Shown one piece after another: positions 1 through 64,000 of a stretch of 64,000 nucleotides of DNA. The DNA comes from Blautia sp. (GTDB taxonomy: Bacteria > Bacillota > Clostridia > Lachnospirales > Lachnospiraceae). Under the pieces are notes generated by a model. The model saw only the letters and a program-made list of their open reading frames with translations, was not told the DNA's origin and ran no database searches. Positions within the stretch are counted from its first letter, which is position 1. Every line of letters begins with the position of its first letter. Location of the stretch: positions 1 through 64,000 of the forward strand of contig JAFWGA010000029.1 in assembly GCA_017515325.1 (NCBI GenBank). The letters are read 5' to 3'. A program made the position numbers and the translations under genes.

Positions 1-216
1 CCGCTGGTGCACCGGTTAGATCGCCAGATCTATAGCCGGGTAGCCAAGCCGGGAAGGGATAAACGCTGAAGGCATCTAAGCGTGAAGCCCCCCTCAAGAT
101 GAGATTTCCCATTCGAAAGAAGTAAGACCCCTTGAAGACGACGAGGTAGATAGGGCAGGGGTGGAAGTGCAGCAATGCATGGAGCTGACTGCTACTAATC
201 GGTCGAGGGCTTGACC
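1..216 (+). rRNA. 23S ribosomal RNA, 3' end (partial)
   Basis: This is the last part of domain VI of 23S rRNA, cut by the left edge of the window. The stretch around 50-100 (GGGATAAACGCTGAAGGCAT, then CTAAGCGTGAAGCC) and the closing CTACTAATCGGTCGAGGGCT (about 193-212) are conserved at the 3' end of bacterial 23S rRNA. The exact mature end near 216 is estimated by similarity to other Clostridia. No 5S rRNA follows on this strand before the terminator at 316-350. Confidence 0.96.
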
Positions 217-315
217 TTAAGGAAGGCTTGCCGGGCGGAGAATTCTGCCGGGGAAGAATTCCAGCTTGATTCAGGAATAACACGTGTGCAGTTTTGAAGG
301 TACAGATGAAAGAAC

Positions 316-350
316 GCTCTCTGGGCATTTAGCCTGGAGGGCTTTTTTTT
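316..350 (+). terminator. Rho-independent terminator of the rRNA operon
   Basis: An 11-bp stem (316-326 with 332-342, including G-U pairs) with a 5-nt loop AUUUA is followed directly by eight T residues (343-350). It closes the rRNA transcript about 100 nt after the 23S end. Confidence 0.92.
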
Positions 351-367
351 ATCCCATTAATCCACTC

Positions 368-397
368 TTGACGAAACCAGTATAGATAAATTATAGT
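368..397 (+). promoter_or_regulatory. Putative sigma-A promoter of the first TRAP operon
   Basis: TTGACG (368-373) and TATAGT (392-397) are separated by 18 bp. Transcription would start near 404, inside the inverted repeat at 402-420, leaving a leader of about 105 nt before dctP. Confidence 0.6.
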
Positions 398-401
398 AAA
401 T

Positions 402-420
402 AAACACAACAATTGTGTTT
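402..420. promoter_or_regulatory. Putative operator palindrome of the first TRAP operon
   Basis: AAACACAA (402-409), spacer CAA, TTGTGTTT (413-420): a perfect 8-bp inverted repeat just downstream of the -10 box and over the predicted start site. The position is typical of a repressor site. The regulator is not identified; no regulator gene lies next to it. Confidence 0.5.
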
Positions 421-509
421 TGCTTTATGACATCTACCCTTTGAAGGCGGAAAGATGCCATGTAAATTTGTACATACTCTATGAGAGAAGACATAAGGAG
501 GGATTATTT

Positions 510-1493
510 ATGAAAAATTTTGCCAGGTTATTGATTCTGTCTGTGTCTCTTGCGATGGTGAGTGCCGGTTCTGTGAAGGCTGAGACGGTTTTCCAGCTGG
601 GTACGACGGTGAATGAGCAGGATTCCTTTCAGGTAGCGGCAGAGAAATTTGCGGAGCTGATTGAGGAGAGAACCGCGGGGGAATACAAGATCGATATTTA
701 TCCCAACGGCACACTGGGCGGAGAATCGGATATGCTGGACAGTATGTCCATGGATATGCTGGATATGGGAATCATCACGGCCGGACCCTTTGTGAATTTC
801 TCTGAAATGATGGGTGTCCTGGATATGCCCTTCCTGTTTGCGAATAATGATGAGGCTTATCGGATCCTGGATGGCGAGATCGGCAGGGAATTGCTGGATA
901 CGCTTGAGGACGCAGGCCTGAAGGGCCTGGCCTACGCCGAGCGAGGCTTCCGAAACATTACCAACTCTGTCCGTCCGGTTGAGAAGGCTGAGGATGTGGC
1001 CGGTCTGAAGCTCCGTGTTATGGAGAATGAGGTGTATACCGCAACATTTACCGCCCTGGGTGTAAATGCCGTGCCCATGGCCTGGGCTGAGGCGCTGACA
1101 GCTATGCAGCAGGGAACCATCGAAGGGGAGGAAAACCCCATCAACGTCATCCATTCCTATGGATTGTGGGATTATAACCAGAAATACGTCACCCTGGACC
1201 GTCACAGCTATTCCACCGCTATTATTACCATGAGCCTTTCCAGATTTGAGGAGCTGGATGAAGAGACACAGCAGATTTTCCTTGATGCCGCACAGGAAGC
1301 GGCTGAGTATGAGCGTGCCTGGGTAGCCGAGCAGGAGGCCGGCCAGCTGGAGACCATCAAGGAAAACGGGGTTGAGGTTGTTGAGGAGCCGGATATCGAT
1401 TCCTTCAGACAGGCAGTGCAGTCTGTCTATGATGCCTATCCACAGTATGATGATTATATCGCACGTATCCATGAGGAGCTGGCAGAGGAATGA
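510..1493 (+). CDS. dctP: TRAP transporter solute-binding protein (DctP family)
   Basis: Extracytoplasmic binding protein of a tripartite ATP-independent periplasmic transporter, 327 aa. It captures a carboxylate-type substrate and delivers it to the DctQM membrane complex for Na+-coupled uptake. A Sec signal peptide (MKNFARLLILSVSLAMVSAG, cleaved near VKA-ET) is present and lacks a lipobox cysteine. The DctP fold signature is visible in the stretch LKLRVMEN...(around residue 168) and the following GTIEGEENP block. The reading frame is open upstream, but the start at 510 is chosen because GGAGGGATTATTT precedes it and the signal peptide begins there. The stop overlaps the dctQ start by ATGA. 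The substrate cannot be read; sugar acids or C4-dicarboxylates are usual for the family. Confidence 0.93.
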   Translation: MKNFARLLILSVSLAMVSAGSVKAETVFQLGTTVNEQDSFQVAAEKFAELIEERTAGEYKIDIYPNGTLGGESDMLDSMSMDMLDMGIITAGPFVNFSEMMGVLDMPFLFANNDEAYRILDGEIGRELLDTLEDAGLKGLAYAERGFRNITNSVRPVEKAEDVAGLKLRVMENEVYTATFTALGVNAVPMAWAEALTAMQQGTIEGEENPINVIHSYGLWDYNQKYVTLDRHSYSTAIITMSLSRFEELDEETQQIFLDAAQEAAEYERAWVAEQEAGQLETIKENGVEVVEEPDIDSFRQAVQSVYDAYPQYDDYIARIHEELAEE

Positions 1494-1969
1494 AGATGTT
1501 AGAAAAAATCAGCAATGTCCTCGACACAGTCTGCGGCGTGCTGATCGTGTTTTTCATCGGCGCAATGGTGATCATAACCAGCGCACAGATCGTTTGCCGA
1601 ACCTGGTTTACCTCTTTGACATGGTCTGACGAGGTGACCCGTTATCTGCTGATCTGGTCCACCTTCCTGGGAGCAAGCTGTGTGTATAAGCATAGTGGGA
1701 ATATTGCTATTACCTTTATTCAGGAGGCATTTCCCCCCAGGGTAACCAAGGCTCTGCGTATTTGTGTACAGCTTATCTGCTTTGTCCTCTTTGCCGTTCT
1801 TTGCTGGTATGGGACAGAATATGCGATGAAGCTGAAAAAAACAGCGACCAGCCTGCCTGTCAAAATGAAATATATATTCGCGGTGGTGCCGGTCAGCATG
1901 GGAATCTGTATGATCCATGCCCTGGTGCTGCTGCTGAAAGAATGGAAGGGGAAGGAGGGAAAGGACTGA
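1490..1969 (+). CDS. dctQ: TRAP transporter small membrane subunit (DctQ family)
   Basis: 159-aa membrane protein with four predicted helices, the usual size and topology of the DctQ subunit that pairs with DctM in the cytoplasmic membrane. The motif SDEVTRYLLIWSTFLGAS (about residues 43-60) matches the conserved W-x-DEV-x-R-x-L-x-W region of the family. The start codon overlaps the dctP stop (ATGA, 1490-1493); a second in-frame ATG lies at 1496. The stop overlaps dctM in the same way, so the three genes are translationally coupled. Confidence 0.9.
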   Translation: MKMLEKISNVLDTVCGVLIVFFIGAMVIITSAQIVCRTWFTSLTWSDEVTRYLLIWSTFLGASCVYKHSGNIAITFIQEAFPPRVTKALRICVQLICFVLFAVLCWYGTEYAMKLKKTATSLPVKMKYIFAVVPVSMGICMIHALVLLLKEWKGKEGKD

Positions 1970-3234
1970 TGGCCTTTATTCTTTTCGGAGGCTTTATCCT
2001 CCTTCTGGCCATTGGGGTACCGGTAGCCTTTGCCATCTGCAGCGCTTCTGCTGTCAGCATGTTTGTCGGGTACGGGGATCAGAAGATGATGATTGTCGTA
2101 CAGAGAATGTTTCAGAGCTGTGATTCCTTCAGCCTGATTGCGGTACCCTTCTTTATTCTGGCAGGGGATCTCCTGGCCAAGGGTAAGATTTCCCGTGTTC
2201 TTGTGGAATTCTGCGAGTCCTTTCTGGGCTTCGTCCGGGGCGGCCTTTCAGTTGTCTCTGTCCTGGCGGGGATGTTTTTTGCAGCCATATCCGGGTCCGG
2301 GGCAGCAACGACTGCAGCCGTGGGTGCTACCCTGGTGCCTGAACTGAAAAAACGCGGCTATCGTGAGGATTCTGCTGCTGCCCTGGTGGCCGCTGCCGGT
2401 ACGATTGGCGTGGTTATTCCCCCTTCTGTTCCCATGGTTCTGTATGCCGTGATTGCCGAGGAGAGCGTGAGCAACCTGTTTAAGGCCGGTTTCCTGCCGG
2501 GAATTCTTATGGGAGCTGTCCTGATCGGGATTTCCTTGAGACAGGCTTACAAATGGAAGTATCCCAAAGGGGCGGACTTTGATCTGAAGCATATCGGAAG
2601 AACCTTTCTTCGGGCAGTGCCAGCCATTCTGATGCCGCTGATCATACTGGGAGGCATTTTCTCCGGTTACTTTACGCCCTCTGAGGCGGCAGCTGTGGCT
2701 GTGGTTTATGCGGTGCTGGTGTCCAGGCTTGTTTATCGGGACCTCACCTGGAAGGAGCTTTTTGAGATCATGAAAGGATCCGCGAAAACCAGCGCTGTCA
2801 TCATGATCATCATCGCCTGTTCCGGTCCCTTTGGCTGGGCATTGGCCAACTGGCATATTCCGGAGGCTATCTCCGCTTCCGTGCTGGGGATTTCCTCCAA
2901 TAAATATGTTATCATGCTTCTGATTTCGGTGATCATCCTGATCGCTGGGGTATTTATGGAAACATCATCGGCTATCATTATTCTGACACCTGTATTTTTG
3001 CCTCTGATCAAGGCACTGGGGGTGTCAACCCTGCATTTTGGGATTCTTTTCGTGGTCGGTATCGCCATCGGTATGATCACGCCGCCGGTAGCCATCAATC
3101 TTTTTGTCGCGACCGGCATAACGGGGATTCCGATCGAGAAGATTTCGAAGTCAGTCGTGCCATATCTGATCGGATTGATTCTGGTATTTTTGCTGATCGT
3201 CTTCGTTCCCCTGCTGGTCCCGGGAATTTTGTGA
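1969..3234 (+). CDS. dctM: TRAP transporter large permease (DctM family)
   Basis: 421-aa polytopic protein, the Na+-driven transport subunit of the TRAP system. It shows the usual features of DctM: repeated hydrophobic helices, GSGAATTAAVGATLVPEL-like motif near residues 103-121, VIPPSVPMVLYA, and MITPPVAINLFVATGI near the C-terminus. The start at 1969 (overlapping the dctQ stop TGA by one base) follows GGAAGGGGAAGGAGGG and gives the normal length; the frame is open further upstream but that part lies inside dctQ. It is the last gene of the dctPQM operon; a 110-nt gap separates it from the phosphatase gene. Confidence 0.94.
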   Translation: MAFILFGGFILLLAIGVPVAFAICSASAVSMFVGYGDQKMMIVVQRMFQSCDSFSLIAVPFFILAGDLLAKGKISRVLVEFCESFLGFVRGGLSVVSVLAGMFFAAISGSGAATTAAVGATLVPELKKRGYREDSAAALVAAAGTIGVVIPPSVPMVLYAVIAEESVSNLFKAGFLPGILMGAVLIGISLRQAYKWKYPKGADFDLKHIGRTFLRAVPAILMPLIILGGIFSGYFTPSEAAAVAVVYAVLVSRLVYRDLTWKELFEIMKGSAKTSAVIMIIIACSGPFGWALANWHIPEAISASVLGISSNKYVIMLLISVIILIAGVFMETSSAIIILTPVFLPLIKALGVSTLHFGILFVVGIAIGMITPPVAINLFVATGITGIPIEKISKSVVPYLIGLILVFLLIVFVPLLVPGIL

Positions 3235-3344
3235 TGCAGGATGTGGGCAAAAGCCAGACATCCATAGTCAGGAGCAGGCCTGTTTCCCATGCGATAGGAG
3301 CCTGTGACAGAACCGCCACATGGATGGGAGAAAAAGGGAAGGGT

Positions 3345-5066
3345 ATGATGAAACGAAACAGGCGTATCTCATTGACCATAAAACTGAATATCTTGATTGC
3401 TGCCATTGTCCTGTTTGTCTCTCTCGGGCTGACGGTGAACAGCTATTTTGTCTATCGCAGGAAGATCGACGGGATATACTATGAAAAAGCCGAAAAGTTT
3501 GCCTTGCTGGCAAAGAACGGTGTGAAAAGCTGGATCGTGGGTAACCTTAAGGATATTGTTCTGTCAGAGGAATTTCAGGCAGTCCGGGCTCAGGCTCTGG
3601 CCGCGAATAATGACCAGATGATCCTTGACTATCTTGAGGAAGTACCTTCTTTGTATACGAGCACTTATGATGAAGCAGACCAAACCTTCACCAGTCTGTC
3701 AATGGCGGAAGAATATGACACGCTGGTTGACACTCTGGAGCGTCTGAGGCGGGTATTTGGAACTAAATCGGTGTATATCCAGTTTGATCGGGATGGAACC
3801 ACCTACAATATTGTCAACTCGCAGGGTGATCTCTTTTATGTTGGATCGGAGGAAGATCCAAACAGCGTGTTCGGCCCTTATGAAGATAATGAACGGATTC
3901 CTGCCACGGTCTACCATGAAGGAGAAGACTGGCTGTGTTCTGCCCTGGAGCAGATAGGGGACGCAGGGGAGATCGATGGAATCATCGGCGTAGATATCGA
4001 TATGAACGATATCATGGAGGAACGGCATTGGTTCCTGGTGAACAGCATCATCCTCACTTTGGTGCTGACGGCGCTTGGAATCCTGGCCGGCATGCTGGTG
4101 ATGCGTCAGACGGCGACTCAGCCCCTCAGGCTGCTGGCCAGGGCTGCCACAAGCTTTGCCATGGGGGATGCGGGGTATACCAGGGAGGATATCATCGACC
4201 TGCCGATCTATTCCAACGACGAGATCGGGGATCTATATAAGGAGATCCGATCTATGCAGAGCCGTATCGTGGATTATACGGACAATCTGACCCGGGTGAC
4301 GGCAGAGAAGGAAAGGACAGCCACAGAGCTGAGGACAGCAGCAAGGATCCAGGAGGCCATGCTTCCGGACACACAGGAGGCCTTTCCGGATATCAGGGAG
4401 TTCGCCCTCTTTGCCAGCATGAAGCCGGCCAAGGAGGTTGGCGGGGATTTTTACGATTTCGTAATGGTGGACGAAGATCATCTGGCAGTCTGTATTGCCG
4501 ATGTTTCAGATAAGGGTGTGCCGGCTGCGCTGTTTATGATGGCGGCAAAGATCATCCTCAATTATCGGGTTCACATGGGCGGCCTGCCAGGGGAGATTCT
4601 GACGGAAGTGAACGAGCTGATCTGCAGGGACAGCAGGTCAGACATGTTTGTCACCGTGTGGCTGGGCATTCTGGATTTGAAGAGCGGTGTGTTGACCTGC
4701 TCCAATGCAGGACATGAGTATCCGGTCGTCCGTGGGACTGACGGTATCTTTGAAGTGTATCATGACAAACATGACATGGTGATAGGAGCGATTGAAACGG
4801 CGAAATATCACAATTATGAGATACTTCTGAAGCCTGGCGACGCTGTTTTTGTGTATACGGACGGACTGCCGGAGGCCAGCAACCCGGAGAATGAGATGTA
4901 TGGGATGAAGCGTCTTCAGGAGGCTTTGAATCACATGAAGGGGGAGACCCCGGAAGGGATTCTGAATGGGATCATGGAGGATGTAAAGGTCTTTGTAGGG
5001 GATGCGGATCAGTTTGATGATCTGACCATGCTTTGCCTGGAATACAGTGGGGACGGTTCTCATTGA
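3345..5066 (+). CDS. Membrane sensor with SpoIIE/RsbU-type PP2C phosphatase domain
   Basis: 573-aa protein. Domain order: transmembrane helix 1 (about 13-35), an extracytoplasmic sensor region of about 190 residues that looks like a Cache-type domain, helix 2 (about 229-253), a HAMP-like linker, a short coiled coil, and a PP2C phosphatase domain of SpoIIE type (about 330-573). Metal-binding motifs are intact: GGDFYD (about 366), IADVSDKGVPAALFM, VYTDGLPEA and FDDLTMLCL. Such proteins dephosphorylate anti-anti-sigma proteins in partner-switching pathways; no partner gene is visible nearby. Start 3345 (or 3348) follows AAAAAGGGAAGGG; earlier ATGs in frame lack a ribosome-binding site. Lying directly behind dctPQM, it may sense the same external compounds, which is an inference. 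Confidence 0.88.
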   Translation: MMKRNRRISLTIKLNILIAAIVLFVSLGLTVNSYFVYRRKIDGIYYEKAEKFALLAKNGVKSWIVGNLKDIVLSEEFQAVRAQALAANNDQMILDYLEEVPSLYTSTYDEADQTFTSLSMAEEYDTLVDTLERLRRVFGTKSVYIQFDRDGTTYNIVNSQGDLFYVGSEEDPNSVFGPYEDNERIPATVYHEGEDWLCSALEQIGDAGEIDGIIGVDIDMNDIMEERHWFLVNSIILTLVLTALGILAGMLVMRQTATQPLRLLARAATSFAMGDAGYTREDIIDLPIYSNDEIGDLYKEIRSMQSRIVDYTDNLTRVTAEKERTATELRTAARIQEAMLPDTQEAFPDIREFALFASMKPAKEVGGDFYDFVMVDEDHLAVCIADVSDKGVPAALFMMAAKIILNYRVHMGGLPGEILTEVNELICRDSRSDMFVTVWLGILDLKSGVLTCSNAGHEYPVVRGTDGIFEVYHDKHDMVIGAIETAKYHNYEILLKPGDAVFVYTDGLPEASNPENEMYGMKRLQEALNHMKGETPEGILNGIMEDVKVFVGDADQFDDLTMLCLEYSGDGSH

Positions 5067-5150
5067 CTCATCTGGATGTCAGAATAGGGTCGAGAGGGAG
5101 ATGCCCGACAGTCAAAGGATTCGGGAATAGTATAGAGAATTTGTCGTTCC

Positions 5151-5179
5151 TTGACTTTGCTTGGGCAATATGATAGATT
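5151..5179 (+). promoter_or_regulatory. Putative promoter of the carboxylesterase gene
   Basis: TTGACT (5151-5156), 17-bp spacer, TAGATT (5174-5179), with TG one base ahead of the -10 box (extended -10). The rest of the 5067-5230 gap holds no gene. Confidence 0.6.
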
Positions 5180-5230
5180 GAAAAGGCAATACCACTTATA
5201 AATTTGGCATTTTTGCGAAAGGAGTCAGAA

Positions 5231-6910
5231 ATGAGAAGAAAAATCGCTGGGAAATTGCTGATCTGTGCTTTTGCAGTGGCCATGGTGGGCAGCGTTTGCC
5301 TGCATGCGGAGGAGGCGGATCATCTGGTTCGGAAGACAGCTTATGGCGAGGTGCTGGGTACCCTGGATGAGGGGAGCCAGGCGCTTGTATGGTACGGAAT
5401 TCCTTATGCGGCGGCTCCTGTCGGTGAACTGCGCTGGGCAGAGCCGGCTGATCCGGAGGTCTGGGAAGAGGCTCTGGACTGTACCGAGCCGGCTGAGCCG
5501 GGGATGCAGTATGCCATGGACTATGCGACCGGGGAGAATACCCTGATCGGCACGGAGGATTGCCTGAATCTGGATATTTACGCCACGGCTGATGCGGAGA
5601 AGCTTCCCGTCCTGGTCTATATCCACGGTGGGAATAATCAGACCGGAAAGTCGGGGGAGATTCCCGGCAAACAAATCGTGAAGGATAATCACTGTGTCTA
5701 TGTTTCCCTGAATTACCGCCTGGGACTGTTTGGCTTTAACTGCCTGCCGGCCATTGTCTCCGGGGGAGAAAAGACCGGAAACTTTACCATGCTGGATATT
5801 GCCAAGGCTCTTGACTGGGTGAAGGAAAATATTGCTGCCTTCGGCGGTGATCCGGAAAATATTACGATCTCCGGCTTCTCGGCAGGCGGACGCGATGTCA
5901 TGGCGATGCTGACAAGCCCTCTTTTCGCAGGGAAGTTTGACAAAGCCCTTGTCTTTTCCGGAGGCATGACGATGGCAGATGAAGCGGCCAGTGCCAGCCA
6001 GATCGCAGCGGCAATTGCTCCGCTGGCTGTGGAAGATGGCCTGTTCGAGGATGAGGCCGAAGCGAAGGAATGGCTGCTGACTGACGCCGACGATGTCAGG
6101 GAGTATCTGTTTGGCCTTGCCCCGGACCGTGTCTGTGCTTTGATGGGCAACGCCGGCATCAGAATGAGCGCTTTCCCGCATCTTTACAACGACGGAATCC
6201 TTCTGCCGGAGGAAGGCTTTGACACGGAAAGCTACAATTCTGTACCGCTGCTGATGCTGACAGGGGAGACAGAATTCAGCCTTTTCTGCAATTTCGACGG
6301 ATATTTCTTCTCGCCGGCTATGGCAGACCTTGATGAGGATACCCTGAATGCGGCAAAGAATTTCGCCTGCCTCTATGGCTCCGACATGTATCGGATCTTT
6401 AACGGCCAGTGCAGTGCGGAAAAGATGTCTGACAAATATGACAGCGATATTTATCTCTGCCAGGTAGCGTACGGCTCTGTAAACAGCGCTACTTTCCTTC
6501 CGGCTATGGGCTCCTTCCATGGAATCTTTGTTCCCATGCTGACGGATGATCATACCTACGCAAGCTTTGGCGACTTTACCGTGGAAGGGTACCAGAAGAT
6601 GGCTGGAGTCTTTGATCAGTATCTGACTAATTTCCTGGCAACCGGTGATCCCAACGGCGAGGAGCTGACTGAGTGGCCGGCCTGGACACCGGATAACAAG
6701 GTTTCCCTGGTGCTTGACGCGGATGAGACGGAGGCGATCATTGAGGCAAAGGATGTCTCCTCCACCTACGAGGCCATTATCGGAGAGATGGAAGCGGATG
6801 ATTCGGTCAGTGAAGAGATTAAATCCGGAGTCATTCAGAACGTCATGAATGGACGCTGGTTTTCTGATGCCCTGGATAAATACTATGAGAATCCTTCCTT
6901 GTGGCATTGA
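5231..6910 (+). CDS. Secreted type-B carboxylesterase
   Basis: 559-aa alpha/beta hydrolase of the carboxylesterase type B (COesterase) family, hydrolysing carboxylic esters outside the cell. The N-terminus is a Sec signal peptide (MRRKIAGKLLICAFAVAMVG, end near LHA-EE). Family signatures: YGIPYAAAPVGELRW, TEDCLNLDIY (about 108-117), IHGGNNQTG oxyanion region, nucleophile Ser217 in ITISGFSAGG, acid Glu in LTGETEFSLF, and His in GSFHGIFVPML. The nucleophile elbow reads GFSAGG instead of the common GESAGG. Start 5231 follows AAAGGAG; an in-frame ATG at 5204 has no ribosome-binding site. The natural ester is unknown; in a fibre degrader acetyl or feruloyl esters of plant cell wall are possible. 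Confidence 0.9.
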   Translation: MRRKIAGKLLICAFAVAMVGSVCLHAEEADHLVRKTAYGEVLGTLDEGSQALVWYGIPYAAAPVGELRWAEPADPEVWEEALDCTEPAEPGMQYAMDYATGENTLIGTEDCLNLDIYATADAEKLPVLVYIHGGNNQTGKSGEIPGKQIVKDNHCVYVSLNYRLGLFGFNCLPAIVSGGEKTGNFTMLDIAKALDWVKENIAAFGGDPENITISGFSAGGRDVMAMLTSPLFAGKFDKALVFSGGMTMADEAASASQIAAAIAPLAVEDGLFEDEAEAKEWLLTDADDVREYLFGLAPDRVCALMGNAGIRMSAFPHLYNDGILLPEEGFDTESYNSVPLLMLTGETEFSLFCNFDGYFFSPAMADLDEDTLNAAKNFACLYGSDMYRIFNGQCSAEKMSDKYDSDIYLCQVAYGSVNSATFLPAMGSFHGIFVPMLTDDHTYASFGDFTVEGYQKMAGVFDQYLTNFLATGDPNGEELTEWPAWTPDNKVSLVLDADETEAIIEAKDVSSTYEAIIGEMEADDSVSEEIKSGVIQNVMNGRWFSDALDKYYENPSLWH

Positions 6911-6925
6911 TTGTCAGAAGGGGGC

Positions 6926-8518
6926 ATGCTTTTGGGAACATATGTCAATCCAGGCAATCAGGCATTTTCTGAGATTGCCGATGAAGATTATGTAGATAAG
7001 ACAAGCCTGATCGGCCTGATCAATAAAACGATTGGCAGGAAGAATAAGCTTACCTGCATAAGCAGGCCGCGCCGATTCGGAAAATCCTATGCCGCAAAGA
7101 TGCTGACAGCTTATTATGATTGCACATGCGATTCTCATGCCCTTTTTGATCATAGAAATATTTCCAGAACGAAAGAGTATCTGACTTACCTAAATCAGTA
7201 TTATGTGATATATCTGGATATTTCAGGTTTTGTGTCTGGCGTAAAGGAAGAGAATGGCTCACTGAAGGATGTACCGGTCATCATAAAAAAGGCGATCTGG
7301 AAAGATTTAGCTGAGGCAGGTTTTCTGGCGCACGAGGATGACAGCCTTAATGATTTTCTGATTCGATGTACCTGTCAACCGGAGGGGAAATCCTTTATTT
7401 TCATCATTGATGAATGGGATTCAATGATCAGAGAAGCTAAGGACGATGCTGCGGCACAGGAGGCATATTTAAATCTTTTGCGTGGTTGGTTTAAGAACTC
7501 AAATTTCACGCCAAAGGTGGTTGCGGCCGCCTATATGACAGGTATTCTCCCGATCAAAAAGGATGGCAGTCAGTCCGCCATCTCCGATTTTACTGAATAT
7601 TCTATGATAAATCCCGGAGATTATGCTAAGTTTACCGGGTTTTCCGAAAAGGAAGTAAAGCGGATTTGCAGGAGAAACAAAAAGTCCTTTGAGATGGTGA
7701 GATTCTGGTATGACGGATATGAACTGAGCAGTTCATTGTCTGTTTACAATCCTTATTCCGTGATGAATGCCATGAAAGCAGGAGAGTGTCAGTCATTCTG
7801 GGGGAAAACATCGGCGGCAGAGGGACTGACTGACTACATACAAATGGATTTCGACGGTTTGCAGGAGACCATTGCGAACCTGATTGCCGGCTCAGAAGTA
7901 GAAGTCCATACAGATGGGTTTCAAAACGATTTACAGAGATTCGGATCAAAGGATGACATTTTGACACTCTTGATTCATCTGGGTTACCTGACATATGATT
8001 CAGAGCATAAGACGGTTCACATTCCCAACGAAGAGGTTCGAAGGGAATTCAGGAACTTCCTGGTGAATGATGATGTCGGGAAGCATTGGACCCAGCTCAT
8101 GGAAAGATCTAATAAAGTTTTGAAGGATACATTATCCGGTCATGCTGAAGATGTGGCTAAGGCATTGGAAGAAATCAGGGCAGAACAATATGCGCCTCAA
8201 TACTACAACAATGAACAGTCCCTGAGAGCGGTCATTAAGTATGCTTATCTTTCGGCGATAGGGAAGTATGTAAAGGTGGAAGAGATGCCGTCCGGCAAGG
8301 GGATTGCGGACGTTGTCTTTGTTCCGACAACATATTCGAAGCTGCCTGCACTGGTGGTGGAACTAAAATGGGACAAAACGGCAGGAGGGGCTATCGAGCA
8401 AATCAAGGCTAAGCATTATACGGCTGCGCTGAAAGCTTTTGCCGGAAACATTCTTCTTTGTGGAATAAGCTACAACAGCAAGACCGGTAAGCATTCCTGC
8501 GCAATTCAGAGAGCTTAA
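6926..8518 (+). CDS. AAA-ATPase-like / PD-(D/E)XK nuclease-like protein (DUF1703 type)
   Basis: 530-aa protein of the family that joins an N-terminal AAA-ATPase-like domain to a C-terminal PD-(D/E)XK nuclease-like domain. Seen: DYVDKTSLIGLINKTI, Walker-A-like SRPRRFGKSYAAKM (about 43-56), Walker-B-like FIFIIDEWDSM (about 153-163), and a C-terminal GIADVVFVP...ALVVELKWD stretch (about 465-490) that fits the D...ExK nuclease core. Start 6926 is preceded by AGAAGGGGG; the upstream TTG at 6911 is less likely. The gene is visibly AT-richer than its neighbours (24 G+C in bases 7081-7140). Members are numerous in gut Clostridia and Bacteroidia; their function is not established. Confidence 0.85.
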   Translation: MLLGTYVNPGNQAFSEIADEDYVDKTSLIGLINKTIGRKNKLTCISRPRRFGKSYAAKMLTAYYDCTCDSHALFDHRNISRTKEYLTYLNQYYVIYLDISGFVSGVKEENGSLKDVPVIIKKAIWKDLAEAGFLAHEDDSLNDFLIRCTCQPEGKSFIFIIDEWDSMIREAKDDAAAQEAYLNLLRGWFKNSNFTPKVVAAAYMTGILPIKKDGSQSAISDFTEYSMINPGDYAKFTGFSEKEVKRICRRNKKSFEMVRFWYDGYELSSSLSVYNPYSVMNAMKAGECQSFWGKTSAAEGLTDYIQMDFDGLQETIANLIAGSEVEVHTDGFQNDLQRFGSKDDILTLLIHLGYLTYDSEHKTVHIPNEEVRREFRNFLVNDDVGKHWTQLMERSNKVLKDTLSGHAEDVAKALEEIRAEQYAPQYYNNEQSLRAVIKYAYLSAIGKYVKVEEMPSGKGIADVVFVPTTYSKLPALVVELKWDKTAGGAIEQIKAKHYTAALKAFAGNILLCGISYNSKTGKHSCAIQRA

Positions 8519-8606
8519 GGGGAAATAGGGATAGTCCTCATTCTAGCAGGAGTGACGGATATCATGATTCTCGGGGTGAGACAGCAGTCTGAATGGTAAA
8601 GGCATG

Positions 8607-8650
8607 GGGGGAGTTGATTTGTGAGCCTTTTTCACAAATTGACTTCCCCC
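8607..8650. terminator. Long hairpin after the AAA/nuclease-like gene
   Basis: A 17-18 bp stem with one bulge (8607-8624 with 8632-8650) closes on loop GCCTTTT. It has no T-tract on the plus side (ATTATACTC follows), so it is a weak terminator candidate or another structural element. It is followed by TATGGCAGGG (8660-8669). The remaining intergenic DNA to 8769 holds no gene, and no Trp T-box is recognisable ahead of trpC. Confidence 0.5.
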
Positions 8651-8769
8651 ATTATACTCTATGGCAGGGTGCGTTTGCCGCTTTGTGATTGATTTCACGG
8701 TGAGTGGTTGAGGAAAAGAACAGCTATTTGAGAAAAATAGGCTGATAGGCGGATGTAGGAGAGAAGCGT

Positions 8770-9549
8770 ATGACAATATTGGACGAGATCGCTGCTTACG
8801 CCAGGGAGCGTGTGGCGAAGGAAAAGCAAGGGTGCAGTCTGGCCGAGATCAGGGAAAGAGCCAGCCATGAACCGGCAGCCCATGGAGAGGCATTTTATGA
8901 AGCGATGGCTAAGCCCGGACTGAGCTTTATCTGCGAGGTAAAAAAGGCTTCCCCCTCCAAGGGGATCATTGACCCGGTATTTGATTACCGGAAAGCGGCA
9001 AAGGAGTATGAGGAAGCAGGGGCAGATGGAATCTCGTGCCTGACGGAGCCCAGGTGGTTTTTGGGTTCGGATGATATTTTCCGGGAGATTCGGGCTATAG
9101 TCAAAACTCCCATGCTTCGCAAGGATTTCGTGGTGGATGAATATCAGCTTTATGAGGCAAAGCTGATGGGGGCGAATTGTGTCCTGCTGATCTGCGCCAT
9201 TCTGGACACGGCAACGATAAGCCGGTATCTGGATATCTGTTCGCAGATGGGATTGGCTGCCCTGGTGGAAGCCCATGATGCCAGGGAAATTGAGTCTGCG
9301 GTCAGGGCCGGAGCCAGGATGATCGGCGTGAATAACAGGAATCTGAAGGATTTTTCGGTGGATCTGGGCAATGCGGCCAGGCTGCGGGAAAGGATTCCCG
9401 CCGATTGTCTTTATGTTGCGGAAAGCGGGGTGAAGGGACCGGAGGATACTGCGGAACTGGCGGCGGCTGGGGCTGACGCAGTGCTGATCGGGGAAGCTCT
9501 GATGCGGCAGCAGGATAAAGGCGCCTTTCTGGATAAGCTCAGAGTATGA
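8770..9549 (+). CDS. trpC: Indole-3-glycerol phosphate synthase
   Basis: 259-aa cytoplasmic TIM-barrel enzyme converting carboxyphenylamino-deoxyribulose phosphate to indole-3-glycerol phosphate in tryptophan synthesis. Typical motifs: FICEVKKASPSKGII (about 52-66, catalytic Lys), YEEAGADGISCLTEP, LRKDFVVDEYQLYEAK (catalytic Lys), LVEAHDAREI, IGVNNRNLKDF, VAESGVKGPED and DAVLIGEALM. Length is normal for TrpC. Start 8770 follows AGGAGAGAAGCGT. trpF follows 69 nt later, but trpE, trpD, trpB and trpA are not in this window. Confidence 0.96.
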   Translation: MTILDEIAAYARERVAKEKQGCSLAEIRERASHEPAAHGEAFYEAMAKPGLSFICEVKKASPSKGIIDPVFDYRKAAKEYEEAGADGISCLTEPRWFLGSDDIFREIRAIVKTPMLRKDFVVDEYQLYEAKLMGANCVLLICAILDTATISRYLDICSQMGLAALVEAHDAREIESAVRAGARMIGVNNRNLKDFSVDLGNAARLRERIPADCLYVAESGVKGPEDTAELAAAGADAVLIGEALMRQQDKGAFLDKLRV

Positions 9550-9618
9550 GAGGTAAAGGGAACAGGTTACAGGAAAGGCAGTCGTCATAGAAGGGCTGCA
9601 TAAAGGGGATAAGACGGG

Positions 9619-10260
9619 ATGACAGAAATTAAGATATGTGGTTTATTTCGGGACTGTGACATTGACTATGCCAATGAGGCGGAGCCGGATTATATCGGTT
9701 TTATTCTGAATTTCCCCAAAAGCCACCGAAATCTTTCTTCGCAACAGGCGAGAAGCCTTCGCTCACGTCTTCGGCAGGGGATAAAGGCTGTCGGTGTCTT
9801 TGTGAACCAGCCAATAGACTTTGTCGTGGAAACTGCATGTACAGTGGGCCTGGATGTGGTTCAGCTGCATGGGCAGGAGACAGAAAGGGATATCCGTACC
9901 CTGCAGAAGGAACTGAAGCTGCCAGTGTGGAAAGCCTTCCGTGTCAGGTCGGCGGCTGATCTGGCTGACGCAAAGGAGAGCGCCGCGGACGAAATCCTTC
10001 TGGACAGCGGCTACGGGACAGGGAAGGCTTTCGACTGGTCCCTTATGTCATCCTTTGAAAGGCCTTTTATCCTGGCAGGCGGGTTGACTCCTGAGCTGAT
10101 TGGCCAGGCGGTAAGTATGATGCATCCCAAAATGCTGGATATCTCCTCCGGCGTAGAGACAGACCGGGTGAAGGACAGGGAGAAGATGCTCCGGGCTGTC
10201 CAGAAAGCCCATGGGGAGACTTCTGAACCGGAAAAGGCAAACGCGTTTTCATTGCGATGA
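9619..10260 (+). CDS. trpF: Phosphoribosylanthranilate isomerase
   Basis: 213-aa cytoplasmic TIM-barrel enzyme catalysing the Amadori step before TrpC. Visible motifs: TEIKICGLFRDCDI at the N-terminus (catalytic Cys in KICG), DYIGFILNFPKSHRNLS, VGVFVNQPIDFV, VQLHGQE, ILLDSGYGTGKAFDWSL (catalytic Asp in LLDS) and FILAGGLTPELIGQAV. The last about 15 residues form a short, probably disordered tail. It is read together with trpC and likely with the aminotransferase gene 79 nt downstream. Confidence 0.95.
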   Translation: MTEIKICGLFRDCDIDYANEAEPDYIGFILNFPKSHRNLSSQQARSLRSRLRQGIKAVGVFVNQPIDFVVETACTVGLDVVQLHGQETERDIRTLQKELKLPVWKAFRVRSAADLADAKESAADEILLDSGYGTGKAFDWSLMSSFERPFILAGGLTPELIGQAVSMMHPKMLDISSGVETDRVKDREKMLRAVQKAHGETSEPEKANAFSLR

Positions 10261-10339
10261 TAGGAGTCTATGCCTGGCTTGGAATGGTGAGAAAATGTGA
10301 TGGTAGAGATTTTGAGGATGACAAGGGGATAAGACTAAG

Positions 10340-11557
10340 ATGAATCAGACAAAATTTGACTTTACAACCATTATGGACAGACACGGCAAGGATGCCATAG
10401 CCATAGACGGGATCGGGAGGATGCCTGGCATGGCCCCGGAGGCTCCTGATGAGGGGTTTGACGTGATCCCTATGTGGGTGGCGGACATGAATTTTCCCAC
10501 AGCTCCTTCGATCATAAAAGCGGTGGAGAAAAGACTGGAGCATCATGCCTTTGGGTATTTTTCTCCTTCGGATGACTATTATGACTCAATCTTTCGATGG
10601 ATGCAGATCAGACATGGCTTTACGGGAATCGCCAGGGAAGATATCGGTTACGAGAATGGGGTACTTGGTGGCGTAGCCAGCGCTTTAAGGGTGATGTGTT
10701 CACCTGGGGATAAGGTGCTGCTTCATTCCCCTGCCTACATCGGCTTCACTGGCCTTCTCAGCAATAATGGATATCAGGCTGTATTCAGTGAACTGATCCG
10801 GGATGAGGATGGGATATGGCGAATGGATTTAAGGGATATGGAGGAAAAGCTGCAAAGAGAGCAGATCCATACCGCCATTTTCTGTTCCCCGCATAACCCC
10901 TGCGGCAGGGTCTGGGAGAGAGAGGAGCTGGAGGCTGTATTTGCCCTCTATCAGAAATATGACGTTCAGGTGATCAGTGATGAGATATGGTCAGACATTC
11001 TCCTGTTTGGAAACCAGCACATCCCTTCCCTGACAGTGAGCGAGGATGCCGCCATGCGCACGGCGGCCTTCTATGCTCCCTCAAAAACCTTTAATCTGGC
11101 AGGGATGATCGGCAGTTATCATATCATCAAAAACAAGACACTGCGGGAGAGAATCCTGAAGGAAGCCTCTCTGACCCACTATAACGCCATGAACGTCCTA
11201 TCCATGCATGCCCTGATCGGAGCCTATCAGGAGGAGGGACAGGCATGGGTAGACCAGCTGTGTCAGGTATTGTCGGATAATGTAAGCTGGGCTGTCGGTT
11301 ATATCCGCAGCCATTTTCGCGGCGTATCGGTAGCAGAGCCTCAGGGGACATATATGCTGTTCCTGGACTGCGAGGAATGGTGCCGGGAACACGGTTGTAG
11401 TCTGACGGATCTGGAAAAAGCCGGCTGGCGTGTCGGCGTCGCCTGGCAGGACGGAGCCATGTTCCATGGCCCCTGGTCCATCCGCATGAATCTTGCCCTT
11501 CCTCTTTCGAGGGTGAAGGAGGCCATGAGAAGACTGGATGAGTATGTGTTTGTATAA
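10340..11557 (+). CDS. MalY/PatB-type PLP-dependent aminotransferase (cystathionine beta-lyase-like)
   Basis: 405-aa fold-type I PLP enzyme of the class I/II aminotransferase superfamily, MalY/PatB branch. N-terminal FDVIPMWVADMNFPTAPSI and HHAFGYFSPSDDYYDSI are typical, as are SPHNPCGRVW (cofactor ring contact), VISDEIWSDILLFG and the PLP lysine in YAPSKTFNLAG (about residue 237). MalY-type enzymes cleave cystathionine or other C-S bonds to pyruvate and ammonia; true aminotransferase activity is also possible. Start 10340 has AAGGGGATAAG in front. It lies 79 nt after trpF on the same strand and ends 18 nt from the convergent gene at 11576. Confidence 0.9.
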   Translation: MNQTKFDFTTIMDRHGKDAIAIDGIGRMPGMAPEAPDEGFDVIPMWVADMNFPTAPSIIKAVEKRLEHHAFGYFSPSDDYYDSIFRWMQIRHGFTGIAREDIGYENGVLGGVASALRVMCSPGDKVLLHSPAYIGFTGLLSNNGYQAVFSELIRDEDGIWRMDLRDMEEKLQREQIHTAIFCSPHNPCGRVWEREELEAVFALYQKYDVQVISDEIWSDILLFGNQHIPSLTVSEDAAMRTAAFYAPSKTFNLAGMIGSYHIIKNKTLRERILKEASLTHYNAMNVLSMHALIGAYQEEGQAWVDQLCQVLSDNVSWAVGYIRSHFRGVSVAEPQGTYMLFLDCEEWCREHGCSLTDLEKAGWRVGVAWQDGAMFHGPWSIRMNLALPLSRVKEAMRRLDEYVFV

Positions 11558-11575
11558 ATCAGGATGGACAGATGA

Positions 11576-11989
11576 TCAAAAGGCTTTCTTTTTGATATTT
11601 TTCTCCACGGCAGCCTTTAGCTCCGAGACGACATCCTCTTCGGCCTCCTTCGAATGCTCATAAGCGTAGATGGCATGCTCCACCAGCTGTCGGGAGTTCT
11701 TTACCAGCGCAACCTTGCCGACTGTATTCAGGGCGGTGAGGAATTCCTTTGCGTTGACAGTGGTCGGATCGCTCTGAAGCAGGCTGGCGAAGGCCTTTAC
11801 GATACCGTGGGGGGTGGAGCCTGAGCCGCCAATGACGAGGGGGATGATACCGATGCCGGCAAGAATCAGGAGGGGGAGGGGGAAGGTCCTTCCGACGATT
11901 TCATTGATGAGGATGGCAGCTACGAGCAAAGTGATCCCTGTTCCCTGAAAAATCCTTGTCTGCCTGATATATCGGTCATAGTATGACAT
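11576..11989 (-). CDS. Small membrane protein of unknown function
   Basis: 137-aa protein not assigned to a family. Two adjacent hydrophobic segments (about residues 15-31 and 36-53) form a hairpin in the membrane, followed by a soluble, mixed-charge C-terminal region rich in helix formers and ending in KKKAF. Start ATG at 11989 follows AGGAGGAGG with about 8-10 nt spacing. It lies 57 nt downstream of the GntR regulator gene and is probably in the same transcript. Confidence 0.75.
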   Translation of the reverse strand: MSYYDRYIRQTRIFQGTGITLLVAAILINEIVGRTFPLPLLILAGIGIIPLVIGGSGSTPHGIVKAFASLLQSDPTTVNAKEFLTALNTVGKVALVKNSRQLVEHAIYAYEHSKEAEEDVVSELKAAVEKNIKKKAF

Positions 11990-12046
11990 ATCTGTTAACC
12001 TCCTCCTGATTATCTGATGCTTTCCCTGTCATGCAGCCCGGAAAGC

Positions 12047-12691
12047 TTAGTTTGTTCCCATCATATACGCAAAAGAGTTGTTTTTGGAGATCTTCAAATG
12101 CTCCATCATAGCTGCGGCAGCCTCCTCCCAGTCCTCCTTCAGGGCGGCCTGAGTGATGGCGAGATGTTCCAGGACGGTCGCCTTGCGCCGTTCCAGGGAA
12201 TCTTTCCCCGTCATGTAGCGGGAACGGGCAATCTGCATTTCCAGGGTAGAGTAGAGATTGATGATATAGGTATTCCGGGAGCTGGTGATGATCATCCGGT
12301 GGAAGGAGGCATCCATTTCCTCATACAAATAATCTCCCTCCGGATCAGCAAGAAACCGGGTATATTTGTCGTTGTAGTCCGAAAACTGCTCCTGGGGAAT
12401 CCTCATACCGTAATTGCGGATACAGTAGGGCTCCAGCATGAACCGCATTTCGTAAAGCATATTCAGATCCCGGATGGTCATCTGGGTGACCAGAATCCCT
12501 TTTTTGGGGAGGATTTTAATCATGCCTTCCTGCTCCAGACGACTGAGGGCGTCCCGGATGGGGGTGCGGCTGGCGTTGATATCTGCCTGGATCATTTCTT
12601 CTGTTATGATGGAATCCGGAGCGTAGATGCAGTGAATGATATTGTGCTTGATCAGGTCGTAGGCCTGAAGTTTAAGAGGCGCTTTTTTCAT
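12047..12691 (-). CDS. GntR-family transcriptional regulator (FCD/FadR subfamily)
   Basis: 214-aa DNA-binding protein. N-terminal winged helix-turn-helix of GntR type (about 8-75; motif ASRTPIRDALSRLEQEGMIKILPKKGILV) followed by an all-helical FCD effector domain (about 80-205) with the metal/ligand residues D...H...H spaced as in FadR-C proteins (ASFHRMI, EHLAITQAAL, MMEHLKIS). FCD regulators usually answer to organic or sugar acids. It is divergent from the dehydrogenase-TRAP operon, and two matching palindromes lie in the shared upstream region, so it is the obvious candidate repressor of that operon. Confidence 0.93.
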   Translation of the reverse strand: MKKAPLKLQAYDLIKHNIIHCIYAPDSIITEEMIQADINASRTPIRDALSRLEQEGMIKILPKKGILVTQMTIRDLNMLYEMRFMLEPYCIRNYGMRIPQEQFSDYNDKYTRFLADPEGDYLYEEMDASFHRMIITSSRNTYIINLYSTLEMQIARSRYMTGKDSLERRKATVLEHLAITQAALKEDWEEAAAAMMEHLKISKNNSFAYMMGTN

Positions 12692-12858
12692 GAGAATCCC
12701 TGTCCTGATTTATGACTCCAGTGTAAAAAGCCGTTCCCCACGTTGTGTCTGCACGTAAGTAGGGAAAAGGCTTTGAGTCATTTTTCATTGTAATCATTTA
12801 TGATAGTAAGTTTGTCTACAGCCATTATAACAGAAGAATAAGGACGGGACAATGGGCG

Positions 12859-12872
12859 TGATGTATACAACA
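12859..12872. promoter_or_regulatory. Putative distal GntR operator
   Basis: TGATGTATACAACA, identical to the proximal palindrome at 13017 except at position 3. Core TGTATACA is of the type bound by FadR-like GntR regulators. Centre-to-centre distance to the second site is 158 bp. Confidence 0.55.
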
Positions 12873-12991
12873 GAAGTCCCTTCGATTTTGCCCCCAAAGA
12901 GGAAACTGGAACATGTGCACAAATGAAAGGAAAGAAATTTGTGCAGAATATAGAAAACATCATATATGACCCCGAATTCCAATATTTACTA

Positions 12992-13020
12992 TTGACGGAA
13001 AAGCAAAAAAGTATTATGTT
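12992..13020 (+). promoter_or_regulatory. Putative promoter of the dehydrogenase-TRAP operon
   Basis: TTGACG (12992-12997), 17-bp spacer, TATGTT (13015-13020). The -10 box overlaps the proximal operator palindrome by four bases, consistent with repression by blocking RNA polymerase. Confidence 0.55.
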
Positions 13021-13030
13021 GTATACAACA
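13017..13030. promoter_or_regulatory. Putative proximal GntR operator
   Basis: TGTTGTATACAACA is a perfect 14-bp palindrome covering the -10 box and the likely transcription start of the dehydrogenase-TRAP operon. Confidence 0.65.
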
Positions 13031-13072
13031 AGTCAACCCTTCAAGTCAACCCTTATGGATGGAGGAAAACCA

Positions 13073-14137
13073 ATGAAGACAGTAAGAATTCCGGAACCCG
13101 GCAAGGTGGAAATCATCGAGACCGAGAAGCCAGCAGTCAAAGAAGGCGAAGCTCTTCTCAAGATACTCTACGGCGGTATCTGCGGCAGTGATTTGGGCAC
13201 TTATCGTGGAACCTTTGCCTACGCCAGCTATCCCCGCATCCCGGGACATGAATTCTCCGCTCAGATCATGGAGATCGGAGAGAATGACAAGGGCTTAAAA
13301 CCAGGCATGATCGTAACCTGTAACCCCTATTTTAACTGCACCCATTGCTATTCCTGTGAAAGAGGTCTGGTGAACTGCTGCGAGTCCAACGAGACCATGG
13401 GAGCCCAGCGAGACGGAGCCTTCTCTGAATATATCACCATGCCCATCGAGCGCATTTACGACGGCAAGGGCTTGACACCGAAGCAGCTTGCTCTGATTGA
13501 ACCCTTCTGCATCAGCTATCACGGGGCTTCCCGGGCCAATATCCAGCCTGGAGAAAAGGTTCTGGTGGTAGGCGCGGGTACCATCGGGGCTCTGGCAGCT
13601 ATCGCCGCCAAGGCTAAGGGTGGTGAAGTATACATCTGCGACGTGGCGGAAGCCAAATTGAAATATGCCTGTGAGACTTTTGGCCTGGCCGGAATGATCC
13701 TCAATGACAACCCAGAAACCTTCATGGATAAGGTGAATGCCATTACCGGCGACCATCATGGCTTTGACGTATGTATCGAAGCGGTTGGCCTTCCCTCCAC
13801 CTTCCAGAACTGTATCGACGCTGCTACGTTTGGAGCCCGCGTTGTCCTGATCGGTGTCGGCAAGCAGAATCTGGATTTCAACTTCACCCTGCTGCAGAAA
13901 AAAGAACTGAACGTGTTCGGCTCCAGAAACGCCCTGAAGAAGGATTTCCTGGAGCTGATCGAGCTGGTGGGCAGTGGAAAGGTGGATCTGGAAAAGATCG
14001 TTATGAATCCTGACTCAGATGATCCGACCCTCCGCAGCGAGTATTCCCTTGAGGAAGCGGACAAGGCATTTGAGGAATTCAGCAAATTCGGCGGCACGAA
14101 GCTTAAGGTCGTGATCAAGTTTGCGGATCCGGAATAA
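13073..14137 (+). CDS. Zinc-dependent medium-chain alcohol dehydrogenase (RspB/threonine-dehydrogenase-like)
   Basis: 354-aa NAD(P)-dependent dehydrogenase. Catalytic zinc ligands: Cys in GGICGSDLGTYRG (about 38), His-Glu in IPGHEF (about 61-62). The structural zinc loop CNPYFNCTHCYSCERGLVNC (about 85-104) has the four cysteines. The Rossmann motif VVGAGTIGALAA is near 164-175. Start 13073 follows GATGGAGGAAAACC; the frame is open further upstream but without a ribosome-binding site. With a GntR-FCD regulator and a TRAP importer beside it, oxidation of a polyol or sugar acid (for example a hexonate) is the best guess; the substrate itself is not readable. Confidence 0.92.
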   Translation: MKTVRIPEPGKVEIIETEKPAVKEGEALLKILYGGICGSDLGTYRGTFAYASYPRIPGHEFSAQIMEIGENDKGLKPGMIVTCNPYFNCTHCYSCERGLVNCCESNETMGAQRDGAFSEYITMPIERIYDGKGLTPKQLALIEPFCISYHGASRANIQPGEKVLVVGAGTIGALAAIAAKAKGGEVYICDVAEAKLKYACETFGLAGMILNDNPETFMDKVNAITGDHHGFDVCIEAVGLPSTFQNCIDAATFGARVVLIGVGKQNLDFNFTLLQKKELNVFGSRNALKKDFLELIELVGSGKVDLEKIVMNPDSDDPTLRSEYSLEEADKAFEEFSKFGGTKLKVVIKFADPE

Positions 14138-14229
14138 AGGATGATTGCGGCATATGCCGCGCACCCGCACCAGGAACGTTACTCCGTATAGGCGGAGACG
14201 TAAATAAAATCACAAAGGAGAAGACAAAG

Positions 14230-15222
14230 ATGAAAAAACTCGTACTTGTATCCCTTGCCCTGGCGGCAATGCTGGCAGTCCCCGCAATGGCTGATGATGT
14301 GACCATCCAGCTGGGCTTTGAGAATTCCGCATCCGAGCCGGTCGGACAGGCTCTTCAGAAATGGGCGGATCTGATCGATGAGCAGGGCGATGGCTCCCTT
14401 AAGCTTGAACTGTATCCGGATTCCCAGCTGGGCAGCAAATCCGAGCTGATCGACGGCATGACCTTCGGCGAGACCTACATGACCCTGGCTGACGGTGCCT
14501 TCTACGCAGACTATGGTGTAAAGGATTTCGGCATCGTATTCGGACCCTTCCTCTTTGACGACTGGGATCAGTGCTGGACTCTCATCGACAGCGACTGGTA
14601 TCAGGATCAGTGCGACCAGCTGGCCAATCAGGGACTGAAGATCGTTGCCTCCAACTGGAAATACGGCGAGCGTCACACCCTGACCACAAAGAAGGTTGAG
14701 AAGGTTGAGGATCTCAAGGGCCTGAAGATCCGTGTTCCCGGCAATGAGATCCAGACACAGGGCTTCAATGCACTGGGCGCTACCGCTACAGGCATGGATC
14801 TGGGTGATGTCTACCAGGCGCTTCAGACCGGCACCATCGACGGCGCTGAGAATCCGCTGGCCACTCTGTACGGCAGAAAGCTGCACGAGGTTGCCAAGTA
14901 TCTCATCCTTGACGGCCATGTCCTGAATTTCACCACATGGGTTATGTCCAACGACGTATGGGAGAGCCTGACACCTGAGCAGCAGGAGCTTCTTGTCTCC
15001 ACAGGCGAAGAGGCCGGTATCTACAATAACGAGCTGGTCGACCAGATGAACGAAGAGTACCTCAACATGATGAAGGACGAAGGAGTTGAGGTTGTGGAGC
15101 CCACAGAAGAGGCTATGGAGGGCTTCAGGGGAGCTGCTCAGTCCTTCTATGAGATGGGAGACAAATTCGGCTGGAGCGATGGCCTCTATGATACTGTACG
15201 TGCCGCTATGGGCGCAGAATAA
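14230..15222 (+). CDS. dctP: TRAP transporter solute-binding protein (DctP family), second system
   Basis: 330-aa secreted binding protein with a short Sec signal peptide (MKKLVLVSLALAAMLAVPAM, cleaved after AMA), again without lipobox cysteine. DctP-type features: LYPDSQLGSKSELIDGM (about 60-76), LKGLKIRVPGNEIQ with the substrate-binding Arg (about 160-173), and TGTIDGAENPLATLY. Start 14230 follows AAAGGAGAAGACAAAG. It lies 92 nt after the dehydrogenase gene in the same direction and 96 nt before dctQ, so a single operon of four genes is likely. It is clearly paralogous to, but diverged from, the DctP at 510-1493. Confidence 0.93.
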   Translation: MKKLVLVSLALAAMLAVPAMADDVTIQLGFENSASEPVGQALQKWADLIDEQGDGSLKLELYPDSQLGSKSELIDGMTFGETYMTLADGAFYADYGVKDFGIVFGPFLFDDWDQCWTLIDSDWYQDQCDQLANQGLKIVASNWKYGERHTLTTKKVEKVEDLKGLKIRVPGNEIQTQGFNALGATATGMDLGDVYQALQTGTIDGAENPLATLYGRKLHEVAKYLILDGHVLNFTTWVMSNDVWESLTPEQQELLVSTGEEAGIYNNELVDQMNEEYLNMMKDEGVEVVEPTEEAMEGFRGAAQSFYEMGDKFGWSDGLYDTVRAAMGAE

Positions 15223-15318
15223 AAAGAATATGTAGCATCCTAAAATCCGGGCGGCTGGCGCGATGGAGAGATCTGTCAGTGCCGGCCGCCCTATTCACAG
15301 ATGAAAGGAGACGTTCGG

Positions 15319-15810
15319 TTGAAGCAGGAAAGTACTTTGAAAAAAGTGATATTTAATCTGGACATTGCTGTTGCTGCGATCGTGCTGGTGGTGCTGATCG
15401 TGCTGACCTTCTGCGGCGTCATCATGCGTTATATTGTCGGTAAGCCCTTCACCTGGCTGGAGGAGGTTCAGCTCTTCTGCATGGTCTGGATCGTGTTCTC
15501 CGCAGCCGGTGCCGCATATCGCACCGGAAACCATGTCGCCATTGAGATGGTTGTGGAAATGTTCCCCAAGAATGTTCAGAAGATCATTGAGTATATTATC
15601 GACGTTGTTGTTGTCGTGACGATCGCTTATCTCTTTTATGCAAGCATTGGTTTTATCCAGGTCTTCCTGAAAAACGGAAGAACCACCAGCATTCTGCATA
15701 TTCCCATGTGGCTGCAGTATGGAATTGCTCCGGTATCCTATGTGATTTCCATCCTCAGCTATTTCTACGCCAAGTATTTTGACAAGAGCAAGAAGGAGGA
15801 AGAATCATGA
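15319..15810 (+). CDS. dctQ: TRAP transporter small membrane subunit (DctQ family), second system
   Basis: 163-aa four-helix membrane protein, DctQ subunit of the second TRAP transporter; conserved FTWLEEVQLFCMVWIVFSAA (about 42-61) is the family hallmark. The in-frame ATG at 15301 is part of the ribosome-binding site (AAAGGAG, 15304-15310), so translation more likely starts at TTG 15319, eight bases downstream. The stop overlaps the dctM start by ATGA. Confidence 0.88.
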   Translation: MKQESTLKKVIFNLDIAVAAIVLVVLIVLTFCGVIMRYIVGKPFTWLEEVQLFCMVWIVFSAAGAAYRTGNHVAIEMVVEMFPKNVQKIIEYIIDVVVVVTIAYLFYASIGFIQVFLKNGRTTSILHIPMWLQYGIAPVSYVISILSYFYAKYFDKSKKEEES

Positions 15811-17096
15811 GCAGTACTACCATATGTGCTATAGCCGCCATTGTCATGCTGGTTCTTCTCTTCCTGAAGGTTCCGGTATATGTTTCCGTTCTTGGCGGGT
15901 CCGCGATCTATTTTATTCTCGCCAAAGCCAACCCTATCGTATACGCGCAGCAGGCGATCACTGGCGTGGAGAGTATTTCCCTGCTGGCTATTCCCTTCTT
16001 TGTATGCGCCGGTATCGTGATGAACTATACCGGTGTTACTTCCCGTATCATGGACTTTTGCTCCGTGCTTACTGGACGGATGACCGGCGGTCTGGCACAG
16101 GTGAACATCCTTCTCTCCACTCTGATGGGTGGTCTTTCGGGGTCGAACCTGGCAGATGCTGCCATGGAAGCGAAGATGATGGTTCCCGAAATGGAAAAGG
16201 CCGGCTTCTCCAAAGCCTTCTCCACCGTTGTTACGGCTGTGTCCTCCATGATCACTCCGCTGATCCCTCCGGGAATCGCTATGATTCTTTACGGCTGTAT
16301 CGCAAATGTTTCCATCGGTAAGCTCTTCATGTCAGGTCTGAGCGTTGGCGCTATTCTCTGCATCGCTGAGATGATCATGGCTGCCATGATTTCCAAAAAG
16401 CGTGGCTATAAGCCCATGCGTACAGAGAAAATCAGCCGTGATGAGTTCTGGGCAGCCATTCGTCCGGCTCTCCTTCCCCTCTGCCTTCCGATCATTATCA
16501 TCGGCGGGATCCGTCTGGGGATCTTCACGGCTACAGAGGCCGGAGCAGTCGCCATCCTTTATGCCGTGCTTCTGGGTGTGATCTACCGCAATATTCACTT
16601 CAAGGATATGGCTATCGCCATGAAGGAGACGGTTACCTCGACAGCCTCCATCATGTTGATCGTATCCGCCGCATCGGTCTTCTCCTGGATTCTCACAAAG
16701 GAAAAGATTCCGCAGGCACTGACAAACTGGATGATTATGAATATCAATAACAAATATGTTTTCCTGATCATCGTCAATATCTTCCTGATCATTGTCGGAA
16801 TGTTCATTGAAGGCAATGCCTCCATGATTATACTGGTTCCGCTTCTGGCTCCCATAGCCAAGTCCTTTGGCATCGATGAGATCCAGTTTGCCATGGTATA
16901 TATCTTCAACAACGCAATCGGCGCTTTCTCCCCGCCTATGGGAACCCTGATGTTTGTCACCTGCGGCATTACCGGCTGCAAGACTAAGGATTTCATCAAG
17001 GAAGCCATACCCTGGTACATTATGCTGGTGGTGGTTCTGCTGCTTCTGAGCTATGTGCCGATCTGTACAACCTGGATTGTGGATCTTGTTTATTAA
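15807..17096 (+). CDS. dctM: TRAP transporter large permease (DctM family), second system
   Basis: 429-aa polytopic membrane protein. DctM motifs: LLAIPFFVCAGIVMN (about 59-73), MGGLSGSNLADAAMEAKMMVPEM, MITPLIPPGIAMILYG and FSPPMGTLMFVTCGIT (near 375-390). Length and repeat pattern are normal. The start overlaps dctQ (ATGA) and follows AAGAAGGAGGAAGA. It closes the dehydrogenase-TRAP operon, which ends at the strong terminator 17125-17171. Confidence 0.94.
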   Translation: MSSTTICAIAAIVMLVLLFLKVPVYVSVLGGSAIYFILAKANPIVYAQQAITGVESISLLAIPFFVCAGIVMNYTGVTSRIMDFCSVLTGRMTGGLAQVNILLSTLMGGLSGSNLADAAMEAKMMVPEMEKAGFSKAFSTVVTAVSSMITPLIPPGIAMILYGCIANVSIGKLFMSGLSVGAILCIAEMIMAAMISKKRGYKPMRTEKISRDEFWAAIRPALLPLCLPIIIIGGIRLGIFTATEAGAVAILYAVLLGVIYRNIHFKDMAIAMKETVTSTASIMLIVSAASVFSWILTKEKIPQALTNWMIMNINNKYVFLIIVNIFLIIVGMFIEGNASMIILVPLLAPIAKSFGIDEIQFAMVYIFNNAIGAFSPPMGTLMFVTCGITGCKTKDFIKEAIPWYIMLVVVLLLLSYVPICTTWIVDLVY

Positions 17097-17124
17097 AGAA
17101 GACTTGGTTATTAAAGAAGAAACA

Positions 17125-17171
17125 AAGAAAGGCGTGTCTCCTTCCTTGTATGGGAGACGCGCCTTTCTTTT
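17125..17171 (+). terminator. Rho-independent terminator after the second TRAP operon
   Basis: A 17-bp stem (17125-17141 with 17153-17169, one G-U pair) with a loop of about 11 nt, ending in a TTTCTTTT run. The A-rich left arm would also allow termination on the other strand. Confidence 0.9.
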
Positions 17172-17177
17172 ATGGCA

Positions 17178-17221
17178 GGGGCACCGAAAGGGATATGTCA
17201 CCTGACGGTGACCGGTGCCCC
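17178..17221. other. Two-tier inverted repeat upstream of the LRR gene
   Basis: Outer arms GGGGCACCG (17178-17186) and CGGTGCCCC (17213-17221) enclose inner arms GTCACC (17197-17202) and GGTGAC (17207-17212), leaving a 10-nt one-sided bulge. There is no T-tract. Function unknown; the rest of 17222-17352 shows no gene or convincing promoter. Confidence 0.5.
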
Positions 17222-17352
17222 GCCGTGGGCAAGGATATATAGTCTTGCAAAATCCTTTACTGATGTGATATCATAAACTATAGCCATATCTTGAAGAGTA
17301 TCGGTATAGCATCAGAAATTTGCCGTTACTTTTTAGCAGGGAGGGATGGAAA

Positions 17353-19638
17353 ATGATAAAAAGGAGCATGCTGTGGTTGTTGATTTTTTTACTTGGCCTT
17401 GGCTGCACCCAGGTTTGGGCACAGGAAGGGGCAGAAGCACTTGTCAGCGGAGACTATCAGTATGAGCTGATGGAGGACGGGACGGCAAGAATCATAAGGT
17501 ATATGGGAAACGAATCCGTAATGGCAGTGCCTGCTTACCTGGATGAAGCAGAGGTTACGGTGATCGGGGCAAACGCTTTCAGTGAGTGCGGCAGTCTGAC
17601 CAATGTCACTCTTCCGGATGGCGTTACCTCTATTGAAGAAGGGGCTTTCAGCGACTGCGGAAGCCTGAACGGTATTATTCTTCCCGCGAAGCTTGCTTCG
17701 ATTGGCTTGGGCGCCTTTGATGCCTGTGTCGGCTTAACCAAAATTTCCTTTCCGGATAACACGATTATGATGGAGGGGAATCCTTTCACCACCTGTGAAA
17801 TGCTCAAGGAGATAAAGGTATCTTCGACCAACCCCAGCCTGGAGGTCATCGGCGGGGTGCTGTTCCAGAAAAAAGACCATCGGCTGATCTGCTATCCGTC
17901 CACCTTGACGGCTGAAGCCTATGTTGTGCCCACGGGGGTTGAAAGCATAGGGACGGGTGCCTTTTATCACAACCGATATTTGACGGATCTTACTCTTCCC
18001 GATACGGTCACGGAGATCGGAGATTATGCATTCAGCAACTGCGGCAGTCTGGCCAGGATTTCTCTCTCGGGATTGATCAAGGTGATAGGCATGGAGGCTT
18101 TCAGTGAATGTGTGAGTCTTTCCGCTGTTTCTATCCCGGAGGGAGTTACGGAAATTGAGACGGGGACTTTTCTCAGCTGCAACAGTCTGAGCGACGTCCG
18201 GCTTCCCAAAGGACTCAAATCCATTGGGGAGAGGGCATTTTGCTGGTGCAGTGGCCTGCGGGGCATTACGTTGCCTGACAGTGTCTCTTTCATCGGGGAA
18301 GGAGCCTTCAGCGGCTGCAACAGGTTGTCGGAGATCACTTTGCCTGAACAGATCGTCTCTGTGGAAAAGGACACTTTTTACGGCTGCAGCAGCCTGGAAA
18401 AGGTCGGATTGCCGGCAACGGTGACTTCCATAGGAAGTGGTTCTTTCTATAACTGTGACAGCCTGGTGGGGATCAGCCTGCCCGCGACGTTAACAGTTAT
18501 CGGCGGGGAAGCCTTCGGGGGCTGTGACAGTCTGACTGCCGTCGTATTGCCGCAAACGATTACCGGGATGGATGGGAATCCTTTCTCCGGCTGTATCAAG
18601 CTGAAGAGTATCAGCGTGTCTCCGGACAGTCCTTACCTGGCTACGATAGACGGAGTTCTGTTTTGCAAGGAGGACAAACGGCTGATCTGCTATCCTCCTG
18701 CCTTGGGTGCACAGGAATACATAGTGCCTGACGGAATAAAAAAGATCGGCAACGGAGCCTTTATGAACTGCGTCAAGCTCAGGAACATAGTGCTCCCTGA
18801 CAGTCTTACCGAGATTGGGAAGGATGCCTTCAGCTGGTGTATCGCTTTGGCCTCTGCAAATCTGCCGGAGGGTCTGGAAGTTCTTGGCCAGGGGGCTTTC
18901 AGCAGATGCGGGTCTATCCATAGCATATCTGTTCCGGAAGGGATTACGCAGATAGAGGATCTGGTATTTGGCTGGTGCGATAAGCTTTCCGACATTGCAC
19001 TTCCGTCAGGTATTGTTTCCATTGGGGCAAATGCCTTCAGCGGCTGCACCAGTCTGACTGAGTTTGTGGTTCCGGAAAAGGTTTCCTCGATTGGGGACGG
19101 AGCCTTCAGTAACTGCACCAGACTGGCTTCCGTTATCATTCCTGAAGGTGTCGCTGATCTGGGAGATGAGGTTTTTCTACACTGTATCAGCCTGACAGAC
19201 CTTGCCTTCCCGGCCAGCATTACCAGCATCGGCAGAGAAGCTTTCAATGGCTGTGCGAAGCTGGAAATGGTTACTCTGCCGGCAGGACTTACTGCGATTG
19301 CGGACGGTTTGTTTACGGGCTGCAGGAGCCTTGTTTCTGTAAGCATTCCGGCCAGCGTCACACAGATCGGAGACAATGCCTTTTACCAGTGCAGAAGTCT
19401 GACAGCTGTTTCGGTGCCGGAAGGGACCATTTCCATCGGAGAAAGCGCTTTTTGCAACTGTAATGCTCTGACCAGCCTCAGCCTTCCCCACAGCCTTTCG
19501 GCAATTGGAGGCCGGGCTTTTGCAGGCTGCGATAAGCTGACAGTCACGGTGACGGAAGACAGCTTTGCCCGTCAGTATTGTATTGATGAAGGGCTGAACT
19601 TCATGTATAAGCACTCCCTGGACTGGCTGACTAAGTGA
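17353..19638 (+). CDS. Secreted BspA-like leucine-rich repeat protein (LRR_5 type)
   Basis: 761-aa protein. A signal peptide (MIKRSMLWLLIFLLGLGCTQ, end near VWA-QE) is followed by a short lead-in and then more than twenty copies of a repeat of about 23 residues with consensus LTxVxLPxGVTSIGxxAFxxCxS, the BspA/TpLRR pattern. The array ends in an FARQYCIDEGLNFMY cap and no sortase or membrane anchor is present, so the protein is either released or held non-covalently. BspA-type proteins bind host or food matrix proteins and polysaccharides; the ligand here is unknown. Two blocks with LLFQKKDHRLICYP / LFCKEDKRLICYP suggest internal duplication of a larger unit. Start 17353 follows GGGAGGGATGG. 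Confidence 0.92.
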   Translation: MIKRSMLWLLIFLLGLGCTQVWAQEGAEALVSGDYQYELMEDGTARIIRYMGNESVMAVPAYLDEAEVTVIGANAFSECGSLTNVTLPDGVTSIEEGAFSDCGSLNGIILPAKLASIGLGAFDACVGLTKISFPDNTIMMEGNPFTTCEMLKEIKVSSTNPSLEVIGGVLFQKKDHRLICYPSTLTAEAYVVPTGVESIGTGAFYHNRYLTDLTLPDTVTEIGDYAFSNCGSLARISLSGLIKVIGMEAFSECVSLSAVSIPEGVTEIETGTFLSCNSLSDVRLPKGLKSIGERAFCWCSGLRGITLPDSVSFIGEGAFSGCNRLSEITLPEQIVSVEKDTFYGCSSLEKVGLPATVTSIGSGSFYNCDSLVGISLPATLTVIGGEAFGGCDSLTAVVLPQTITGMDGNPFSGCIKLKSISVSPDSPYLATIDGVLFCKEDKRLICYPPALGAQEYIVPDGIKKIGNGAFMNCVKLRNIVLPDSLTEIGKDAFSWCIALASANLPEGLEVLGQGAFSRCGSIHSISVPEGITQIEDLVFGWCDKLSDIALPSGIVSIGANAFSGCTSLTEFVVPEKVSSIGDGAFSNCTRLASVIIPEGVADLGDEVFLHCISLTDLAFPASITSIGREAFNGCAKLEMVTLPAGLTAIADGLFTGCRSLVSVSIPASVTQIGDNAFYQCRSLTAVSVPEGTISIGESAFCNCNALTSLSLPHSLSAIGGRAFAGCDKLTVTVTEDSFARQYCIDEGLNFMYKHSLDWLTK

Positions 19639-19643
19639 GGCCG

Positions 19644-19668
19644 GCAGCTCGCATATGCTGCGAGCTGC
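19644..19668. terminator. Hairpin between convergent genes
   Basis: Perfect 10-bp stem (19644-19653 with 19659-19668), loop TATGC, between the LRR gene and the convergent membrane protein gene. There is no T-tract on either side, so termination efficiency is uncertain. Confidence 0.5.
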
Positions 19669-19712
19669 TGATACGACAGTATAGGTAGTGGACAGAAGGT
19701 GCTGTCGTCCTG

Positions 19713-20486
19713 TCAGAGGGTTCTTCTGAACTGATGATTGTAGAACAGACGCAGAATGAAGCCTATGGCAAATACCGCTCCTGTCATGATGGCGAGGGAG
19801 TAAGGCCAGCTGCCGTTGGTGTTGAGAGCGTAGAAGTCAGGCCAACCGCCTTTTTCCGGACCTAGGATAACGACATTTCTGATATAGAAGACGGCGTATA
19901 TGAGCATGGGGATCATGGAAAAGAGAACCGCAAGCCAAGGAAGCCGGTATTCTCTCTTGCCATCATGCTGCTTTGTCGTCTGAACCTCTTTCTTTGCAGG
20001 AGGATTTTGTCGCCTGGGCGGCTGAACCGATGAAGACAGAATCAGCCTCTCCGGAAAAAGGAAGCTGACCATGCTCAGGAGAGGGCCAGCCAGGTGAAGG
20101 TACAGGTCTACGCCGGAAAACATGTTCTGATATCCGTAAATGGGGCATAGGAAGAAAACCACAGTCAGAAAAGTGAGAGTCAGGGCGGAAACGGCGATAT
20201 AGCGTAGTAAGAGTAAGGCTTCGCGGAATACCGGCCCGGGTTTTTTCAGGCAGCGGATCAGCGAAGGAAGCATGAGGAGGCAGGACAGGGCATTCAGAAT
20301 GTTGGAATCGTTGGTGAAATACCGGAATGTTGCTGCGCCCAGCATTTTTCCATCGCCAGGCAGGCGGAAGGTAAAGGTATAGATCATAGCGTAGGTTGTC
20401 CATCCGATCTGGTAGAGACAGCTGGCCAGAAGGAAAAGGGAAGCCTTGCGCCGGATCCTGCTGTTTATTAATTGATAATTGGTCAT
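19713..20486 (-). CDS. Polytopic membrane protein, Pr6Pr-like
   Basis: 257-aa membrane protein with about six hydrophobic helices, and a charged cytoplasmic-type loop around residues 160-190 (PPRRQNPPAKKEVQTTKQ). The stretch FRYFTNDSNILNALSCLLML (helix 2) resembles the F-x-Y-FT-x-x-SN signature of the Pr6Pr family, whose function is unknown; this assignment is tentative. Start 20486 follows GGAGATACACCT; the frame is open up to 20576 but no ribosome-binding site supports it. A terminator separates it from the upstream coiled-coil gene, so it probably has its own promoter. Confidence 0.7.
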   Translation of the reverse strand: MTNYQLINSRIRRKASLFLLASCLYQIGWTTYAMIYTFTFRLPGDGKMLGAATFRYFTNDSNILNALSCLLMLPSLIRCLKKPGPVFREALLLLRYIAVSALTLTFLTVVFFLCPIYGYQNMFSGVDLYLHLAGPLLSMVSFLFPERLILSSSVQPPRRQNPPAKKEVQTTKQHDGKREYRLPWLAVLFSMIPMLIYAVFYIRNVVILGPEKGGWPDFYALNTNGSWPYSLAIMTGAVFAIGFILRLFYNHQFRRTL

Positions 20487-20516
20487 AGGTGTATCTCCAT
20501 AACTGATAGAATCATT

Positions 20517-20572
20517 GAAAAGGCTCCGCTGGGAAAACTTGCCTTGAGGCATATTTTTCCAGCGGAGCCTTG
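20517..20572 (-). terminator. Rho-independent terminator of the coiled-coil gene
   Basis: On the minus strand, AAGGCTCCGCTGG (20571-20559) pairs with CCAGCGGAGCCTT further on, followed by TTTTC. It begins five bases after the stop codon at 20577. Confidence 0.85.
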
Positions 20573-20576
20573 ACAT

Positions 20577-21320
20577 TTATAGCAAGGTATCCGTATTGCT
20601 GTCTTCTGAATCCGACTTGTGGCTTTGCCTGAAGCCTCTGAACCAGGAATGGCCGGCTTTCTTCTTTTTCAGGCGGTTGAGCTCCGCACGAGCCTTCGCC
20701 AGCTCATCCTTGAGTTCTTCCATATCCTGCAGCCTGGCCTCCAGCTCCAGCTTTCTTTCCCTGAGAAAGGCACAATTCTGGGCTTCTCTGGCAGCAGCCC
20801 GGATCGCGTTGTTTTGTTCCTGGATGGCGGCATCCCTTTCCATTTCCACAGCTTCAATGGCAGCTGCGCTTTTCTGAAGGGCGATTCTTAAATACTCCTG
20901 GGAGTCATGGATCTTGCGGTCCTGCCTGTCCAGAATTTCTACCAGACGTTGTGTCATTTCTTCGATGACCACCCTGGCTTCACTGACGGCAGCAGAGGGG
21001 GGAGCGAAATCCTCAACGTCTTCCTCCTGGGATTTTTCTTCTTCCTGGCCAAGAAGGGATTCGTAGACAAAAGGCTCCTCCTCAGGTTTATCCTTATGAT
21101 AGGGAAAAATTCTGTCCTTTTCCAGAAAACTTTGCTGGGGGCCATAGATGTTGCCCTGAGGAATAGCAGGATCTGGCCCGCTTTCGGGGACGGTTTCTTC
21201 ATCCGCCGCAGTAGCGGCTGCCCCGACCGGCTCATTTTGCTGCGCCGGAACTCCGTCTGAATTCGTCTTGGCTATTATGTCTTTGTCCGGAGACAAAGCA
21301 TCATCTTCAGAGTTGAACAT
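20577..21320 (-). CDS. Acidic coiled-coil protein of unknown function
   Basis: 247-aa soluble protein. Residues 1-105 are low-complexity, acidic and probably disordered; about 110-220 form a long predicted coiled coil (heptads from VIEEMTQRLVEIL through LEARLQDMEELKDELAKARAELNRLKKKK); the C-terminus is a basic patch followed by a polar tail. The layout recalls cell-division or scaffold proteins such as DivIVA, but no DivIVA signature is seen. Start 21320 has AAAGGAG about 11 nt upstream. A promoter lies at 21448-21476 and a terminator directly behind, so it is a single-gene transcript. Confidence 0.75.
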   Translation of the reverse strand: MFNSEDDALSPDKDIIAKTNSDGVPAQQNEPVGAAATAADEETVPESGPDPAIPQGNIYGPQQSFLEKDRIFPYHKDKPEEEPFVYESLLGQEEEKSQEEDVEDFAPPSAAVSEARVVIEEMTQRLVEILDRQDRKIHDSQEYLRIALQKSAAAIEAVEMERDAAIQEQNNAIRAAAREAQNCAFLRERKLELEARLQDMEELKDELAKARAELNRLKKKKAGHSWFRGFRQSHKSDSEDSNTDTLL

Positions 21321-21447
21321 TCCTTGGCCATCTCCTTTCTTTCACTGCCGGTAAAACCAGAACGTAAATGCAGGCATCTTGATTCGTTTCCTGCGTCGGA
21401 TTGACGCCGCTGCAAACGGCATGATTTCACGGTTAATTTGTGCGGAT

Positions 21448-21476
21448 ACTATACCATATTAACAGAAAAAAAACAA
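21448..21476 (-). promoter_or_regulatory. Putative promoter of the coiled-coil gene
   Basis: On the minus strand TTGTTT (21476-21471), 17-bp spacer, TATAGT (21453-21448), with TG one base ahead of the -10 box. The leader to the start codon is about 120 nt. Confidence 0.6.
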
Positions 21477-21592
21477 GAAATACATCTTCTACGGCAAAAA
21501 TGATTCCTGCGGATTGTCATAATCAATCCATAACCCAAAAGCAGTCAATGTATGGAAAAGGCTGCACCAATAGGGAGAGCGGCAACGACAAA

Positions 21593-21623
21593 GACCGGCA
21601 GCTTCTTCCAGATGCTGCCGGTC
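21593..21623 (-). terminator. Putative terminator of the riboswitch-controlled operon
   Basis: A perfect 10-bp stem (GACCGGCAGC / GCTGCCGGTC) with 11-nt loop, 37 nt after the ATPase stop codon; on the minus strand it is followed by TTTGTCGTTG, a weak U-tract. Confidence 0.6.
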
Positions 21624-21659
21624 GTGAGGTCGCGAAAGTCGGTATTGCTTTGTTTCATC

Positions 21660-23573
21660 TTACAGGTTCTTTACATACAGACAGCGTATGGCGTTCAATA
21701 CCGCGAGAATCATCACGCCCACGTCGGCGATGATGGCCACCCACATGTTGGCAAAGCCCAGTGCGCCCAGCACCAGGCATACGGCCTTCACGATCAACGC
21801 AAAGGCGATGTTCTGCTTCACGATATGCAGGCACTTGCGTGAAATCTTGATTGCCTTGGCGATCTTTAATGGGTCGTCGTCCATCAATACAACGTCAGCG
21901 GCCTCGATGGCGGCATCGCTGCCCAGTGCACCCATAGCGATGCCTATGTCAGCCCGGGAAAGCACCGGCGCGTCGTTGATGCCGTCGCCAACGAAGGCCA
22001 GCCGCTTCCTGCCCGTGCATTCCTTCAGCAACTCTTCCACACACGCCACCTTGTCCTGAGGCAGCAGCTCAGCGCGGTAGTCGGTCAGTCCGACTTCCTT
22101 TGCGACAGCCTCCGCCACGGATTTCGTGTCACCGGTCAACATGACTGTCTTCTCGATACCTGCTTTTTTGAGCTGCGCCATGGCCTCTTTGGAATGATCC
22201 TTCAGTTCGTCAGCAATAACGATATGGCCCGCATATTCCCCCGCTACGGCCATATGAATGATTGTACCCACATGATGGCAGTGATGGAAGGGGATACCCA
22301 GTCTGTTCATCAGTTTTTCATTGCCCACCGCGACGTCAATGCCGTCCACCTTGGCGATGATACCGTGACCGCTGATCTCTTCAAGATCGGTCACCCGCTT
22401 GGGATCGATTCGCCTGCCGTAGGCCTTTTGCAGGCTCAGGCTGATGGGATGGGAGGAGTGGTACTCCGCCAGCGCGGCGTACTCCAGCAGCTTCGCCTCG
22501 TCAATGGGGCTGTGGTGTACCGCCGTAACCTCGAAGCTGCCCTTTGTGATGGTACCGGTCTTGTCAAAGGCGATGGTGGTAACTTCCGAAAGCGTCTCAA
22601 GGTAGTTGGAGCCCTTGACCAGTATACCTTGATTGGACGCCCCGCCGATGCCCGCAAAAAAGCTCAGCGGTATCGAAATCACAACGGCGCAGGGACAGCT
22701 GATGACCAGAAACGTGCAGGCGCGCAAGATCCAGTCCCGCCACAGCGCACCAACGGAAGCATAGCCTGCCATGCCAATCTTCGTGATCAAGATGAACAAG
22801 GGAGGAATCAGCGCCAGTGCCAACGCCGCATAACAAACAATCGGCGTATAGACGTGAGCAAACTTGGAGATGAAGTTTTCCGATTTCGACTTGCGCGAGG
22901 CGGCATTCTCCACTAAATCCAGTATCTTGGAAGCGGTGGATTCGTCGAACTCGGTGGTTGTGCGAACCTTCAATACACCGGACATGTTGATACTGCCGGA
23001 GAGTACGTCGTCGTCCACGGTGACCTCCCGGGGCTTCGATTCACCGGTCAACGCGGCGGTATTCAGAGCGGAGGAGCCCTCGACCACAATACCGTCAATC
23101 GGCACCTTCTCGCCGGGCTGCACCACGATAATGGAACCTTCCTCCACTTCGTCAGGATCGACGCGTTCAAGCGTGCCGTCCTCCGATTCAATGTTGGCAT
23201 AGTCCGGGCGGATATCCATCAGCTCGGAGATGTTGCGGCGACTTTTTCCAACGGCATAGCTTTGGAACAGCTCGCCCACCTGATACAGCAGCATAACCGC
23301 GACGCCCTCACCGTATTCGCCCAAGGCGATCGCACCCACGGTCGCCACGGTCATCAAGAAGCACTCATCGAATGGCTTTTTGTTTTTAATGCCGAGCAAG
23401 GCCTTGCGCAGTATATCGTGCCCCACGGTCAGATAGGGGATCAGGAACAGCAGGATTATTGCCCATTGCGGTATATTGACATGTACATAGTCCTCTGAAA
23501 TCAGGTACAGGGGCACGAAAAACACGGCAGCAACGATGATTCGAATCAGCAGATTCTTTTGTTTCCTGTTCAC
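21660..23573 (-). CDS. P1B-type metal-transporting ATPase (Zn/Cd/Pb export type), copy 1
   Basis: 637-aa ATP-driven metal exporter in the cytoplasmic membrane. Motifs: TGES actuator loop (LTGESKPREV), metal-site SCPCAVVISIP in the sixth helix, phosphorylation site DKTGTITKG, SSHPIS, TGDTKSVAEAVA, and GDGINDAPVLSRADIGIAMG. The last helix ADVGVMILAVLNAIR carries the Asp-x-Gly typical of P1B-2 (ZntA/CadA) pumps. There is no N-terminal metal-binding domain; a separate HMA gene just upstream supplies one. The start is GTG 23573 after AGAAAGGG. It is the last gene of the minus-strand operon. A paralogue with the same architecture lies at 31279-33183. Confidence 0.94.
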   Translation of the reverse strand: MNRKQKNLLIRIIVAAVFFVPLYLISEDYVHVNIPQWAIILLFLIPYLTVGHDILRKALLGIKNKKPFDECFLMTVATVGAIALGEYGEGVAVMLLYQVGELFQSYAVGKSRRNISELMDIRPDYANIESEDGTLERVDPDEVEEGSIIVVQPGEKVPIDGIVVEGSSALNTAALTGESKPREVTVDDDVLSGSINMSGVLKVRTTTEFDESTASKILDLVENAASRKSKSENFISKFAHVYTPIVCYAALALALIPPLFILITKIGMAGYASVGALWRDWILRACTFLVISCPCAVVISIPLSFFAGIGGASNQGILVKGSNYLETLSEVTTIAFDKTGTITKGSFEVTAVHHSPIDEAKLLEYAALAEYHSSHPISLSLQKAYGRRIDPKRVTDLEEISGHGIIAKVDGIDVAVGNEKLMNRLGIPFHHCHHVGTIIHMAVAGEYAGHIVIADELKDHSKEAMAQLKKAGIEKTVMLTGDTKSVAEAVAKEVGLTDYRAELLPQDKVACVEELLKECTGRKRLAFVGDGINDAPVLSRADIGIAMGALGSDAAIEAADVVLMDDDPLKIAKAIKISRKCLHIVKQNIAFALIVKAVCLVLGALGFANMWVAIIADVGVMILAVLNAIRCLYVKNL

Positions 23574-23611
23574 ACCGTCACACCCTTTCTTATTGTATTA
23601 TGAAGAAAAGA

Positions 23612-23653
23612 ATACTCATTAACGAAACTGCAGGCAATTTCGTTAATGAGTAT
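23612..23653 (-). promoter_or_regulatory. 16-bp inverted repeat between HMA and ATPase genes
   Basis: ATACTCATTAACGAAA (23612-23627) and its exact reverse complement (23638-23653) around a 10-nt loop, 5 nt after the HMA stop. On the minus strand it is followed by CTTTTCTTC. It may be a partial terminator or processing hairpin that lowers ATPase expression, or an operator; the sequence does not decide. Confidence 0.55.
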
Positions 23654-23658
23654 AAGTA

Positions 23659-23877
23659 TCAAAGGTAGATTTCGCAGTCGTCCTCGACCTTCTTGCAGTT
23701 GGCGCGCACCTGCTGCATCACGTCTGCCGGATCGGCACCCTCTTCAAATTCCACCTTCATCTTGAGAGTCATGAAGCTCACGGTGCAATCCTTGACGCCC
23801 GCAGTCTTCTTGGCGGCGTCTTCCATCAGGTTCGCGCAATTCGCGCAGTCCACATCAATCTTGTAAGTCTTCTTCAT
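23659..23877 (-). CDS. Stand-alone HMA heavy-metal-binding protein, copy 1
   Basis: 72-aa protein with a single heavy-metal-associated (ferredoxin-like) domain. Metal-site CxxC motif in DCANCANLMEDAAKK (Cys13-Ala-Asn-Cys16 region); a third cysteine near 63 and one near 69 (CKKVEDDCEIYL) are unusual additions. It probably delivers metal to, or acts as the detached N-terminal domain of, the P1B ATPase encoded next. Start 23877 follows AAAAGGACAAGACC; the longer open frame overlaps the upstream gene and is not used. It is very similar to the protein at 31001-31222. Confidence 0.9.
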   Translation of the reverse strand: MKKTYKIDVDCANCANLMEDAAKKTAGVKDCTVSFMTLKMKVEFEEGADPADVMQQVRANCKKVEDDCEIYL

Positions 23878-23890
23878 GGTCTTGTCCTTT

Positions 23891-25069
23891 TCATTTGTCA
23901 TTCGCCAGGTTATCTCTTCTCGCCCGGACGGCCCGATACGAGCAGGCCTCTGCCAGCGCACAGAGTCCGTTCAGATTGGCGTCCGGATTGAAAATTTTCG
24001 TTACATGAGAAAGGTCGTCAAAGTTGTAGGCGTTCATGGCCGCACTGGCCGACAGGGCGTATTTTTCGTTGTAGTCCTCGGCGCTGTCGGACACCCAGAA
24101 TCCCTGAGTGACCTGTATCGCCTTGCCGTTATCCCGGAATTCCTCCGCATACCCCGTAACCGCATTCAGCATCAACGCAAACGCCGGACCGATCATGGAA
24201 TTGTACTTGCCCACTATAAATTGAAGCACACCGTCCCTGAACAGCTGCAGATTGCGTGTATTATAACTGTCCACCACACCCAGAGGCGTCCTGCCGATGA
24301 CCGTAATCATGTCCTCCGGCGGTAATACAGACAGCACGGCGTCAAAGCTCTCCTCGGCAAAGGCCTCCTTTGCCGAATTGAGGTATTCGTCGAACACCAC
24401 ATAGCCAGGGCAGATGGTGACACTCACGCGGTCCGTCTGAACGGTGACAGGTTTTTCTGTTCTCGCCAGTTCCTCGCGCGAAGCGGAAAAACTCGCTCCA
24501 TAAGCGGTGGAAATGGCATCGAGTATTCCGAGTGTACGCTGATAGTGCATTTCGTTCCCCAGTGGCGCGCCGCCGCTGAGCAGGAAGTAGCGATTCCCAA
24601 CCTTCTCCTTGATGAAGAATCGCGCCATATCCGCGCCGGCCTGGAACTCAAAGGGCTGTCCGGGGCCGAACATGCCCAGAAACCAGGGGTTCTCCTCCAC
24701 GGCCTCGAAATCTTCGGCGGAAACCGTGCCGGAGGCCAGCAAGTAGTAAACCTGATTCTTCTCGCACAGGGCCACCTCTGACCTGAGATCGTAAGTCAGG
24801 AAAGACATGAAGCCCTCCACGCCCTCGTCACAGGCAGTCTGTATAAAGGCCAGTTCCTCCTCCGGAGAGGAAATGGAGCCGGAATAGACGAATTCTACCA
24901 TCTCGAAGTTATCTTCAATGTAGCCCTTGAGGTATTCCTTGAAGCCCAGCACCTCCTCGTCGGCGATATTGTAGACGATGACGCCGATCTTGTGGATTCC
25001 CTCTTCAGCCAGCGTAGGGCAGTACAGCCCGATGACCAGGATAAGCACAAATGCAATCCACTTCTTCAT
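23891..25069 (-). CDS. Secreted type-I periplasmic-binding-fold protein, B12-riboswitch operon
   Basis: 392-aa exported protein (signal peptide MKKWIAFVLILVIGLYCPTL, end near LAE). The mature part begins IHKIGVIVYNIADEEVLGFKEYLKG, the usual first strand and helix of type-I periplasmic binding proteins (sugar or BMP lipoprotein-like), and continues with alternating beta-alpha units. I cannot place it in a named family. It is translationally coupled to the ATPase gene upstream (ATGA, 25066-25069) with AAAGGAGGGAGACGC in front. Its presence beside a class-C (Dpp/Nik) binding protein in one operon is unusual; it may be an accessory receptor for a metal complex or corrinoid, which is an inference. 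Confidence 0.75.
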   Translation of the reverse strand: MKKWIAFVLILVIGLYCPTLAEEGIHKIGVIVYNIADEEVLGFKEYLKGYIEDNFEMVEFVYSGSISSPEEELAFIQTACDEGVEGFMSFLTYDLRSEVALCEKNQVYYLLASGTVSAEDFEAVEENPWFLGMFGPGQPFEFQAGADMARFFIKEKVGNRYFLLSGGAPLGNEMHYQRTLGILDAISTAYGASFSASREELARTEKPVTVQTDRVSVTICPGYVVFDEYLNSAKEAFAEESFDAVLSVLPPEDMITVIGRTPLGVVDSYNTRNLQLFRDGVLQFIVGKYNSMIGPAFALMLNAVTGYAEEFRDNGKAIQVTQGFWVSDSAEDYNEKYALSASAAMNAYNFDDLSHVTKIFNPDANLNGLCALAEACSYRAVRARRDNLANDK

Positions 25070-26031
25070 GCGTCTCCCTCCTTTGCAAAGAGGTGGCAGG
25101 CAACCTCATGATCCGGTTCGATTTCCGTCAATGTCGGTCGTTTCTCCCGGCAAAGCGCCATGCACCGGTCACACCGGTCCTGGAAGGGGCAGCCTGTGGG
25201 CAGGTCCAGCGGACTTGGCGGCTCTCCCTTGATGGGCTCGATCTTTTTGGAAAAGTCCATCTTTGTGTCGAACACGGCGTTCAGCAGTGCCTTCGAATAC
25301 GGGTGGCAGCACACCTCGGCCAGCTTGTCCCCTGGCATGACCTCCACGATGTTGCCCAGATACATCACTGCAATTTGGTGAGAAAAGGATTGTATGAAGC
25401 CAAGGTTGTGGCAGATAAAGCCGATGGTGATGTTCTTCTCTCGCTGCAGCTTTGTGATGAGTTCGATCACCGTCTCCTGTACCGACACATCCAGCGCGCT
25501 GGTAGCCTCGTCCATCACGATGATTTCCGGCTCCAAAGCCAGCGCCCGGGCTATGGCAACCCTCTGCCGCTGACCTCCGGACATGTTATGCGGGAATCGG
25601 TCGGCGAATTCGCCGGGCAGCTCGACCATCGCAAGCAATTCACGGGCTTTGGCATTTTTTTCAGAGCGTTTAATCCTTCCGTAATTCAGCAGTGGTTCAC
25701 AGACGATGTCACGTATCTTCATCTTGGGATTGAAGGAGGTGGCGGGATCCTGGAAAACCATCTGAATATGCTGACGCATGTCGTGAAGCTCCCGCCCCTT
25801 CAGTCTGGTGATGTCCTTTCCCCTGTAGATGATCTTGCCCTCGCTGGGCGTATCCAGCCACACCAGGAACCGCATGAAGGTGCTCTTGCCACAGCCGGAT
25901 TCACCCACCAGACCCAGGGTTTTGCCCTTGTAGAACTTCAGGTTGATATCATTGCAGGCGACCAGCTCCTTCCCGCCTGGCGCGGGAAAGCGCCGGGTGA
26001 CATGCCTTGCTTCAAGCAGTAATTCAGACAT
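25066..26031 (-). CDS. Peptide/nickel-type ABC transporter ATP-binding protein (DppF/NikE-like)
   Basis: 321-aa ABC ATPase. Walker A GESGCGKST (about 43-51), Q-loop VFQDP, signature MSGGQRQRVAIARAL, Walker B IIVMDEATSALD, H-loop ICHNLG. The C-terminal region has the oligopeptide/dipeptide-transporter extension, with GCPFQDRCDRCMALC (about 281-295), which in related ATPases can hold an Fe-S cluster. It overlaps the previous ATPase gene by 8 nt and starts after GGGAGGGAAGCGCT. With the partner ATPase it would power the two permeases encoded upstream. Confidence 0.93.
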   Translation of the reverse strand: MSELLLEARHVTRRFPAPGGKELVACNDINLKFYKGKTLGLVGESGCGKSTFMRFLVWLDTPSEGKIIYRGKDITRLKGRELHDMRQHIQMVFQDPATSFNPKMKIRDIVCEPLLNYGRIKRSEKNAKARELLAMVELPGEFADRFPHNMSGGQRQRVAIARALALEPEIIVMDEATSALDVSVQETVIELITKLQREKNITIGFICHNLGFIQSFSHQIAVMYLGNIVEVMPGDKLAEVCCHPYSKALLNAVFDTKMDFSKKIEPIKGEPPSPLDLPTGCPFQDRCDRCMALCREKRPTLTEIEPDHEVACHLFAKEGDA

Positions 26032-26812
26032 AGCGCTTCCCTCCCAACGACGGCACCGCCCCGATCAGCTTTCTCGTGTAGGCGTTCGTCGATTCGTTCA
26101 GTATGTATTCACGCGAGCCTTTATCTTCGATGTGCCCGTCTTTCATAACCACGACCACATTCGCCATGTAGGCCGCGACGCCGATGTCATGGGTGACGAC
26201 GATGATGGACGTGCCGTACTCGTCACGAAGCTCCATCATCTGGCGCACGATCTGCGCCTGGGTGGTTACATCCAGCGCGCTGGTGGGTTCATCAGCCAGC
26301 AACAGCTTCGGCTGGTAGGTCATGCCCATGGCGATGCCCACACGCTGGCGCATGCCGCCGGAGAGCTGGAACGGATAGGAGCGCATGATGCGGTCCGGAT
26401 CGGGCAGACGCATGCGCCCGAGCATCTCGGCGCCCTTCTTCCAGGCATCCTGCTTCGAGACGGATTCATGAGTGCGGATGTACTCCACAAAGCTCTTGCC
26501 TATCAGTCGGGTCTGATTCATCATCGCGCCGGAATCCTGGAATATCATGGAAATATCGTGGCCTCGCAAAGCGCGCCATTCGCGCTTGCTCAGAGTGAGC
26601 AGGCTCCTGCCGTCGTAGACGATGTCGCCCGCCGAAACTCTGCCGCCGCCGGGCAGCAGTCCCAACACGGCACGAATGACGGTGGTTTTCCCGCTGCCGC
26701 TCTCGCCTACCACAGAACAAATCTGCCCCTGTTCGAGCTCGATGGAACAGCCCTGTACCGTCGCCCTCCTGCCATAGGAGACGTCGATGTTTTTAATTTC
26801 CAACAATGCCAC
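26024..26812 (-). CDS. Peptide/nickel-type ABC transporter ATP-binding protein (DppD/NikD-like)
   Basis: 262-aa ABC ATPase with Walker A GESGSGKTT (about 36-44), MIFQDSGAMMNQT Q-loop, signature LSGGMRQRVGIAMGM, Walker B LLLADEPTSALD and H-loop VVTHDIG. It is shorter than DppF and lacks the C-terminal cysteine cluster, which fits the NikD-type partner. The start is GTG 26812, six bases from the permease stop, with GAGGTGA as ribosome-binding site. Confidence 0.92.
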   Translation of the reverse strand: MALLEIKNIDVSYGRRATVQGCSIELEQGQICSVVGESGSGKTTVIRAVLGLLPGGGRVSAGDIVYDGRSLLTLSKREWRALRGHDISMIFQDSGAMMNQTRLIGKSFVEYIRTHESVSKQDAWKKGAEMLGRMRLPDPDRIMRSYPFQLSGGMRQRVGIAMGMTYQPKLLLADEPTSALDVTTQAQIVRQMMELRDEYGTSIIVVTHDIGVAAYMANVVVVMKDGHIEDKGSREYILNESTNAYTRKLIGAVPSLGGKRYV

Positions 26813-26818
26813 GCTCCG

Positions 26819-27664
26819 TCACCTCCCCTCATTGGACCGAGGGTCCAGTATGTCGCGCAGGCCGTCTCCCAGCATGTTGAACACGACGACGGTAACGAAG
26901 ATCGCCAGGCCGGGATAGATCATCAGCCACGGGGCGGACTGCATGAAATTGCGACCCTCATTCAACATGGAGCCCCACTCCGGATTCGGCGGCTGAGCGC
27001 CGAATCCCAGGAAGGACAGCGCAGCCAGCTCCATCATCATGCCGCCGATGTCGGTGGCGGCAGTGATGACCAGCGTGGTGATCGTGTTGGGCAGCATGTA
27101 TTTCCAAAGCATGGAGGGCGTCCTGGAACCGGTAACCATGGCCGCGGCCACGAAATCCGTGTGGCGTATCTTCATGACAAGGCTGCGGGCCAGACGGGCG
27201 TACTTCGGCCAGCTCACCACGGCAATGGCGATGATGGCGTTTCGCGTGCTGGCACCAAGGATACCGGCTACGGCAATGGCCAGGACCAGGCCTGGAAATG
27301 CGATCATCATATCCGCCAGGCGCATGATCACGGTATCCACCCAACCGCCAAAGTAACCGGCCAGGATACCCAGGAAGGTGCCGATCACGAAGATCACACC
27401 CACCAGGATAAAGGTGGAGGACAGCGACGTTCGTGCGCCATACAGCACCCGCACGAAAATATCTCTCCCCATTTTGTCAGTACCGAAGGGATGCTCGGCG
27501 CAGGGCGGTTTGATGGAATCCTTCAGGCTGCCCTTGATGGGACTGACATCGCCGCAGAGCTGCGGTGCGAATATCGCTGCAAGCACAATCAGCAGAGCAA
27601 GCACGGCAAAGACGACAAAGACGGGGTATTTTCTGATAAAGCTCTTCTTTTCCATGTCACTCAC
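26819..27664 (-). CDS. Peptide/nickel-type ABC transporter permease (DppC/NikC-like)
   Basis: 281-aa membrane protein with an N-terminal helix (about 15-36) and five further helices. KMGRDIFVRVLYGARTSL is the typical DppC lead-in, and EYILPNTI-type EAA loop appears as KYMLPNTITTLVI (about 188-200). Start GTG 27664 overlaps the TGA of the upstream permease (GTGA), so the two are coupled; a possible internal ATG start lies three codons on. Confidence 0.92.
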   Translation of the reverse strand: MSDMEKKSFIRKYPVFVVFAVLALLIVLAAIFAPQLCGDVSPIKGSLKDSIKPPCAEHPFGTDKMGRDIFVRVLYGARTSLSSTFILVGVIFVIGTFLGILAGYFGGWVDTVIMRLADMMIAFPGLVLAIAVAGILGASTRNAIIAIAVVSWPKYARLARSLVMKIRHTDFVAAAMVTGSRTPSMLWKYMLPNTITTLVITAATDIGGMMMELAALSFLGFGAQPPNPEWGSMLNEGRNFMQSAPWLMIYPGLAIFVTVVVFNMLGDGLRDILDPRSNEGR

Positions 27665-28599
27665 CGCCTCAGCCGCATACGCGGATCAACATAATTATAG
27701 GAAACGTCCACCAGCAGGTTGATGACCATGTAGATTATCGCCACCCACAGGACATAACCCTGGATAAGGTAGTAGTCGTAGGAAGTGATGGCCTGCACAG
27801 CCAGGTTGCCCATGCCGGGATAGGAGAAAATGACTTCCACGACACTGGTACCGCCCAGCAGCGAACCCACGGACAGACCCAGCATCGTGATCAGCGGCAG
27901 CAGTGAATTGGGGAACACATTCCCCCACAGTATCTTCCATTCCGCCACACCCCGCGCCCTTGCACCGATAACGTAATCGGAATGAAGCTCTTCCAGTACC
28001 GCCGTACGCACCTGCCGGGTGTACTTGGCAGACATAGCCACCGCCAGCGTCGCCGCGGGCAGAATCATATCCTTGAAGGTTCCGCCGGAGGACACCACGG
28101 GCAGCAGTCGAAGCTGCACACAGAACAGCAGGATCAGAAGCAATCCTACCCAGAAATTGGGAATGGACACCCCGAAAAAGGTAATGGCCCGTACAAGATA
28201 ATCAATGGGTTTGTCCTGATATACCGCTGACAGTACACCCAGCGGCACCGCCGCGATCAGCATCAGCACCATGCTGAACAGTGCCAGCTTCAGTGTCGGC
28301 CACAATCGTGCGGCCAGCAGTGTCACCACCGGCTTTTGCAGCGCGAAGGAGGTACCGAAGTCTCCGCGGAGACAGTTTCCCAGCCAGCGGAAATACTGAA
28401 CCATAAACGGATCATTCAGGCCCATCTCTTCTCTCAGTACCGCCACCTGCGCCTCGTCAGGCATTAAGCCTTGGGCGAGATACATATTCCGAACCGGATC
28501 GCCCGGCGATAAATAGGTCAGCAAGAATGTGATGATGCTGATGCCGATCAATACGACAAGCATCTGCGCCAGTCTTGACAATATCTGTTTCCTGCCCAA
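27661..28599 (-). CDS. Peptide/nickel-type ABC transporter permease (DppB/NikB-like)
   Basis: 312-aa six-helix membrane protein of the DppB group: RLAQMLVVLIGISIITFLLTYLSPGDP at the N-terminus, GDFGTSFALQKPV, ARARGVAEWKILWGNVFPNSLLPLI (EAA loop) and FSYPGMGNLAVQAI. The open frame begins at TTG 28617, but that codon is inside the ribosome-binding site (GAGAGGAG); TTG 28599, eight bases further, is the better start. It lies 83 nt downstream of the binding protein gene. Confidence 0.9.
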   Translation of the reverse strand: MGRKQILSRLAQMLVVLIGISIITFLLTYLSPGDPVRNMYLAQGLMPDEAQVAVLREEMGLNDPFMVQYFRWLGNCLRGDFGTSFALQKPVVTLLAARLWPTLKLALFSMVLMLIAAVPLGVLSAVYQDKPIDYLVRAITFFGVSIPNFWVGLLLILLFCVQLRLLPVVSSGGTFKDMILPAATLAVAMSAKYTRQVRTAVLEELHSDYVIGARARGVAEWKILWGNVFPNSLLPLITMLGLSVGSLLGGTSVVEVIFSYPGMGNLAVQAITSYDYYLIQGYVLWVAIIYMVINLLVDVSYNYVDPRMRLRR

Positions 28600-28682
28600 G
28601 TAACTCGCTCCTCTCAATCGTGATAGTCACGCGGAAAGAGAACCACCTGTGGGCAGTGCCCTTTCCGCGGAACAATGTGATA

Positions 28683-30239
28683 TTATTCCGCGGGGATAAT
28701 CTCCGTCGACAGCCAGTAGTAGTCGGCGGTGTGGATGTGGGCGTAGCCCACGTTCTTGGAATAAGCCATGGAGCTGTTGTAGTAACCGTCGATGATCACG
28801 GCTGCGTCGTCGATCAGAATCTGCTGCATTTCCTGCAGAAGCGCGGCGCGTCCTTCAGTGTCCGGGGTATCCAGGAACTTCTCGTAGGCAGCGTCGTAGG
28901 CGTCGCTCTGGTAGCCGCAATAGTTGGATCCGCTCTTGCTGTACCAGTTGGCCATGTACTCGGTAGGATCGCCGTTGCCCACGGTAGTCCAGTTGTTGTT
29001 GTCGAGGTCATAGTTGAAGGTGACCAGGTCGTTCCAGCAGTCATCGGAGGAGCCGTAGGCGGGGGTAACTCCGATGCCCAGCTCGGCCATATACATGGTG
29101 TTGGCGTCAGAGAAGTCGTTCAGCAGACGATTCTCATAGGAGGAGTAGCGCAGGAAGATGGGCTGGCCGTCCAGCTCGCGCACGCCGTCGCCGTCGCTGT
29201 CCACGATGCCTGCTTCGTCCAGCATGGCTGCTGCGGCGTCGGGATCATAGGCGTAGGGATTGTTCAGATTCTCGTAGCCGTATGCCAGCGTGCTGGGCAG
29301 CACGGAGAAGCCCGCGGTGTACAGACCGCCAATGGTGTTGGATTCGCAGATGGTCTCGTCATCGATGGACATGACGATGGCTTTGCGAAGGGTGTCGTTG
29401 CCCAGGATGCCGTTAAAGTTGATCCAGCTGAAGCCGCAGCGCACGCCGGAAGCGATGTCTACGGTGTAATTGTCGTCTGCCTGGAGGCGCTGCAGGTCGG
29501 AGACGTTGGTGATGTTCTCCACCAGATCCACCTGACCGGCCATCAGTGCATTGGCCTTCGCGGAGGCGTCGCCCATGAAGATGATCTCCACCTTGTCGTA
29601 GGGCACCTCGCCGTCCCAGTAGAGGGGATTCTTGACCATGGTGTAACCGACCAGATCAGCGTGGCTTTCCACCATATAGGGACCTGTGCCAATGATGCCG
29701 TGGTCAAAATCTGTGGTGTCAGCCACGTCGATGATCGCCATGACCGGGTAGGCCAGATTGCCGGGCAGGTTGTAATCCGGCTTGGGCAGCGAAATGGTGA
29801 TGGTGTTTGCGGCATCGTCCGCGACGACCTCGGCCTCAAAGGCCAGATAGTTCTGCGGATTGGAGGAACCGTTGGGACCCTGCTCGCGCACGCTGTCCAG
29901 GGATTCCTTGACCTTGCTGGCGGTCATATCCGTGCCGTTGGAGAACTTCACGCCGTCACGGATCTTGATGGTCCAGACGGTGGAGTCCTCATTGGCTTCC
30001 CAGCTCTCGGCCAGCCAGGGCTCGATTTCCATGTTGTCGTTGAATTTGAACAGGCCCTCACTGATACCGTAGCGCATGCAGTTCCAGGCGCAGTTGGTCT
30101 GGGCGGCGGGATTGATCAGGCCGTCGGAATACATCTGGCAGCCGAAGTTCAACACCTTCTCCTCCGCGTAAGCGTTAGTGGCGAAGCTGGGCAGCACCAG
30201 CATCAGGCCGACAAGGGTAGCCAACATTCTTCTTTTCAT
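28683..30239 (-). CDS. Solute-binding protein of a Dpp/Nik-type ABC transporter (SBP_bac_5)
   Basis: 518-aa extracytoplasmic binding protein of cluster C (peptide, nickel and related substrates). Sec signal peptide (MKRRMLATLVGLMLVLPSFA, end near AYA-EE), no lipobox. Family features: EPWLAESWEANEDSTVWTIKIRDGVKFSNGTDM (about 73-105) and GTGPYMVESHADLVGYTMVKNPLYWDG (about 177-203). Tyrosine- and aspartate-rich C-terminal half. Start 30239 follows GAGAGGAGAATCCCTG; the frame is open upstream through the leader terminator but that part is untranslated leader. First gene of the operon under the cobalamin riboswitch, so cobalt, a metal chelate or a corrinoid are more likely ligands than peptides; this is inferred from the regulation only. 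Confidence 0.93.
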   Translation of the reverse strand: MKRRMLATLVGLMLVLPSFATNAYAEEKVLNFGCQMYSDGLINPAAQTNCAWNCMRYGISEGLFKFNDNMEIEPWLAESWEANEDSTVWTIKIRDGVKFSNGTDMTASKVKESLDSVREQGPNGSSNPQNYLAFEAEVVADDAANTITISLPKPDYNLPGNLAYPVMAIIDVADTTDFDHGIIGTGPYMVESHADLVGYTMVKNPLYWDGEVPYDKVEIIFMGDASAKANALMAGQVDLVENITNVSDLQRLQADDNYTVDIASGVRCGFSWINFNGILGNDTLRKAIVMSIDDETICESNTIGGLYTAGFSVLPSTLAYGYENLNNPYAYDPDAAAAMLDEAGIVDSDGDGVRELDGQPIFLRYSSYENRLLNDFSDANTMYMAELGIGVTPAYGSSDDCWNDLVTFNYDLDNNNWTTVGNGDPTEYMANWYSKSGSNYCGYQSDAYDAAYEKFLDTPDTEGRAALLQEMQQILIDDAAVIIDGYYNSSMAYSKNVGYAHIHTADYYWLSTEIIPAE

Positions 30240-30352
30240 CAGGGATTCTCCTCTCTTGTTTGTATAATTTATGGCCTCAAAGACCATATGAACAGAATAA
30301 TGGGGTAATACTTCCGAATCCGCCACGGCGCAGGCGATACGATATGCAGGCA

Positions 30353-30400
30353 CAAAAAAAACGATCTGCTCCGCGACATGCGGCGGCAGACCGTTTTTTT
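30353..30400 (-). terminator. Intrinsic terminator in the riboswitch leader
   Basis: On the minus strand a stem of 9 + 4 bp (ACGGUCUGC / GCAGAUCGU outer, CCGC / GCGG inner, loop AUGUC) ends in eight U residues (30361-30354). It stands between the cobalamin aptamer and the first gene, the expected place of the expression platform: ligand binding would favour termination. Confidence 0.82.
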
Positions 30401-30454
30401 GCAGCCAAAACAAAATCATTCGTGCTTCAAAAGTCCGTGAAGCGAATGTACTTT

Positions 30455-30640
30455 AACACAGGCAAGTCTTCTGGCTTATGGATCATCGCTTAAGCCGTCT
30501 TCCCAGTCCCGGCGCTGCCGGTTTGATGACCAGTGACACAATGGCTTTCGCTCTCCAAATACAGCGGCGGCTCCGTGCGGGATTTTCACCCGCTTCCTTT
30601 TTCAGCTTCCCCCGTAAGGGAAGTCACCTGTATTTTTTAT
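30455..30640 (-). promoter_or_regulatory. Cobalamin riboswitch (B12 element)
   Basis: Reading the minus strand, the conserved pieces occur in order: ACAGGTGACTTCCCTT near the 5' side (about 30634), AAGCGGGTGAAAATCCCGCA (about 30596-30577), CGGAGCCGCCGCTGT, then the B12 box AAGCCAGAAGACTTGCCTGT (30478-30459). These match the cobalamin aptamer; the B12 box differs from consensus at one base. It sits behind a promoter (30654-30682) and before a terminator, so it should switch off the ABC-metal operon when cobalamin is plentiful. Confidence 0.93.
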
Positions 30641-30653
30641 CGGTTGTAACAGG

Positions 30654-30682
30654 ATGTTAGCATATGTGAACAACAAAGTCAA
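30654..30682 (-). promoter_or_regulatory. Putative promoter of the riboswitch-controlled operon
   Basis: On the minus strand TTGACT (30682-30677), 17-bp spacer, TAACAT (30659-30654). The start near 30647 would place the aptamer at the very 5' end of the transcript and give a leader of about 410 nt. Confidence 0.6.
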
Positions 30683-31000
30683 GCAGACGTTCTGTATGAT
30701 TGGTTATTCTGTGGTGGGCTTATACGGCTGCTGGGCATCCGCATTTTGCACAGGTCGAAAAATATGCTTTTGCAGCCAGCCTGGAACGAAACGCCTGTGA
30801 TTATTGAGAATGGCCTTGTCAGGCGCAAAAAATTGTTGTAGACTTAGACGCAACTACCCGACGCTTTGCATTTCATGGCAGGGAGCGCGAAGCGCGGAAC
30901 GATCCGTAGTGATATTTTTTGCAGTAAAATCATTTATGCATCATTTACCTGGAACCAGGCAATGCTTTGCCCGGTTTCCGGCCAGAGAAAGGGGAAAAAT
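30683..31000. other. Region between the two divergent metal operons, no gene
   Basis: Together with the leader (30240-30682) this forms the divergent control region. It contains GCACAGGTCG (30748-30757, part of a repeated motif), the promoter at 30816-30844, and CATGGCAGGG (30874-30883). I see no coding sequence. Confidence 0.6.
30816..30844 (+). promoter_or_regulatory. Putative promoter of the second HMA-ATPase operon
   Basis: TTGTCA (30816-30821), 17-bp spacer, TAGACT (30839-30844). The leader would be about 150 nt. No metal-regulator operator could be recognised with confidence. Confidence 0.45.
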
Positions 31001-31222
31001 ATGAAAAAAACCTACAAGATTGATGTTGACTGTGCCAACTGTGCGAATCTGATGGAGGAAGCCGCAAAGAAAACAGAAGGGGTGAAGGACTGCTCTGTCA
31101 GCTTCATGACCCTGAAGATGAAGGTGGAATTTGAGGACGGCGCCGATGTGGCTGCTGTGATGAAAAAGGTTCGCGATAACTGTAAAAAGGTTGAAGACGA
31201 CTGCGAGATCTTCCTGGATTGA
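31001..31222 (+). CDS. Stand-alone HMA heavy-metal-binding protein, copy 2
   Basis: 73-aa single HMA domain, near-identical in layout to the protein at 23659-23877: CxxC site in DCANCANLMEEAAKK, conserved FMTLKMKVEFE, and the extra C-terminal cysteines (CKKVEDDCEIFLD). It likely hands metal to the ATPase encoded 56 nt downstream. Start 31001 follows AGAGAAAGGGGAAAAAT; the longer upstream frame is non-coding. Confidence 0.92.
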   Translation: MKKTYKIDVDCANCANLMEEAAKKTEGVKDCSVSFMTLKMKVEFEDGADVAAVMKKVRDNCKKVEDDCEIFLD

Positions 31223-31278
31223 TGACAAAAATGTGACCGGTGCGGCTGCCGTACAGGTCGAGAAAAGGGGAGAAGGCT

Positions 31279-33183
31279 ATGAATAAAAAACAGAAAAATC
31301 TGCTGGCCAGGATTATTGTGGCGGCCATATTCTTCGTGCCGCTTTATCTGATTTCTGAGGAACTGATCTCCGTCAAGATTCCCAGACCGGCTTTGTTTAT
31401 CCTCTTTCTGGTGCCGTATCTGCTGGTCGGCTACGATATTCTGCGCAAGGCAGCCCTGGGTATCAGGAACCGGAAGGTTTTCGACGAAAACTTTCTGATG
31501 ACGGTTGCCACCATCGGTGCTATTGTCCTGGGGGAATACGGTGAAGGCGTCGCCGTTATGCTTTTGTATCAGGTAGGAGAATTTTTCCAGAGCTATGCGG
31601 TGGGAAAGAGCCGCAGGAATATCAGCGAACTGATGGACATCCGCCCGGATTACGCCAATATCGAAAGGGATGGTGCCATTGAGCAGGTGGATCCGGATGA
31701 GGTGGAAACCGGCAGTATCATTGTCGTTCAGCCGGGAGAGAAGATCCCCATCGACGGGGTGGTGGTAGAGGGAAGCTCTGCCCTGAATACCAGTGCTCTG
31801 ACCGGCGAGAGTAAGCCCAGAGAGGTTACGGTGGACGATGAGGTTCTCAGCGGCAGCATCAACATGAGCGGCGTGCTCAAGGTGGAGACCACGGCGGAGT
31901 TTGATGAATCCACAGCCTCCAGGATTCTTGACCTGGTGGAGAATGCAGCATCACGGAAATCAAAATCCGAGAACTTTATTTCCAAATTTGCCCGAATCTA
32001 TACACCCTTTGTCTGCTATGCGGCTTTGGCTCTGGCTCTTATTCCTCCCATCTACTTTATGGCGACAGGCATGGGGAATTACGCCTCTATGGGTCAGCTT
32101 TGGCGGGACTGGATCCTGAGAGCATGCACCTTCCTGGTCATCAGCTGCCCCTGCGCGGTCGTGATCAGTATTCCGCTGAGCTTTTTTGCCGGCCTGGGCG
32201 GAGCCTCAAACCAGGGTATCCTGATCAAGGGCTCCAATTATCTGGAAACCCTTTCTGAGGTGACCACGATTGCCTTTGACAAGACCGGTACCATCACCAA
32301 GGGTAATTTCGCGGTAACGGATGTTCATCACAATCCCATCGAGGCGAAAAAGGTTCTGGAATATGCTGCCCTGGCAGAATGCAATTCCTCCCATCCCATC
32401 AGTCTCAGTCTGAAGCAGGCTTATGGGAAGAAAATCGATCTGTCCCGGGTGACGGATGTCCAGGAGATCAGCGGTCACGGAATAGAGGCCAGGGTGGACG
32501 GCATTCCTGTGGCGGTGGGCAATGAAAAGCTGATGACAAAGATCGGGGTCAAGTCCCTGCATTGCCATCATGTGGGGACTATCATTCATGTGGCCATTAA
32601 CGGCGAGTATGCCGGGCATATCGTGATCACGGATGAGCTGAAGGAGCATTCCCGGGAAGCGATGGCCGAGCTGAAAAAGGCCGGTGTTGAGAGGACGGTC
32701 ATGCTGACCGGAGACGCCGCATCTGTTGCCGAGAAGGTTGCCCAGGAGGTTGGACTGACAGAATATCGGGCCGAGCTTTTGCCGGCAGATAAGGTAGCCT
32801 GCGTGGAAGAGCTTCTGAAGGAGTGTAAGGGGAACAAACGTCTTGCCTTTGTGGGAGACGGCATCAATGACGCACCCGTTCTTTCCCGGGCGGATATCGG
32901 TATTGCCATGGGGGCGCTGGGCTCTGATGCGGCCATTGAGGCGGCGGACATTGTCCTGATGGATGATGATCCTCTGAAGATCTCCAAGGCGATAAAGATC
33001 TCCCGCAAATGCCTGCGCATTGTAAAGCAGAATATTGTTTTTGCCCTGGTGATAAAGGCTGTCTGCCTGATCCTGGGCGCAGTAGGCCTGGCCAACATGT
33101 GGGTCGCCATCATTGCCGATGTCGGCGTTATGATCCTGGCTGTACTTAACGCGATTCGCTGCCTGTTCGTCAAAAACCTGTAA
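31279..33183 (+). CDS. P1B-type metal-transporting ATPase (Zn/Cd/Pb export type), copy 2
   Basis: 634-aa paralogue of the ATPase at 21660-23573, collinear along its whole length with only scattered differences. Motifs: LTGESKPREV, SCPCAVVISIP, DKTGTITKG, SSHPIS, LTGDAASVAEKVA, GDGINDAPVLSRADIGIAMG, ADVGVMILAVLNAIR (P1B-2 type). It also lacks an N-terminal HMA domain. Both copies carry a His/Cys cluster in the nucleotide-binding domain (here LHCHHVGTIIH). Start 31279 follows AGGGGAGAAGGCT. It is co-directional with the HMA gene and with a MATE exporter 15 nt downstream. Confidence 0.95.
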   Translation: MNKKQKNLLARIIVAAIFFVPLYLISEELISVKIPRPALFILFLVPYLLVGYDILRKAALGIRNRKVFDENFLMTVATIGAIVLGEYGEGVAVMLLYQVGEFFQSYAVGKSRRNISELMDIRPDYANIERDGAIEQVDPDEVETGSIIVVQPGEKIPIDGVVVEGSSALNTSALTGESKPREVTVDDEVLSGSINMSGVLKVETTAEFDESTASRILDLVENAASRKSKSENFISKFARIYTPFVCYAALALALIPPIYFMATGMGNYASMGQLWRDWILRACTFLVISCPCAVVISIPLSFFAGLGGASNQGILIKGSNYLETLSEVTTIAFDKTGTITKGNFAVTDVHHNPIEAKKVLEYAALAECNSSHPISLSLKQAYGKKIDLSRVTDVQEISGHGIEARVDGIPVAVGNEKLMTKIGVKSLHCHHVGTIIHVAINGEYAGHIVITDELKEHSREAMAELKKAGVERTVMLTGDAASVAEKVAQEVGLTEYRAELLPADKVACVEELLKECKGNKRLAFVGDGINDAPVLSRADIGIAMGALGSDAAIEAADIVLMDDDPLKISKAIKISRKCLRIVKQNIVFALVIKAVCLILGAVGLANMWVAIIADVGVMILAVLNAIRCLFVKNL

Positions 33184-33197
33184 AAGCAGAGGGGGCT

Positions 33198-34547
33198 ATG
33201 AATAAAAAACGTACAATCAATATGACAGAGGGCGGAATTGTCCTACCGCTTATTCTGTTTATCCTGCCCATGATCGGCAGCAGTATTTTTCAGCAGCTCT
33301 ACAACACGGTGGATTTTCTTTTTGTGGGAAACCTTCTGAACAAGACTTCTGCGGCAGCGGTAGGGGCCAGCAGTACGCTGATCACCTGCTGTATCGGTCT
33401 TTTTTCCGGTATTGCCGTCGGAACCAGCGTTGTCAGCGGTCAGGCGATCGGAGCCGGTGATGATGACAGGGCGGATCAGGCTCTTCACACCTCCGTATGC
33501 TTTGGCCTGGCCGGAGGCCTTCTGCTGATGGTATTGGGGATTTTGTTCGCCCCAGGCATCTTAAGGCTTTTGAATACGCCGGAGACTGCGATGCCGGAGG
33601 CAATTGCCTATATCCGGATCTATCTTCTTAGCCTGCCCATGCTGATCTTTTACAATATGTGCGCAGGAGAACTGCGTGCCCTGGGGGATTCTCAGACGCC
33701 CTTTTATATCCTGGTCATCTGCGGCTTTGTCAATGTGGCTGCCGATGCCTTCTTTATGATCGTGATTCCCCTCGGCGTCGTCGGTGTTGCCCTTGCGACG
33801 GCTGTTTCCCAGGGACTTTCCGCCTTACTGGTGGCCAGGGCTTTGATGAAGGCAAACCTGCCCGTAAGGCTTTCTGTCCGGAAGCTGAGAATTGAGTGGA
33901 ATACCCTGCAGCAGATCCTGAAAATCGGACTGCCCTCCGGCATACAGACGGTGATCATCACCTTCTCCAACGTGATGGTACAGTATCACATCAATGCCTT
34001 TGGAGAGACGGCGGTTGCCGCCTTTGCCACCTACTATAAGGTTGAGAATTTCATCTATCTGCCGATCATGGCTTTTGGGCAGGCGGCGACAACCTTTGCT
34101 GCCCAGAATACAGGCGCAGGGAAATTCAGAAGAATCAGGACAGGAACCCTGCTGAATGTTCTGATCAGTGGAGTGGTGACCTTCGGCATTGCCCGGTTGA
34201 TTCTTTGTTTCCCACGCACTGTCTTTACCTGGTTCATGAAGGATCAGGATGTGGTTACAAGCACGATGCAGCTGGCTCTGGTTTCTTTCCCCTTCTACTG
34301 GATCTATCCCATCATGGAGGTGATCGGAGGAGCCTTAAGGGGGATGAGCTATGCGCTGAGCTCTATGGTGATTATCGTTTCCAACCTGTGTGTCCTGCGG
34401 GTTCTGCTGCTGGTTGTATTCTCCCGGACGATCCATACTTTGCCGTCGCTGGCGGCGGTATACCCAATTACCTGGGCAGCAGCTTCGATCTGCTTTGTGA
34501 TTGTATTTATCCATGTCATGAGGCGGAAGCTGGGCAAGGCCCTCTGA
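33198..34547 (+). CDS. MATE family efflux transporter
   Basis: 449-aa membrane protein with about 12 helices in two homologous halves, as in MATE (multi-antimicrobial extrusion) cation-driven exporters. Typical: LPMIGSSIFQQLYNTVDFLFVGNLL (about 18-42, with the N-terminal pattern of the DinF/NorM group), VGASSTLITCCIGLFSGIAVGTSVVSGQAIGAGD, and YPITWAAASICFV at the C-terminal end. Start 33198 follows GAGGGGGCT and lies 15 nt after the ATPase, so it belongs to the metal operon; whether it shares a role in detoxification is unknown. Confidence 0.93.
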   Translation: MNKKRTINMTEGGIVLPLILFILPMIGSSIFQQLYNTVDFLFVGNLLNKTSAAAVGASSTLITCCIGLFSGIAVGTSVVSGQAIGAGDDDRADQALHTSVCFGLAGGLLLMVLGILFAPGILRLLNTPETAMPEAIAYIRIYLLSLPMLIFYNMCAGELRALGDSQTPFYILVICGFVNVAADAFFMIVIPLGVVGVALATAVSQGLSALLVARALMKANLPVRLSVRKLRIEWNTLQQILKIGLPSGIQTVIITFSNVMVQYHINAFGETAVAAFATYYKVENFIYLPIMAFGQAATTFAAQNTGAGKFRRIRTGTLLNVLISGVVTFGIARLILCFPRTVFTWFMKDQDVVTSTMQLALVSFPFYWIYPIMEVIGGALRGMSYALSSMVIIVSNLCVLRVLLLVVFSRTIHTLPSLAAVYPITWAAASICFVIVFIHVMRRKLGKAL

Positions 34548-34596
34548 CTTGTTTTCGCAAGCATCTGCTGCGCTGGTCTCGTCTTCCGACTCGGTC

Positions 34597-34629
34597 GGCG
34601 CTAAACGAGTGCCACAGGCACTCAGCGCC
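34597..34629. other. Bulged hairpin downstream of the MATE gene
   Basis: GGCGCT (34597-34602) and GAGTGCC (34607-34613) pair with GGCACTC (34617-34623) and AGCGCC (34624-34629): 13 bp with a 4-nt bulge and a 3-nt loop. No T-tract. The surrounding 34548-34955 stretch has no gene and holds the terminator and promoter listed separately. Confidence 0.5.
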
Positions 34630-34663
34630 GTCAGTTGGCGATGTAAGTCACCTGGCATAGGTG

Positions 34664-34712
34664 AATCCCCTCTGTCCTGAAGCTTTTTTTCGGGGCGGAG
34701 GGGATTATTTTC
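34664..34712 (+). terminator. Rho-independent terminator of the HMA-ATPase-MATE operon
   Basis: A 16-bp stem (34664-34679 with 34691-34706, a few G-U pairs) with loop AAGCTTTTTTT, followed by ATTTTCT. It is followed by TATGGCAGGG, as at two other hairpins in the window. Confidence 0.85.
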
Positions 34713-34784
34713 TATGGCAGGGACACCATCCTGGTTTCCTTGCCTGCTCTGTTTGCCTGCAGTTTAAAGCGCAATGGAATTGAG

Positions 34785-34813
34785 TTGAACCTTGTGGGGG
34801 ATTATGCTAAGAT
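34785..34813 (+). promoter_or_regulatory. Putative promoter of the first ArsR-type regulator
   Basis: TTGAAC (34785-34790), 17-bp spacer ending in TGC, TAAGAT (34808-34813): an extended -10 promoter. The leader to the start codon at 34956 is about 136 nt. Confidence 0.55.
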
Positions 34814-34955
34814 AGCTGAAGGTAACGGCCGGGGTCAGCGGCTCGCCATTGCTGCGGCTTTCCACGGGGCACAGCAGGAGTTTTTGAGAGAAAGAAGCCG
34901 AAAACCGAAGTCACAGATGTCGGAGAACAGGGCAAAGCCGGACAGGGGGGGAACG

Positions 34956-35897
34956 ATGCTGCAGATTAAGGGACTGGATGAAGGCTATGAGATATTTAAA
35001 ACATTAGGCTCTGAGGTTCGGATGCAGATTGTCCAGCTCCTTGCCGAAAACGGCGCCATGAATATGAATGTCCTGGCCGGCAGACTGGGACTGACTAACG
35101 GAGCGATCACTGTTCATGTCAGGAAGCTGGAGGAAAACGGGATTATTGACGTGAAAACGGATCACAACAGCCGTGGCGCTCAGAAAATCTGTTCTCTACT
35201 GATTGATGAAATACTGCTTGATCTATATCCGGGACAGGAGACGCGGAGCTTTATGGCCTATGAGACTTCTGTCCGGGTGGGGCACTACAGTGATTATTCG
35301 GTCAGACCTGGCTGTGGATTGGCCGGTCCCACCGGGCTGATCGGCGCAGAGGATGACCCACATTGCTTTTCCTATCCGGAGCATCTGCAGGCGGAGATGC
35401 TCTGGCTGCATGAGGGGTTCGTAGAGTACAGGATCCCGAATCTTCTGCCCTCAGACCATGTTATGATGCAGATGACAGTCAGCTTCGAGATCTCCTCGGC
35501 AGATTATGGGCTGCCGGAGGATTCCATGTCTGAAATCACCTTTTATCTGAACGGCAGAAAGCTGGGGGAATGGCTGAGCTTCCGTACCGCCAACAGCAGC
35601 CGAGGAATCTATACCCCATTCTGGTGGAAGGGACGGGAGCGGCAGCATGGTTACCTGAAAATGCTGGTCGTAAACACGCGGGGTGTTTTCCTGGATGGGG
35701 TTAAGGTGTCGGAGCCGGAAGCTGACTGGAACAGTGAAGAAATGAAGCTGAGGTTTGAAGCGGTTTCCCGGAATTCTCATGCAGGAGGGCTTGCCCTTTA
35801 CGGAAGCGGCTTCGGGGATTATAAACAGGATATCCAGATCAAGGTGCATTATACCCCGCTATCACAGATCAATGAATTCATTGCCAATACGAAATGA
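34956..35897 (+). CDS. ArsR-type HTH regulator with large C-terminal sensor-like domain, copy 1
   Basis: 313-aa protein. Residues 1-90: winged HTH of ArsR type (FKTLGSEVRMQIVQLLAENGAMNMNVLAGRLGLTNGAITVHVRKLEENGII). Residues about 95-313: a beta-rich domain with many aromatic and polar residues (VGHYSDYSVRPGCGLAG, EITFYLNGRKLGEWLS, IYTPFWWKGRERQHGYLK, YGSGFGDYKQDIQIKVHY) not found in classical metal-sensing ArsR proteins, and no metal cysteines. It is paralogous to the protein at 37040-37954. Lying next to GH43 and the arabino-oligosaccharide importer, it likely senses arabinose or an arabino-oligosaccharide. Start 34956 follows GGGGGGGAACG; the longer frame upstream would swallow the promoter. 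Confidence 0.85.
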   Translation: MLQIKGLDEGYEIFKTLGSEVRMQIVQLLAENGAMNMNVLAGRLGLTNGAITVHVRKLEENGIIDVKTDHNSRGAQKICSLLIDEILLDLYPGQETRSFMAYETSVRVGHYSDYSVRPGCGLAGPTGLIGAEDDPHCFSYPEHLQAEMLWLHEGFVEYRIPNLLPSDHVMMQMTVSFEISSADYGLPEDSMSEITFYLNGRKLGEWLSFRTANSSRGIYTPFWWKGRERQHGYLKMLVVNTRGVFLDGVKVSEPEADWNSEEMKLRFEAVSRNSHAGGLALYGSGFGDYKQDIQIKVHYTPLSQINEFIANTK

Positions 35898-36004
35898 GTC
35901 GGCGCAGGAATGCAGCAATTTGTGCTTCGCAGTTCCCGCCTGCTGGCAGGATGAGAGCTTTCCACAGCAGTCAAATCCGGATTGTCAGGGAAAGAAGTTG
36001 GAAA

Positions 36005-36024
36005 TTCGATATCTTAGATAGGAG
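36005..36024 (+). promoter_or_regulatory. Palindromic leader motif overlapping the GH43 ribosome-binding site
   Basis: TTCGATATCTTAGATAGGAG; the centre TATCTTAGATA is a perfect 5-1-5 palindrome directly in front of the ribosome-binding site. Nearly the same string occurs at 60000-60020 before another gene. Confidence 0.4.
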
Positions 36025-36030
36025 AAAAGA

Positions 36031-36981
36031 ATGGATAAGGAATTAAGATACAATGAACCCTGGATACTGCAAAGGGCAGATCCTTATGTCTACCGGCATA
36101 CTGACGGTTTCTATTATTTCACTGCTTCACTTCCTGAGTATGACGGAATCGCCCTGCGCCGTGCCGATACGCTGGCCGGTCTGGCACAGGCAGAGGAGGT
36201 CAGGGTCTGGAACCGGCACGAAAGCGGGATCATGAGCTTTCATATCTGGGCACCGGAGCTGCACTATCTCGACGGGAAATGGTATATCTATTTCGCCGGC
36301 AGCGACAAGGATGATATCTGGGCGCTCCGACCCTATGTACTGGAATGCGGCGATCAGGATCCCCTGACAGGCAGCTGGACAGAAAAAGGGATGATGCAGG
36401 CCGCCGAAGATGATGCTTTTTCCTTCACGGATTTCTCCCTGGATGGCACTGTATTCACCTGTAAAGGAAAAAGATACTACGTATGGGCGGAAAAGGTCAG
36501 TGTAGGAAAAAAGATTTCCAACCTCTATATTGCCCGCATGGAATCACCCTGTAAGCTTGCCACAGCCCAGGTGCTGCTGGCTACACCCTGCTACGACTGG
36601 GAAAGGATCGGCTTCTGGGTCAACGAAGGACCCTTTGCCATTATCCGCAACGGAAAAGTTTTCCTGACATATTCCGCCAGCGAAACTGGAATAGACTATT
36701 GCGTCGGCCTTCTCACCGCGGATGAAGACGCGGACCTCCTGGATCCGGAATCCTGGACCAAAAGCCGCCAGCCTGTCCTGCGCTCCGACGTCTCCCGCAA
36801 AATCTATGGCCCGGGACACAACTGCTTTACCAAGGATGAGCAGGGGAATGACATCATGGTATACCATGCCCGCACCGAAACCGAGATCGAAGGCGATCCC
36901 CTCTATAATCCCAACCGTCATGCCATGCTGATGAAAATCACCTGGAGTCAGGACAATAAACCGATATTCTCTTATGACTGA
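36031..36981 (+). CDS. Intracellular GH43-family glycosidase (arabinofuranosidase type)
   Basis: 316-aa five-bladed beta-propeller enzyme, no signal peptide, so cytoplasmic. Catalytic residues of GH43 are visible: general base Asp in LQRADPYVYR (about 17), pKa-setting Asp in FSLDGTVFTCKG (about 139), and general acid Glu in VNEGPFAIIR (about 196). HIWAPELHYLDGKWYIYF is the family hallmark. It most likely removes arabinose from imported arabino-oligosaccharides; beta-xylosidase activity cannot be excluded. Start 36031 follows ATAGGAGAAAAGA. It lies between two paralogous ArsR-type regulators, 133 nt after the first and convergent with the second (58-nt gap). Confidence 0.92.
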   Translation: MDKELRYNEPWILQRADPYVYRHTDGFYYFTASLPEYDGIALRRADTLAGLAQAEEVRVWNRHESGIMSFHIWAPELHYLDGKWYIYFAGSDKDDIWALRPYVLECGDQDPLTGSWTEKGMMQAAEDDAFSFTDFSLDGTVFTCKGKRYYVWAEKVSVGKKISNLYIARMESPCKLATAQVLLATPCYDWERIGFWVNEGPFAIIRNGKVFLTYSASETGIDYCVGLLTADEDADLLDPESWTKSRQPVLRSDVSRKIYGPGHNCFTKDEQGNDIMVYHARTETEIEGDPLYNPNRHAMLMKITWSQDNKPIFSYD

Positions 36982-37039
36982 TAAACTCTTTTCCGCCTGG
37001 CACCTCGCACTTTTCTGCGAGGCGCCGGCTGTTCTTCCT

Positions 37040-37954
37040 TTACATGGTCTTATATCTGATTCTGAATTCAATATCCTGATTATAATTCCCAAATCCTCTT
37101 CCAAAAACAGTCAGTCCCCCCACATGCCTGGCCTGATCGGGAACCTCCATCTTTAAATACATAGGAAAATCTGCCCGGATATCAATCTGGTCAATCGTCA
37201 CATCGGAAATCCTTTCATCATCCATAAAGGTGCCCCTTCGGCCGATCGTCAGGGTCTTCAAAAGGCCATACTGGTTCCAGCTGGAATACCACCAATCGGG
37301 CGTAAACAGCCCCGGAACATCCGCAAAATCCCCTGGACTGGTCCAAAAACCGACAAATGTGCCATTGAGATAAAAATAGATATCGGATGGCCAGTTGGGA
37401 TTGCTGCCAGGAGCCTCAGAGCTTAATTCCACAGACATGGAAAACTGCTCGACCCTGGCGGACCGGGGGATGACGCAGGGGACCATATACTCCACAAAGC
37501 CCTTGGAAAACCACAGAATATCCGCATGGAAACGCTTATGGTGGGTAAAAAAGCGAGGGTCGTCCACTTCCCCGATAATGGAGGAGGCCGTAGACAGGCC
37601 GCAGGTCGGAAAAACCTGGCAGGAGGAATAGCGGCCGACTCTGATATGGGAGTGAAACTCATTTTCCCTTGTTCCGGAATTGGAAAAAACGATCAGGATC
37701 TTTTCCAGATGAGGTTCACACAGCTTGACATTGCCATGGGCTTTCTCATCCGTGTTGATCCGCAGAAGGTCGCAGGCCTCCAGCTTTTTGACGTGGGGCG
37801 TGATGGCGCCGGCGGACAGATCGAGAGCTCTGGCCAGGTCATTCATGCTCATTCTTCCGTTTTCAATCAGATGCTTCATAATCTGAAGCCGGACAGGAGA
37901 GCCCAATGCCCGGAACAGGTCCAGCTCTTCCTGATAGTCTTTGATATAACGCAT
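37040..37954 (-). CDS. ArsR-type HTH regulator with large C-terminal sensor-like domain, copy 2
   Basis: 304-aa paralogue of the regulator at 34956-35897. Winged HTH at residues 1-85 (FRALGSPVRLQIMKHLIENGRMSMNDLARALDLSAGAITPHVKKLEACDLL), then the same beta-rich domain (VGRYSSCQVFPTCGLST, DIYFYLNGTFVGFWTS, LFTPDWWYSSWNQYGLLKTL, FGRGFGNYNQDIEFRIRY). Start ATG 37954 has AAAAGG eight bases upstream; GTG 37963 is the alternative. It diverges from the sugar ABC operon across a control region with several TTTAGAT sites, making it the best candidate to control that operon. Confidence 0.85.
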   Translation of the reverse strand: MRYIKDYQEELDLFRALGSPVRLQIMKHLIENGRMSMNDLARALDLSAGAITPHVKKLEACDLLRINTDEKAHGNVKLCEPHLEKILIVFSNSGTRENEFHSHIRVGRYSSCQVFPTCGLSTASSIIGEVDDPRFFTHHKRFHADILWFSKGFVEYMVPCVIPRSARVEQFSMSVELSSEAPGSNPNWPSDIYFYLNGTFVGFWTSPGDFADVPGLFTPDWWYSSWNQYGLLKTLTIGRRGTFMDDERISDVTIDQIDIRADFPMYLKMEVPDQARHVGGLTVFGRGFGNYNQDIEFRIRYKTM

Positions 37955-38081
37955 GGCAGGCACCTTTTCCTGAGATATAGTATGCGCACAAACTTACTGC
38001 GGAAGCATGCCGCCTGCAGCGGCATGCCCGCCTTTGACTGGCGACAGTGTAACACAAAGCTTTGGATTTAGAAAGAGGTAT

Positions 38082-38100
38082 TTTAGATAAATCTAAAGTA
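38082..38100. promoter_or_regulatory. Putative ArsR-type operator, distal
   Basis: TTTAGAT-AA-ATCTAAA (38082-38097) is a 7-2-7 inverted repeat. Bases 38087-38100 (ATAAATCTAAAGTA) are the exact reverse complement of 38191-38204. Confidence 0.6.
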
Positions 38101-38190
38101 AAATCCCATGTTAGTGCAATATGTATAAATCCGACAGATAAATTTGTGAAAAACGACAAAATTTAAAATGAACTATAGAAAAAGCTAAAA

Positions 38191-38204
38191 TACTTTAGAT
38201 TTAT
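38191..38204. promoter_or_regulatory. Putative ArsR-type operator, promoter-proximal
   Basis: TACTTTAGATTTAT, exact inverse of 38087-38100 and one base upstream of the -35 box. Centre-to-centre distance to the distal copy is 104 bp, close to ten helical turns. Confidence 0.6.
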
Positions 38205-38205
38205 G

Positions 38206-38234
38206 TTGACAAATGAAAGGGAATGGAATATAGT
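38206..38234 (+). promoter_or_regulatory. Promoter of the arabino-oligosaccharide ABC operon
   Basis: TTGACA (38206-38211), 17-bp spacer, TATAGT (38229-38234): a near-consensus sigma-A promoter. Its strength suggests that control is by repression through the flanking TTTAGAT sites. Confidence 0.8.
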
Positions 38235-38322
38235 AAGCACATAACAAAGACAGTTGCAGCGTGACAGAAAAAAACACACAAGAGCCGGTTTCCCGGAGGA
38301 AACGGCAGAAAGGGAGACACAC

Positions 38323-39660
38323 ATGAAAAAATGGATCAGCATCGCATTGGCAGCCACCATGATCGCAGCTATGCCCCTCACCGCTTTCGCGGAAGAGGAA
38401 AAAGCATCCGCAGTCACCACAGTAGGACCGGAGGACGGCACCCATTTTGAAGTATGGTCCTTCGTGGATGCCCACAATGAATTCTATGGCAAGATGGTCG
38501 AGCTCTGGAACGAGCAGAACCCCGACAAACAGCTGAACGTCACCTTCAGCACCTATCCTTATTCCGATATGCACAACAAGCTGATGATGTCCCTGCAGGC
38601 CGGCAGCGGCGCTCCGGACATGTGCGATGTTGAGATCGGTCAGTTCCCCAACTACACGGGCGACGACTGTCCGTTGTATCCTTTGAACGATGCTCTTGCT
38701 CCCTATGAAGCAGATGTGGTTCAGTCCCGTCTGGATGTTTATTCCAAGGCCGACGGCACCCGCATCGGTGTTCCGACCCATGTCGGCGCAAGCGTGATGT
38801 ACTGGAATGCAGAGATCTTTGAAGAGTATGGCCTGGATTACAAGTCCGTAAAAACCTGGGAAGACTACACCGAGCTCGGCAGACAGCTTAAGGAAGCCTC
38901 CAACGGCGAGGTTTATCTGACATCTGTCGATACCGGCGGTGTTGACTGGATGTGGATCGCCATGGCAGAGTATGGCGAAGACTGGACCGGCGGCCCGGAC
39001 GGCGAGGTTAATGTTGAGCTTGATTCCGTGAAGAAGATGATGACCATGCAGAAGGAATGGCTGGACGAAGGCATTGCCATGATCTCTACCGATGGCCATA
39101 TCGACCTTGAGGCGGGCTTCAAGAACGTTTCCGAGGGCAAGGTCGCTTCCTTCCCGAAGGCTATGTGGTACATGAGCCGTTTCATCAACTATATGCCTGA
39201 GATGGAAGGCAAATATGATATCACTACCATTCCCGTATTCGAAGAGGGACAGAAGAATTCCGTAGGTATCGGCGGTACCGGCACGGTTATCACCCAGCAG
39301 TGCCAGGCTCCTGAGCTGGCAGCTGAGTTCCTGGCGTGGGCAAAGCTTTCCGAGGAAGGAGAGGCTTACATCTGGAGCGTGCTTGGATTTGACGTCTGCA
39401 ATTCCGCACTGTGGTTTGATGAAGATTTCGCCTTCAGCGAGGACAATATCTACAATACCTTCTTCCGTGTCAAGCCCTATGAGGTTCTGCAGGAACTGGC
39501 AAACAATGACGCGATCGGCACAATCTATACCACAACTGCGTCTCCGACCCTGAACGATTATATGTGCACCACCACGCTGAACGAAGTATTCGAGGATGGC
39601 ATGGATGTGGAAGAAGCCCTTGCAGAGGCTCAGGAATATATTGAGATGGAGCTGATGTAA
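38323..39660 (+). CDS. Sugar ABC transporter substrate-binding protein (SBP_bac_1)
   Basis: 445-aa secreted binding protein of the carbohydrate uptake (CUT1) class. Signal peptide MKKWISIALAATMIAAMPLT (end near AFA-EE), no lipobox cysteine. Mature region shows the cluster-B pattern: WSFVDAHNEFYGKMVELWNEQNP, YSDMHNKLMMSLQAGSGAPDMCDVEIGQF and GVPTHVGASVMYWNAEIF. Context (two CUT1 permeases, GH51, GH43) points to arabino-oligosaccharides. Start 38323 follows AAAGGGAGACACAC; the upstream frame is leader. A terminator at 39747-39776 separates it from the permease genes and would keep binding-protein mRNA in excess. Confidence 0.93.
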   Translation: MKKWISIALAATMIAAMPLTAFAEEEKASAVTTVGPEDGTHFEVWSFVDAHNEFYGKMVELWNEQNPDKQLNVTFSTYPYSDMHNKLMMSLQAGSGAPDMCDVEIGQFPNYTGDDCPLYPLNDALAPYEADVVQSRLDVYSKADGTRIGVPTHVGASVMYWNAEIFEEYGLDYKSVKTWEDYTELGRQLKEASNGEVYLTSVDTGGVDWMWIAMAEYGEDWTGGPDGEVNVELDSVKKMMTMQKEWLDEGIAMISTDGHIDLEAGFKNVSEGKVASFPKAMWYMSRFINYMPEMEGKYDITTIPVFEEGQKNSVGIGGTGTVITQQCQAPELAAEFLAWAKLSEEGEAYIWSVLGFDVCNSALWFDEDFAFSEDNIYNTFFRVKPYEVLQELANNDAIGTIYTTTASPTLNDYMCTTTLNEVFEDGMDVEEALAEAQEYIEMELM

Positions 39661-39746
39661 GAAGTCTTTTCACTTTTTCAGTCTGTTATTCCTGGACGGT
39701 TACAGAGCGTGACAGAGTCGCTCACTGATTTTTGAAAAGACAGAGG

Positions 39747-39776
39747 GGCCCGGAACTTCTTGGTTCCGGGCCTTTT
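39747..39776 (+). terminator. Intercistronic terminator between binding protein and permease genes
   Basis: 10-bp perfect stem GGCCCGGAAC (39747-39756) / GTTCCGGGCC (39763-39772), loop TTCTTG, then TTTTTC. Partial read-through at this point is a common way to make more binding protein than permease. Confidence 0.85.
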
Positions 39777-39799
39777 TCAGAGAAAGAGGAGTAGCTAAG

Positions 39800-40696
39800 G
39801 TGAGTAAATTCAAAAAACTGTTCTATTCCCAGAAGGTGGCACCTTTTGTGTTTGTCCTTCCTTTTATCCTGAGCTTATTGATCTTTTGGGCTTATCCGCT
39901 GATCAGCGGTATTATCATGAGCTTCCAGGATATTTCCTTCGGAAGCAGGAGCTTTGTGGGGACGGCCCATTACAGCAAGCTCCTGAAAGACAAGTTCTTT
40001 ATCACGGCCGTTTCCAACAGTGTGGAATATATGCTGCTGACCCTGGTTCTTATGATCCCGATCCCCCTCCTCCTCGCGGTTCTGATGGAAAGCCGGATCA
40101 CCAAGGCAAAGGGAGTATGGAAGGTCATCATGTATATCCCGGCCCTTACCTCCGTTGTTATTTCCGGTATGCTGTTCCGTATGATGTTCTCTGAGGCGGC
40201 AGGGAGCCAGATGAACCAGCTGATGGCTTTCCTGGGCAGAACGCCGATTGCCTGGCTGAAGACCAAATGGACAGCCTGGATCGCCCTGCTCCTTTTGTGT
40301 ATGTGGAGATGGACGGGCGTCAATATGCTTTATTTTGTATCGGGCCTGAAATCCATCGACGGTTCTCTCTATGAATCCGCTGAGATCGATGGCTGCAATG
40401 CCAAACAGAAATTCTGGTATGTCACCCTTCCTCTGATCAAACCGACGACGATCTACGTTATCACCATCTCCGTGTACGCAGGCCTGTCCATGTTCCTGGA
40501 AAGCTTTATGCTGTGGAACGGCAACTCATCCCCGAAAAATATCGGTCTGACGATCGTTGGCTATCTGTATAAGAGGGGTATTGAGAAGAATGATCTGGGA
40601 TATGCCTGCGCGGTGGGCATGGTTCTGATGATCATTGCCCTTGTCATCAATGTGATTCAGCTGATTGCCACCGGCACCTTTAAGAAGGAGGACTAA
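39800..40696 (+). CDS. Sugar ABC transporter permease (MalF/UgpA type)
   Basis: 298-aa six-helix permease: KVAPFVFVLPFILSLLIFWAYPLISGIIMSF at the N-terminus and the EAA loop SLYESAEIDGCNAKQKFWYVTLPLIKPT (about 191-218) that contacts the ATPase. The start is GTG 39800 after AAAGAGGAGTAGCTAA. It forms a pair with the MalG-type permease 4 nt downstream. No ATPase gene accompanies them, so a shared MsmK-type ATPase encoded elsewhere is expected. Confidence 0.93.
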   Translation: MSKFKKLFYSQKVAPFVFVLPFILSLLIFWAYPLISGIIMSFQDISFGSRSFVGTAHYSKLLKDKFFITAVSNSVEYMLLTLVLMIPIPLLLAVLMESRITKAKGVWKVIMYIPALTSVVISGMLFRMMFSEAAGSQMNQLMAFLGRTPIAWLKTKWTAWIALLLLCMWRWTGVNMLYFVSGLKSIDGSLYESAEIDGCNAKQKFWYVTLPLIKPTTIYVITISVYAGLSMFLESFMLWNGNSSPKNIGLTIVGYLYKRGIEKNDLGYACAVGMVLMIIALVINVIQLIATGTFKKED

Positions 40697-40700
40697 GGAT

Positions 40701-41588
40701 ATGAATAACGAGGGTACTCCCAGGAAAATGGAATCCAATCATAGACTGGCCTCCGTGCTGGCTACCGGCCTTTTTGTTATCCTGTGCGGCTTTATCGCTT
40801 TTCCCTTGCTGGCAGGTCTGCTGGCTTCCTTCCGTCCCGGCAGGGAGCTGGTACAGAATGGTCTGGCTATCAACTTTGATTTTTCTACCATGACGGTGGA
40901 CAACTACAAATACCTGTTCGGCCTGGCCGGCGACAACAGTAAGGTGGACTCTGCCAAATACTTTATGTGGTATAAGAATTCCCTGATTCTGACTATCCTG
41001 ACGGTTATCCTTACTCTTCTGGTCTGCTATTTTGTCGCCTATGGCCTGACCATGTACAAATTCCGCCTTCAGGGTTTTCTCTTCTTCCTGGTCATCGCCA
41101 CCATGTGTGTTCCCTTCGAGATCCTGATGCTCCCGCTCTATCAGGAGGTGACGGCCCTGAAGATCATCAACACCCGTGCCGGCGTGATCCTGCCTGGCCT
41201 GTGTGCGGCCTCGACGATCTTCTTCTTCAGGCAGTACATGCAGTCTCTGCCCAAAGAGCTGCTGGACGCAGCCCGTATCGACGGCTGTACGGAGTACGGT
41301 ATCTCCGTAAAGATCATGATGCCCATTACCAAGCCGGCTTTTGCTTCCATGGCCATCCTCTGCGCCATGGGTTCCTGGAACAACATGCTGTGGCCTATGC
41401 TTGTATTTCGTGATACCAGCAAGTTTACACTGCAGATCGGTCTGAATACCCTGCTGACCCCCTATGGAAACAACTATGACCTGCTGATCGCAGGCTCCAT
41501 GTTCGGCATTATCCCGATTCTGGTGATCTATCTGATCTTCCAGAAGTATCTGATCGACGGTATGACAGCCGGCGCAGTAAAAGGGTGA
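40701..41588 (+). CDS. Sugar ABC transporter permease (MalG/UgpE type)
   Basis: 295-aa six-helix permease with EAA loop [30 protein letters not shown] (about 190-219) and the usual [11 protein letters not shown] helix. Start 40701 follows AAGGAGGACTAAGGAT; a longer open frame overlaps the previous gene and is not used. The GH51 gene follows after 19 nt in the same direction. Confidence 0.93.
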
Positions 41589-41607
41589 TTTTTTAGAGGA
41601 TTTATCT

Positions 41608-43140
41608 ATGGCGAAGTATTATATTAATGCGGATCGCAGGCTGAGCAAGATCAATAAGGAGATATACGGGCAGTTTTCCGAGCATCTGGGACGCTGCATC
41701 TATGAAGGAATCTACGTCGGTGAAGATTCCGAGATTCCGAATGTCAACGGTATGCGCAAGGACGTGGTGGAAGCCCTGAAGGAGATCCATGTACCTGTGC
41801 TGCGCTGGCCCGGCGGCTGCTTTGCGGATGAATATCATTGGAAGGATGGGATTGGCCCCAAAGAAGAACGCAAGAAAATGATCAATACCCACTGGGGCGG
41901 TGTGCTCGAGGACAACAGCTTTGGAACCCATGAATTTATGGAGCTTTGTCGGCAGCTGGGCTGCGAGACCTATGTGAACGGCAATCTGGGCAGCGGGACG
42001 GTGCAGGAGATGTCCGAGTGGGTGGAGTATATGACCTTTGACGGCCTTTCTCCCATGACGCAGCTGAGAGCCCGGAACGGGCATCCCGAGCCCTGGAAGG
42101 TTGACTTCTTCGGTGTTGGCAATGAAAACTGGGGCTGCGGCGGAAATATGACACCGGAGTTTTACGCCAATGAGTACCGCAGGTATCAGACCTATGTGCG
42201 GCAGTACGGGGCAGGAGAAGGCGAGCCCGGTATCGATAATCCAACTCTGATCCGCAAGATCGCCTCCGGTCCGAATATCGATGACACCGATTGGACCCAT
42301 GGCGTTCTGGCTACCCTGTTCCGCCACTGTGAGAACCGCTTCCATGGACACACGGATGGTCTTTCCCTGCACTATTATACTCACCCTGAGGGCTGGGAGA
42401 TCAAGGGAAGCGCAACGGAATTTGACGAGAAGACCTGGTATAAGACTCTGGCCAAAACCCTCTATATGGAGGACCTGATCCGGATGCATGGCGCTATCAT
42501 GGACCAGTATGATCCGGAGCGTAAGATCGGGTTGATTGTGGATGAATGGGGCACCTGGTTTACCGTAGAGCCAGGTACCAATCCCGGCTTCCTTTATCAG
42601 CAGAATACCATGCGTGATGCTCTGGTGGCCTGCATCAATCTGAACATTTTCAACAAGCATTCCGACCGGGTTAAGATGGCCTGTATCGCCCAGATGGTGA
42701 ATGTATTGCAGGCTATGATCCTGACGGATGGCCCGCGCATGGTGAAGACCCCTACCTGGCATGTCTTTGATCTGTATCAGCTTCATCAGGATGCCTGCCT
42801 GCTGGAGAGCTTTATCGAGACGGAGGAGATCGGCATGGAGGAGGAATACATGGTTCCGAATCTGTCCGAATCAGCCTCGGTAGATGAGAAGGGGAAGATC
42901 ACCATCACCATCGGCAACCTTTCTGTCACAGAGGATTATCCGGTCATGACGAGAATCACGGGAATTGGTGACCGGAACAAGGTATCAGCCCGTATTCTGC
43001 ATAACAGGATGGACGCCTGCAATACCTTTGATGAGCCGGATCAGGTTTCTTCAGAGGTGTTTGAAGGGGTAAGGCTGGTTCATGGGGGTCTGGAATTTAC
43101 GATTCCCAGATGTAGTGTGCTGCTTATAACATTAGAATAA
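41608..43140 (+). CDS. abfA: GH51 alpha-L-arabinofuranosidase
   Basis: 510-aa cytoplasmic retaining arabinofuranosidase that releases L-arabinose from arabino-oligosaccharides or arabinoxylan fragments. Acid/base Glu173 in [13 protein letters not shown], nucleophile Glu313 in [10 protein letters not shown], and the N-terminal [22 protein letters not shown] and [20 protein letters not shown] blocks are all characteristic. TIM barrel (about 20-380) then a beta-sandwich to the end. Length is normal. Start 41608 follows AGAGGATTTATCT. It is the last gene of the importer operon, which ends at the terminator 43202-43231. Confidence 0.96.
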
Positions 43141-43201
43141 AGCAATCCACCCGTCACCCGGTGGTGACAATCTTCTATGGGTGGAGCTGCAAAAAAAGAA
43201 A

Positions 43202-43231
43202 GAGCCGGCAGAGAAATCTGCCGGCTCGCTT
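43202..43231 (+). terminator. Rho-independent terminator after the GH51 gene
   Basis: 11-bp perfect stem GAGCCGGCAGA (43202-43212) / TCTGCCGGCTC (43217-43227) closed by a GAAA tetraloop, followed by GCTTTTC. A second inverted repeat (CCACCC...GTCACC/GGTGGTGAC...GGGTGG, 43146-43182) precedes it. Confidence 0.85.
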
Positions 43232-43297
43232 TTCAAAAACGGGAAGGTAACTGTTCCATCATCAGGAGCAGGCTAATCACTGCGATGGGGGAAGGAT

Positions 43298-43594
43298 ATG
43301 AAGCTGGAGGATCAACCGCGGCGCTTTTGCAGGAGATGCCTGCTGCGTGAGATGGAGACGGATAATTATCAGACGCTGAAGACCTATATCCGGAATCTGG
43401 ATGAGGATCTGAAGGTCAGTGACCTGGTCTATGAGGAAAGGCTGGCGAGATGCCGGAAATGCCAGAATCTGATATCAGGCCTATGCCGGATCTGCGGCTG
43501 CTTTGTAGAGCTGCGGGCGGTTATGAAGAAAAACAGCTGTCCCATGGTCCACCCGGCCTGGGAGAGGGCAGAGGAAACAGACAGCCAGGGATAG
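43298..43594 (+). CDS. Small cysteine-rich protein, DUF6171 type
   Basis: 98-aa cytoplasmic protein with paired cysteines that should bind zinc: CRRCL near 11-15, CRKCQNL near 52-58 and GLCRICGCF near 61-69, plus NSCPM near 80. The central YIRNLDEDLKVSDLVYEERLARC stretch matches the DUF6171 family, common in Lachnospiraceae and of unknown function. Start 43298 follows GGGGGAAGGAT. It stands alone between two glycoside hydrolase genes; no link to sugar use is evident. Confidence 0.85.
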   Translation: MKLEDQPRRFCRRCLLREMETDNYQTLKTYIRNLDEDLKVSDLVYEERLARCRKCQNLISGLCRICGCFVELRAVMKKNSCPMVHPAWERAEETDSQG

Positions 43595-43720
43595 TTTCCC
43601 TTCGTTTCCTTTCCGCGCAAAAGCCCATCTCCCTGTCGTGCCTGCGCATAAGGGGAGAAAAGGCTTTATGGCATGCTGGAGTCAATTTGCATTGTAATCA
43701 TGTATGGTAAGGAGGTTTTC

Positions 43721-45601
43721 ATGCTGAAAGAAGTGCTTGCCGCTGTCGGCCTGATTGGCATCATAGCGGCTTTTCCGGCGGCGGCCGGAGCAGAAGAGGC
43801 GTCAGAGCCGGAAAAGGCAGTCCACGTGTGCGTACATGATCCGTCCATCTTTGAAGACGGGGATGGAACCTTTTATCTTGTGGGATCCCATACGGCGTCG
43901 GCTTCCTCTGAGGATCTGATCGCCTGGACGCAGCTGAATTTCGATTATGGACAGGGGAAGGATCTGCCCTTCTACGGAAATCTGCAGGAAAGTCTGGCCA
44001 GGCCTTTTGCCTGGGCAGGCTTCGATGACGGCGACTGTGCCGGAAACGGCTACGCAGTGTGGGCGCCGGACCTGATCTGGAATCCCTATTATCTGTGGGA
44101 GGATGGAAGGGAAGGAGCCTATATGCTTTATCTGTGCACCTCCTCCACCTGGCGCAGGTCCTGCATCAGCTATATGGTCTCCAGGGAGATAGAAGGGGAG
44201 TATCGGTTCGGGGACACCATCGTCTATTCCGGATTTACAAAAAACGGGGAATACGACGGGAAGAGTACCAGGGATACCAGCTGGGACAATGATTATCTGA
44301 ACCTGAAGGAGCTGGTGGAGAAAGGGGCTGCCAATGGTGGGATAGACGAGGTCAGCGATAACTGGTTCAATGCCGATGGCAGCTGGAACCATACCTACGC
44401 TCCTAACGCGATAGACCCCAATGTTTTTTTTGATGCTTCCGGAGAAAGACTGTATCTGTCCTATGGCTCCTGGTCAGGAGGAATGTTCCTGCTGGAACTG
44501 GACCGCCGGACAGGCGAGGCTATCTATCCCGGCACGGACGGCACAGATGAGGCATCCGGCAATTTCATCGACCGCTATTTCGGCCTTCATCTCATCGGCG
44601 GAGACCATCAGTCCGGCGAGGGACCTTATATTTCCTATGACGCTGAGACAGGGTATTATTATCTCTACTGCACCTACGGTGGACTGATGTCCTCTGGCGG
44701 GTATAATATGCGGCTGTTCCGGTCTGAGAACGTTACCGGCCCCTATCTTGACGCGGCAGGGAATAATGCCGCAGACAATAAGACGAACGGGGACAAGTAC
44801 GGCATCAAGCTGATCGGCAATTACGCCTTTTATGATCAGGTCGGGAAACGTGCGGCAGGTCATAATTCCCAGTTGAATGCCACTGACGGTTCCCGCTATC
44901 TGATTTACCACCAGCGCTTTGATATCAAGCCGCAGCTGGAAGCCCATGAAGTCAGGGTACATCAGCAATTCATGAACGAGGATCTCTGGCCGGTGACGGC
45001 AGTCTACGAGTACAGGGGAGAACAGCCTGGCCATTATGAAGAAGAGGAACTGACAGGCTCCTATGAATTTATCAACCACGGCAGGAAAACCGACGGCGAT
45101 ATGCTGGAAACCACTATGATCACCCTGGAGGAGGACCATACCGTGACGGGATCTGTGACCGGAAGCTGGGAATGCATAGAATCCGGAAAGGGCTATGATT
45201 ATTGTACTATCATCATCGGTGACGTAACCTACAAAGGGATTTTCTTCCGTCAACACAAGGAAAATGCCGATCCTGATCCTGTCATGACCTTCACCGCGAT
45301 TGGCTCGGATAACACCTGTATCTGGGGCAGCAAGGCAGAAGCGGCAGATGCGGAGCTGCTGACAGGTATCGTGGCCGAATCCCTGAAAAAGGTCATCCTT
45401 GAGACGGCAAAGGCCCATGGTCAGCTTCCTGACGAAATGAATGGCTGTACCATCACCTGGAAGTCGGCCGACGAAGCTGTCATCACAAACGAGGGACTCA
45501 TCCTGTCTCCTGCCGAAAAAAGCAAGGTCGATCTGACCGCCGTGATCAGCTGTCAGGACACGGTGCTGGAACGTACCTACCATGTGACCGTTAAACCATA
45601 A
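43721..45601 (+). CDS. Secreted GH43 endo-alpha-1,5-L-arabinanase with C-terminal domains
   Basis: 626-aa extracellular enzyme expected to cut the arabinan backbone. Signal peptide MLKEVLAAVGLIGIIAAFPA (end near AGA-EE). GH43 propeller at about 30-420: base Asp in CVHDPSIFEDGDGTFYLVG, Asp in NAIDPNVFFD, acid Glu in SGEGPYISYD, and HQRFD calcium/His site typical of arabinanases (IYHQRFDIKP). Residues about 430-540 form the beta-barrel domain common behind endo-arabinanases (ELTGSYEFINHGRKTDGDML...); the last about 85 residues resemble a bacterial Ig-like domain (GCTITWKSADEAVITNEGLIL). Start 43721 has a perfect TAAGGAGG. No anchor is seen. It feeds the importer operon just upstream. Confidence 0.92.
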   Translation: MLKEVLAAVGLIGIIAAFPAAAGAEEASEPEKAVHVCVHDPSIFEDGDGTFYLVGSHTASASSEDLIAWTQLNFDYGQGKDLPFYGNLQESLARPFAWAGFDDGDCAGNGYAVWAPDLIWNPYYLWEDGREGAYMLYLCTSSTWRRSCISYMVSREIEGEYRFGDTIVYSGFTKNGEYDGKSTRDTSWDNDYLNLKELVEKGAANGGIDEVSDNWFNADGSWNHTYAPNAIDPNVFFDASGERLYLSYGSWSGGMFLLELDRRTGEAIYPGTDGTDEASGNFIDRYFGLHLIGGDHQSGEGPYISYDAETGYYYLYCTYGGLMSSGGYNMRLFRSENVTGPYLDAAGNNAADNKTNGDKYGIKLIGNYAFYDQVGKRAAGHNSQLNATDGSRYLIYHQRFDIKPQLEAHEVRVHQQFMNEDLWPVTAVYEYRGEQPGHYEEEELTGSYEFINHGRKTDGDMLETTMITLEEDHTVTGSVTGSWECIESGKGYDYCTIIIGDVTYKGIFFRQHKENADPDPVMTFTAIGSDNTCIWGSKAEAADAELLTGIVAESLKKVILETAKAHGQLPDEMNGCTITWKSADEAVITNEGLILSPAEKSKVDLTAVISCQDTVLERTYHVTVKP

Positions 45602-45654
45602 CCGGTGACTGGTTGCCGTCTGTTTCTTCACTGGTACCTCCTTCCAACATTCTC

Positions 45655-45683
45655 TTGTACAAGGAACCTTTTTTCTGTATAAT
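45655..45683 (+). promoter_or_regulatory. Promoter of the DHH phosphoesterase operon
   Basis: TTGTAC (45655-45660), 17-bp spacer, TATAAT (45678-45683). The leader of about 125 nt contains the competing hairpins described at 45732-45757. Confidence 0.75.
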
Positions 45684-45731
45684 AGGATTGTGGTAACGCG
45701 CAGCATTGATTTTGCGAATGCCGTTGGTATC

Positions 45732-45757
45732 GGTCACTTTAGTGACCGCACAGGTCG
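45732..45757 (+). other. Leader element with two mutually exclusive hairpins
   Basis: GGTCAC-TTTA-GTGACC (45732-45747) can fold, or GACC (45744-45747) can instead pair with GGTC (45753-45756). The string GTGACCGCACAGGTCG (45742-45757) recurs exactly at 52212-52227 ahead of another gene. Confidence 0.4.
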
Positions 45758-45814
45758 AACCTTTTGTCGATTTATTTACTGAGAAAGGTTCTGAGAGAAG
45801 AAAGAGGTGACGCT

Positions 45815-46753
45815 ATGTCAGAGAAAAAATACAGGCTGGTGACGAGGAGCGATTTTGACGGTCTTGTCTGCGCCATGATCCTGAAGGAAAAAAACCTGAT
45901 CGATGATATTCTCTTCGTGCATCCCAAGGATGTTCAGGATGGTAAGGTGGACCTGCATGAAAATGACATCACTACAAACCTCCCCTTTGACAGCAGAGTC
46001 GGACTGGCTTTTGACCACCATGATTCAGAGCTGGTGCGGCTGAAGGAGCAGGGAATTGATGACGGTGGCAGGTTTATTATCGAGGGAGACGCTAAGAGCG
46101 CGGCCCGTGTCGTCTACAATTATTACGGAGGGAAGGATGCCTTGCCCCGTATTTCAGAGGAACTGATGACGGCGGTAGATAAGGGGGACAGCGCAGATTT
46201 TACCAGAGAGGAGATCCTGGATCCCAAAGGCTGGGTGCTTATGAATTTCCTGATGGATGCCCGTACCGGCCTGGGACGGTTTCATGATTTTCGCATTTCC
46301 AATTATCAGCTGATGATGGAGCTGATCGATTACTGCCTCATCCATCCCATCGATGAGATTCTCGCCCTTCCTGATGTGCAGGAGAGGGTAAAGCTTTTCT
46401 TTGAGCAGCAGGACCTGTTCAAGCAGCAGTTAAGCCGCCTGGCTCGGATAGAAGGCAAGGTGGTGATCCTGGATCTGCGCCATGAGGATGTCATCTATGC
46501 CGGAAACCGTTTCATGATTTATGCTATGTATCCTGAGGCAGAGATGTCTTTGCATATCGCCTGGGGCTTCAGGAAACAGAATACGGCTGTGATGATCGGC
46601 AAATCCATCATAAATCGCAGCTCCGATTTCGACATCGGGCTTTTATGCCTGAAATACGGCGGCGGCGGGCACAAAAATGCCGGAACCTGCCAGCTGGATA
46701 ACGACAAAGCAGATATCCTGATTGCTGACATTATCAAGGAGATGAATGCGTAG
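45815..46753 (+). CDS. DHH-family phosphoesterase (exopolyphosphatase / nanoRNase-like)
   Basis: 312-aa cytoplasmic Mn-dependent phosphoesterase. DHH domain: TRSDFDGLVCAMIL (metal Asp motif, about 9-22), LAFDHHDSE (DHH motif, about 68-76), TAVDKGDSADF; DHHA1-type C-terminal motif KYGGGGHKNAGTC (about 288-300). Related proteins hydrolyse polyphosphate, cyclic dinucleotides or short RNAs; the substrate cannot be told here. Start 45815 follows GAAAGAGGTGACGCT; the in-frame ATG at 45764 is weaker. The next gene overlaps by 8 nt. Confidence 0.9.
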   Translation: MSEKKYRLVTRSDFDGLVCAMILKEKNLIDDILFVHPKDVQDGKVDLHENDITTNLPFDSRVGLAFDHHDSELVRLKEQGIDDGGRFIIEGDAKSAARVVYNYYGGKDALPRISEELMTAVDKGDSADFTREEILDPKGWVLMNFLMDARTGLGRFHDFRISNYQLMMELIDYCLIHPIDEILALPDVQERVKLFFEQQDLFKQQLSRLARIEGKVVILDLRHEDVIYAGNRFMIYAMYPEAEMSLHIAWGFRKQNTAVMIGKSIINRSSDFDIGLLCLKYGGGGHKNAGTCQLDNDKADILIADIIKEMNA

Positions 46754-47918
46754 GCTGCTGTTCCTGATTTGTGTGCTTATTCTGATGACAGGCGGCAGTA
46801 CCCGGATCTTTGGGGAGGAGGAAGAAATGATCCAATTGCTTCTGGCTACCGACCTTCATTACCTGTCTCCCCTGCTGACGGACTATGGTCCGCTCTTTCA
46901 GAGAATGGTGGAGAGCGCTGACGGAAAGCTGCCTGAGCGTTCCGTGGAGATACTGGAGGCCCTGGTTCAGGAGACACTGAACAGCCGGCCGGACGCATTG
47001 CTCCTTCCCGGAGATCTGACCTTTAACGGAGAGCGCCAAAGCCTGATTGAAGTCCTGGCCCAGCTTCGCAGGGTCAGGGACGCCGGAATACCGGTGCTGA
47101 TCCTTCCCGGAAATCATGACATAGCTTATCCCTATGCCAGAAGCTATTTCGGGGATAAGGCAGAGCGGACAGATGCCATCTCCGGGCGGGAGTTTGCGGC
47201 AGCCTGTGCTTCGTTCGGGCCGGATCAGGCGTTTGATCTGTGCCCCTATTCCTTCAGCTATGTCTATGAATTTGAGGGAGTGTGCAGGCTCCTAATGCTG
47301 GACGCAAATACGGAAGCCATGCCCGGAGGGATAGATCAGAAGACGCTCTCCTGGGCAGAGCAAGCCCTTAAGGATGCCAGGTCGGCGCGGCTTCCGGTCA
47401 TCAGTGTGACACATCAGAATGTGCTGCGGCAGAGCGGGCTCTTTTACCAGGGCTTTGTCGTAAGCAATGAGAAAGAGGTAAAGGATCTTTTGATGAAGGG
47501 GCAGGTGAAAACGAACCTGAGCGGTCATTCCCATATTCAGCATACAGCCTCTGAGGGAGATCTTACCGATTACGCGACGGGCTGCCTGAGTACCTCGCCT
47601 CTTCATTATGGCTGGATCAGGATAGATCCTACGGGAGAGGTTTGCTATGAAGCGAGGGAGCTTCCGGTGTGTCAGGAGGAAGCTCTGGAGCGATTCAGGG
47701 TCTGTACGTCCCGTCAGGTGAGAGAAGCCTTGTCAAAGCTTGAGATCCCCGAAATAATCAGGGAAAAGATGATCGATTTTGCTGCTGCCGTAAACCGTTC
47801 CTATTTTGCCGGAGAATTCGATCCGACTTTCGTTTCGGCACATGAAAGCTGGAAACTCTGGATTACATACGGCAGGTCTACCTTCTGGTATTTTTATATC
47901 AGATCTATGCTCGGTTGA
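46746..47918 (+). CDS. Exported calcineurin-like metallophosphoesterase
   Basis: 390-aa protein with a possible signal peptide or anchor (MRRLLFLICVLILMTGGSTR) and a metallophosphoesterase domain (about 28-290): ATDLHYLSP, LLPGDLTFNGE, PGNHDIAYPY, SVTHQN and SGHSHIQHT supply the two-metal site. A C-terminal helical region of about 90 residues follows. Start 46746 overlaps the end of the DHH gene and uses AAGGAG within it. Location outside the membrane is inferred from the leader. The natural phosphodiester or phosphomonoester is unknown. Confidence 0.88.
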   Translation: MRRLLFLICVLILMTGGSTRIFGEEEEMIQLLLATDLHYLSPLLTDYGPLFQRMVESADGKLPERSVEILEALVQETLNSRPDALLLPGDLTFNGERQSLIEVLAQLRRVRDAGIPVLILPGNHDIAYPYARSYFGDKAERTDAISGREFAAACASFGPDQAFDLCPYSFSYVYEFEGVCRLLMLDANTEAMPGGIDQKTLSWAEQALKDARSARLPVISVTHQNVLRQSGLFYQGFVVSNEKEVKDLLMKGQVKTNLSGHSHIQHTASEGDLTDYATGCLSTSPLHYGWIRIDPTGEVCYEARELPVCQEEALERFRVCTSRQVREALSKLEIPEIIREKMIDFAAAVNRSYFAGEFDPTFVSAHESWKLWITYGRSTFWYFYIRSMLG

Positions 47919-48018
47919 GAAATAGTATGGATCTGGAAAGGAAACCTGTCACGGACCAGTTATGTACCAGTTATGTGATTTGTTATAGAACCATGGAATA
48001 GGTATTTTGATATCGGTT

Positions 48019-48051
48019 AAGCCATGCAGGGGGATTTCCTCTGCATGGCTA
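48019..48051 (+). terminator. Putative terminator after the metallophosphoesterase gene
   Basis: 10-bp stem AGCCATGCAG / CTGCATGGCT with loop GGGGATTTCCT, followed by ATTTCGC. The weak T-tract makes this a moderate candidate. The remainder of 47919-48144 holds nothing recognisable. Confidence 0.55.
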
Positions 48052-48144
48052 TTTCGCATATGCAGATAATCGGATACGCATGATATTCTATTCCGTCGGA
48101 AGTCATGCCGGAACAGTATAGGTAACAGAAAGAGAGGGCATGGG

Positions 48145-50910
48145 ATGAAAAAAAGCAGCAGAATATTGAGATCCATATTCGCAGGCCTCCTGAGCATCAG
48201 TTTCATTATGGGAAGTCAGCCAGGGCTTGTTCTGGCAGAGGATCTTTTTCGCTCCGGCGATGGGCAGGATCCTTTTGTCGCTGTGGAAGAAGAAGCAAAC
48301 TATGTGAAAGCATTGGAGCAGGAAGAGCTTTTCCAGAGTGGGGAATTCTCCGCTCCCGTGCCGGCACAGGAGACAGATTTTGTCTTTGACAGCGCGTCAG
48401 CTGCCGAAGCAGGGCAGGATGAGATTTTTGTGCCTGGACTGGCAGAGGAGGATCTGTTTGAATCTGCCCGGACAACAGAAACGGATGCTGTTATGGCATT
48501 GGAAACAGATATGGCAGAACAGACAGATCTGTTTACGGCCGGAGAAAAGGCAGAAGATGCCATACCCCTTCTGCCGGAGGAGGAGCTTTTCAGCGCAGGC
48601 CAGATGGATGGCGGCAGCCAGGATTCCGCGGAGGCCCCAGTCTCCTCTGAAATGACCTTTTCCTCCGGTGAGGGCGATGAAGGTGATGGATTAACACAGG
48701 AGGAGAGAGAACGTCAGCTGGCTCCCTTCAGGGCTTTGAAGCCCATTCCCAAAGGAATACAGCCGACAGACAACGGTCAGGATGCCGGCCTGGCGCGGGT
48801 TGGCGCAGGCTTTCCCACTGTCTACGACCCCAGGGGGATGGATCTGGTAACAGGGGTTAGGAATCAGGATCCCTATGGCACATGCTGGGCCTTTTCGCTG
48901 ACAAACTGTATGGAATCCTACCTCCTCAAGGATGGGAAGGGGAGCTTCGATTTTTCCGAAAATCATATGGCCTATTTCTTTGCCAACAGAGGCAACGATC
49001 CCCTTAACAATACCGAAAATGATTATAACGTTGTCATGGGGCATTATATGGAAGGCGGGAATACGCAGATGGGCGCTCTTTTCCTGAGCACCTGGTCCGG
49101 CATGGTCCTGGAGAGTCAGGCACCTTATCCATCCGATGCCACACATACCCAGGAGATAAAGAGGATTCCGGATGCCGGCCTGGAGTATTCCCGCATTGCT
49201 TATCTGCAGGAAGCTGTATTTTCTGAATCTGTTGCCGTGGACAGACTGAAACAGCTGATTCAGGATTATGGGGCTGTGAGTATCAGTCTGCCCTTCTACG
49301 AGACCTATTATTCGCCGAAATTTTATTCCTACAACTGTCCTTACAGCTCTTTTGATGCTACCCATACAGTGACGCTGGTGGGGTGGAATGATTATTTCCC
49401 CTGCAAAAATTATTCCACGTTGGCAAAGGTATCTGAGGATGGCGCTTTTATCTGCAAGAACAGCTGGGGGGAGGGCTGGGGCGATAGCGGCTTTTTCTAT
49501 CTCTCCTATCAGTGTAAGGGACTGACGGATGCCCTTGCCTTGGCCGGAACCATAAAGCAGAATTACAGAAACAACTATTTTTATGATGGGACGTCAGTGA
49601 TCAGTACTGTCCTGGTTCTGGAGAATGAAAACGCCAGCGGCAGTGGAGAGACCGGAGCGGCGAATATCTATGAGGTAAAGGCAAAAGAAGGATATGCGGA
49701 AGCTTTGGGTGAGGTTTGCGTGGCAGATACCAGTTCAAACAATACCTATGGAGTACAGATTTATACCAACCTGACAGATCCGGAGGATCCCACCAGCGGG
49801 ACGCCTGCCTTTGCCAGTCCTCTGATCTGGAAAAAACAGTATCCGGGCGTGGGAACCTTTTCGCTTCCGCAGGAAGTACTCCTGCCCCAGGGAAGCAGAT
49901 TTTCGGTAGTGCTTACCAACCTGGGGGATACGCGGATTGAGCTTTTGATGGATCATTCCTATGAGGGAACATGGTTTACCAGCATTTCAAGCCAGGAAGC
50001 GGGGCAGAGCCTGTATCGAATCAAAGAGGGGGAATGGGTCGACGCTTTGGATGACAGAAATTCCTGTCTCCGCATTAAAGCGCATACCCGCACTCTGAGC
50101 TCCGGCGTGAAGCTTTCGGTGTATCCTACTACCGCGCAATTGATTTCCGGAGAGCGGGTTGTGATATCGCCCGGTCTGTCGCTTGCGATACCTAATGCGA
50201 AGTTTCGTTATGCTTCCAATAATACAAAGGTTGCCCGGGTTTCCACCAATGGGACGGTGATCGGTCTGAGTCCCGGAACTGCGACAATCCTTTGCTGCCT
50301 GGACGGTGCTACTTCTGTGAGAGCCTTCTGCAGGATACGGGTCAATCCGTTGAAGGCGCCTGCCTCCGTCAGGACGGTCGGCATCAACTATCAGATGATC
50401 AGGGTGAACTGGTCAAGGATCCCCTACGTCACCGGCTATCGTATTTTCCGCAGTGATAATGGGGGAAACTGGAGACTGGTAAAGGCTGTGGGGAATGAAA
50501 CCTCTGCCTGGTACGACAATACGGTTGTTTTGGGGGATATGTACCGCTATCGGGTGTGTGCCTTCAGAACCATTTTGGGGAACAGATATTCCGGGCTTAC
50601 GACCCTTTCTCCCGTGTCAAGGGTGGAGAATCTGGCAACACCCGTAGTTTCGGCCTCTGCTTCCGGGACGAAACAGGCCACAATCACGTGGACAAGGGTG
50701 GCAGGAGCGACAGGATACGTATTATACCGCAGGATAAGGGATGGATCCTATGCCAGGGTTGCTCAGCTGACAGAGGGAACCAGGTCCTATACGGATAAAA
50801 ATCTTGTAGCGGGAACCACCTATTATTACTGTGTTAAGGCATACCGAAAGGTCAAGGGGAAAAACTATTACAGTGCCCGTGGCGTGTCCGGCGCAGTGAT
50901 TGCAAAATAG
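48145..50910 (+). CDS. Secreted papain-like (C1A) cysteine protease with lectin-like, Ig-like and FN3 domains
   Basis: 921-aa exported protein. Signal peptide about 1-31; an acidic N-terminal region (32-190) with repeated LF-x-(S/A)-G motifs (LFRSG 34, LFQSG 62, LFESA 104, LFTAG 129, LFSAG 148, TFSSG 171); C1A peptidase domain about 215-460 with nucleophile Cys247 (DPYGTCWAFS), His407 (DATHTVTLVGW) and Asn439 (CKNSWGEGWGDSGFFYLSY); a lectin-like beta domain about 465-645; a BIG2 Ig-like domain (about 650-730); and two fibronectin type III domains to the end. No sortase motif. It may digest proteins in the gut or process surface proteins. Start 48145 follows AGAGAGGGCATGGG. Confidence 0.93.
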   Translation: MKKSSRILRSIFAGLLSISFIMGSQPGLVLAEDLFRSGDGQDPFVAVEEEANYVKALEQEELFQSGEFSAPVPAQETDFVFDSASAAEAGQDEIFVPGLAEEDLFESARTTETDAVMALETDMAEQTDLFTAGEKAEDAIPLLPEEELFSAGQMDGGSQDSAEAPVSSEMTFSSGEGDEGDGLTQEERERQLAPFRALKPIPKGIQPTDNGQDAGLARVGAGFPTVYDPRGMDLVTGVRNQDPYGTCWAFSLTNCMESYLLKDGKGSFDFSENHMAYFFANRGNDPLNNTENDYNVVMGHYMEGGNTQMGALFLSTWSGMVLESQAPYPSDATHTQEIKRIPDAGLEYSRIAYLQEAVFSESVAVDRLKQLIQDYGAVSISLPFYETYYSPKFYSYNCPYSSFDATHTVTLVGWNDYFPCKNYSTLAKVSEDGAFICKNSWGEGWGDSGFFYLSYQCKGLTDALALAGTIKQNYRNNYFYDGTSVISTVLVLENENASGSGETGAANIYEVKAKEGYAEALGEVCVADTSSNNTYGVQIYTNLTDPEDPTSGTPAFASPLIWKKQYPGVGTFSLPQEVLLPQGSRFSVVLTNLGDTRIELLMDHSYEGTWFTSISSQEAGQSLYRIKEGEWVDALDDRNSCLRIKAHTRTLSSGVKLSVYPTTAQLISGERVVISPGLSLAIPNAKFRYASNNTKVARVSTNGTVIGLSPGTATILCCLDGATSVRAFCRIRVNPLKAPASVRTVGINYQMIRVNWSRIPYVTGYRIFRSDNGGNWRLVKAVGNETSAWYDNTVVLGDMYRYRVCAFRTILGNRYSGLTTLSPVSRVENLATPVVSASASGTKQATITWTRVAGATGYVLYRRIRDGSYARVAQLTEGTRSYTDKNLVAGTTYYYCVKAYRKVKGKNYYSARGVSGAVIAK

Positions 50911-50960
50911 CGGTAACTGTTCATTGATAGATAAAAAAATTTCAGAAAGAAGGTGAAGCT

Positions 50961-52080
50961 GTGGTTGAGTTGGATCAGTTCAAGAGTACTCTTGCAACCT
51001 TTACAGAACCATTAGTGGAAGTGAGGGATTCACTTTGACCTCGCTAACAAAGAGCAGAGGATTGAAGAATTAGAGCGTGAGATGGAAGCCCCGGGCTTCT
51101 GGGACGACACAGAGGGTTCCCAGAAAAAGATGAAGGAACTCAAAAGCATGAAGGATGATCTGGAGACCTATCGGAGTCTCACTGCTCAGATGGATGACAT
51201 CCAGACCATGATTGAAATGGGATACGAGGAGAATGACCCTTCCCTGATTCCTGAGATCCAGGAGATGCTGGACAGCTTCCGGCTGAGTCTGGACAATATC
51301 CGGATCAAAACCCTTTTATCCGGAGAATATGATAAGGAAAACGCGATTCTTAAGCTGAATGCCGGTGCGGGCGGGACAGAAGCCTGTGACTGGTGTTCCA
51401 TGCTCTACCGCATGTATTCCAGATGGGTGGATCAGAAGGGCTTTTCCATGGAGGTGCTTGATTATCTGGATGGCGATGAAGCCGGGATCAAATCCGTGAC
51501 TTTCCAGGTCAACGGGGAGAATGCCTATGGTCTTTTAAAATCCGAAAAAGGAGTTCACCGCCTGGTCAGAATTTCGCCCTTCAATGCGGCAGGAAAACGG
51601 CAGACTTCATTCGTTTCCTGTGATGTCATGCCTGATATAGAGAAGGATCTGGATGTGGAGATCAATGACGAGGATATTCGCATCGATACCTACCGCTCCA
51701 GCGGGGCCGGTGGGCAGCATATCAATAAGACCTCCTCGGCGATCCGGATCACTCATTTTCCCACAGGAATCGTGGTTCAGTGCCAGAATGAACGTTCTCA
51801 GCATATGAATAAAGATAAGGCTATGCAGATGCTCAAGGCCAAGCTTTTCCTGTTGAAGGAGCAGGAGGCCATGGAGAAGTTGTCCGGCATCAGAGGTGAG
51901 GTCACGGATATCGCCTGGGGCAATCAGATCCGTTCTTACGTCATGCAGCCCTACAAGATGGTCAAAGACCTGAGAACCAATGAGGAAACCGGTAATGTGG
52001 ATGCTGTAATGGACGGCGGTATCGACATATTTATCAATGCATATCTGAAGTGGATGGCTCTGGCCAGAAAGACGTCGTGA
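50961..52080 (+). CDS. prfB: Peptide chain release factor 2, programmed +1 frameshift
   Basis: RF2 releases peptides at UGA and UAA stop codons. Frame 0 runs from GTG 50961 for 25 codons (MVELDQFKSTLATFTEPLVE...) to an in-frame TGA at 51036-51038; a +1 shift on CTT-TGA-C (51033-51039) skips one base and continues with DLANKEQRIEEL to 52080, giving 372 aa. GAGGGA (51025 region) ahead of the slippery codon acts as the stimulating Shine-Dalgarno-like site. Anticodon-mimic SPF (RISPFNAAGKRQ) and catalytic GGQ (SSGAGGQHINKT) are present. Annotation that begins at ATG 51082 would miss 40 residues. Start GTG follows AGAAGGTGAAGCT. Confidence 0.95.
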
Positions 52081-52211
52081 GCCCTTCGCAGTGACAGTGA
52101 TTCAGCCCTGTGCCGGATGCCAAGGAGCCTTGAACCCATCGGGTTTTGGTTTCATCTGGTACATGGCTGAATTTTGTATCCTGATGTTTTGACGGCAACC
52201 GTGAGGAGCTT

Positions 52212-52227
52212 GTGACCGCACAGGTCG
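52212..52227 (+). repeat. GTGACCGCACAGGTCG leader motif
   Basis: Exact copy of 45742-45757, 25 nt before the DUF975 start codon. It contains a small hairpin GACC-GCACA-GGTC. The rest of the 52081-52251 gap shows only a small AACCC/GGGTT hairpin near 52132. Confidence 0.4.
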
Positions 52228-52251
52228 CTGTTTTTATGAGGTTTTTATCAG

Positions 52252-53154
52252 ATGAATAGTTCAACTCGTGATATCAAGCAGGAAGCCAGGCTGCTTCTGA
52301 ACGGAAAAATGGGAACCGCCATGCTGGCTATGATTATTGTGACAGTCATCCAGCTGGCCGGCAGCCTTGTCTCTTCCTACCTGTTTGTCGGAAGGGATAC
52401 CCTTAGTGTGGTATTGGATCAGGTTTTTGCTTTTGCCATCTCCCTCGTTTTGTCTGTGTTTTCTGCCGGCCTTTGTTTTCTCTTTCTCAACCTGGCGAGA
52501 GGACGCGAGTCGTCCCTGGGAGATCTGCTGTATTTTTTCCGGAATTCGCCGGACCGTGTGATAGCAGCGGCCTTTGTCATGGCGGTTCTGAATTTCCTGG
52601 TGACCATTCCCTATTATTGGTACAGTTTTACGGCTTCTGTGGGAACCACCCTGGAGGAACAGACGGCCTGGATGAGTACCAGCCTGCTTCTGCTGATTCT
52701 CTCCATCGTGCTGAACACGATCATAACCGTTCCCTTTGCTGTCAGCTTTTTTTTGCTGGCGGATAATCCCCGGATGGGAGGAATGGCTTCTCTGAAGGAG
52801 AGCATGCGCATGATGAAGGGGAATTGCATCAGGTATCTTCTGCTGCAGCTGAGCTTCGTACCCTGGATGATTTTGTCGGTTTTTACCTTTTATATCGCTC
52901 TTCTGTGGATTTTTCCCCATATACAGATGTCCGAAACGGTATTTTTCCTGAAGCTGACTCAGGCAAAGACGAAAGAAGATCCATGGGAGAATTCAGATGG
53001 CGGAATCTCCCGGAAGGAGCTCTCAAGCCTTTCTTATGTAGATGGCTTTGAAGTGCCTGCTTCGAATGAAGACCAGCAGGGGCAGGACAGAAGAGTGTCT
53101 GGCCAGGCGCCGGATACAGACGCGGAAAGAGAGGAGAAGGACTATGGATATTAA
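52252..53154 (+). CDS. DUF975 family membrane protein
   Basis: 300-aa protein with an N-terminal amphipathic segment (STRDIKQEARLLLNGKMGTAM), about five to six transmembrane helices (22-235) and a hydrophilic C-terminal tail of about 65 residues. SLKESMRMMKGNCIRYLLLQLSFVPWMILS (about 184-213) is the typical DUF975 block (S-x-x-x-M-x-G-x-K-x-x-x-F). Function unknown. The gene overlaps tex by 11 nt, so the two are probably translated in a coupled way. Confidence 0.85.
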   Translation: MNSSTRDIKQEARLLLNGKMGTAMLAMIIVTVIQLAGSLVSSYLFVGRDTLSVVLDQVFAFAISLVLSVFSAGLCFLFLNLARGRESSLGDLLYFFRNSPDRVIAAAFVMAVLNFLVTIPYYWYSFTASVGTTLEEQTAWMSTSLLLLILSIVLNTIITVPFAVSFFLLADNPRMGGMASLKESMRMMKGNCIRYLLLQLSFVPWMILSVFTFYIALLWIFPHIQMSETVFFLKLTQAKTKEDPWENSDGGISRKELSSLSYVDGFEVPASNEDQQGQDRRVSGQAPDTDAEREEKDYGY

Positions 53155-55303
53155 TACTGTGATCGCTCAGGAGCTGGGAGTACAGACGTCACAGGTGGAG
53201 GCAGCCGTAAAGCTGATTGATGAGGGAAATACCATTCCCTTTATATCCCGTTACCGCAAGGAGGCAACCGGCAGCCTCAATGATGAGCAGCTGAGAACTC
53301 TCTCTGAACGACTGAGCTATCTCAGAAACCTGGATGAGCTTAAGGGAAAGGTTATTGCCAGTATCCAGGAGCAGGGAAAGCTGACACCGGAACTGGAAAA
53401 GCAGATCCTGGAGGCCAAAACCCTTGTGGTGGTGGAGGATCTGTATCGCCCCTACCGGCCGAAACGCCGTACCCGGGCTTCCATCGCAAAGGAAAAGGGA
53501 CTTGAGCCTCTGGCCGATCTGATCGCTGCCCAAAAGCTGGAGCAGCCGGCCCAGGAGGCGGCGGCAGCTTTTATCTCTGAGGAGCTTGGCGTAGAGGACG
53601 CAAAGGCTGCTCTGCAGGGAGCCATGGATATCCTGGCGGAACGGATCTCCGATGAGGCAAACTATCGCATGCTGATCAGGGATGTTACCTTCTCCAAGGG
53701 AATCATGAAGGCCCAGGCAAAGAAACCGGAGGAAAGCTCTGTCTATGAAATGTATTACGATTTTGAGGAGCCGCTGAAAAAACTGGCAGGGCATCGGATT
53801 CTGGCACTGAACCGAGGAGAGAAGGAGAAAATCCTCACGATCAAGATCGAGGCACCACAGGAGGATATTCTGGGTTTCCTTGAGCGTAAGGTGATTACCC
53901 AGGATAATCCCTACACTGTCCCGATCCTGAAGGAGGTGGTCAAGGACAGCTATTCCAGACTGATTGAGCCGGCCATTGAAAGAGAGATTCGCTCTGAACT
54001 GACGGATCAGGCTCAGGAGGGGGCGATCCGCGTTTTCGGCAAAAACCTGGAGCAGCTTTTGATGCAGCCTCCCATTTCCGGACGTACCGTGCTGGGCTGG
54101 GATCCCGCCTTCCGCACCGGCTGCAAGCTGGCCGTGGTGGATCCTACAGGAAAGGTGCTGGATACGAAGGTCGTCTATCCTACGGCTCCGACCAATGAAA
54201 GAAAGATCCGCGAGGCCAAGGACGATGTCATTCGGATGATCGATAAATATGGGATTTCTCTGATTTCTGTGGGAAATGGGACGGCATCCCGGGAATCAGA
54301 GCAGGTGATCGTGGATATGCTCAAGGAAATCCCTCAAAAGAAGGTACAGTATGTGATCACCAATGAGGCGGGAGCCTCCGTGTATTCTGCCAGTAAGCTG
54401 GCGACGGAGGAGTTTCCGAATTTTGACGTGGGCCAGAGAAGCGCGGCCTCCATTGCCCGGCGGGTGCAGGATCCTTTGGCTGAACTGGTAAAAATAGATC
54501 CTCAGTCCATCGGAGTCGGCCAGTATCAGCATGATATGAACCAGAAAAAACTGGGAGAAGCCTTGAGTGGTGTGGTGGAGGACTGCGTCAACCGGGTCGG
54601 TGTGGACCTGAATACGGCTTCGGCTTCCCTCCTTTCCTATATTTCCGGCATTTCAAAGACACTGGCAGGAAATATTGTCGCCTATCGCGAGGAAAACGGC
54701 CGTTTTGAGAAGAGAAAGGATCTGCTGAAGGTTCCCAAGCTGGGTCCCAAGGCTTTTGAGCAGTGCGCCGGGTTCATGCGGATTATGGGGGGATCTGAGC
54801 CCCTGGATGCTACCAGTGTCCATCCGGAAAGCTATGAAGCGGCAAAGGCTCTTCTGGCCAGATTAGGCTTTACCGGGGAGGATCTGCAGCAGAAAAAGCT
54901 TTCGGGCCTGAGCAGGCAGATCAGAAACTATAAAAATCTTGCTGAGGAGCTGCAGGTGGGAGAGATTACGCTCCGGGATATCGTCAAGGAACTGGAAAAG
55001 CCAGGCCGGGATCCCAGAGACGAGATGCCTCGTCCCATCCTTCGCACAGATGTTCTGAGTATCGAGGATCTGAAGGAGGGAATGGTACTCAAGGGAACCG
55101 TGCGGAATGTCATTGATTTTGGCGCTTTTGTTGACATCGGGGTCCACCAGGATGGCCTGGTGCACATCTCCCAGATCAGCGACAGATATATTAAACATCC
55201 CCTGGAGGCAGTGAGCGTGGGGGACATCGTGGAGGTCATGGTGCTTGGCGTAGACCAGAAGAAAAAAAGGATCAGTCTTACCATGAAGGGAGTTCCTAAG
55301 TGA
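53144..55303 (+). CDS. tex: Tex-like S1 RNA-binding transcription accessory protein
   Basis: 719-aa cytoplasmic protein related to Tex/Spt6. Order of parts: N-terminal helical region with IPFISRYRKEATGSL (about 26-40), YqgF/RNase-H-like domain (about 325-450; LGWDPAFRTGCKLAVVD, VGNGTASRESE), helix-hairpin-helix region (NTASASLLSYISGISKTLAGNIVAYR, about 485-560) and a C-terminal S1 domain (LKEGMVLKGTVRNVIDFGAFVDIGVHQDGLVHISQIS, about 643-715). Length is that of full Tex. The start at 53144 follows AGAGAGGAGAAGGACT, within the end of the DUF975 gene. Its stop overlaps the next start (GTGA). Confidence 0.95.
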   Translation: MDINTVIAQELGVQTSQVEAAVKLIDEGNTIPFISRYRKEATGSLNDEQLRTLSERLSYLRNLDELKGKVIASIQEQGKLTPELEKQILEAKTLVVVEDLYRPYRPKRRTRASIAKEKGLEPLADLIAAQKLEQPAQEAAAAFISEELGVEDAKAALQGAMDILAERISDEANYRMLIRDVTFSKGIMKAQAKKPEESSVYEMYYDFEEPLKKLAGHRILALNRGEKEKILTIKIEAPQEDILGFLERKVITQDNPYTVPILKEVVKDSYSRLIEPAIEREIRSELTDQAQEGAIRVFGKNLEQLLMQPPISGRTVLGWDPAFRTGCKLAVVDPTGKVLDTKVVYPTAPTNERKIREAKDDVIRMIDKYGISLISVGNGTASRESEQVIVDMLKEIPQKKVQYVITNEAGASVYSASKLATEEFPNFDVGQRSAASIARRVQDPLAELVKIDPQSIGVGQYQHDMNQKKLGEALSGVVEDCVNRVGVDLNTASASLLSYISGISKTLAGNIVAYREENGRFEKRKDLLKVPKLGPKAFEQCAGFMRIMGGSEPLDATSVHPESYEAAKALLARLGFTGEDLQQKKLSGLSRQIRNYKNLAEELQVGEITLRDIVKELEKPGRDPRDEMPRPILRTDVLSIEDLKEGMVLKGTVRNVIDFGAFVDIGVHQDGLVHISQISDRYIKHPLEAVSVGDIVEVMVLGVDQKKKRISLTMKGVPK

Positions 55304-58134
55304 GAGGGGAAAGAAAAGGTTTGTCCGCCGGGGGCGCCATAAGGCCGCCCCTGGGCTACTGGCTGCTTTATACCCTGCTCTTCCTGGCACTGGCTGCCGC
55401 ACTGTGGAGCTGGTTTTCCCAAAACGGGATATCCTTCATCCGGACCAGTGATGCCTGGTCTCAGCACTATAAAGCCTTTGTCTATACAGTACAGTATTAT
55501 AGGAATATCATCAGAGGGCTGCTGCGGGATCATTCCCTGACGGTTGCCGGCTATAATTTTGCCCTGGGCTATGGTGCCGATATCATGACGACCCTGGGCT
55601 ATTACAGTATGGGAGATCCTCTGGTACTTCTGGGGATCCCGGTGCCGTCCGGTTTTCTCTATGAGGCTTACTGTTTTTTGATCTTTCTCCGGGCATATCT
55701 GGCAGGTCTGGCCTTTTCGGCCGTCTGTTTCTATCCAAAGATGTCCGGGGATTGTGTGCTGAAAGTCTCATCCTGGGCTGGGGTTTTATGCGGTAGTTTT
55801 ATTTATATCGGGAATACGTATTTCTTTCTGGGGGGCTTTATGCACCCCTTTTTCCTGAATGCCATGATTTATTTCCCGCTCATCGTGCTCGGCTCGGAAA
55901 AGTTTCTGATGGAGGGACGAACCTGCTTTTTTACGCTAAGCGTTTTTATGGCTGCTCTCAGCAATTTCTATTTTCTGTACATGCTGGCATTGACAGGGCT
56001 GATGTATTTTGTCTGGCGCTGTCTGACGCTCTATAGGATTTCGGAATGGAAAATAGCTCTGGGAAAGGCTTTTCGTCTCGCCTTTTCCGGACTGACAGGC
56101 GTTCTGATGGCTGCTTTTTTGCTGTACCCTGTTCTGCTACGTTTTTTTGCCGATGCCAGAATGAAAAATGAATCCAGCACCGGCCTTTTGTATCCGCTTT
56201 CCTATTACCGTAAGATGGTGGAGGGCTTTGTATCTTACTCCAATTTTGGATCCTGGACTTTGCTGGGATATGGCGGAATCGCCCTGGCTGGGGTAATCCT
56301 GTTGTTTACCCAGAAAAAGCTGTTTCGCTTTAAGGCAGCCTTTCTTGTCCTGACGCTCCTGCTTGGCCTGCCTGTCTTTGGGAGCCTGATGAATGGCTTT
56401 TCCTATGCAGCCAATCGCTGGACCTGGGCTTATGGTATGCTGATTGCCTATCTTCCTGTCAGGCTCTGGCCTCTGCCCGGGAGTCTTTCCAGGAAGAGAA
56501 CCCTCCTGATGTGGGGACTGCTTGCCTGCTATGCTTTTGTCTGCTGCCTTCTGACCATTTCCTGGAAAAGAAATACCTGGAGTCAGATTTTTCTGGCCTT
56601 CGGGGGAATCCTGCTTTTTTTTATCCTGGGGAAGAGCCAGGAGCTGTCTGTCTGTCGCAGAAGAGGAGCAGAGGCGGTCCTGGTTCTGCTTTCCCTGCTG
56701 TGCGTAGTCAGCAACGGATATGCCTGTTTTTCCCGGCAGGAGTATGCCATGATGGACAAATTCCGGGCCATAGACAGGGTGGGACTTAAGGAGATCACCG
56801 ATGCCTTGGCAGTAGCCTCTGTCGGAGATAAAAGCGGTTTCTACCGCTTTGGTGGCACTGATGTCAGCCGGAACAGTGGATTGTGGGAAAATCTTTCTTC
56901 CACCCAATACTACTGGAGCCTCTCTGACCCTTCCATCACTCGTTTCCTGACGGAGATGGAGAACAGGGATACCCTGTATTATATGTATAATGGACTGGAC
57001 GAGAGAACCTATCTGACCGCTTTGGCAGCTGTTAAATATTACACCACCAGAGATCCGGATGGCAGCTGTCTTCCCTTTGGCTTTGAGCAGCTGAAGAGAA
57101 GGAGAAATATCTATATCTATCAAAACAGCAATCCCTTACCTTTGGGATATACCTATGAGAAGAGGATAGAACGGGAATACTATGACTCTCTTCCCGTCTG
57201 GCAAAAGCAGGAAGCCCTCCTGCAGGGAATCCTTCTGGACCAGCCGTCGGAAAAGGCGGAGGTATTTGAGACGGTTTACGAGGGAGAGGGACTGACCTTT
57301 CTTTCCAGAGCCTGTCCCTTTGAGCTGTGCGAGGAGCAGGGGCTTGAGATCGAGGACAGGGGGGAGAAGGGAATTCTGATTACCGCCAACAGGCGAAACG
57401 CATCCGTGAACCTGGCTTTTGAAGGACTGGAAAACAGTGAGACCTGCCTGAGGCTTACCGGAATTTCATATCAACCCATAAAGGACACAGATGAGGAACC
57501 CCTCGATGAGATACCGATTCGCATATCCTGTTTCGGGGAGACAGAGGAGGAAAGGGGAAAAGAGCTGACATACTATACCCCCTCCCACAGGTATTATAAC
57601 GGTCATCAGGATTATTTTGTCAACCTGGGCTACAGGAAGGATCCCCGGGATCAGCTGCGCCTTTCCTTTCCGCTTCCCGGAAGCTATTATTTTTCCGGCA
57701 TGGAAGTGATTTGTCAGCCCATGGACAATTATGAACAGCTCCTGAATGAGAGGAAGCAGTCTGTCCTGGAGAGGATAGACCTGCATGCGAATCAGTCCTA
57801 TGCTCTCAGTGAAGTGACAGGATCAGTCAATCTTGACGAGCCGAAGCTTCTTTGCCTGGCCATGCCGTTTTCTGAAGGTTGGTCAGCCTGGGTGGACGAA
57901 GAGCAGGAGGAACTGCTTCAGGCGAATACCATGTATATGGCTTTGCCTTTGGATGCGGGGGAGCACAAGATCCGCCTGGTATATCAGACTCCCGGCAGCA
58001 GGGTCGGGATATTTCTGACACTGACGGGATGGTTCTTCTTTGTGATCCTGCAGCTGTTCAGCCGGCGGCCTGGGGTGCGCGGACGCATGAACGAAGCTGC
58101 AGGCACTTTTGTTGATGCGTATCATATCGAATAG
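55300..58134 (+). CDS. YfhO-family polytopic membrane protein
   Basis: 944-aa protein with about a dozen helices in the first 460 residues and a large extracytoplasmic domain behind, one more helix near 918-938. SDAWSQHYKAFVYTVQYYRNI (about 46-66), YNFALGYGADIMTTLGYYSMGDPLVLL (about 87-113) and FYLLYMLALTG-type segments are typical of YfhO (GT-C-like) proteins, which take part in glycosylation of lipoteichoic acid or other surface polymers in Gram-positives. Start GTG 55300 overlaps the tex stop; GAAGGGAG lies before it. Its partner glycosyltransferase is not in the window. Confidence 0.88.
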   Translation: MRGERKGLSAGGAIRPPLGYWLLYTLLFLALAAALWSWFSQNGISFIRTSDAWSQHYKAFVYTVQYYRNIIRGLLRDHSLTVAGYNFALGYGADIMTTLGYYSMGDPLVLLGIPVPSGFLYEAYCFLIFLRAYLAGLAFSAVCFYPKMSGDCVLKVSSWAGVLCGSFIYIGNTYFFLGGFMHPFFLNAMIYFPLIVLGSEKFLMEGRTCFFTLSVFMAALSNFYFLYMLALTGLMYFVWRCLTLYRISEWKIALGKAFRLAFSGLTGVLMAAFLLYPVLLRFFADARMKNESSTGLLYPLSYYRKMVEGFVSYSNFGSWTLLGYGGIALAGVILLFTQKKLFRFKAAFLVLTLLLGLPVFGSLMNGFSYAANRWTWAYGMLIAYLPVRLWPLPGSLSRKRTLLMWGLLACYAFVCCLLTISWKRNTWSQIFLAFGGILLFFILGKSQELSVCRRRGAEAVLVLLSLLCVVSNGYACFSRQEYAMMDKFRAIDRVGLKEITDALAVASVGDKSGFYRFGGTDVSRNSGLWENLSSTQYYWSLSDPSITRFLTEMENRDTLYYMYNGLDERTYLTALAAVKYYTTRDPDGSCLPFGFEQLKRRRNIYIYQNSNPLPLGYTYEKRIEREYYDSLPVWQKQEALLQGILLDQPSEKAEVFETVYEGEGLTFLSRACPFELCEEQGLEIEDRGEKGILITANRRNASVNLAFEGLENSETCLRLTGISYQPIKDTDEEPLDEIPIRISCFGETEEERGKELTYYTPSHRYYNGHQDYFVNLGYRKDPRDQLRLSFPLPGSYYFSGMEVICQPMDNYEQLLNERKQSVLERIDLHANQSYALSEVTGSVNLDEPKLLCLAMPFSEGWSAWVDEEQEELLQANTMYMALPLDAGEHKIRLVYQTPGSRVGIFLTLTGWFFFVILQLFSRRPGVRGRMNEAAGTFVDAYHIE

Positions 58135-58154
58135 CCAGGGAAACCTGCACTTTA

Positions 58155-58194
58155 CACAGATTTATCACAAAATCAGCACAAAACAAACACAAAA
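58155..58194 (+). promoter_or_regulatory. Four direct repeats at 11-bp spacing upstream of htrA
   Basis: CACAGAT (58155), CACAAAA (58166), CACAAAA (58177) and CACAAAA (58188) start exactly 11 bp apart. This phasing is characteristic of binding sites for OmpR/PhoB-type response regulators. The array ends six bases before the -10 box and takes the place of a good -35 element, as expected for an activated promoter. Confidence 0.6.
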
Positions 58195-58200
58195 CATGTC

Positions 58201-58206
58201 TATACT
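58201..58206 (+). promoter_or_regulatory. -10 box of the htrA promoter
   Basis: TATACT at 58201-58206, without a recognisable -35 box at the usual distance (ACAAAA at 58178-58183). Leader to the start codon is about 90 nt. Confidence 0.5.
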
Positions 58207-58303
58207 CCTAATCATCGAAAACGAAGAAAGCTTGTCGGAGTTGAGTCAAGAAAAACAATTTCGTTTTCCCTCGTTTATTACATGAAAAAGGAGGATATAG
58301 ATC

Positions 58304-59719
58304 ATGAAGAAGCAATACAATGAGGAATGGAAGAAAAATATGGTGATAGTCGGAAAGAAAAGCCTGGCACTGGTTCTGGCAGGCGGATTGGCCTTGGGCG
58401 GCCTGGGAATTGCCTCGAGAAAAGATGTATCGGCCGCTTCTCCCAAGGAAGCTTCCCTGACAAAGGCTGAGCAGGACGGAACGCAGAATACCTCATACAA
58501 TGATGTGGCTGATATCGTCGAAAAGGCTATGCCGGCAGTTGTCACCATTACCACTAAGTCGATCAAGGAAGTCGAGAATTATTTCGGTATGTTCGGCTTC
58601 TACGGTTATGCTCCCAGAATTGAGCGTGAGGTTGAGGGAGGCGGTTCAGGCTTTATCATCGGCTGGAATGATGATGAGCTTCTGATTGCGACCAATTATC
58701 ATGTGGTAGAGGGAGCCGATACTCTTTCCATAGCCTTTGTTGACAATAGTGCCTATAAGGGTGTAGTCAAGGGTTATGACGAGACGAAGGACGTGGCTGT
58801 TGTCGCTGTCGCCAGAGAAGACCTGACAGAGGAAACCGTCAGCGCTATCGATGTGGCTGTCATCGGCAATTCCGATGAGCTGAGAGTAGGCGAGAGAGTA
58901 GTCGTGATCGGTAATGCCATGGGCTATGGTCAGTCTGCTACGACAGGTATCGTCAGCTCCAAGAGCCGCCAGATGAATGATGAGGAATACAGCTTCAGCA
59001 CTAAGCCCAGGGAAGATGACGGTGTAAACCTGATCCAGACTGATGCAGCTATCAATCCTGGCAACAGTGGTGGTATGCTTCTGAACATGGATGGTGAGGT
59101 TGTGGGTATCAGCAACAGCAAGACAGCATCCACTCTGGTAGAGGGTATGTGCTACGCTATCGCCATCTCGGATGTAGAGGATGTTCTGACAGATATCATG
59201 AACCAGAAGACCCGCGAGAAGGTTGCTGAAGGAAAACATGGTGCCCTTGGGATTCGCGCTACCTCAGTGAGTGCGGAGGCCCATCAGGTATATGGCATTC
59301 CGGAAGGTGCCTTTGTTGTGGACGTCGATGAAGGAAGCGCTGCTGAAGAAGCCGGCATTGAAAAGAACATGATCATCACCAGGCTGGACAGCAGGAAGAT
59401 TGGCAGTGTAGAGACACTGGTAGGACTTCTGGAATATTATGAGCCCGGAGAAGAGGTAGAGATAGAAGTATCCTATCAGGATGGCAATTCCTACGCAAGT
59501 GATACTTATACGGTGACCCTGCAGGAAAGTGAAACTGACGAGGATGAGTCAAAGTCCGATTCCAAAGATAAGGATGAGGATGAGGATGAAGACAGCGACG
59601 ACTGGGATGATGACTGGTACGGAGATGACGAGTCAGAAGATGACGACAGATTCGGCGATGCCGGCAGCATCTGGAAAGAATGGTTCGGTGATTTCGGAAT
59701 TGATGGATATGAAGAATAA
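58304..59719 (+). CDS. htrA: HtrA/DegP-type serine protease with PDZ domain
   Basis: 471-aa membrane-anchored quality-control protease. An N-terminal cytoplasmic stretch and one helix (about 18-38) anchor it; the trypsin-like domain spans about 65-300 with His133 (ATNYHVVEG), Asp163 (ETKDVAVVAV) and Ser255 (AAINPGNSGGMLL); one PDZ domain (about 310-415) follows. The last about 55 residues are an extremely acidic Asp/Glu/Ser tail ending in WKEWFGDFGIDGYEE. Start 58304 follows AAAGGAGGATATAGATC. Cell-envelope stress control through a two-component system is suggested by the 11-bp repeats upstream. It is a single-gene transcript ending at 59786-59827. Confidence 0.95.
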   Translation: MKKQYNEEWKKNMVIVGKKSLALVLAGGLALGGLGIASRKDVSAASPKEASLTKAEQDGTQNTSYNDVADIVEKAMPAVVTITTKSIKEVENYFGMFGFYGYAPRIEREVEGGGSGFIIGWNDDELLIATNYHVVEGADTLSIAFVDNSAYKGVVKGYDETKDVAVVAVAREDLTEETVSAIDVAVIGNSDELRVGERVVVIGNAMGYGQSATTGIVSSKSRQMNDEEYSFSTKPREDDGVNLIQTDAAINPGNSGGMLLNMDGEVVGISNSKTASTLVEGMCYAIAISDVEDVLTDIMNQKTREKVAEGKHGALGIRATSVSAEAHQVYGIPEGAFVVDVDEGSAAEEAGIEKNMIITRLDSRKIGSVETLVGLLEYYEPGEEVEIEVSYQDGNSYASDTYTVTLQESETDEDESKSDSKDKDEDEDEDSDDWDDDWYGDDESEDDDRFGDAGSIWKEWFGDFGIDGYEE

Positions 59720-59785
59720 GAGTAATATCGTTCCTGTATAAATGATACGGTTGCTCAAAAATAAAGAAATAAAGATGTGGTGAAA

Positions 59786-59827
59786 AGAGGACGCAGCCTT
59801 AGGTCAAGGCTGCGTCTTCTTCTTTTT
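59786..59827 (+). terminator. Rho-independent terminator of htrA
   Basis: 13-bp stem (59786-59798 with 59808-59820, one G-U pair), loop TTAGGTCAA, followed by TCTTTTTTT. Two more inverted repeats follow without T-tracts: TTCCGAC/GTCGGAA (near 59857-59874) and a GC-rich one near 59887-59920. Confidence 0.9.
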
Positions 59828-59956
59828 TTATCCCAGAGCCGCGTATTGAAATTTTTCCGACTAACGTCGGAACGCGTCTCGTGGAGGGGGGTAGAGGTGC
59901 GGCTGCGCCTCCCTCTATCCTATTGATCAGGGCTGCCTTCCCTAGCCGTGTTCGAC

Positions 59957-59985
59957 TTGACGAGTTTTTCGGGACTGGGTATAAT
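59957..59985 (+). promoter_or_regulatory. Promoter of the CDP-glycerol transferase gene
   Basis: TTGACG (59957-59962), 17-bp spacer, TATAAT (59980-59985): a near-consensus sigma-A promoter, leader about 35 nt. The motif TTCGACATCTTAGATAAGGAG (60000-60020) fills the leader up to the ribosome-binding site and resembles 36005-36024. Confidence 0.8.
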
Positions 59986-60027
59986 AGCGAAAACATGATT
60001 TCGACATCTTAGATAAGGAGGGATAGA

Positions 60028-62610
60028 GTGGGTATATTCGGACGGGCTATGAGGAGAGTGAAGAAGCTCCGCAAGGTTTCCCTCAAGGCCAGGCAGAGGG
60101 CAGAACAAAAAACCAGGGGAAGTGTGGGAAAGGAGCGGGTGACGGAGTTTGCCAGGGCATATACGAAGGAGAAGCTGGATCAGAACCTGATCCTCTATGA
60201 GAGCTTCTGGGGACGGGGAATCAGTGATAACCCTTACGCAATATTCCTGACTATCTTGCAGGATCCGTCTATGAAGCGGATGAAGCATGTCTGGGCGCTG
60301 GACGATTTTGAGAATAACGCGCCGGTGATCAAGGCCTTCAGTTCCTGGCGGAACGTCAGTTTTGTCAAAACCCACAGCAGGGAATATATCCATGTGCTGG
60401 CCAGGGCAAAATACCTGGTCAATAATGTCACTTTTCCTGATTATTTTATCAAAAGAGAAGGACAGATCTATATCAATACCTGGCATGGGACGCCGTTGAA
60501 AATGATGGGATATGATGTTCCGGATCCGATTTGCACCACGATGCACAACACAATGCGGAACTTTTTCTGTGCGGATTATCTCATCGCTGCGAACCGGAAG
60601 ATGACAGACATGTATCTGAAAAGCTATCGTCTGGAAGGGCTGATGCCAGGAAAGATCATCGAGGAGGGATACCCCAGGAACGATCTTCTTATCCGGACGA
60701 AGAGGGAAGAAGTGATAAAAAAACTGGCGGATTTCGGGATTCAGGTAGAGGAGAATAAACGAATCGTTCTTTTCGCGCCGACCTGGCGGGAAGGAAATAA
60801 GGAGACGCCCCAGAGTCTGGCTGCCGGTTTTGTCTCTGTACGGGATAAATTTGCCCAGGCAGTCAATACACAGGAGTATCAGCTCCTGATCCGGCCTCAC
60901 CAGTTCGTATACCAGTTATTGAAAGACGATCCGGAATGCAGGAGCTTTTTGATCCCCAGCGTTTTGGATGCCAATGAGACTCTGGCCATTTCCGACCTTC
61001 TGATCTCGGACTACTCCAGCATTTTTATCGACTACCTGGTGACAAAAAGGCCCATCCTCTTCTATGTGCCGGACGCAAAACAGTACCAGACAGACCGAGG
61101 GCTGAGCCGAGGACTGGATGAACTCCCCGGCCCCTACAGCGATGATCTGGATGTGCTGCTGGGAATGCTGCCGTCTCTTGACAAGGTCAGGGAGAAATAT
61201 GCCGCTCAGTACGAACGCTGGCGAGAGGAGTTTTGCTCCGCAGAGGATGGCAATTCCTCGAAAAGAGTGATCGATGCCATCTTTAAGGGAAAAAAGGATG
61301 GCAGGCTGATCCAGAGCCCTGCCAACAAGAAGAAGCTTCTGATTTCCTCCGGTGAGATTCTGGAAAACGGGATCACGCATGCCCTTTTAAGTCTGCTCAG
61401 ACAGATCGATTATGACAAATGGGATGTGACGGCTTTTCTGATCGCAAATATCAGGAAACCGGAGATAGCTTCTCTTCTGAACAGTGAATTAGATCCAAGG
61501 GTGAGGGCCGTCAACCGCTGTGGTGCTCTATGTGTCACACCTGAGGAGGAATATGCCAGAAATATGGTTCTGGAACGTCCCCTGGATCAGAACATCCGTA
61601 GACGCTATTACTCAGAGGAGATATATGCGAGGGAGTGGCGCAGGTGTTTTGGAGATACCTCCTATGATGTGATCGTGGACTTCAACGGTTATACCCTTCT
61701 TTTTGCTCCCATGCTTCTCTGTGGAAGAGCGAAGAGAAAGGTAATCTGGATGCATAATGATATTGCTGCCGAGATGGAGAAGGTGGTGGATGGGGAACGG
61801 ATCCATGAAAAGCGGTTCCAGTTCCTTTCTGCTTTATATCCACGCTTTGACGCTGTGGTCTCCTGCGGAAAATCTGTGATGGAGATCAATCGGAAAAATT
61901 TTTCCGACAAAGAAAGCTATGACCGCTTCCTCTATGCGAAAAACATCATGAATACCATGAGGGTCAGGTATTGCCTTGATCATTCGCAGATCATCTCTCT
62001 GGAAGGAAAGGAATATTTGTTGACCAGTCAGATCACGGGCAGGGATTTTGGCAGGCGGCTAAGTATGGTTGAGCTGCCCCCGAAGGATGGGCTTAGCTTT
62101 GTCACCCTGGGAAGAATGTCACCGGAAAAAAACCAGCTGGCCTTGGTCAGGGCCTTTGCCGGATTTTATGCAGAATATCCTCAGGCCAGGCTTTACATCA
62201 TCGGAAACGGTCCGATGAGAGAGGAGATCGAGCAGGAGATCATTCAGAATGGATTGGAACAGGCTGTTATTCTGACAGGCAGTCTGGCTGATCCCTTCAC
62301 CTTGATGAGTCATTGCAGCTGCTTTATCCTTCCCTCGATTCATGAAGGCCAGCCCCTTGTTCTGCTGGAGGCCAGGGCCTGCGGCCTGCCGATCATTGTT
62401 TCTGATTTCTCCACGGTTAAGGACAGTTTGTATCCCAACGGCCAACTTTTGATCCATTCGGACGAGGAGAGCATCCGAGAGGGCTTGTATGCTTTCGCCA
62501 GAGGCCAGGTACCCACCTGCACTTTTGATATGGATACCTACAACCATGAAGCATATCTGGAATTCTTACAGGCTATAGAAGGAAGGACAGAATGTACAAA
62601 ACCGCGTTAA
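60028..62610 (+). CDS. Fusion of CDP-glycerol glycerophosphotransferase and GT4 glycosyltransferase
   Basis: 860-aa two-domain enzyme of surface-polymer (teichoic acid) synthesis. Residues about 50-405 match CDP-glycerol glycerophosphotransferases (TagB/TagF): ARAKYLVNNVTFPDYFIKREGQIYINTWHGTPLKMMGYD, ILFAPTWREG-type VLFAPTWREG and DLLISDYSSIFIDYLVTKRPILFY. Residues about 425-855 are a GT-B glycosyltransferase of family 4: SFVTLGRMSPEKNQLALVRAF, LYIIGNGPMREEI and HEGQPLVLLEARACGLPIIVSD. A basic N-terminus (MGIFGRAMRRVKKLRKVSLK) suits membrane surface binding. Start GTG 60028 follows AAGGAGGGATAGA. One protein would both add glycerol phosphate and a sugar. Confidence 0.93.
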   Translation: MGIFGRAMRRVKKLRKVSLKARQRAEQKTRGSVGKERVTEFARAYTKEKLDQNLILYESFWGRGISDNPYAIFLTILQDPSMKRMKHVWALDDFENNAPVIKAFSSWRNVSFVKTHSREYIHVLARAKYLVNNVTFPDYFIKREGQIYINTWHGTPLKMMGYDVPDPICTTMHNTMRNFFCADYLIAANRKMTDMYLKSYRLEGLMPGKIIEEGYPRNDLLIRTKREEVIKKLADFGIQVEENKRIVLFAPTWREGNKETPQSLAAGFVSVRDKFAQAVNTQEYQLLIRPHQFVYQLLKDDPECRSFLIPSVLDANETLAISDLLISDYSSIFIDYLVTKRPILFYVPDAKQYQTDRGLSRGLDELPGPYSDDLDVLLGMLPSLDKVREKYAAQYERWREEFCSAEDGNSSKRVIDAIFKGKKDGRLIQSPANKKKLLISSGEILENGITHALLSLLRQIDYDKWDVTAFLIANIRKPEIASLLNSELDPRVRAVNRCGALCVTPEEEYARNMVLERPLDQNIRRRYYSEEIYAREWRRCFGDTSYDVIVDFNGYTLLFAPMLLCGRAKRKVIWMHNDIAAEMEKVVDGERIHEKRFQFLSALYPRFDAVVSCGKSVMEINRKNFSDKESYDRFLYAKNIMNTMRVRYCLDHSQIISLEGKEYLLTSQITGRDFGRRLSMVELPPKDGLSFVTLGRMSPEKNQLALVRAFAGFYAEYPQARLYIIGNGPMREEIEQEIIQNGLEQAVILTGSLADPFTLMSHCSCFILPSIHEGQPLVLLEARACGLPIIVSDFSTVKDSLYPNGQLLIHSDEESIREGLYAFARGQVPTCTFDMDTYNHEAYLEFLQAIEGRTECTKPR

Positions 62611-62626
62611 GGGAGGAGCGTGTAAG

Positions 62627-64000
62627 ATGCTTGAGAAGATCCATGAGTCCTACGAGACCTATTGCAGGAATTATGCTGCAGCCTGCCTGTTGAAGGACGG
62701 AAAGGACATTGTACAGGTTCGCTACGGAACAGCTCTCAAAGAACCGGTGGATGAAAGGATGGCGGCTTTTATTCTGGAAGCGCAGGTAAGAGATCCCAAA
62801 GACTCCAAAATGGTAAAGATCTTCCGGAATGTCGGCAGTCTGCTGGAACAAAAGGGCTATACCCATCAGCTTATCGTGGGGCACAAGGCCGCCTGTCAGC
62901 CTCTCAAAAAGGAAGAAAAGGCTACTGTCTGGGAGCGCTTCTGGCTTCCCAGGGCTTTGGCCAGGGCAGGTTTGATCCTTGCGGCAGACCGGCTTCCTTC
63001 CTACTTCACCTTAAGAGAAGGACAGCAGATGATCCGTTTCGTAGAGAATGCCGAGGAATTGATGAATATGAGCCGGGTGGAGCTGTCCAACGGTATCCTT
63101 TCGGAACTGTTACAGGCAACAGCGCTGGTTCTTCCCCAGGAGGTCTCCTGGGAGGAATTTTCCGGACGTACCCGTCTTCGCGGCCTCTACCAGGGGAAGG
63201 TATATCATACGGATTTCTTCTCCGGCCCGGAGAAGGTTATGCAGAGCTTCCTTGCCCAGAGAACCCTGGGGGATCAGGGGAAAGGAATGGACAGTGACCG
63301 GGAAAATGAGGAGGAACCCAGGAGACTTTTGATTCTGGCGGACAGAAGAGATGTCTACAGTCTGTTTCTGGCGAGGATGATCACAGAACACTTGGAAGAG
63401 GGACAGTGGGATGTGTCGGTTTGGCTGAAAGAAAAATCGGAGGACAGGGAGCCGGACGAATTTGATGAGAAGCTTCCCTCTTCTGTCCGCCTGATCAGCA
63501 AGCAGGGCTCCATGGCTTCCGGGACAAGGGAAGAGCTGTGCGATCTGGCTTTTCTTGCCAAGTATCTGCTTACCACGACAGAGGTCAGTCTGGGGCTGGA
63601 GTCTATGCCGAAAAGTCCTTTGATACGGGAGAGCCGCCGCTGTTTTGGTACGGCACAGTTCGATCTATTGATCGTCGTTTCCGGACTGGGAGGCTTGTGG
63701 TATGGGATATGTGGTCAGCTCAATGCCTTGATGAAAAAAAGAGTCATGAGTGCTTCCACGATGGAGTCTGAGGTCAGAAGCTTTGAGCCGCCCAATCTGA
63801 TCTGGCTGAATGAGCAAATCTTTGAGGAAGTCTTTGGCGTTTCCGAAAGAAATGCCCTGATCTGGGAAAGGCTAAAGCCGTTCGATCTTCTGCTTCCTCC
63901 AGCTAACGGAATGGGAAGGGGGGTAAAGCTGCCCTCTCTTGAGGTGGCCTCCATGCCCTGTATTCCTGTGGCGGTCAGCGACAGGCCATTCGGCGTAAAG
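62627..64000 (+). CDS. Unrecognised protein downstream of the transferase fusion (3' end outside the window)
   Basis: An uninterrupted frame of 458 codons runs from ATG 62627 to the right edge. The start is supported by GGGAGGAGCGTGTAAG and by the 16-nt distance from the previous stop, so both genes are co-transcribed. The translation begins MLEKIHESYETYCRNYAAAC and contains RRLLILADRRDVYSLFLARMI near residue 230, SLGLESMPKSPLIRESRRCF near 325 and PFDLLLPPANGMGRGVKLPS near 430. No signal peptide or membrane helix stands out. The region LLILADRRDVYSLFL resembles the first strand-helix of GT-B transferases, and the context is teichoic acid synthesis, but I do not assign a function. Confidence 0.8.
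   Translation, partial: MLEKIHESYETYCRNYAAACLLKDGKDIVQVRYGTALKEPVDERMAAFILEAQVRDPKDSKMVKIFRNVGSLLEQKGYTHQLIVGHKAACQPLKKEEKATVWERFWLPRALARAGLILAADRLPSYFTLREGQQMIRFVENAEELMNMSRVELSNGILSELLQATALVLPQEVSWEEFSGRTRLRGLYQGKVYHTDFFSGPEKVMQSFLAQRTLGDQGKGMDSDRENEEEPRRLLILADRRDVYSLFLARMITEHLEEGQWDVSVWLKEKSEDREPDEFDEKLPSSVRLISKQGSMASGTREELCDLAFLAKYLLTTTEVSLGLESMPKSPLIRESRRCFGTAQFDLLIVVSGLGGLWYGICGQLNALMKKRVMSASTMESEVRSFEPPNLIWLNEQIFEEVFGVSERNALIWERLKPFDLLLPPANGMGRGVKLPSLEVASMPCIPVAVSDRPFGVK

Follow-up and report, generated by a model that had tools for sequence, protein, structure and literature searches.

Operon behind a cobalamin riboswitch

The window analysed here is a stretch of 64,000 nucleotides from Blautia sp., and the operon under study lies on its minus strand. 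A cobalamin riboswitch aptamer (RF00174) was found at positions 30444 to 30646 (minus strand), where the Rfam covariance model matched at full length (model positions 1-189 of 189, not truncated) with 111.2 bits (E = 5.1e-27; gathering score 31.5). Hence, the covariance model confirms the full B12 aptamer that an earlier note, made from the sequence alone, had placed at the head of the operon. A second model, R1, gave 139.3 bits, a non-independent score, as the window aptamer was among those used to build R1. The putative expression platform 3′ of the aptamer is a hairpin at 30355 to 30400 (minus strand) followed by eight U, and the leader folds with a stability z of -2.9; both agree with the leader terminator suggested previously. 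The promoter suggested with it held up in part. The sequence TTGACT-17-TAACAT with a TG is present at 30654 to 30682 (minus strand), but this consensus match is weak taken alone, because 11 promoter-like sites were observed in the region versus 8.0 expected.

Eight minus-strand genes follow the leader. They encode a NikA-like binding protein (SBP5), two permeases (PermB, PermC), two ABC ATPases (AtpD, AtpF), a second binding protein (SBP2), an HMA protein (HMA1) and a CPC-type P1B ATPase (PATP1). Reading frames and protein families bore out this co-directional arrangement, with SBP2 alone lacking a family match. The intergenic gaps are 83 nt (SBP5-PermB), -4 nt (PermB-PermC), 6 nt (PermC-AtpD), -8 nt (AtpD-AtpF), -4 nt (AtpF-SBP2), 13 nt (SBP2-HMA) and 85 nt (HMA-ATPase). 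The gaps of 83 and 85 nt given in the earlier note are correct, with TTG at 28599 as the start of PermB. A stem-loop that is 76% complementary occupies the space between the SBP5 and PermB genes (28623 to 28676, minus strand), and an inverted-repeat scan placed a candidate operon end 3′ of the ATPase gene (21593 to 21623, minus strand).

Family profiles and alignment identified SBP5 (28683 to 30239, minus strand; 518 aa) as a NikA-like family 5 binding protein. Both permeases exceeded nickel-type NCBIfam cut-offs: PermB (27661 to 28599, minus strand) scored 384.2 versus 350 for Opp2B, computed on the frame from 28617, and PermC (26819 to 27664, minus strand) scored 330.9 versus 300 for Opp2C. 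Family profiles also identified AtpD (26024 to 26812, minus strand) and AtpF (25066 to 26031, minus strand), the latter with an oligo_HPY domain. SBP5 remained well below the NikA equivalog cut-offs (Opp5A_nikA 197.8 versus 600; nickel_nikA 144.7 versus 393), and the two ATPases scored below those for NikD and NikE (219.8 versus 318.7; 244 versus 332.55). At the position of His416 of E. coli NikA, which we take to be a metal ligand, a pairwise alignment of low confidence in this region places Gly438 of SBP5 instead of a histidine. The nearby Cys441 is conserved in 74 of 81 sequences. The haem-binding relative HbpA was among the SBP5 matches. An AlphaFold model of SBP5 was left out of the evidence (pLDDT 55.7). 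By eye, neither binding protein in the window has a lipobox. Lineage-wide loss of lipoprotein anchoring was not supported, as LGT was found in all 15 genomes tried, including the own genome.

SBP2 (23891 to 25069, minus strand) is predicted to adopt a type I periplasmic-binding, sugar-binding-like fold, with a VIA-align comparison as a second look. Searched on its own, it had zero Pfam matches even at E up to 10 and no NCBIfam match, and its single-sequence PDB search returned weak matches only (best E 0.21). Distant relatives, 27-33% identical, occur in six loci (L017-L022) where no riboswitch match was found; at least the one in L018 sits, by eye, in a sugar-type ABC operon.

HMA1 (23659 to 23877, minus strand) is a 72-aa metallochaperone-like protein (PF00403, 30.9 versus 24.8 bits). 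PATP1 (21660 to 23573, minus strand; 637 aa) exceeded the cadmium-family cut-off (TIGR01512, 501.5 versus 313.5). It also has CPC and D-x-G motifs, which, in TM6 and TM8 respectively, we take to mark the P1B-2 (Zn/Cd/Pb) class; score and motifs thus fit the exporter class assigned to it before. According to the available part of PMC7689651, cobalt ATPases of the P1B-4 class carry SPC and HEG(S/G)T motifs. Neither is present in PATP1, which has CPC and ADVGV in their place.

Between HMA1 and PATP1 lies a hairpin of 19 pairs that ends in a U-rich tail (23612 to 23653, minus strand; fold and inverted-repeat scan). The 89-nt stretch around it has a z of -5.5, and none of 200 shuffles was equally stable. 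The hairpin may partially uncouple PATP1 from the operon transcript, or may mark the end of that transcript. The idea that it is a repeated element or regulon operator was dropped, as its exact pattern occurs at one genome site only. The earlier note had considered a promoter and terminator that would split off both the HMA and the ATPase genes; the hairpin could supply the terminator for the ATPase only, and a convincing promoter was not found there.

A divergent block at 31001-34547 on the plus strand, like the hairpin, had not been described in the earlier note. It comprises HMA2 (31001 to 31222; 86% identical to HMA1), the P1B ATPase PATP2 (31279 to 33183; 83% identical to PATP1 and of the same clade) and a MATE exporter (33198 to 34547), whose identity to MATE genes from the clusters of relatives reaches 68%.

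Importer loci in related genomes

We compared 80 loci with an orthologous importer, the best 80 of 213. Riboswitches in these loci were counted with R1, which was built from six aptamers, five from the importer group and one (L023) from outside it. In addition, 50 of the 80 loci were covered by a whole-genome RF00174 search and 27 distinct loci by Rfam. A same-strand B12 riboswitch was found upstream in 66 of these best 80 loci, which supports the proposed link between a Nik/Opp-type importer and B12 control, and Rfam agreed with R1 in all 20 riboswitch-positive loci given to it. Eight loci had no riboswitch despite room upstream (L079, L083, L086, L088, L105, L117, L142, L144); seven of these were also empty by Rfam, and L083 by R1 only.

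The clusters contain further genes. Among the same best 80 of 213 loci, SBP2 was found in 39, a MATE exporter in 40, an AstE/AspA-type deacylase in 33 and a P1B ATPase in 27 (27 of 55 informative loci). The joint occurrence of importer and P1B pump is thus recurrent, in a minority of the importer loci. The aptamer, the gene order, the protein classes and the recurrence of the grouping can all be read from the sequences themselves.

A same-strand riboswitch lies upstream in 22 of the 27 loci with a P1B ATPase in the run, in 20 by the count within the run and further in L108 and L111, where the riboswitch is followed immediately by the gene of a His-rich P1B ATPase (268 and 247 nt away); these two near-twins were counted as one event. 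Two of the other five loci stop at a contig edge (L110, L135), and three have no riboswitch (L086, L105, L144). Riboswitches directly 5′ of MATE genes scored 51-60 bits. These scores exceed the cut-off (31.5), but the riboswitches that precede SBP5 in those loci score higher. The exception is L145, with a single riboswitch site followed by MATE and then the importer. The deacylase was not found in the own genome, which is 87.7% complete, and two deacylases scanned against NCBIfam matched only DoeB, far below its cut-off.

Linkage of the P1B ATPase to the operon

The HMA protein had been regarded as a special part of the system. It turned out to be an ordinary partner of such ATPases, with an HMA gene upstream of 27 of 28 unlinked P1B ATPases, and its role as a special addition was dropped. 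In a tree of 55 P1B sequences, 13 linked ATPases and both window ATPases formed one clade with support 100/100. The label 'linked' required five changes on this tree, four of them forced by starred branches. Eight of the 27 linked ATPases, partial or broken, were left out (L069, L072, L074, L091, L094, L116, L124, L147), as were two distant neighbours (L085, L086). The tree suggests one dedicated clade across genera together with other joinings, and hence recruitment of more than one P1B lineage.

These data bear on the alternative that HMA protein and ATPase make up a zinc/cadmium resistance unit of their own, located downstream by chance, with the B12 switch covering only the ABC genes and SBP2. 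Such pairs are indeed common in the family, where a P1B match at E <= 1e-150 was obtained in 117 of 150 genomes. Moreover, the window is not alone in having a terminator-like hairpin before the ATPase: one was found at 8 of 23 HMA-P1B junctions (21 loci and both window pairs) versus 1.6 expected from shuffles, and at 2 of 27 unlinked junctions (p = 0.03), a count that drops one of the 28 (L061, HMA not found) and includes some rough start codons. An ArsR-type regulator gene adjoins the pair on the same strand in L070, L096, L102 and L104 and on the opposite strand in L089 and L094, which suggests metal control of the pair in those loci, and the SBP2-HMA gap widens to 436 to 556 nt in L070, L089 and L096. 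Against this, a dedicated clade with strong support accompanies the operon in different genera, the operon seems to have recruited P1B genes of more than one lineage, the pump gene of L108 and L111 is the one next to the riboswitch, and the SBP2-HMA gap in the window is only 13 nt. On balance, we consider an independent unit unlikely.

Cargo and proposed function

CbiD, which marks anaerobic synthesis of corrin, was present in 52 of 57 carrier entries (49 of 54 without three duplicates), versus 80 of the 143 genomes in the family sample that were non-carriers (p = 1.6e-6, kinship ignored). The five carriers in which no CbiD was found include incomplete genomes. CbiM was no rarer in CbiD-positive carriers (27 of 49 without it) than in CbiD-positive non-carriers (40 of 80 without it; p = 0.59), and the idea that the importer stands in for CbiMNQO in carriers is therefore not supported. 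Two other RF00174 sites were found in the own genome, both 5′ of FecCD-type transporters, one with a Peripla_BP_2 protein (BtuFCD-like) and the other with a CbiK-family protein.

Corrinoid uptake is commonly under B12 riboswitches, and the operon could encode an importer for corrinoids or corrin precursors, such as cobinamide or a cobamide destined for remodelling. In that case, the deacylase found in relatives would be a remodelling amidohydrolase, and the HMA protein and pump would handle released metals or merely adjoin. The carriers without CbiD and the match of SBP5 to HbpA fit this possibility. However, corrinoid uptake has another candidate in the own genome, because the other RF00174 sites precede FecCD-type transporters, including the Peripla_BP_2-FecCD-ATPase operon. 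The nickel-type permease scores and the prevalence of CbiD in carriers also speak against it, and the recurrent P1B pump points to free metal, as does L077, where a NiCo riboswitch (RF02683, 41.1 versus 37 bits) and a cation-efflux gene lie just upstream of the B12 riboswitch. A corrinoid cargo hence appears improbable. An importer of peptides or N-acyl-amino acids, supplying methionine when B12-dependent methionine synthase fails and with the deacylase freeing amino acids, would suit the SBP_bac_5 domain, the Dpp-like ATPases and the deacylases in 33 of the best 80 loci, but it is very unlikely, as it leaves the recurrent zinc-type pump (27 of 80) and MATE (40 of 80) unexplained and the permeases match nickel-type models.

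We propose instead, with somewhat less than even confidence, that B12 represses the operon, that its importer brings in cobalt or a cobalt chelate, and that the zinc/cadmium-type pump made along with it clears competing metal. A cargo of cobalt or cobalt chelate, with a pump that removes co-entering metals, is consistent with the data. In favour of the proposal are the aptamer and leader terminator, the riboswitches of the relatives, the nickel-type permease scores, the recurrent pump and its dedicated clade, the arrangement in L108 and L111, the NiCo riboswitch of L077, the frequency of CbiD in carriers and the other candidates for corrinoid uptake in the own genome. Against it stand the low NikA scores of SBP5 and its missing histidine, the frequency of CbiM in carriers, the eight loci in which no riboswitch was found, the minority share of loci with the pump, the hairpin before PATP1, the ArsR genes of some relatives and the deacylase not found in the own genome. 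We infer the OFF-switch behaviour, cobalt as the cargo, the direction and metal of the pump, and the handling of a chelator. At low levels of adenosylcobalamin or a related corrinoid, the aptamer would be empty, the leader terminator would not form and the operon would be read. Cobalt would enter through SBP5 with PermB/C and AtpD/F, probably in the form of a small-molecule chelate, and SBP2 would bind a second ligand, which may be the chelator or a chelate. This transcript would also yield HMA1 and, in an amount that the hairpin reduces, the P1B-2 ATPase. The latter would expel ions such as zinc or cadmium, either those brought in together with the cargo or those that would otherwise occupy the cobalt chelatase. 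The chelator would, in relatives, be exported or hydrolysed by way of the MATE exporter and the AstE/AspA deacylase. The presence of the same riboswitch-led grouping in relatives suggests that B12 shortage may make cells import cobalt and at the same time remove its competitors.

The available part of one source states that cobalt import is controlled by B12, whereas efflux generally responds to the metal, that mismetalation might affect the chelatase CbiK, and that Zn, Ni and Cu bind most metal sites tighter than Co, following the Irving-Williams order (PMC7689651). For how a cell gets cobalt into its chelatase, the recurrent B12-switched grouping of an importer with a zinc-type pump gives a concrete prediction. 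A bolder version, which we regard as doubtful, is a metal-exchange module for B12 starvation: cobalt chelate in, zinc-like ions out via the dedicated P1B-2 clade, MATE and AstE/AspA recycling or cutting a cobaltophore, and SBP2 as a new type I binding-protein family capturing it. If true, the cell would meet the problem of cobalt metalation not just by importing cobalt but by removing its competitors under regulation.

Several known systems resemble parts of the operon. Staphylopine Cnt systems combine an importer and an exporter for a metallophore. They are alike in having an Opp-family metal-chelate importer and a separate small-molecule exporter, but differ from the importer clusters here, where the exporter is a MATE protein and control is by B12. 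Cnt models scored below their cut-offs (CntA 84.8 versus 800, CntC 215.9 versus 440, CntF 227.6 versus 385). NiCo riboswitches turn export on in the presence of metal; one with a CDF gene lies beside the B12 operon in L077, whereas the finding here is export under a B12 switch. HMA pairs with CadA/ZntA-like P1B-2 ATPases are alike as pairs, but no B12 riboswitch was found at any of the 28 unlinked loci (up to 1.5 kb on each side), and a separate clade unites 13 operon copies with both copies of the window. The earlier note had called a B12-controlled Nik-family importer less usual; the linkage is supported but not new, since NikABCDE importers, likewise of the Nik/Opp type, under B12 riboswitches and for cobalt uptake, were predicted earlier in C. 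tetani and D. hafniense, with no SBP2, HMA, P1B ATPase, MATE or deacylase mentioned in the available part of that source, unlike the clusters here (PMC2667541). CbiMNQO, as in CD0324-7 of C. difficile, shares B12-riboswitch-controlled cobalt uptake in Clostridia, but is an ECF importer, another transporter class, without an attached exporter in the part of the source available (PMC11477304). In the titles and abstract openings of openly licensed literature, which give no proof of absence, we found no description of a B12 riboswitch with an attached P1B pump, second binding protein, MATE or AstE/AspA deacylase.

The cobalt importer proposed here is a candidate for B12 makers without CbiM (27 of the 49 CbiD-positive carriers), and the locus names SBP2, MATE and the deacylase as unplaced partners of the B12 regulon. 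Cultured carriers of riboswitch and importer include Hominisplanchenecus faecis CLA-AA-H246 (L115) and Oliverpabstia intestinalis (L099), whereas the importer locus of the cultured Acetitomaculum ruminis DSM 5522 (L079) is one of the eight in which no riboswitch was found. The only cultured carriers found with the P1B ATPase in the run were Blautia schinkii MSK.6.26 (L102) and Blautia sp. MSJ-9 (L104), in both of which an ArsR gene also lies beside the ATPase.

A cobalamin riboswitch operon and its recurrence

The eight-gene operon on the minus strand of the window is headed by a complete cobalamin aptamer (30646-30444; RF00174, 111.2 bits against a cut-off of 31.5) and, downstream of it, a leader hairpin with eight consecutive U (30400-30355). 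The genes encode, in order, the NikA-like family 5 binding protein SBP5 (30239-28683), the permeases PermB (28599-27661) and PermC (27664-26819), the ABC ATPases AtpD (26812-26024) and AtpF (26031-25066), a second binding protein, SBP2 (25069-23891), the metallochaperone-like HMA1 (23877-23659) and a zinc-type P1B ATPase (23573-21660). The overlaps and gaps reported in the earlier note match our recomputed values. A second HMA gene, a second P1B ATPase gene (83% identity to the operon copy) and a MATE exporter gene are divergent from the operon (31001-34547). The search of the whole window with RF00174 gave this one match only.

We compared the best 80 of 213 loci (L-numbers) encoding an SBP5 relative in a scan of named genomes. 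Gene content was called from tblastn matches to proteins of the window and to neighbour proteins, and a run was defined as recognised same-strand features with gaps under 700 nt. Since these loci are related and were selected for their top-ranking SBP5 matches, the counts are not independent events. The whole importer lay in one run in 75 of the 80 loci, and the remaining five reached a contig edge first. The same-strand run also contained SBP2 in 39 loci (informative denominator 60), HMA in 22 (52), P1B in 27 (55), MATE in 40 (55) and an AstE/AspA deacylase in 33 (54); the scanned examples of the latter belong to PF24827. The order SBP5-B-C-D-F-SBP2-HMA-P1B-MATE occurred in nine of the 80 loci (L068, L070, L077, L089, L098, L105, L109, L113, L114), with an ArsR gene inserted in L070.

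The riboswitch accompanies the importer cluster. In 66 of these best 80 loci our covariance model R1, built from six aptamers, placed a same-strand site 5' of SBP5; 64 of these sites lay inside the run. Rfam confirmed the sites in L068, L070, L077, L078, L080, L089, L094, L096, L098, L102, L104, L106, L108, L109, L111, L113, L140, L143, L145 and L146. Among the 14 loci lacking an R1 site, six are too short upstream (L092, L101, L110, L121, L125, L135), and eight have enough room (L079, L083, L086, L088, L105, L117, L142, L144); in seven of these eight the Rfam search was also empty. A riboswitch site is immediately 5' of MATE in L106, L140, L143, L145 and L146, and of SBP2 in the Blautia pair L102/L104. 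The gene that comes first after the riboswitch in L108 and its near-twin L111 encodes a P1B ATPase that starts with a long His-rich stretch; in L108, the one of the two scanned for domains, it is HMA-fused. None of 28 unlinked P1B loci had a riboswitch site in flanks of up to 1.5 kb. The B12-riboswitch operon described in the earlier note is real and recurrent.

In L132, a pyruvate-formate-lyase-like glycyl radical enzyme, perhaps a B12-independent isozyme, and its likely activase lie behind a divergent R1 match of 75 bits (5491-8905, minus strand). Near the importer, the same locus encodes an 826-aa methyltransferase-deacylase-methyltransferase protein with an AstE/AspA deacylase (2587-5067, minus strand). 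Similarly, an AstE/AspA deacylase adjoins one or more SAM methyltransferases close to the importer in L077 (6397-8191), and by eye a similar methyltransferase lies near SBP2 in L016 (3602-4387). These associations hint at the processing of a small molecule.

Other features of the window include the 3' end of a 23S rRNA gene (1-218; RF02541) and, by eye, a secreted long leucine-rich repeat (BspA-like) protein (17320-19638) and arabinan-type glycosidase and sugar ABC transporter genes with HTH regulators close by (36031-45601). The lipobox Cys was seemingly absent, by eye, from the binding proteins at 28683-30239, 23891-25069 and 38254-39660 despite LGT genes in this genome, which is odd for a Gram-positive.

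Comparison with known B12 regulons

B12-riboswitch NikABCDE importers have already been named in two Clostridia (PMC2667541), and 12 orthologue groups for cobalt transport are counted in B12 regulons (PMC3766115). Other papers describe B12-riboswitch control of CbiMNQO and of a BtuCDF-like system (PMC11477304), five operons behind B12 riboswitches whose transporters are CbiMNQ(O) and FepBCD/BtuCDE-like, plus one additional predicted ABC-type cobalt transporter (PMC4285132), and BtuFCD and CbrT as B12 uptake systems (PMC6593275). The importer half is a fresh example of an already predicted kind. In the passages and literature listings surveyed, we found no description of a B12-riboswitch operon with a P1B ATPase, MATE, AstE/AspA or SBP2-like gene. 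The attached putative zinc-type pump, chaperone, SBP2, MATE and deacylase make the cluster a new version of that kind.

The P1B pump and its upstream hairpin

A tree of 55 ATPases grouped 13 operon-linked sequences with both window copies in one clade on a long stem (support 100/100); L110, the Blautia pair L102/L104 and the distant group formed by L108, L111 and L135 branch elsewhere. Linkage to the importer required five changes on the tree, four of them forced by starred branches. That more than one P1B lineage was recruited argues for a shared role rather than hitch-hiking, although in L102/L104 an ArsR gene adjoins the pump, and these pumps may be ordinary neighbours. An ArsR gene also adjoins the HMA-ATPase pair in L070 and L096 and, on the opposite strand, in L089 and L094. 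In L081, L108, L111, L134, L136, L138 and L142, P1B ATPases encoded within or close to the cluster are rich in His, with 18 to 58 among the frame's first 150 residues.

A hairpin of 19 pairs and its U-rich tail separate HMA1 from the P1B ATPase in the window; the genome contains this exact pattern a single time. Of 23 HMA-P1B junctions examined, drawn from 21 loci and both window pairs, eight had a terminator-like hairpin, whereas shuffles predicted 1.6 and the unlinked junctions gave two of 27 (p 0.03). Partial termination, yielding more chaperone than pump, is the likeliest explanation; a separate ATPase transcript is also conceivable.

The putative metal cargo

CbiD, a marker of corrin synthesis, was present in 52 of 57 genomes with the importer locus (49 of 54 distinct), compared with 80 of 143 genomes without it, so the carriers are mostly corrin makers that need cobalt. 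One simple argument falls away, since CbiM was not rarer among carriers. Immediately 5' of the B12 riboswitch and operon, L077 has a NiCo riboswitch together with a cation-efflux gene (8292-9317), the sole NiCo site among 27 distinct named loci searched with Rfam and nine further sources.

Two other B12 riboswitches were found in the window's genome, both 5' of FecCD-type transporters. At one of them, L023 (G000:C3, 12522-8506 of the locus, minus strand), the riboswitch is followed by a FecCD permease, an ABC ATPase and a CbiK-family protein (PF06180, 285.5 bits). By eye, the latter begins with what resembles a signal peptide and contains a long stretch rich in Glu and Ala; it is perhaps an exported chelatase-like protein acting as the binding protein.
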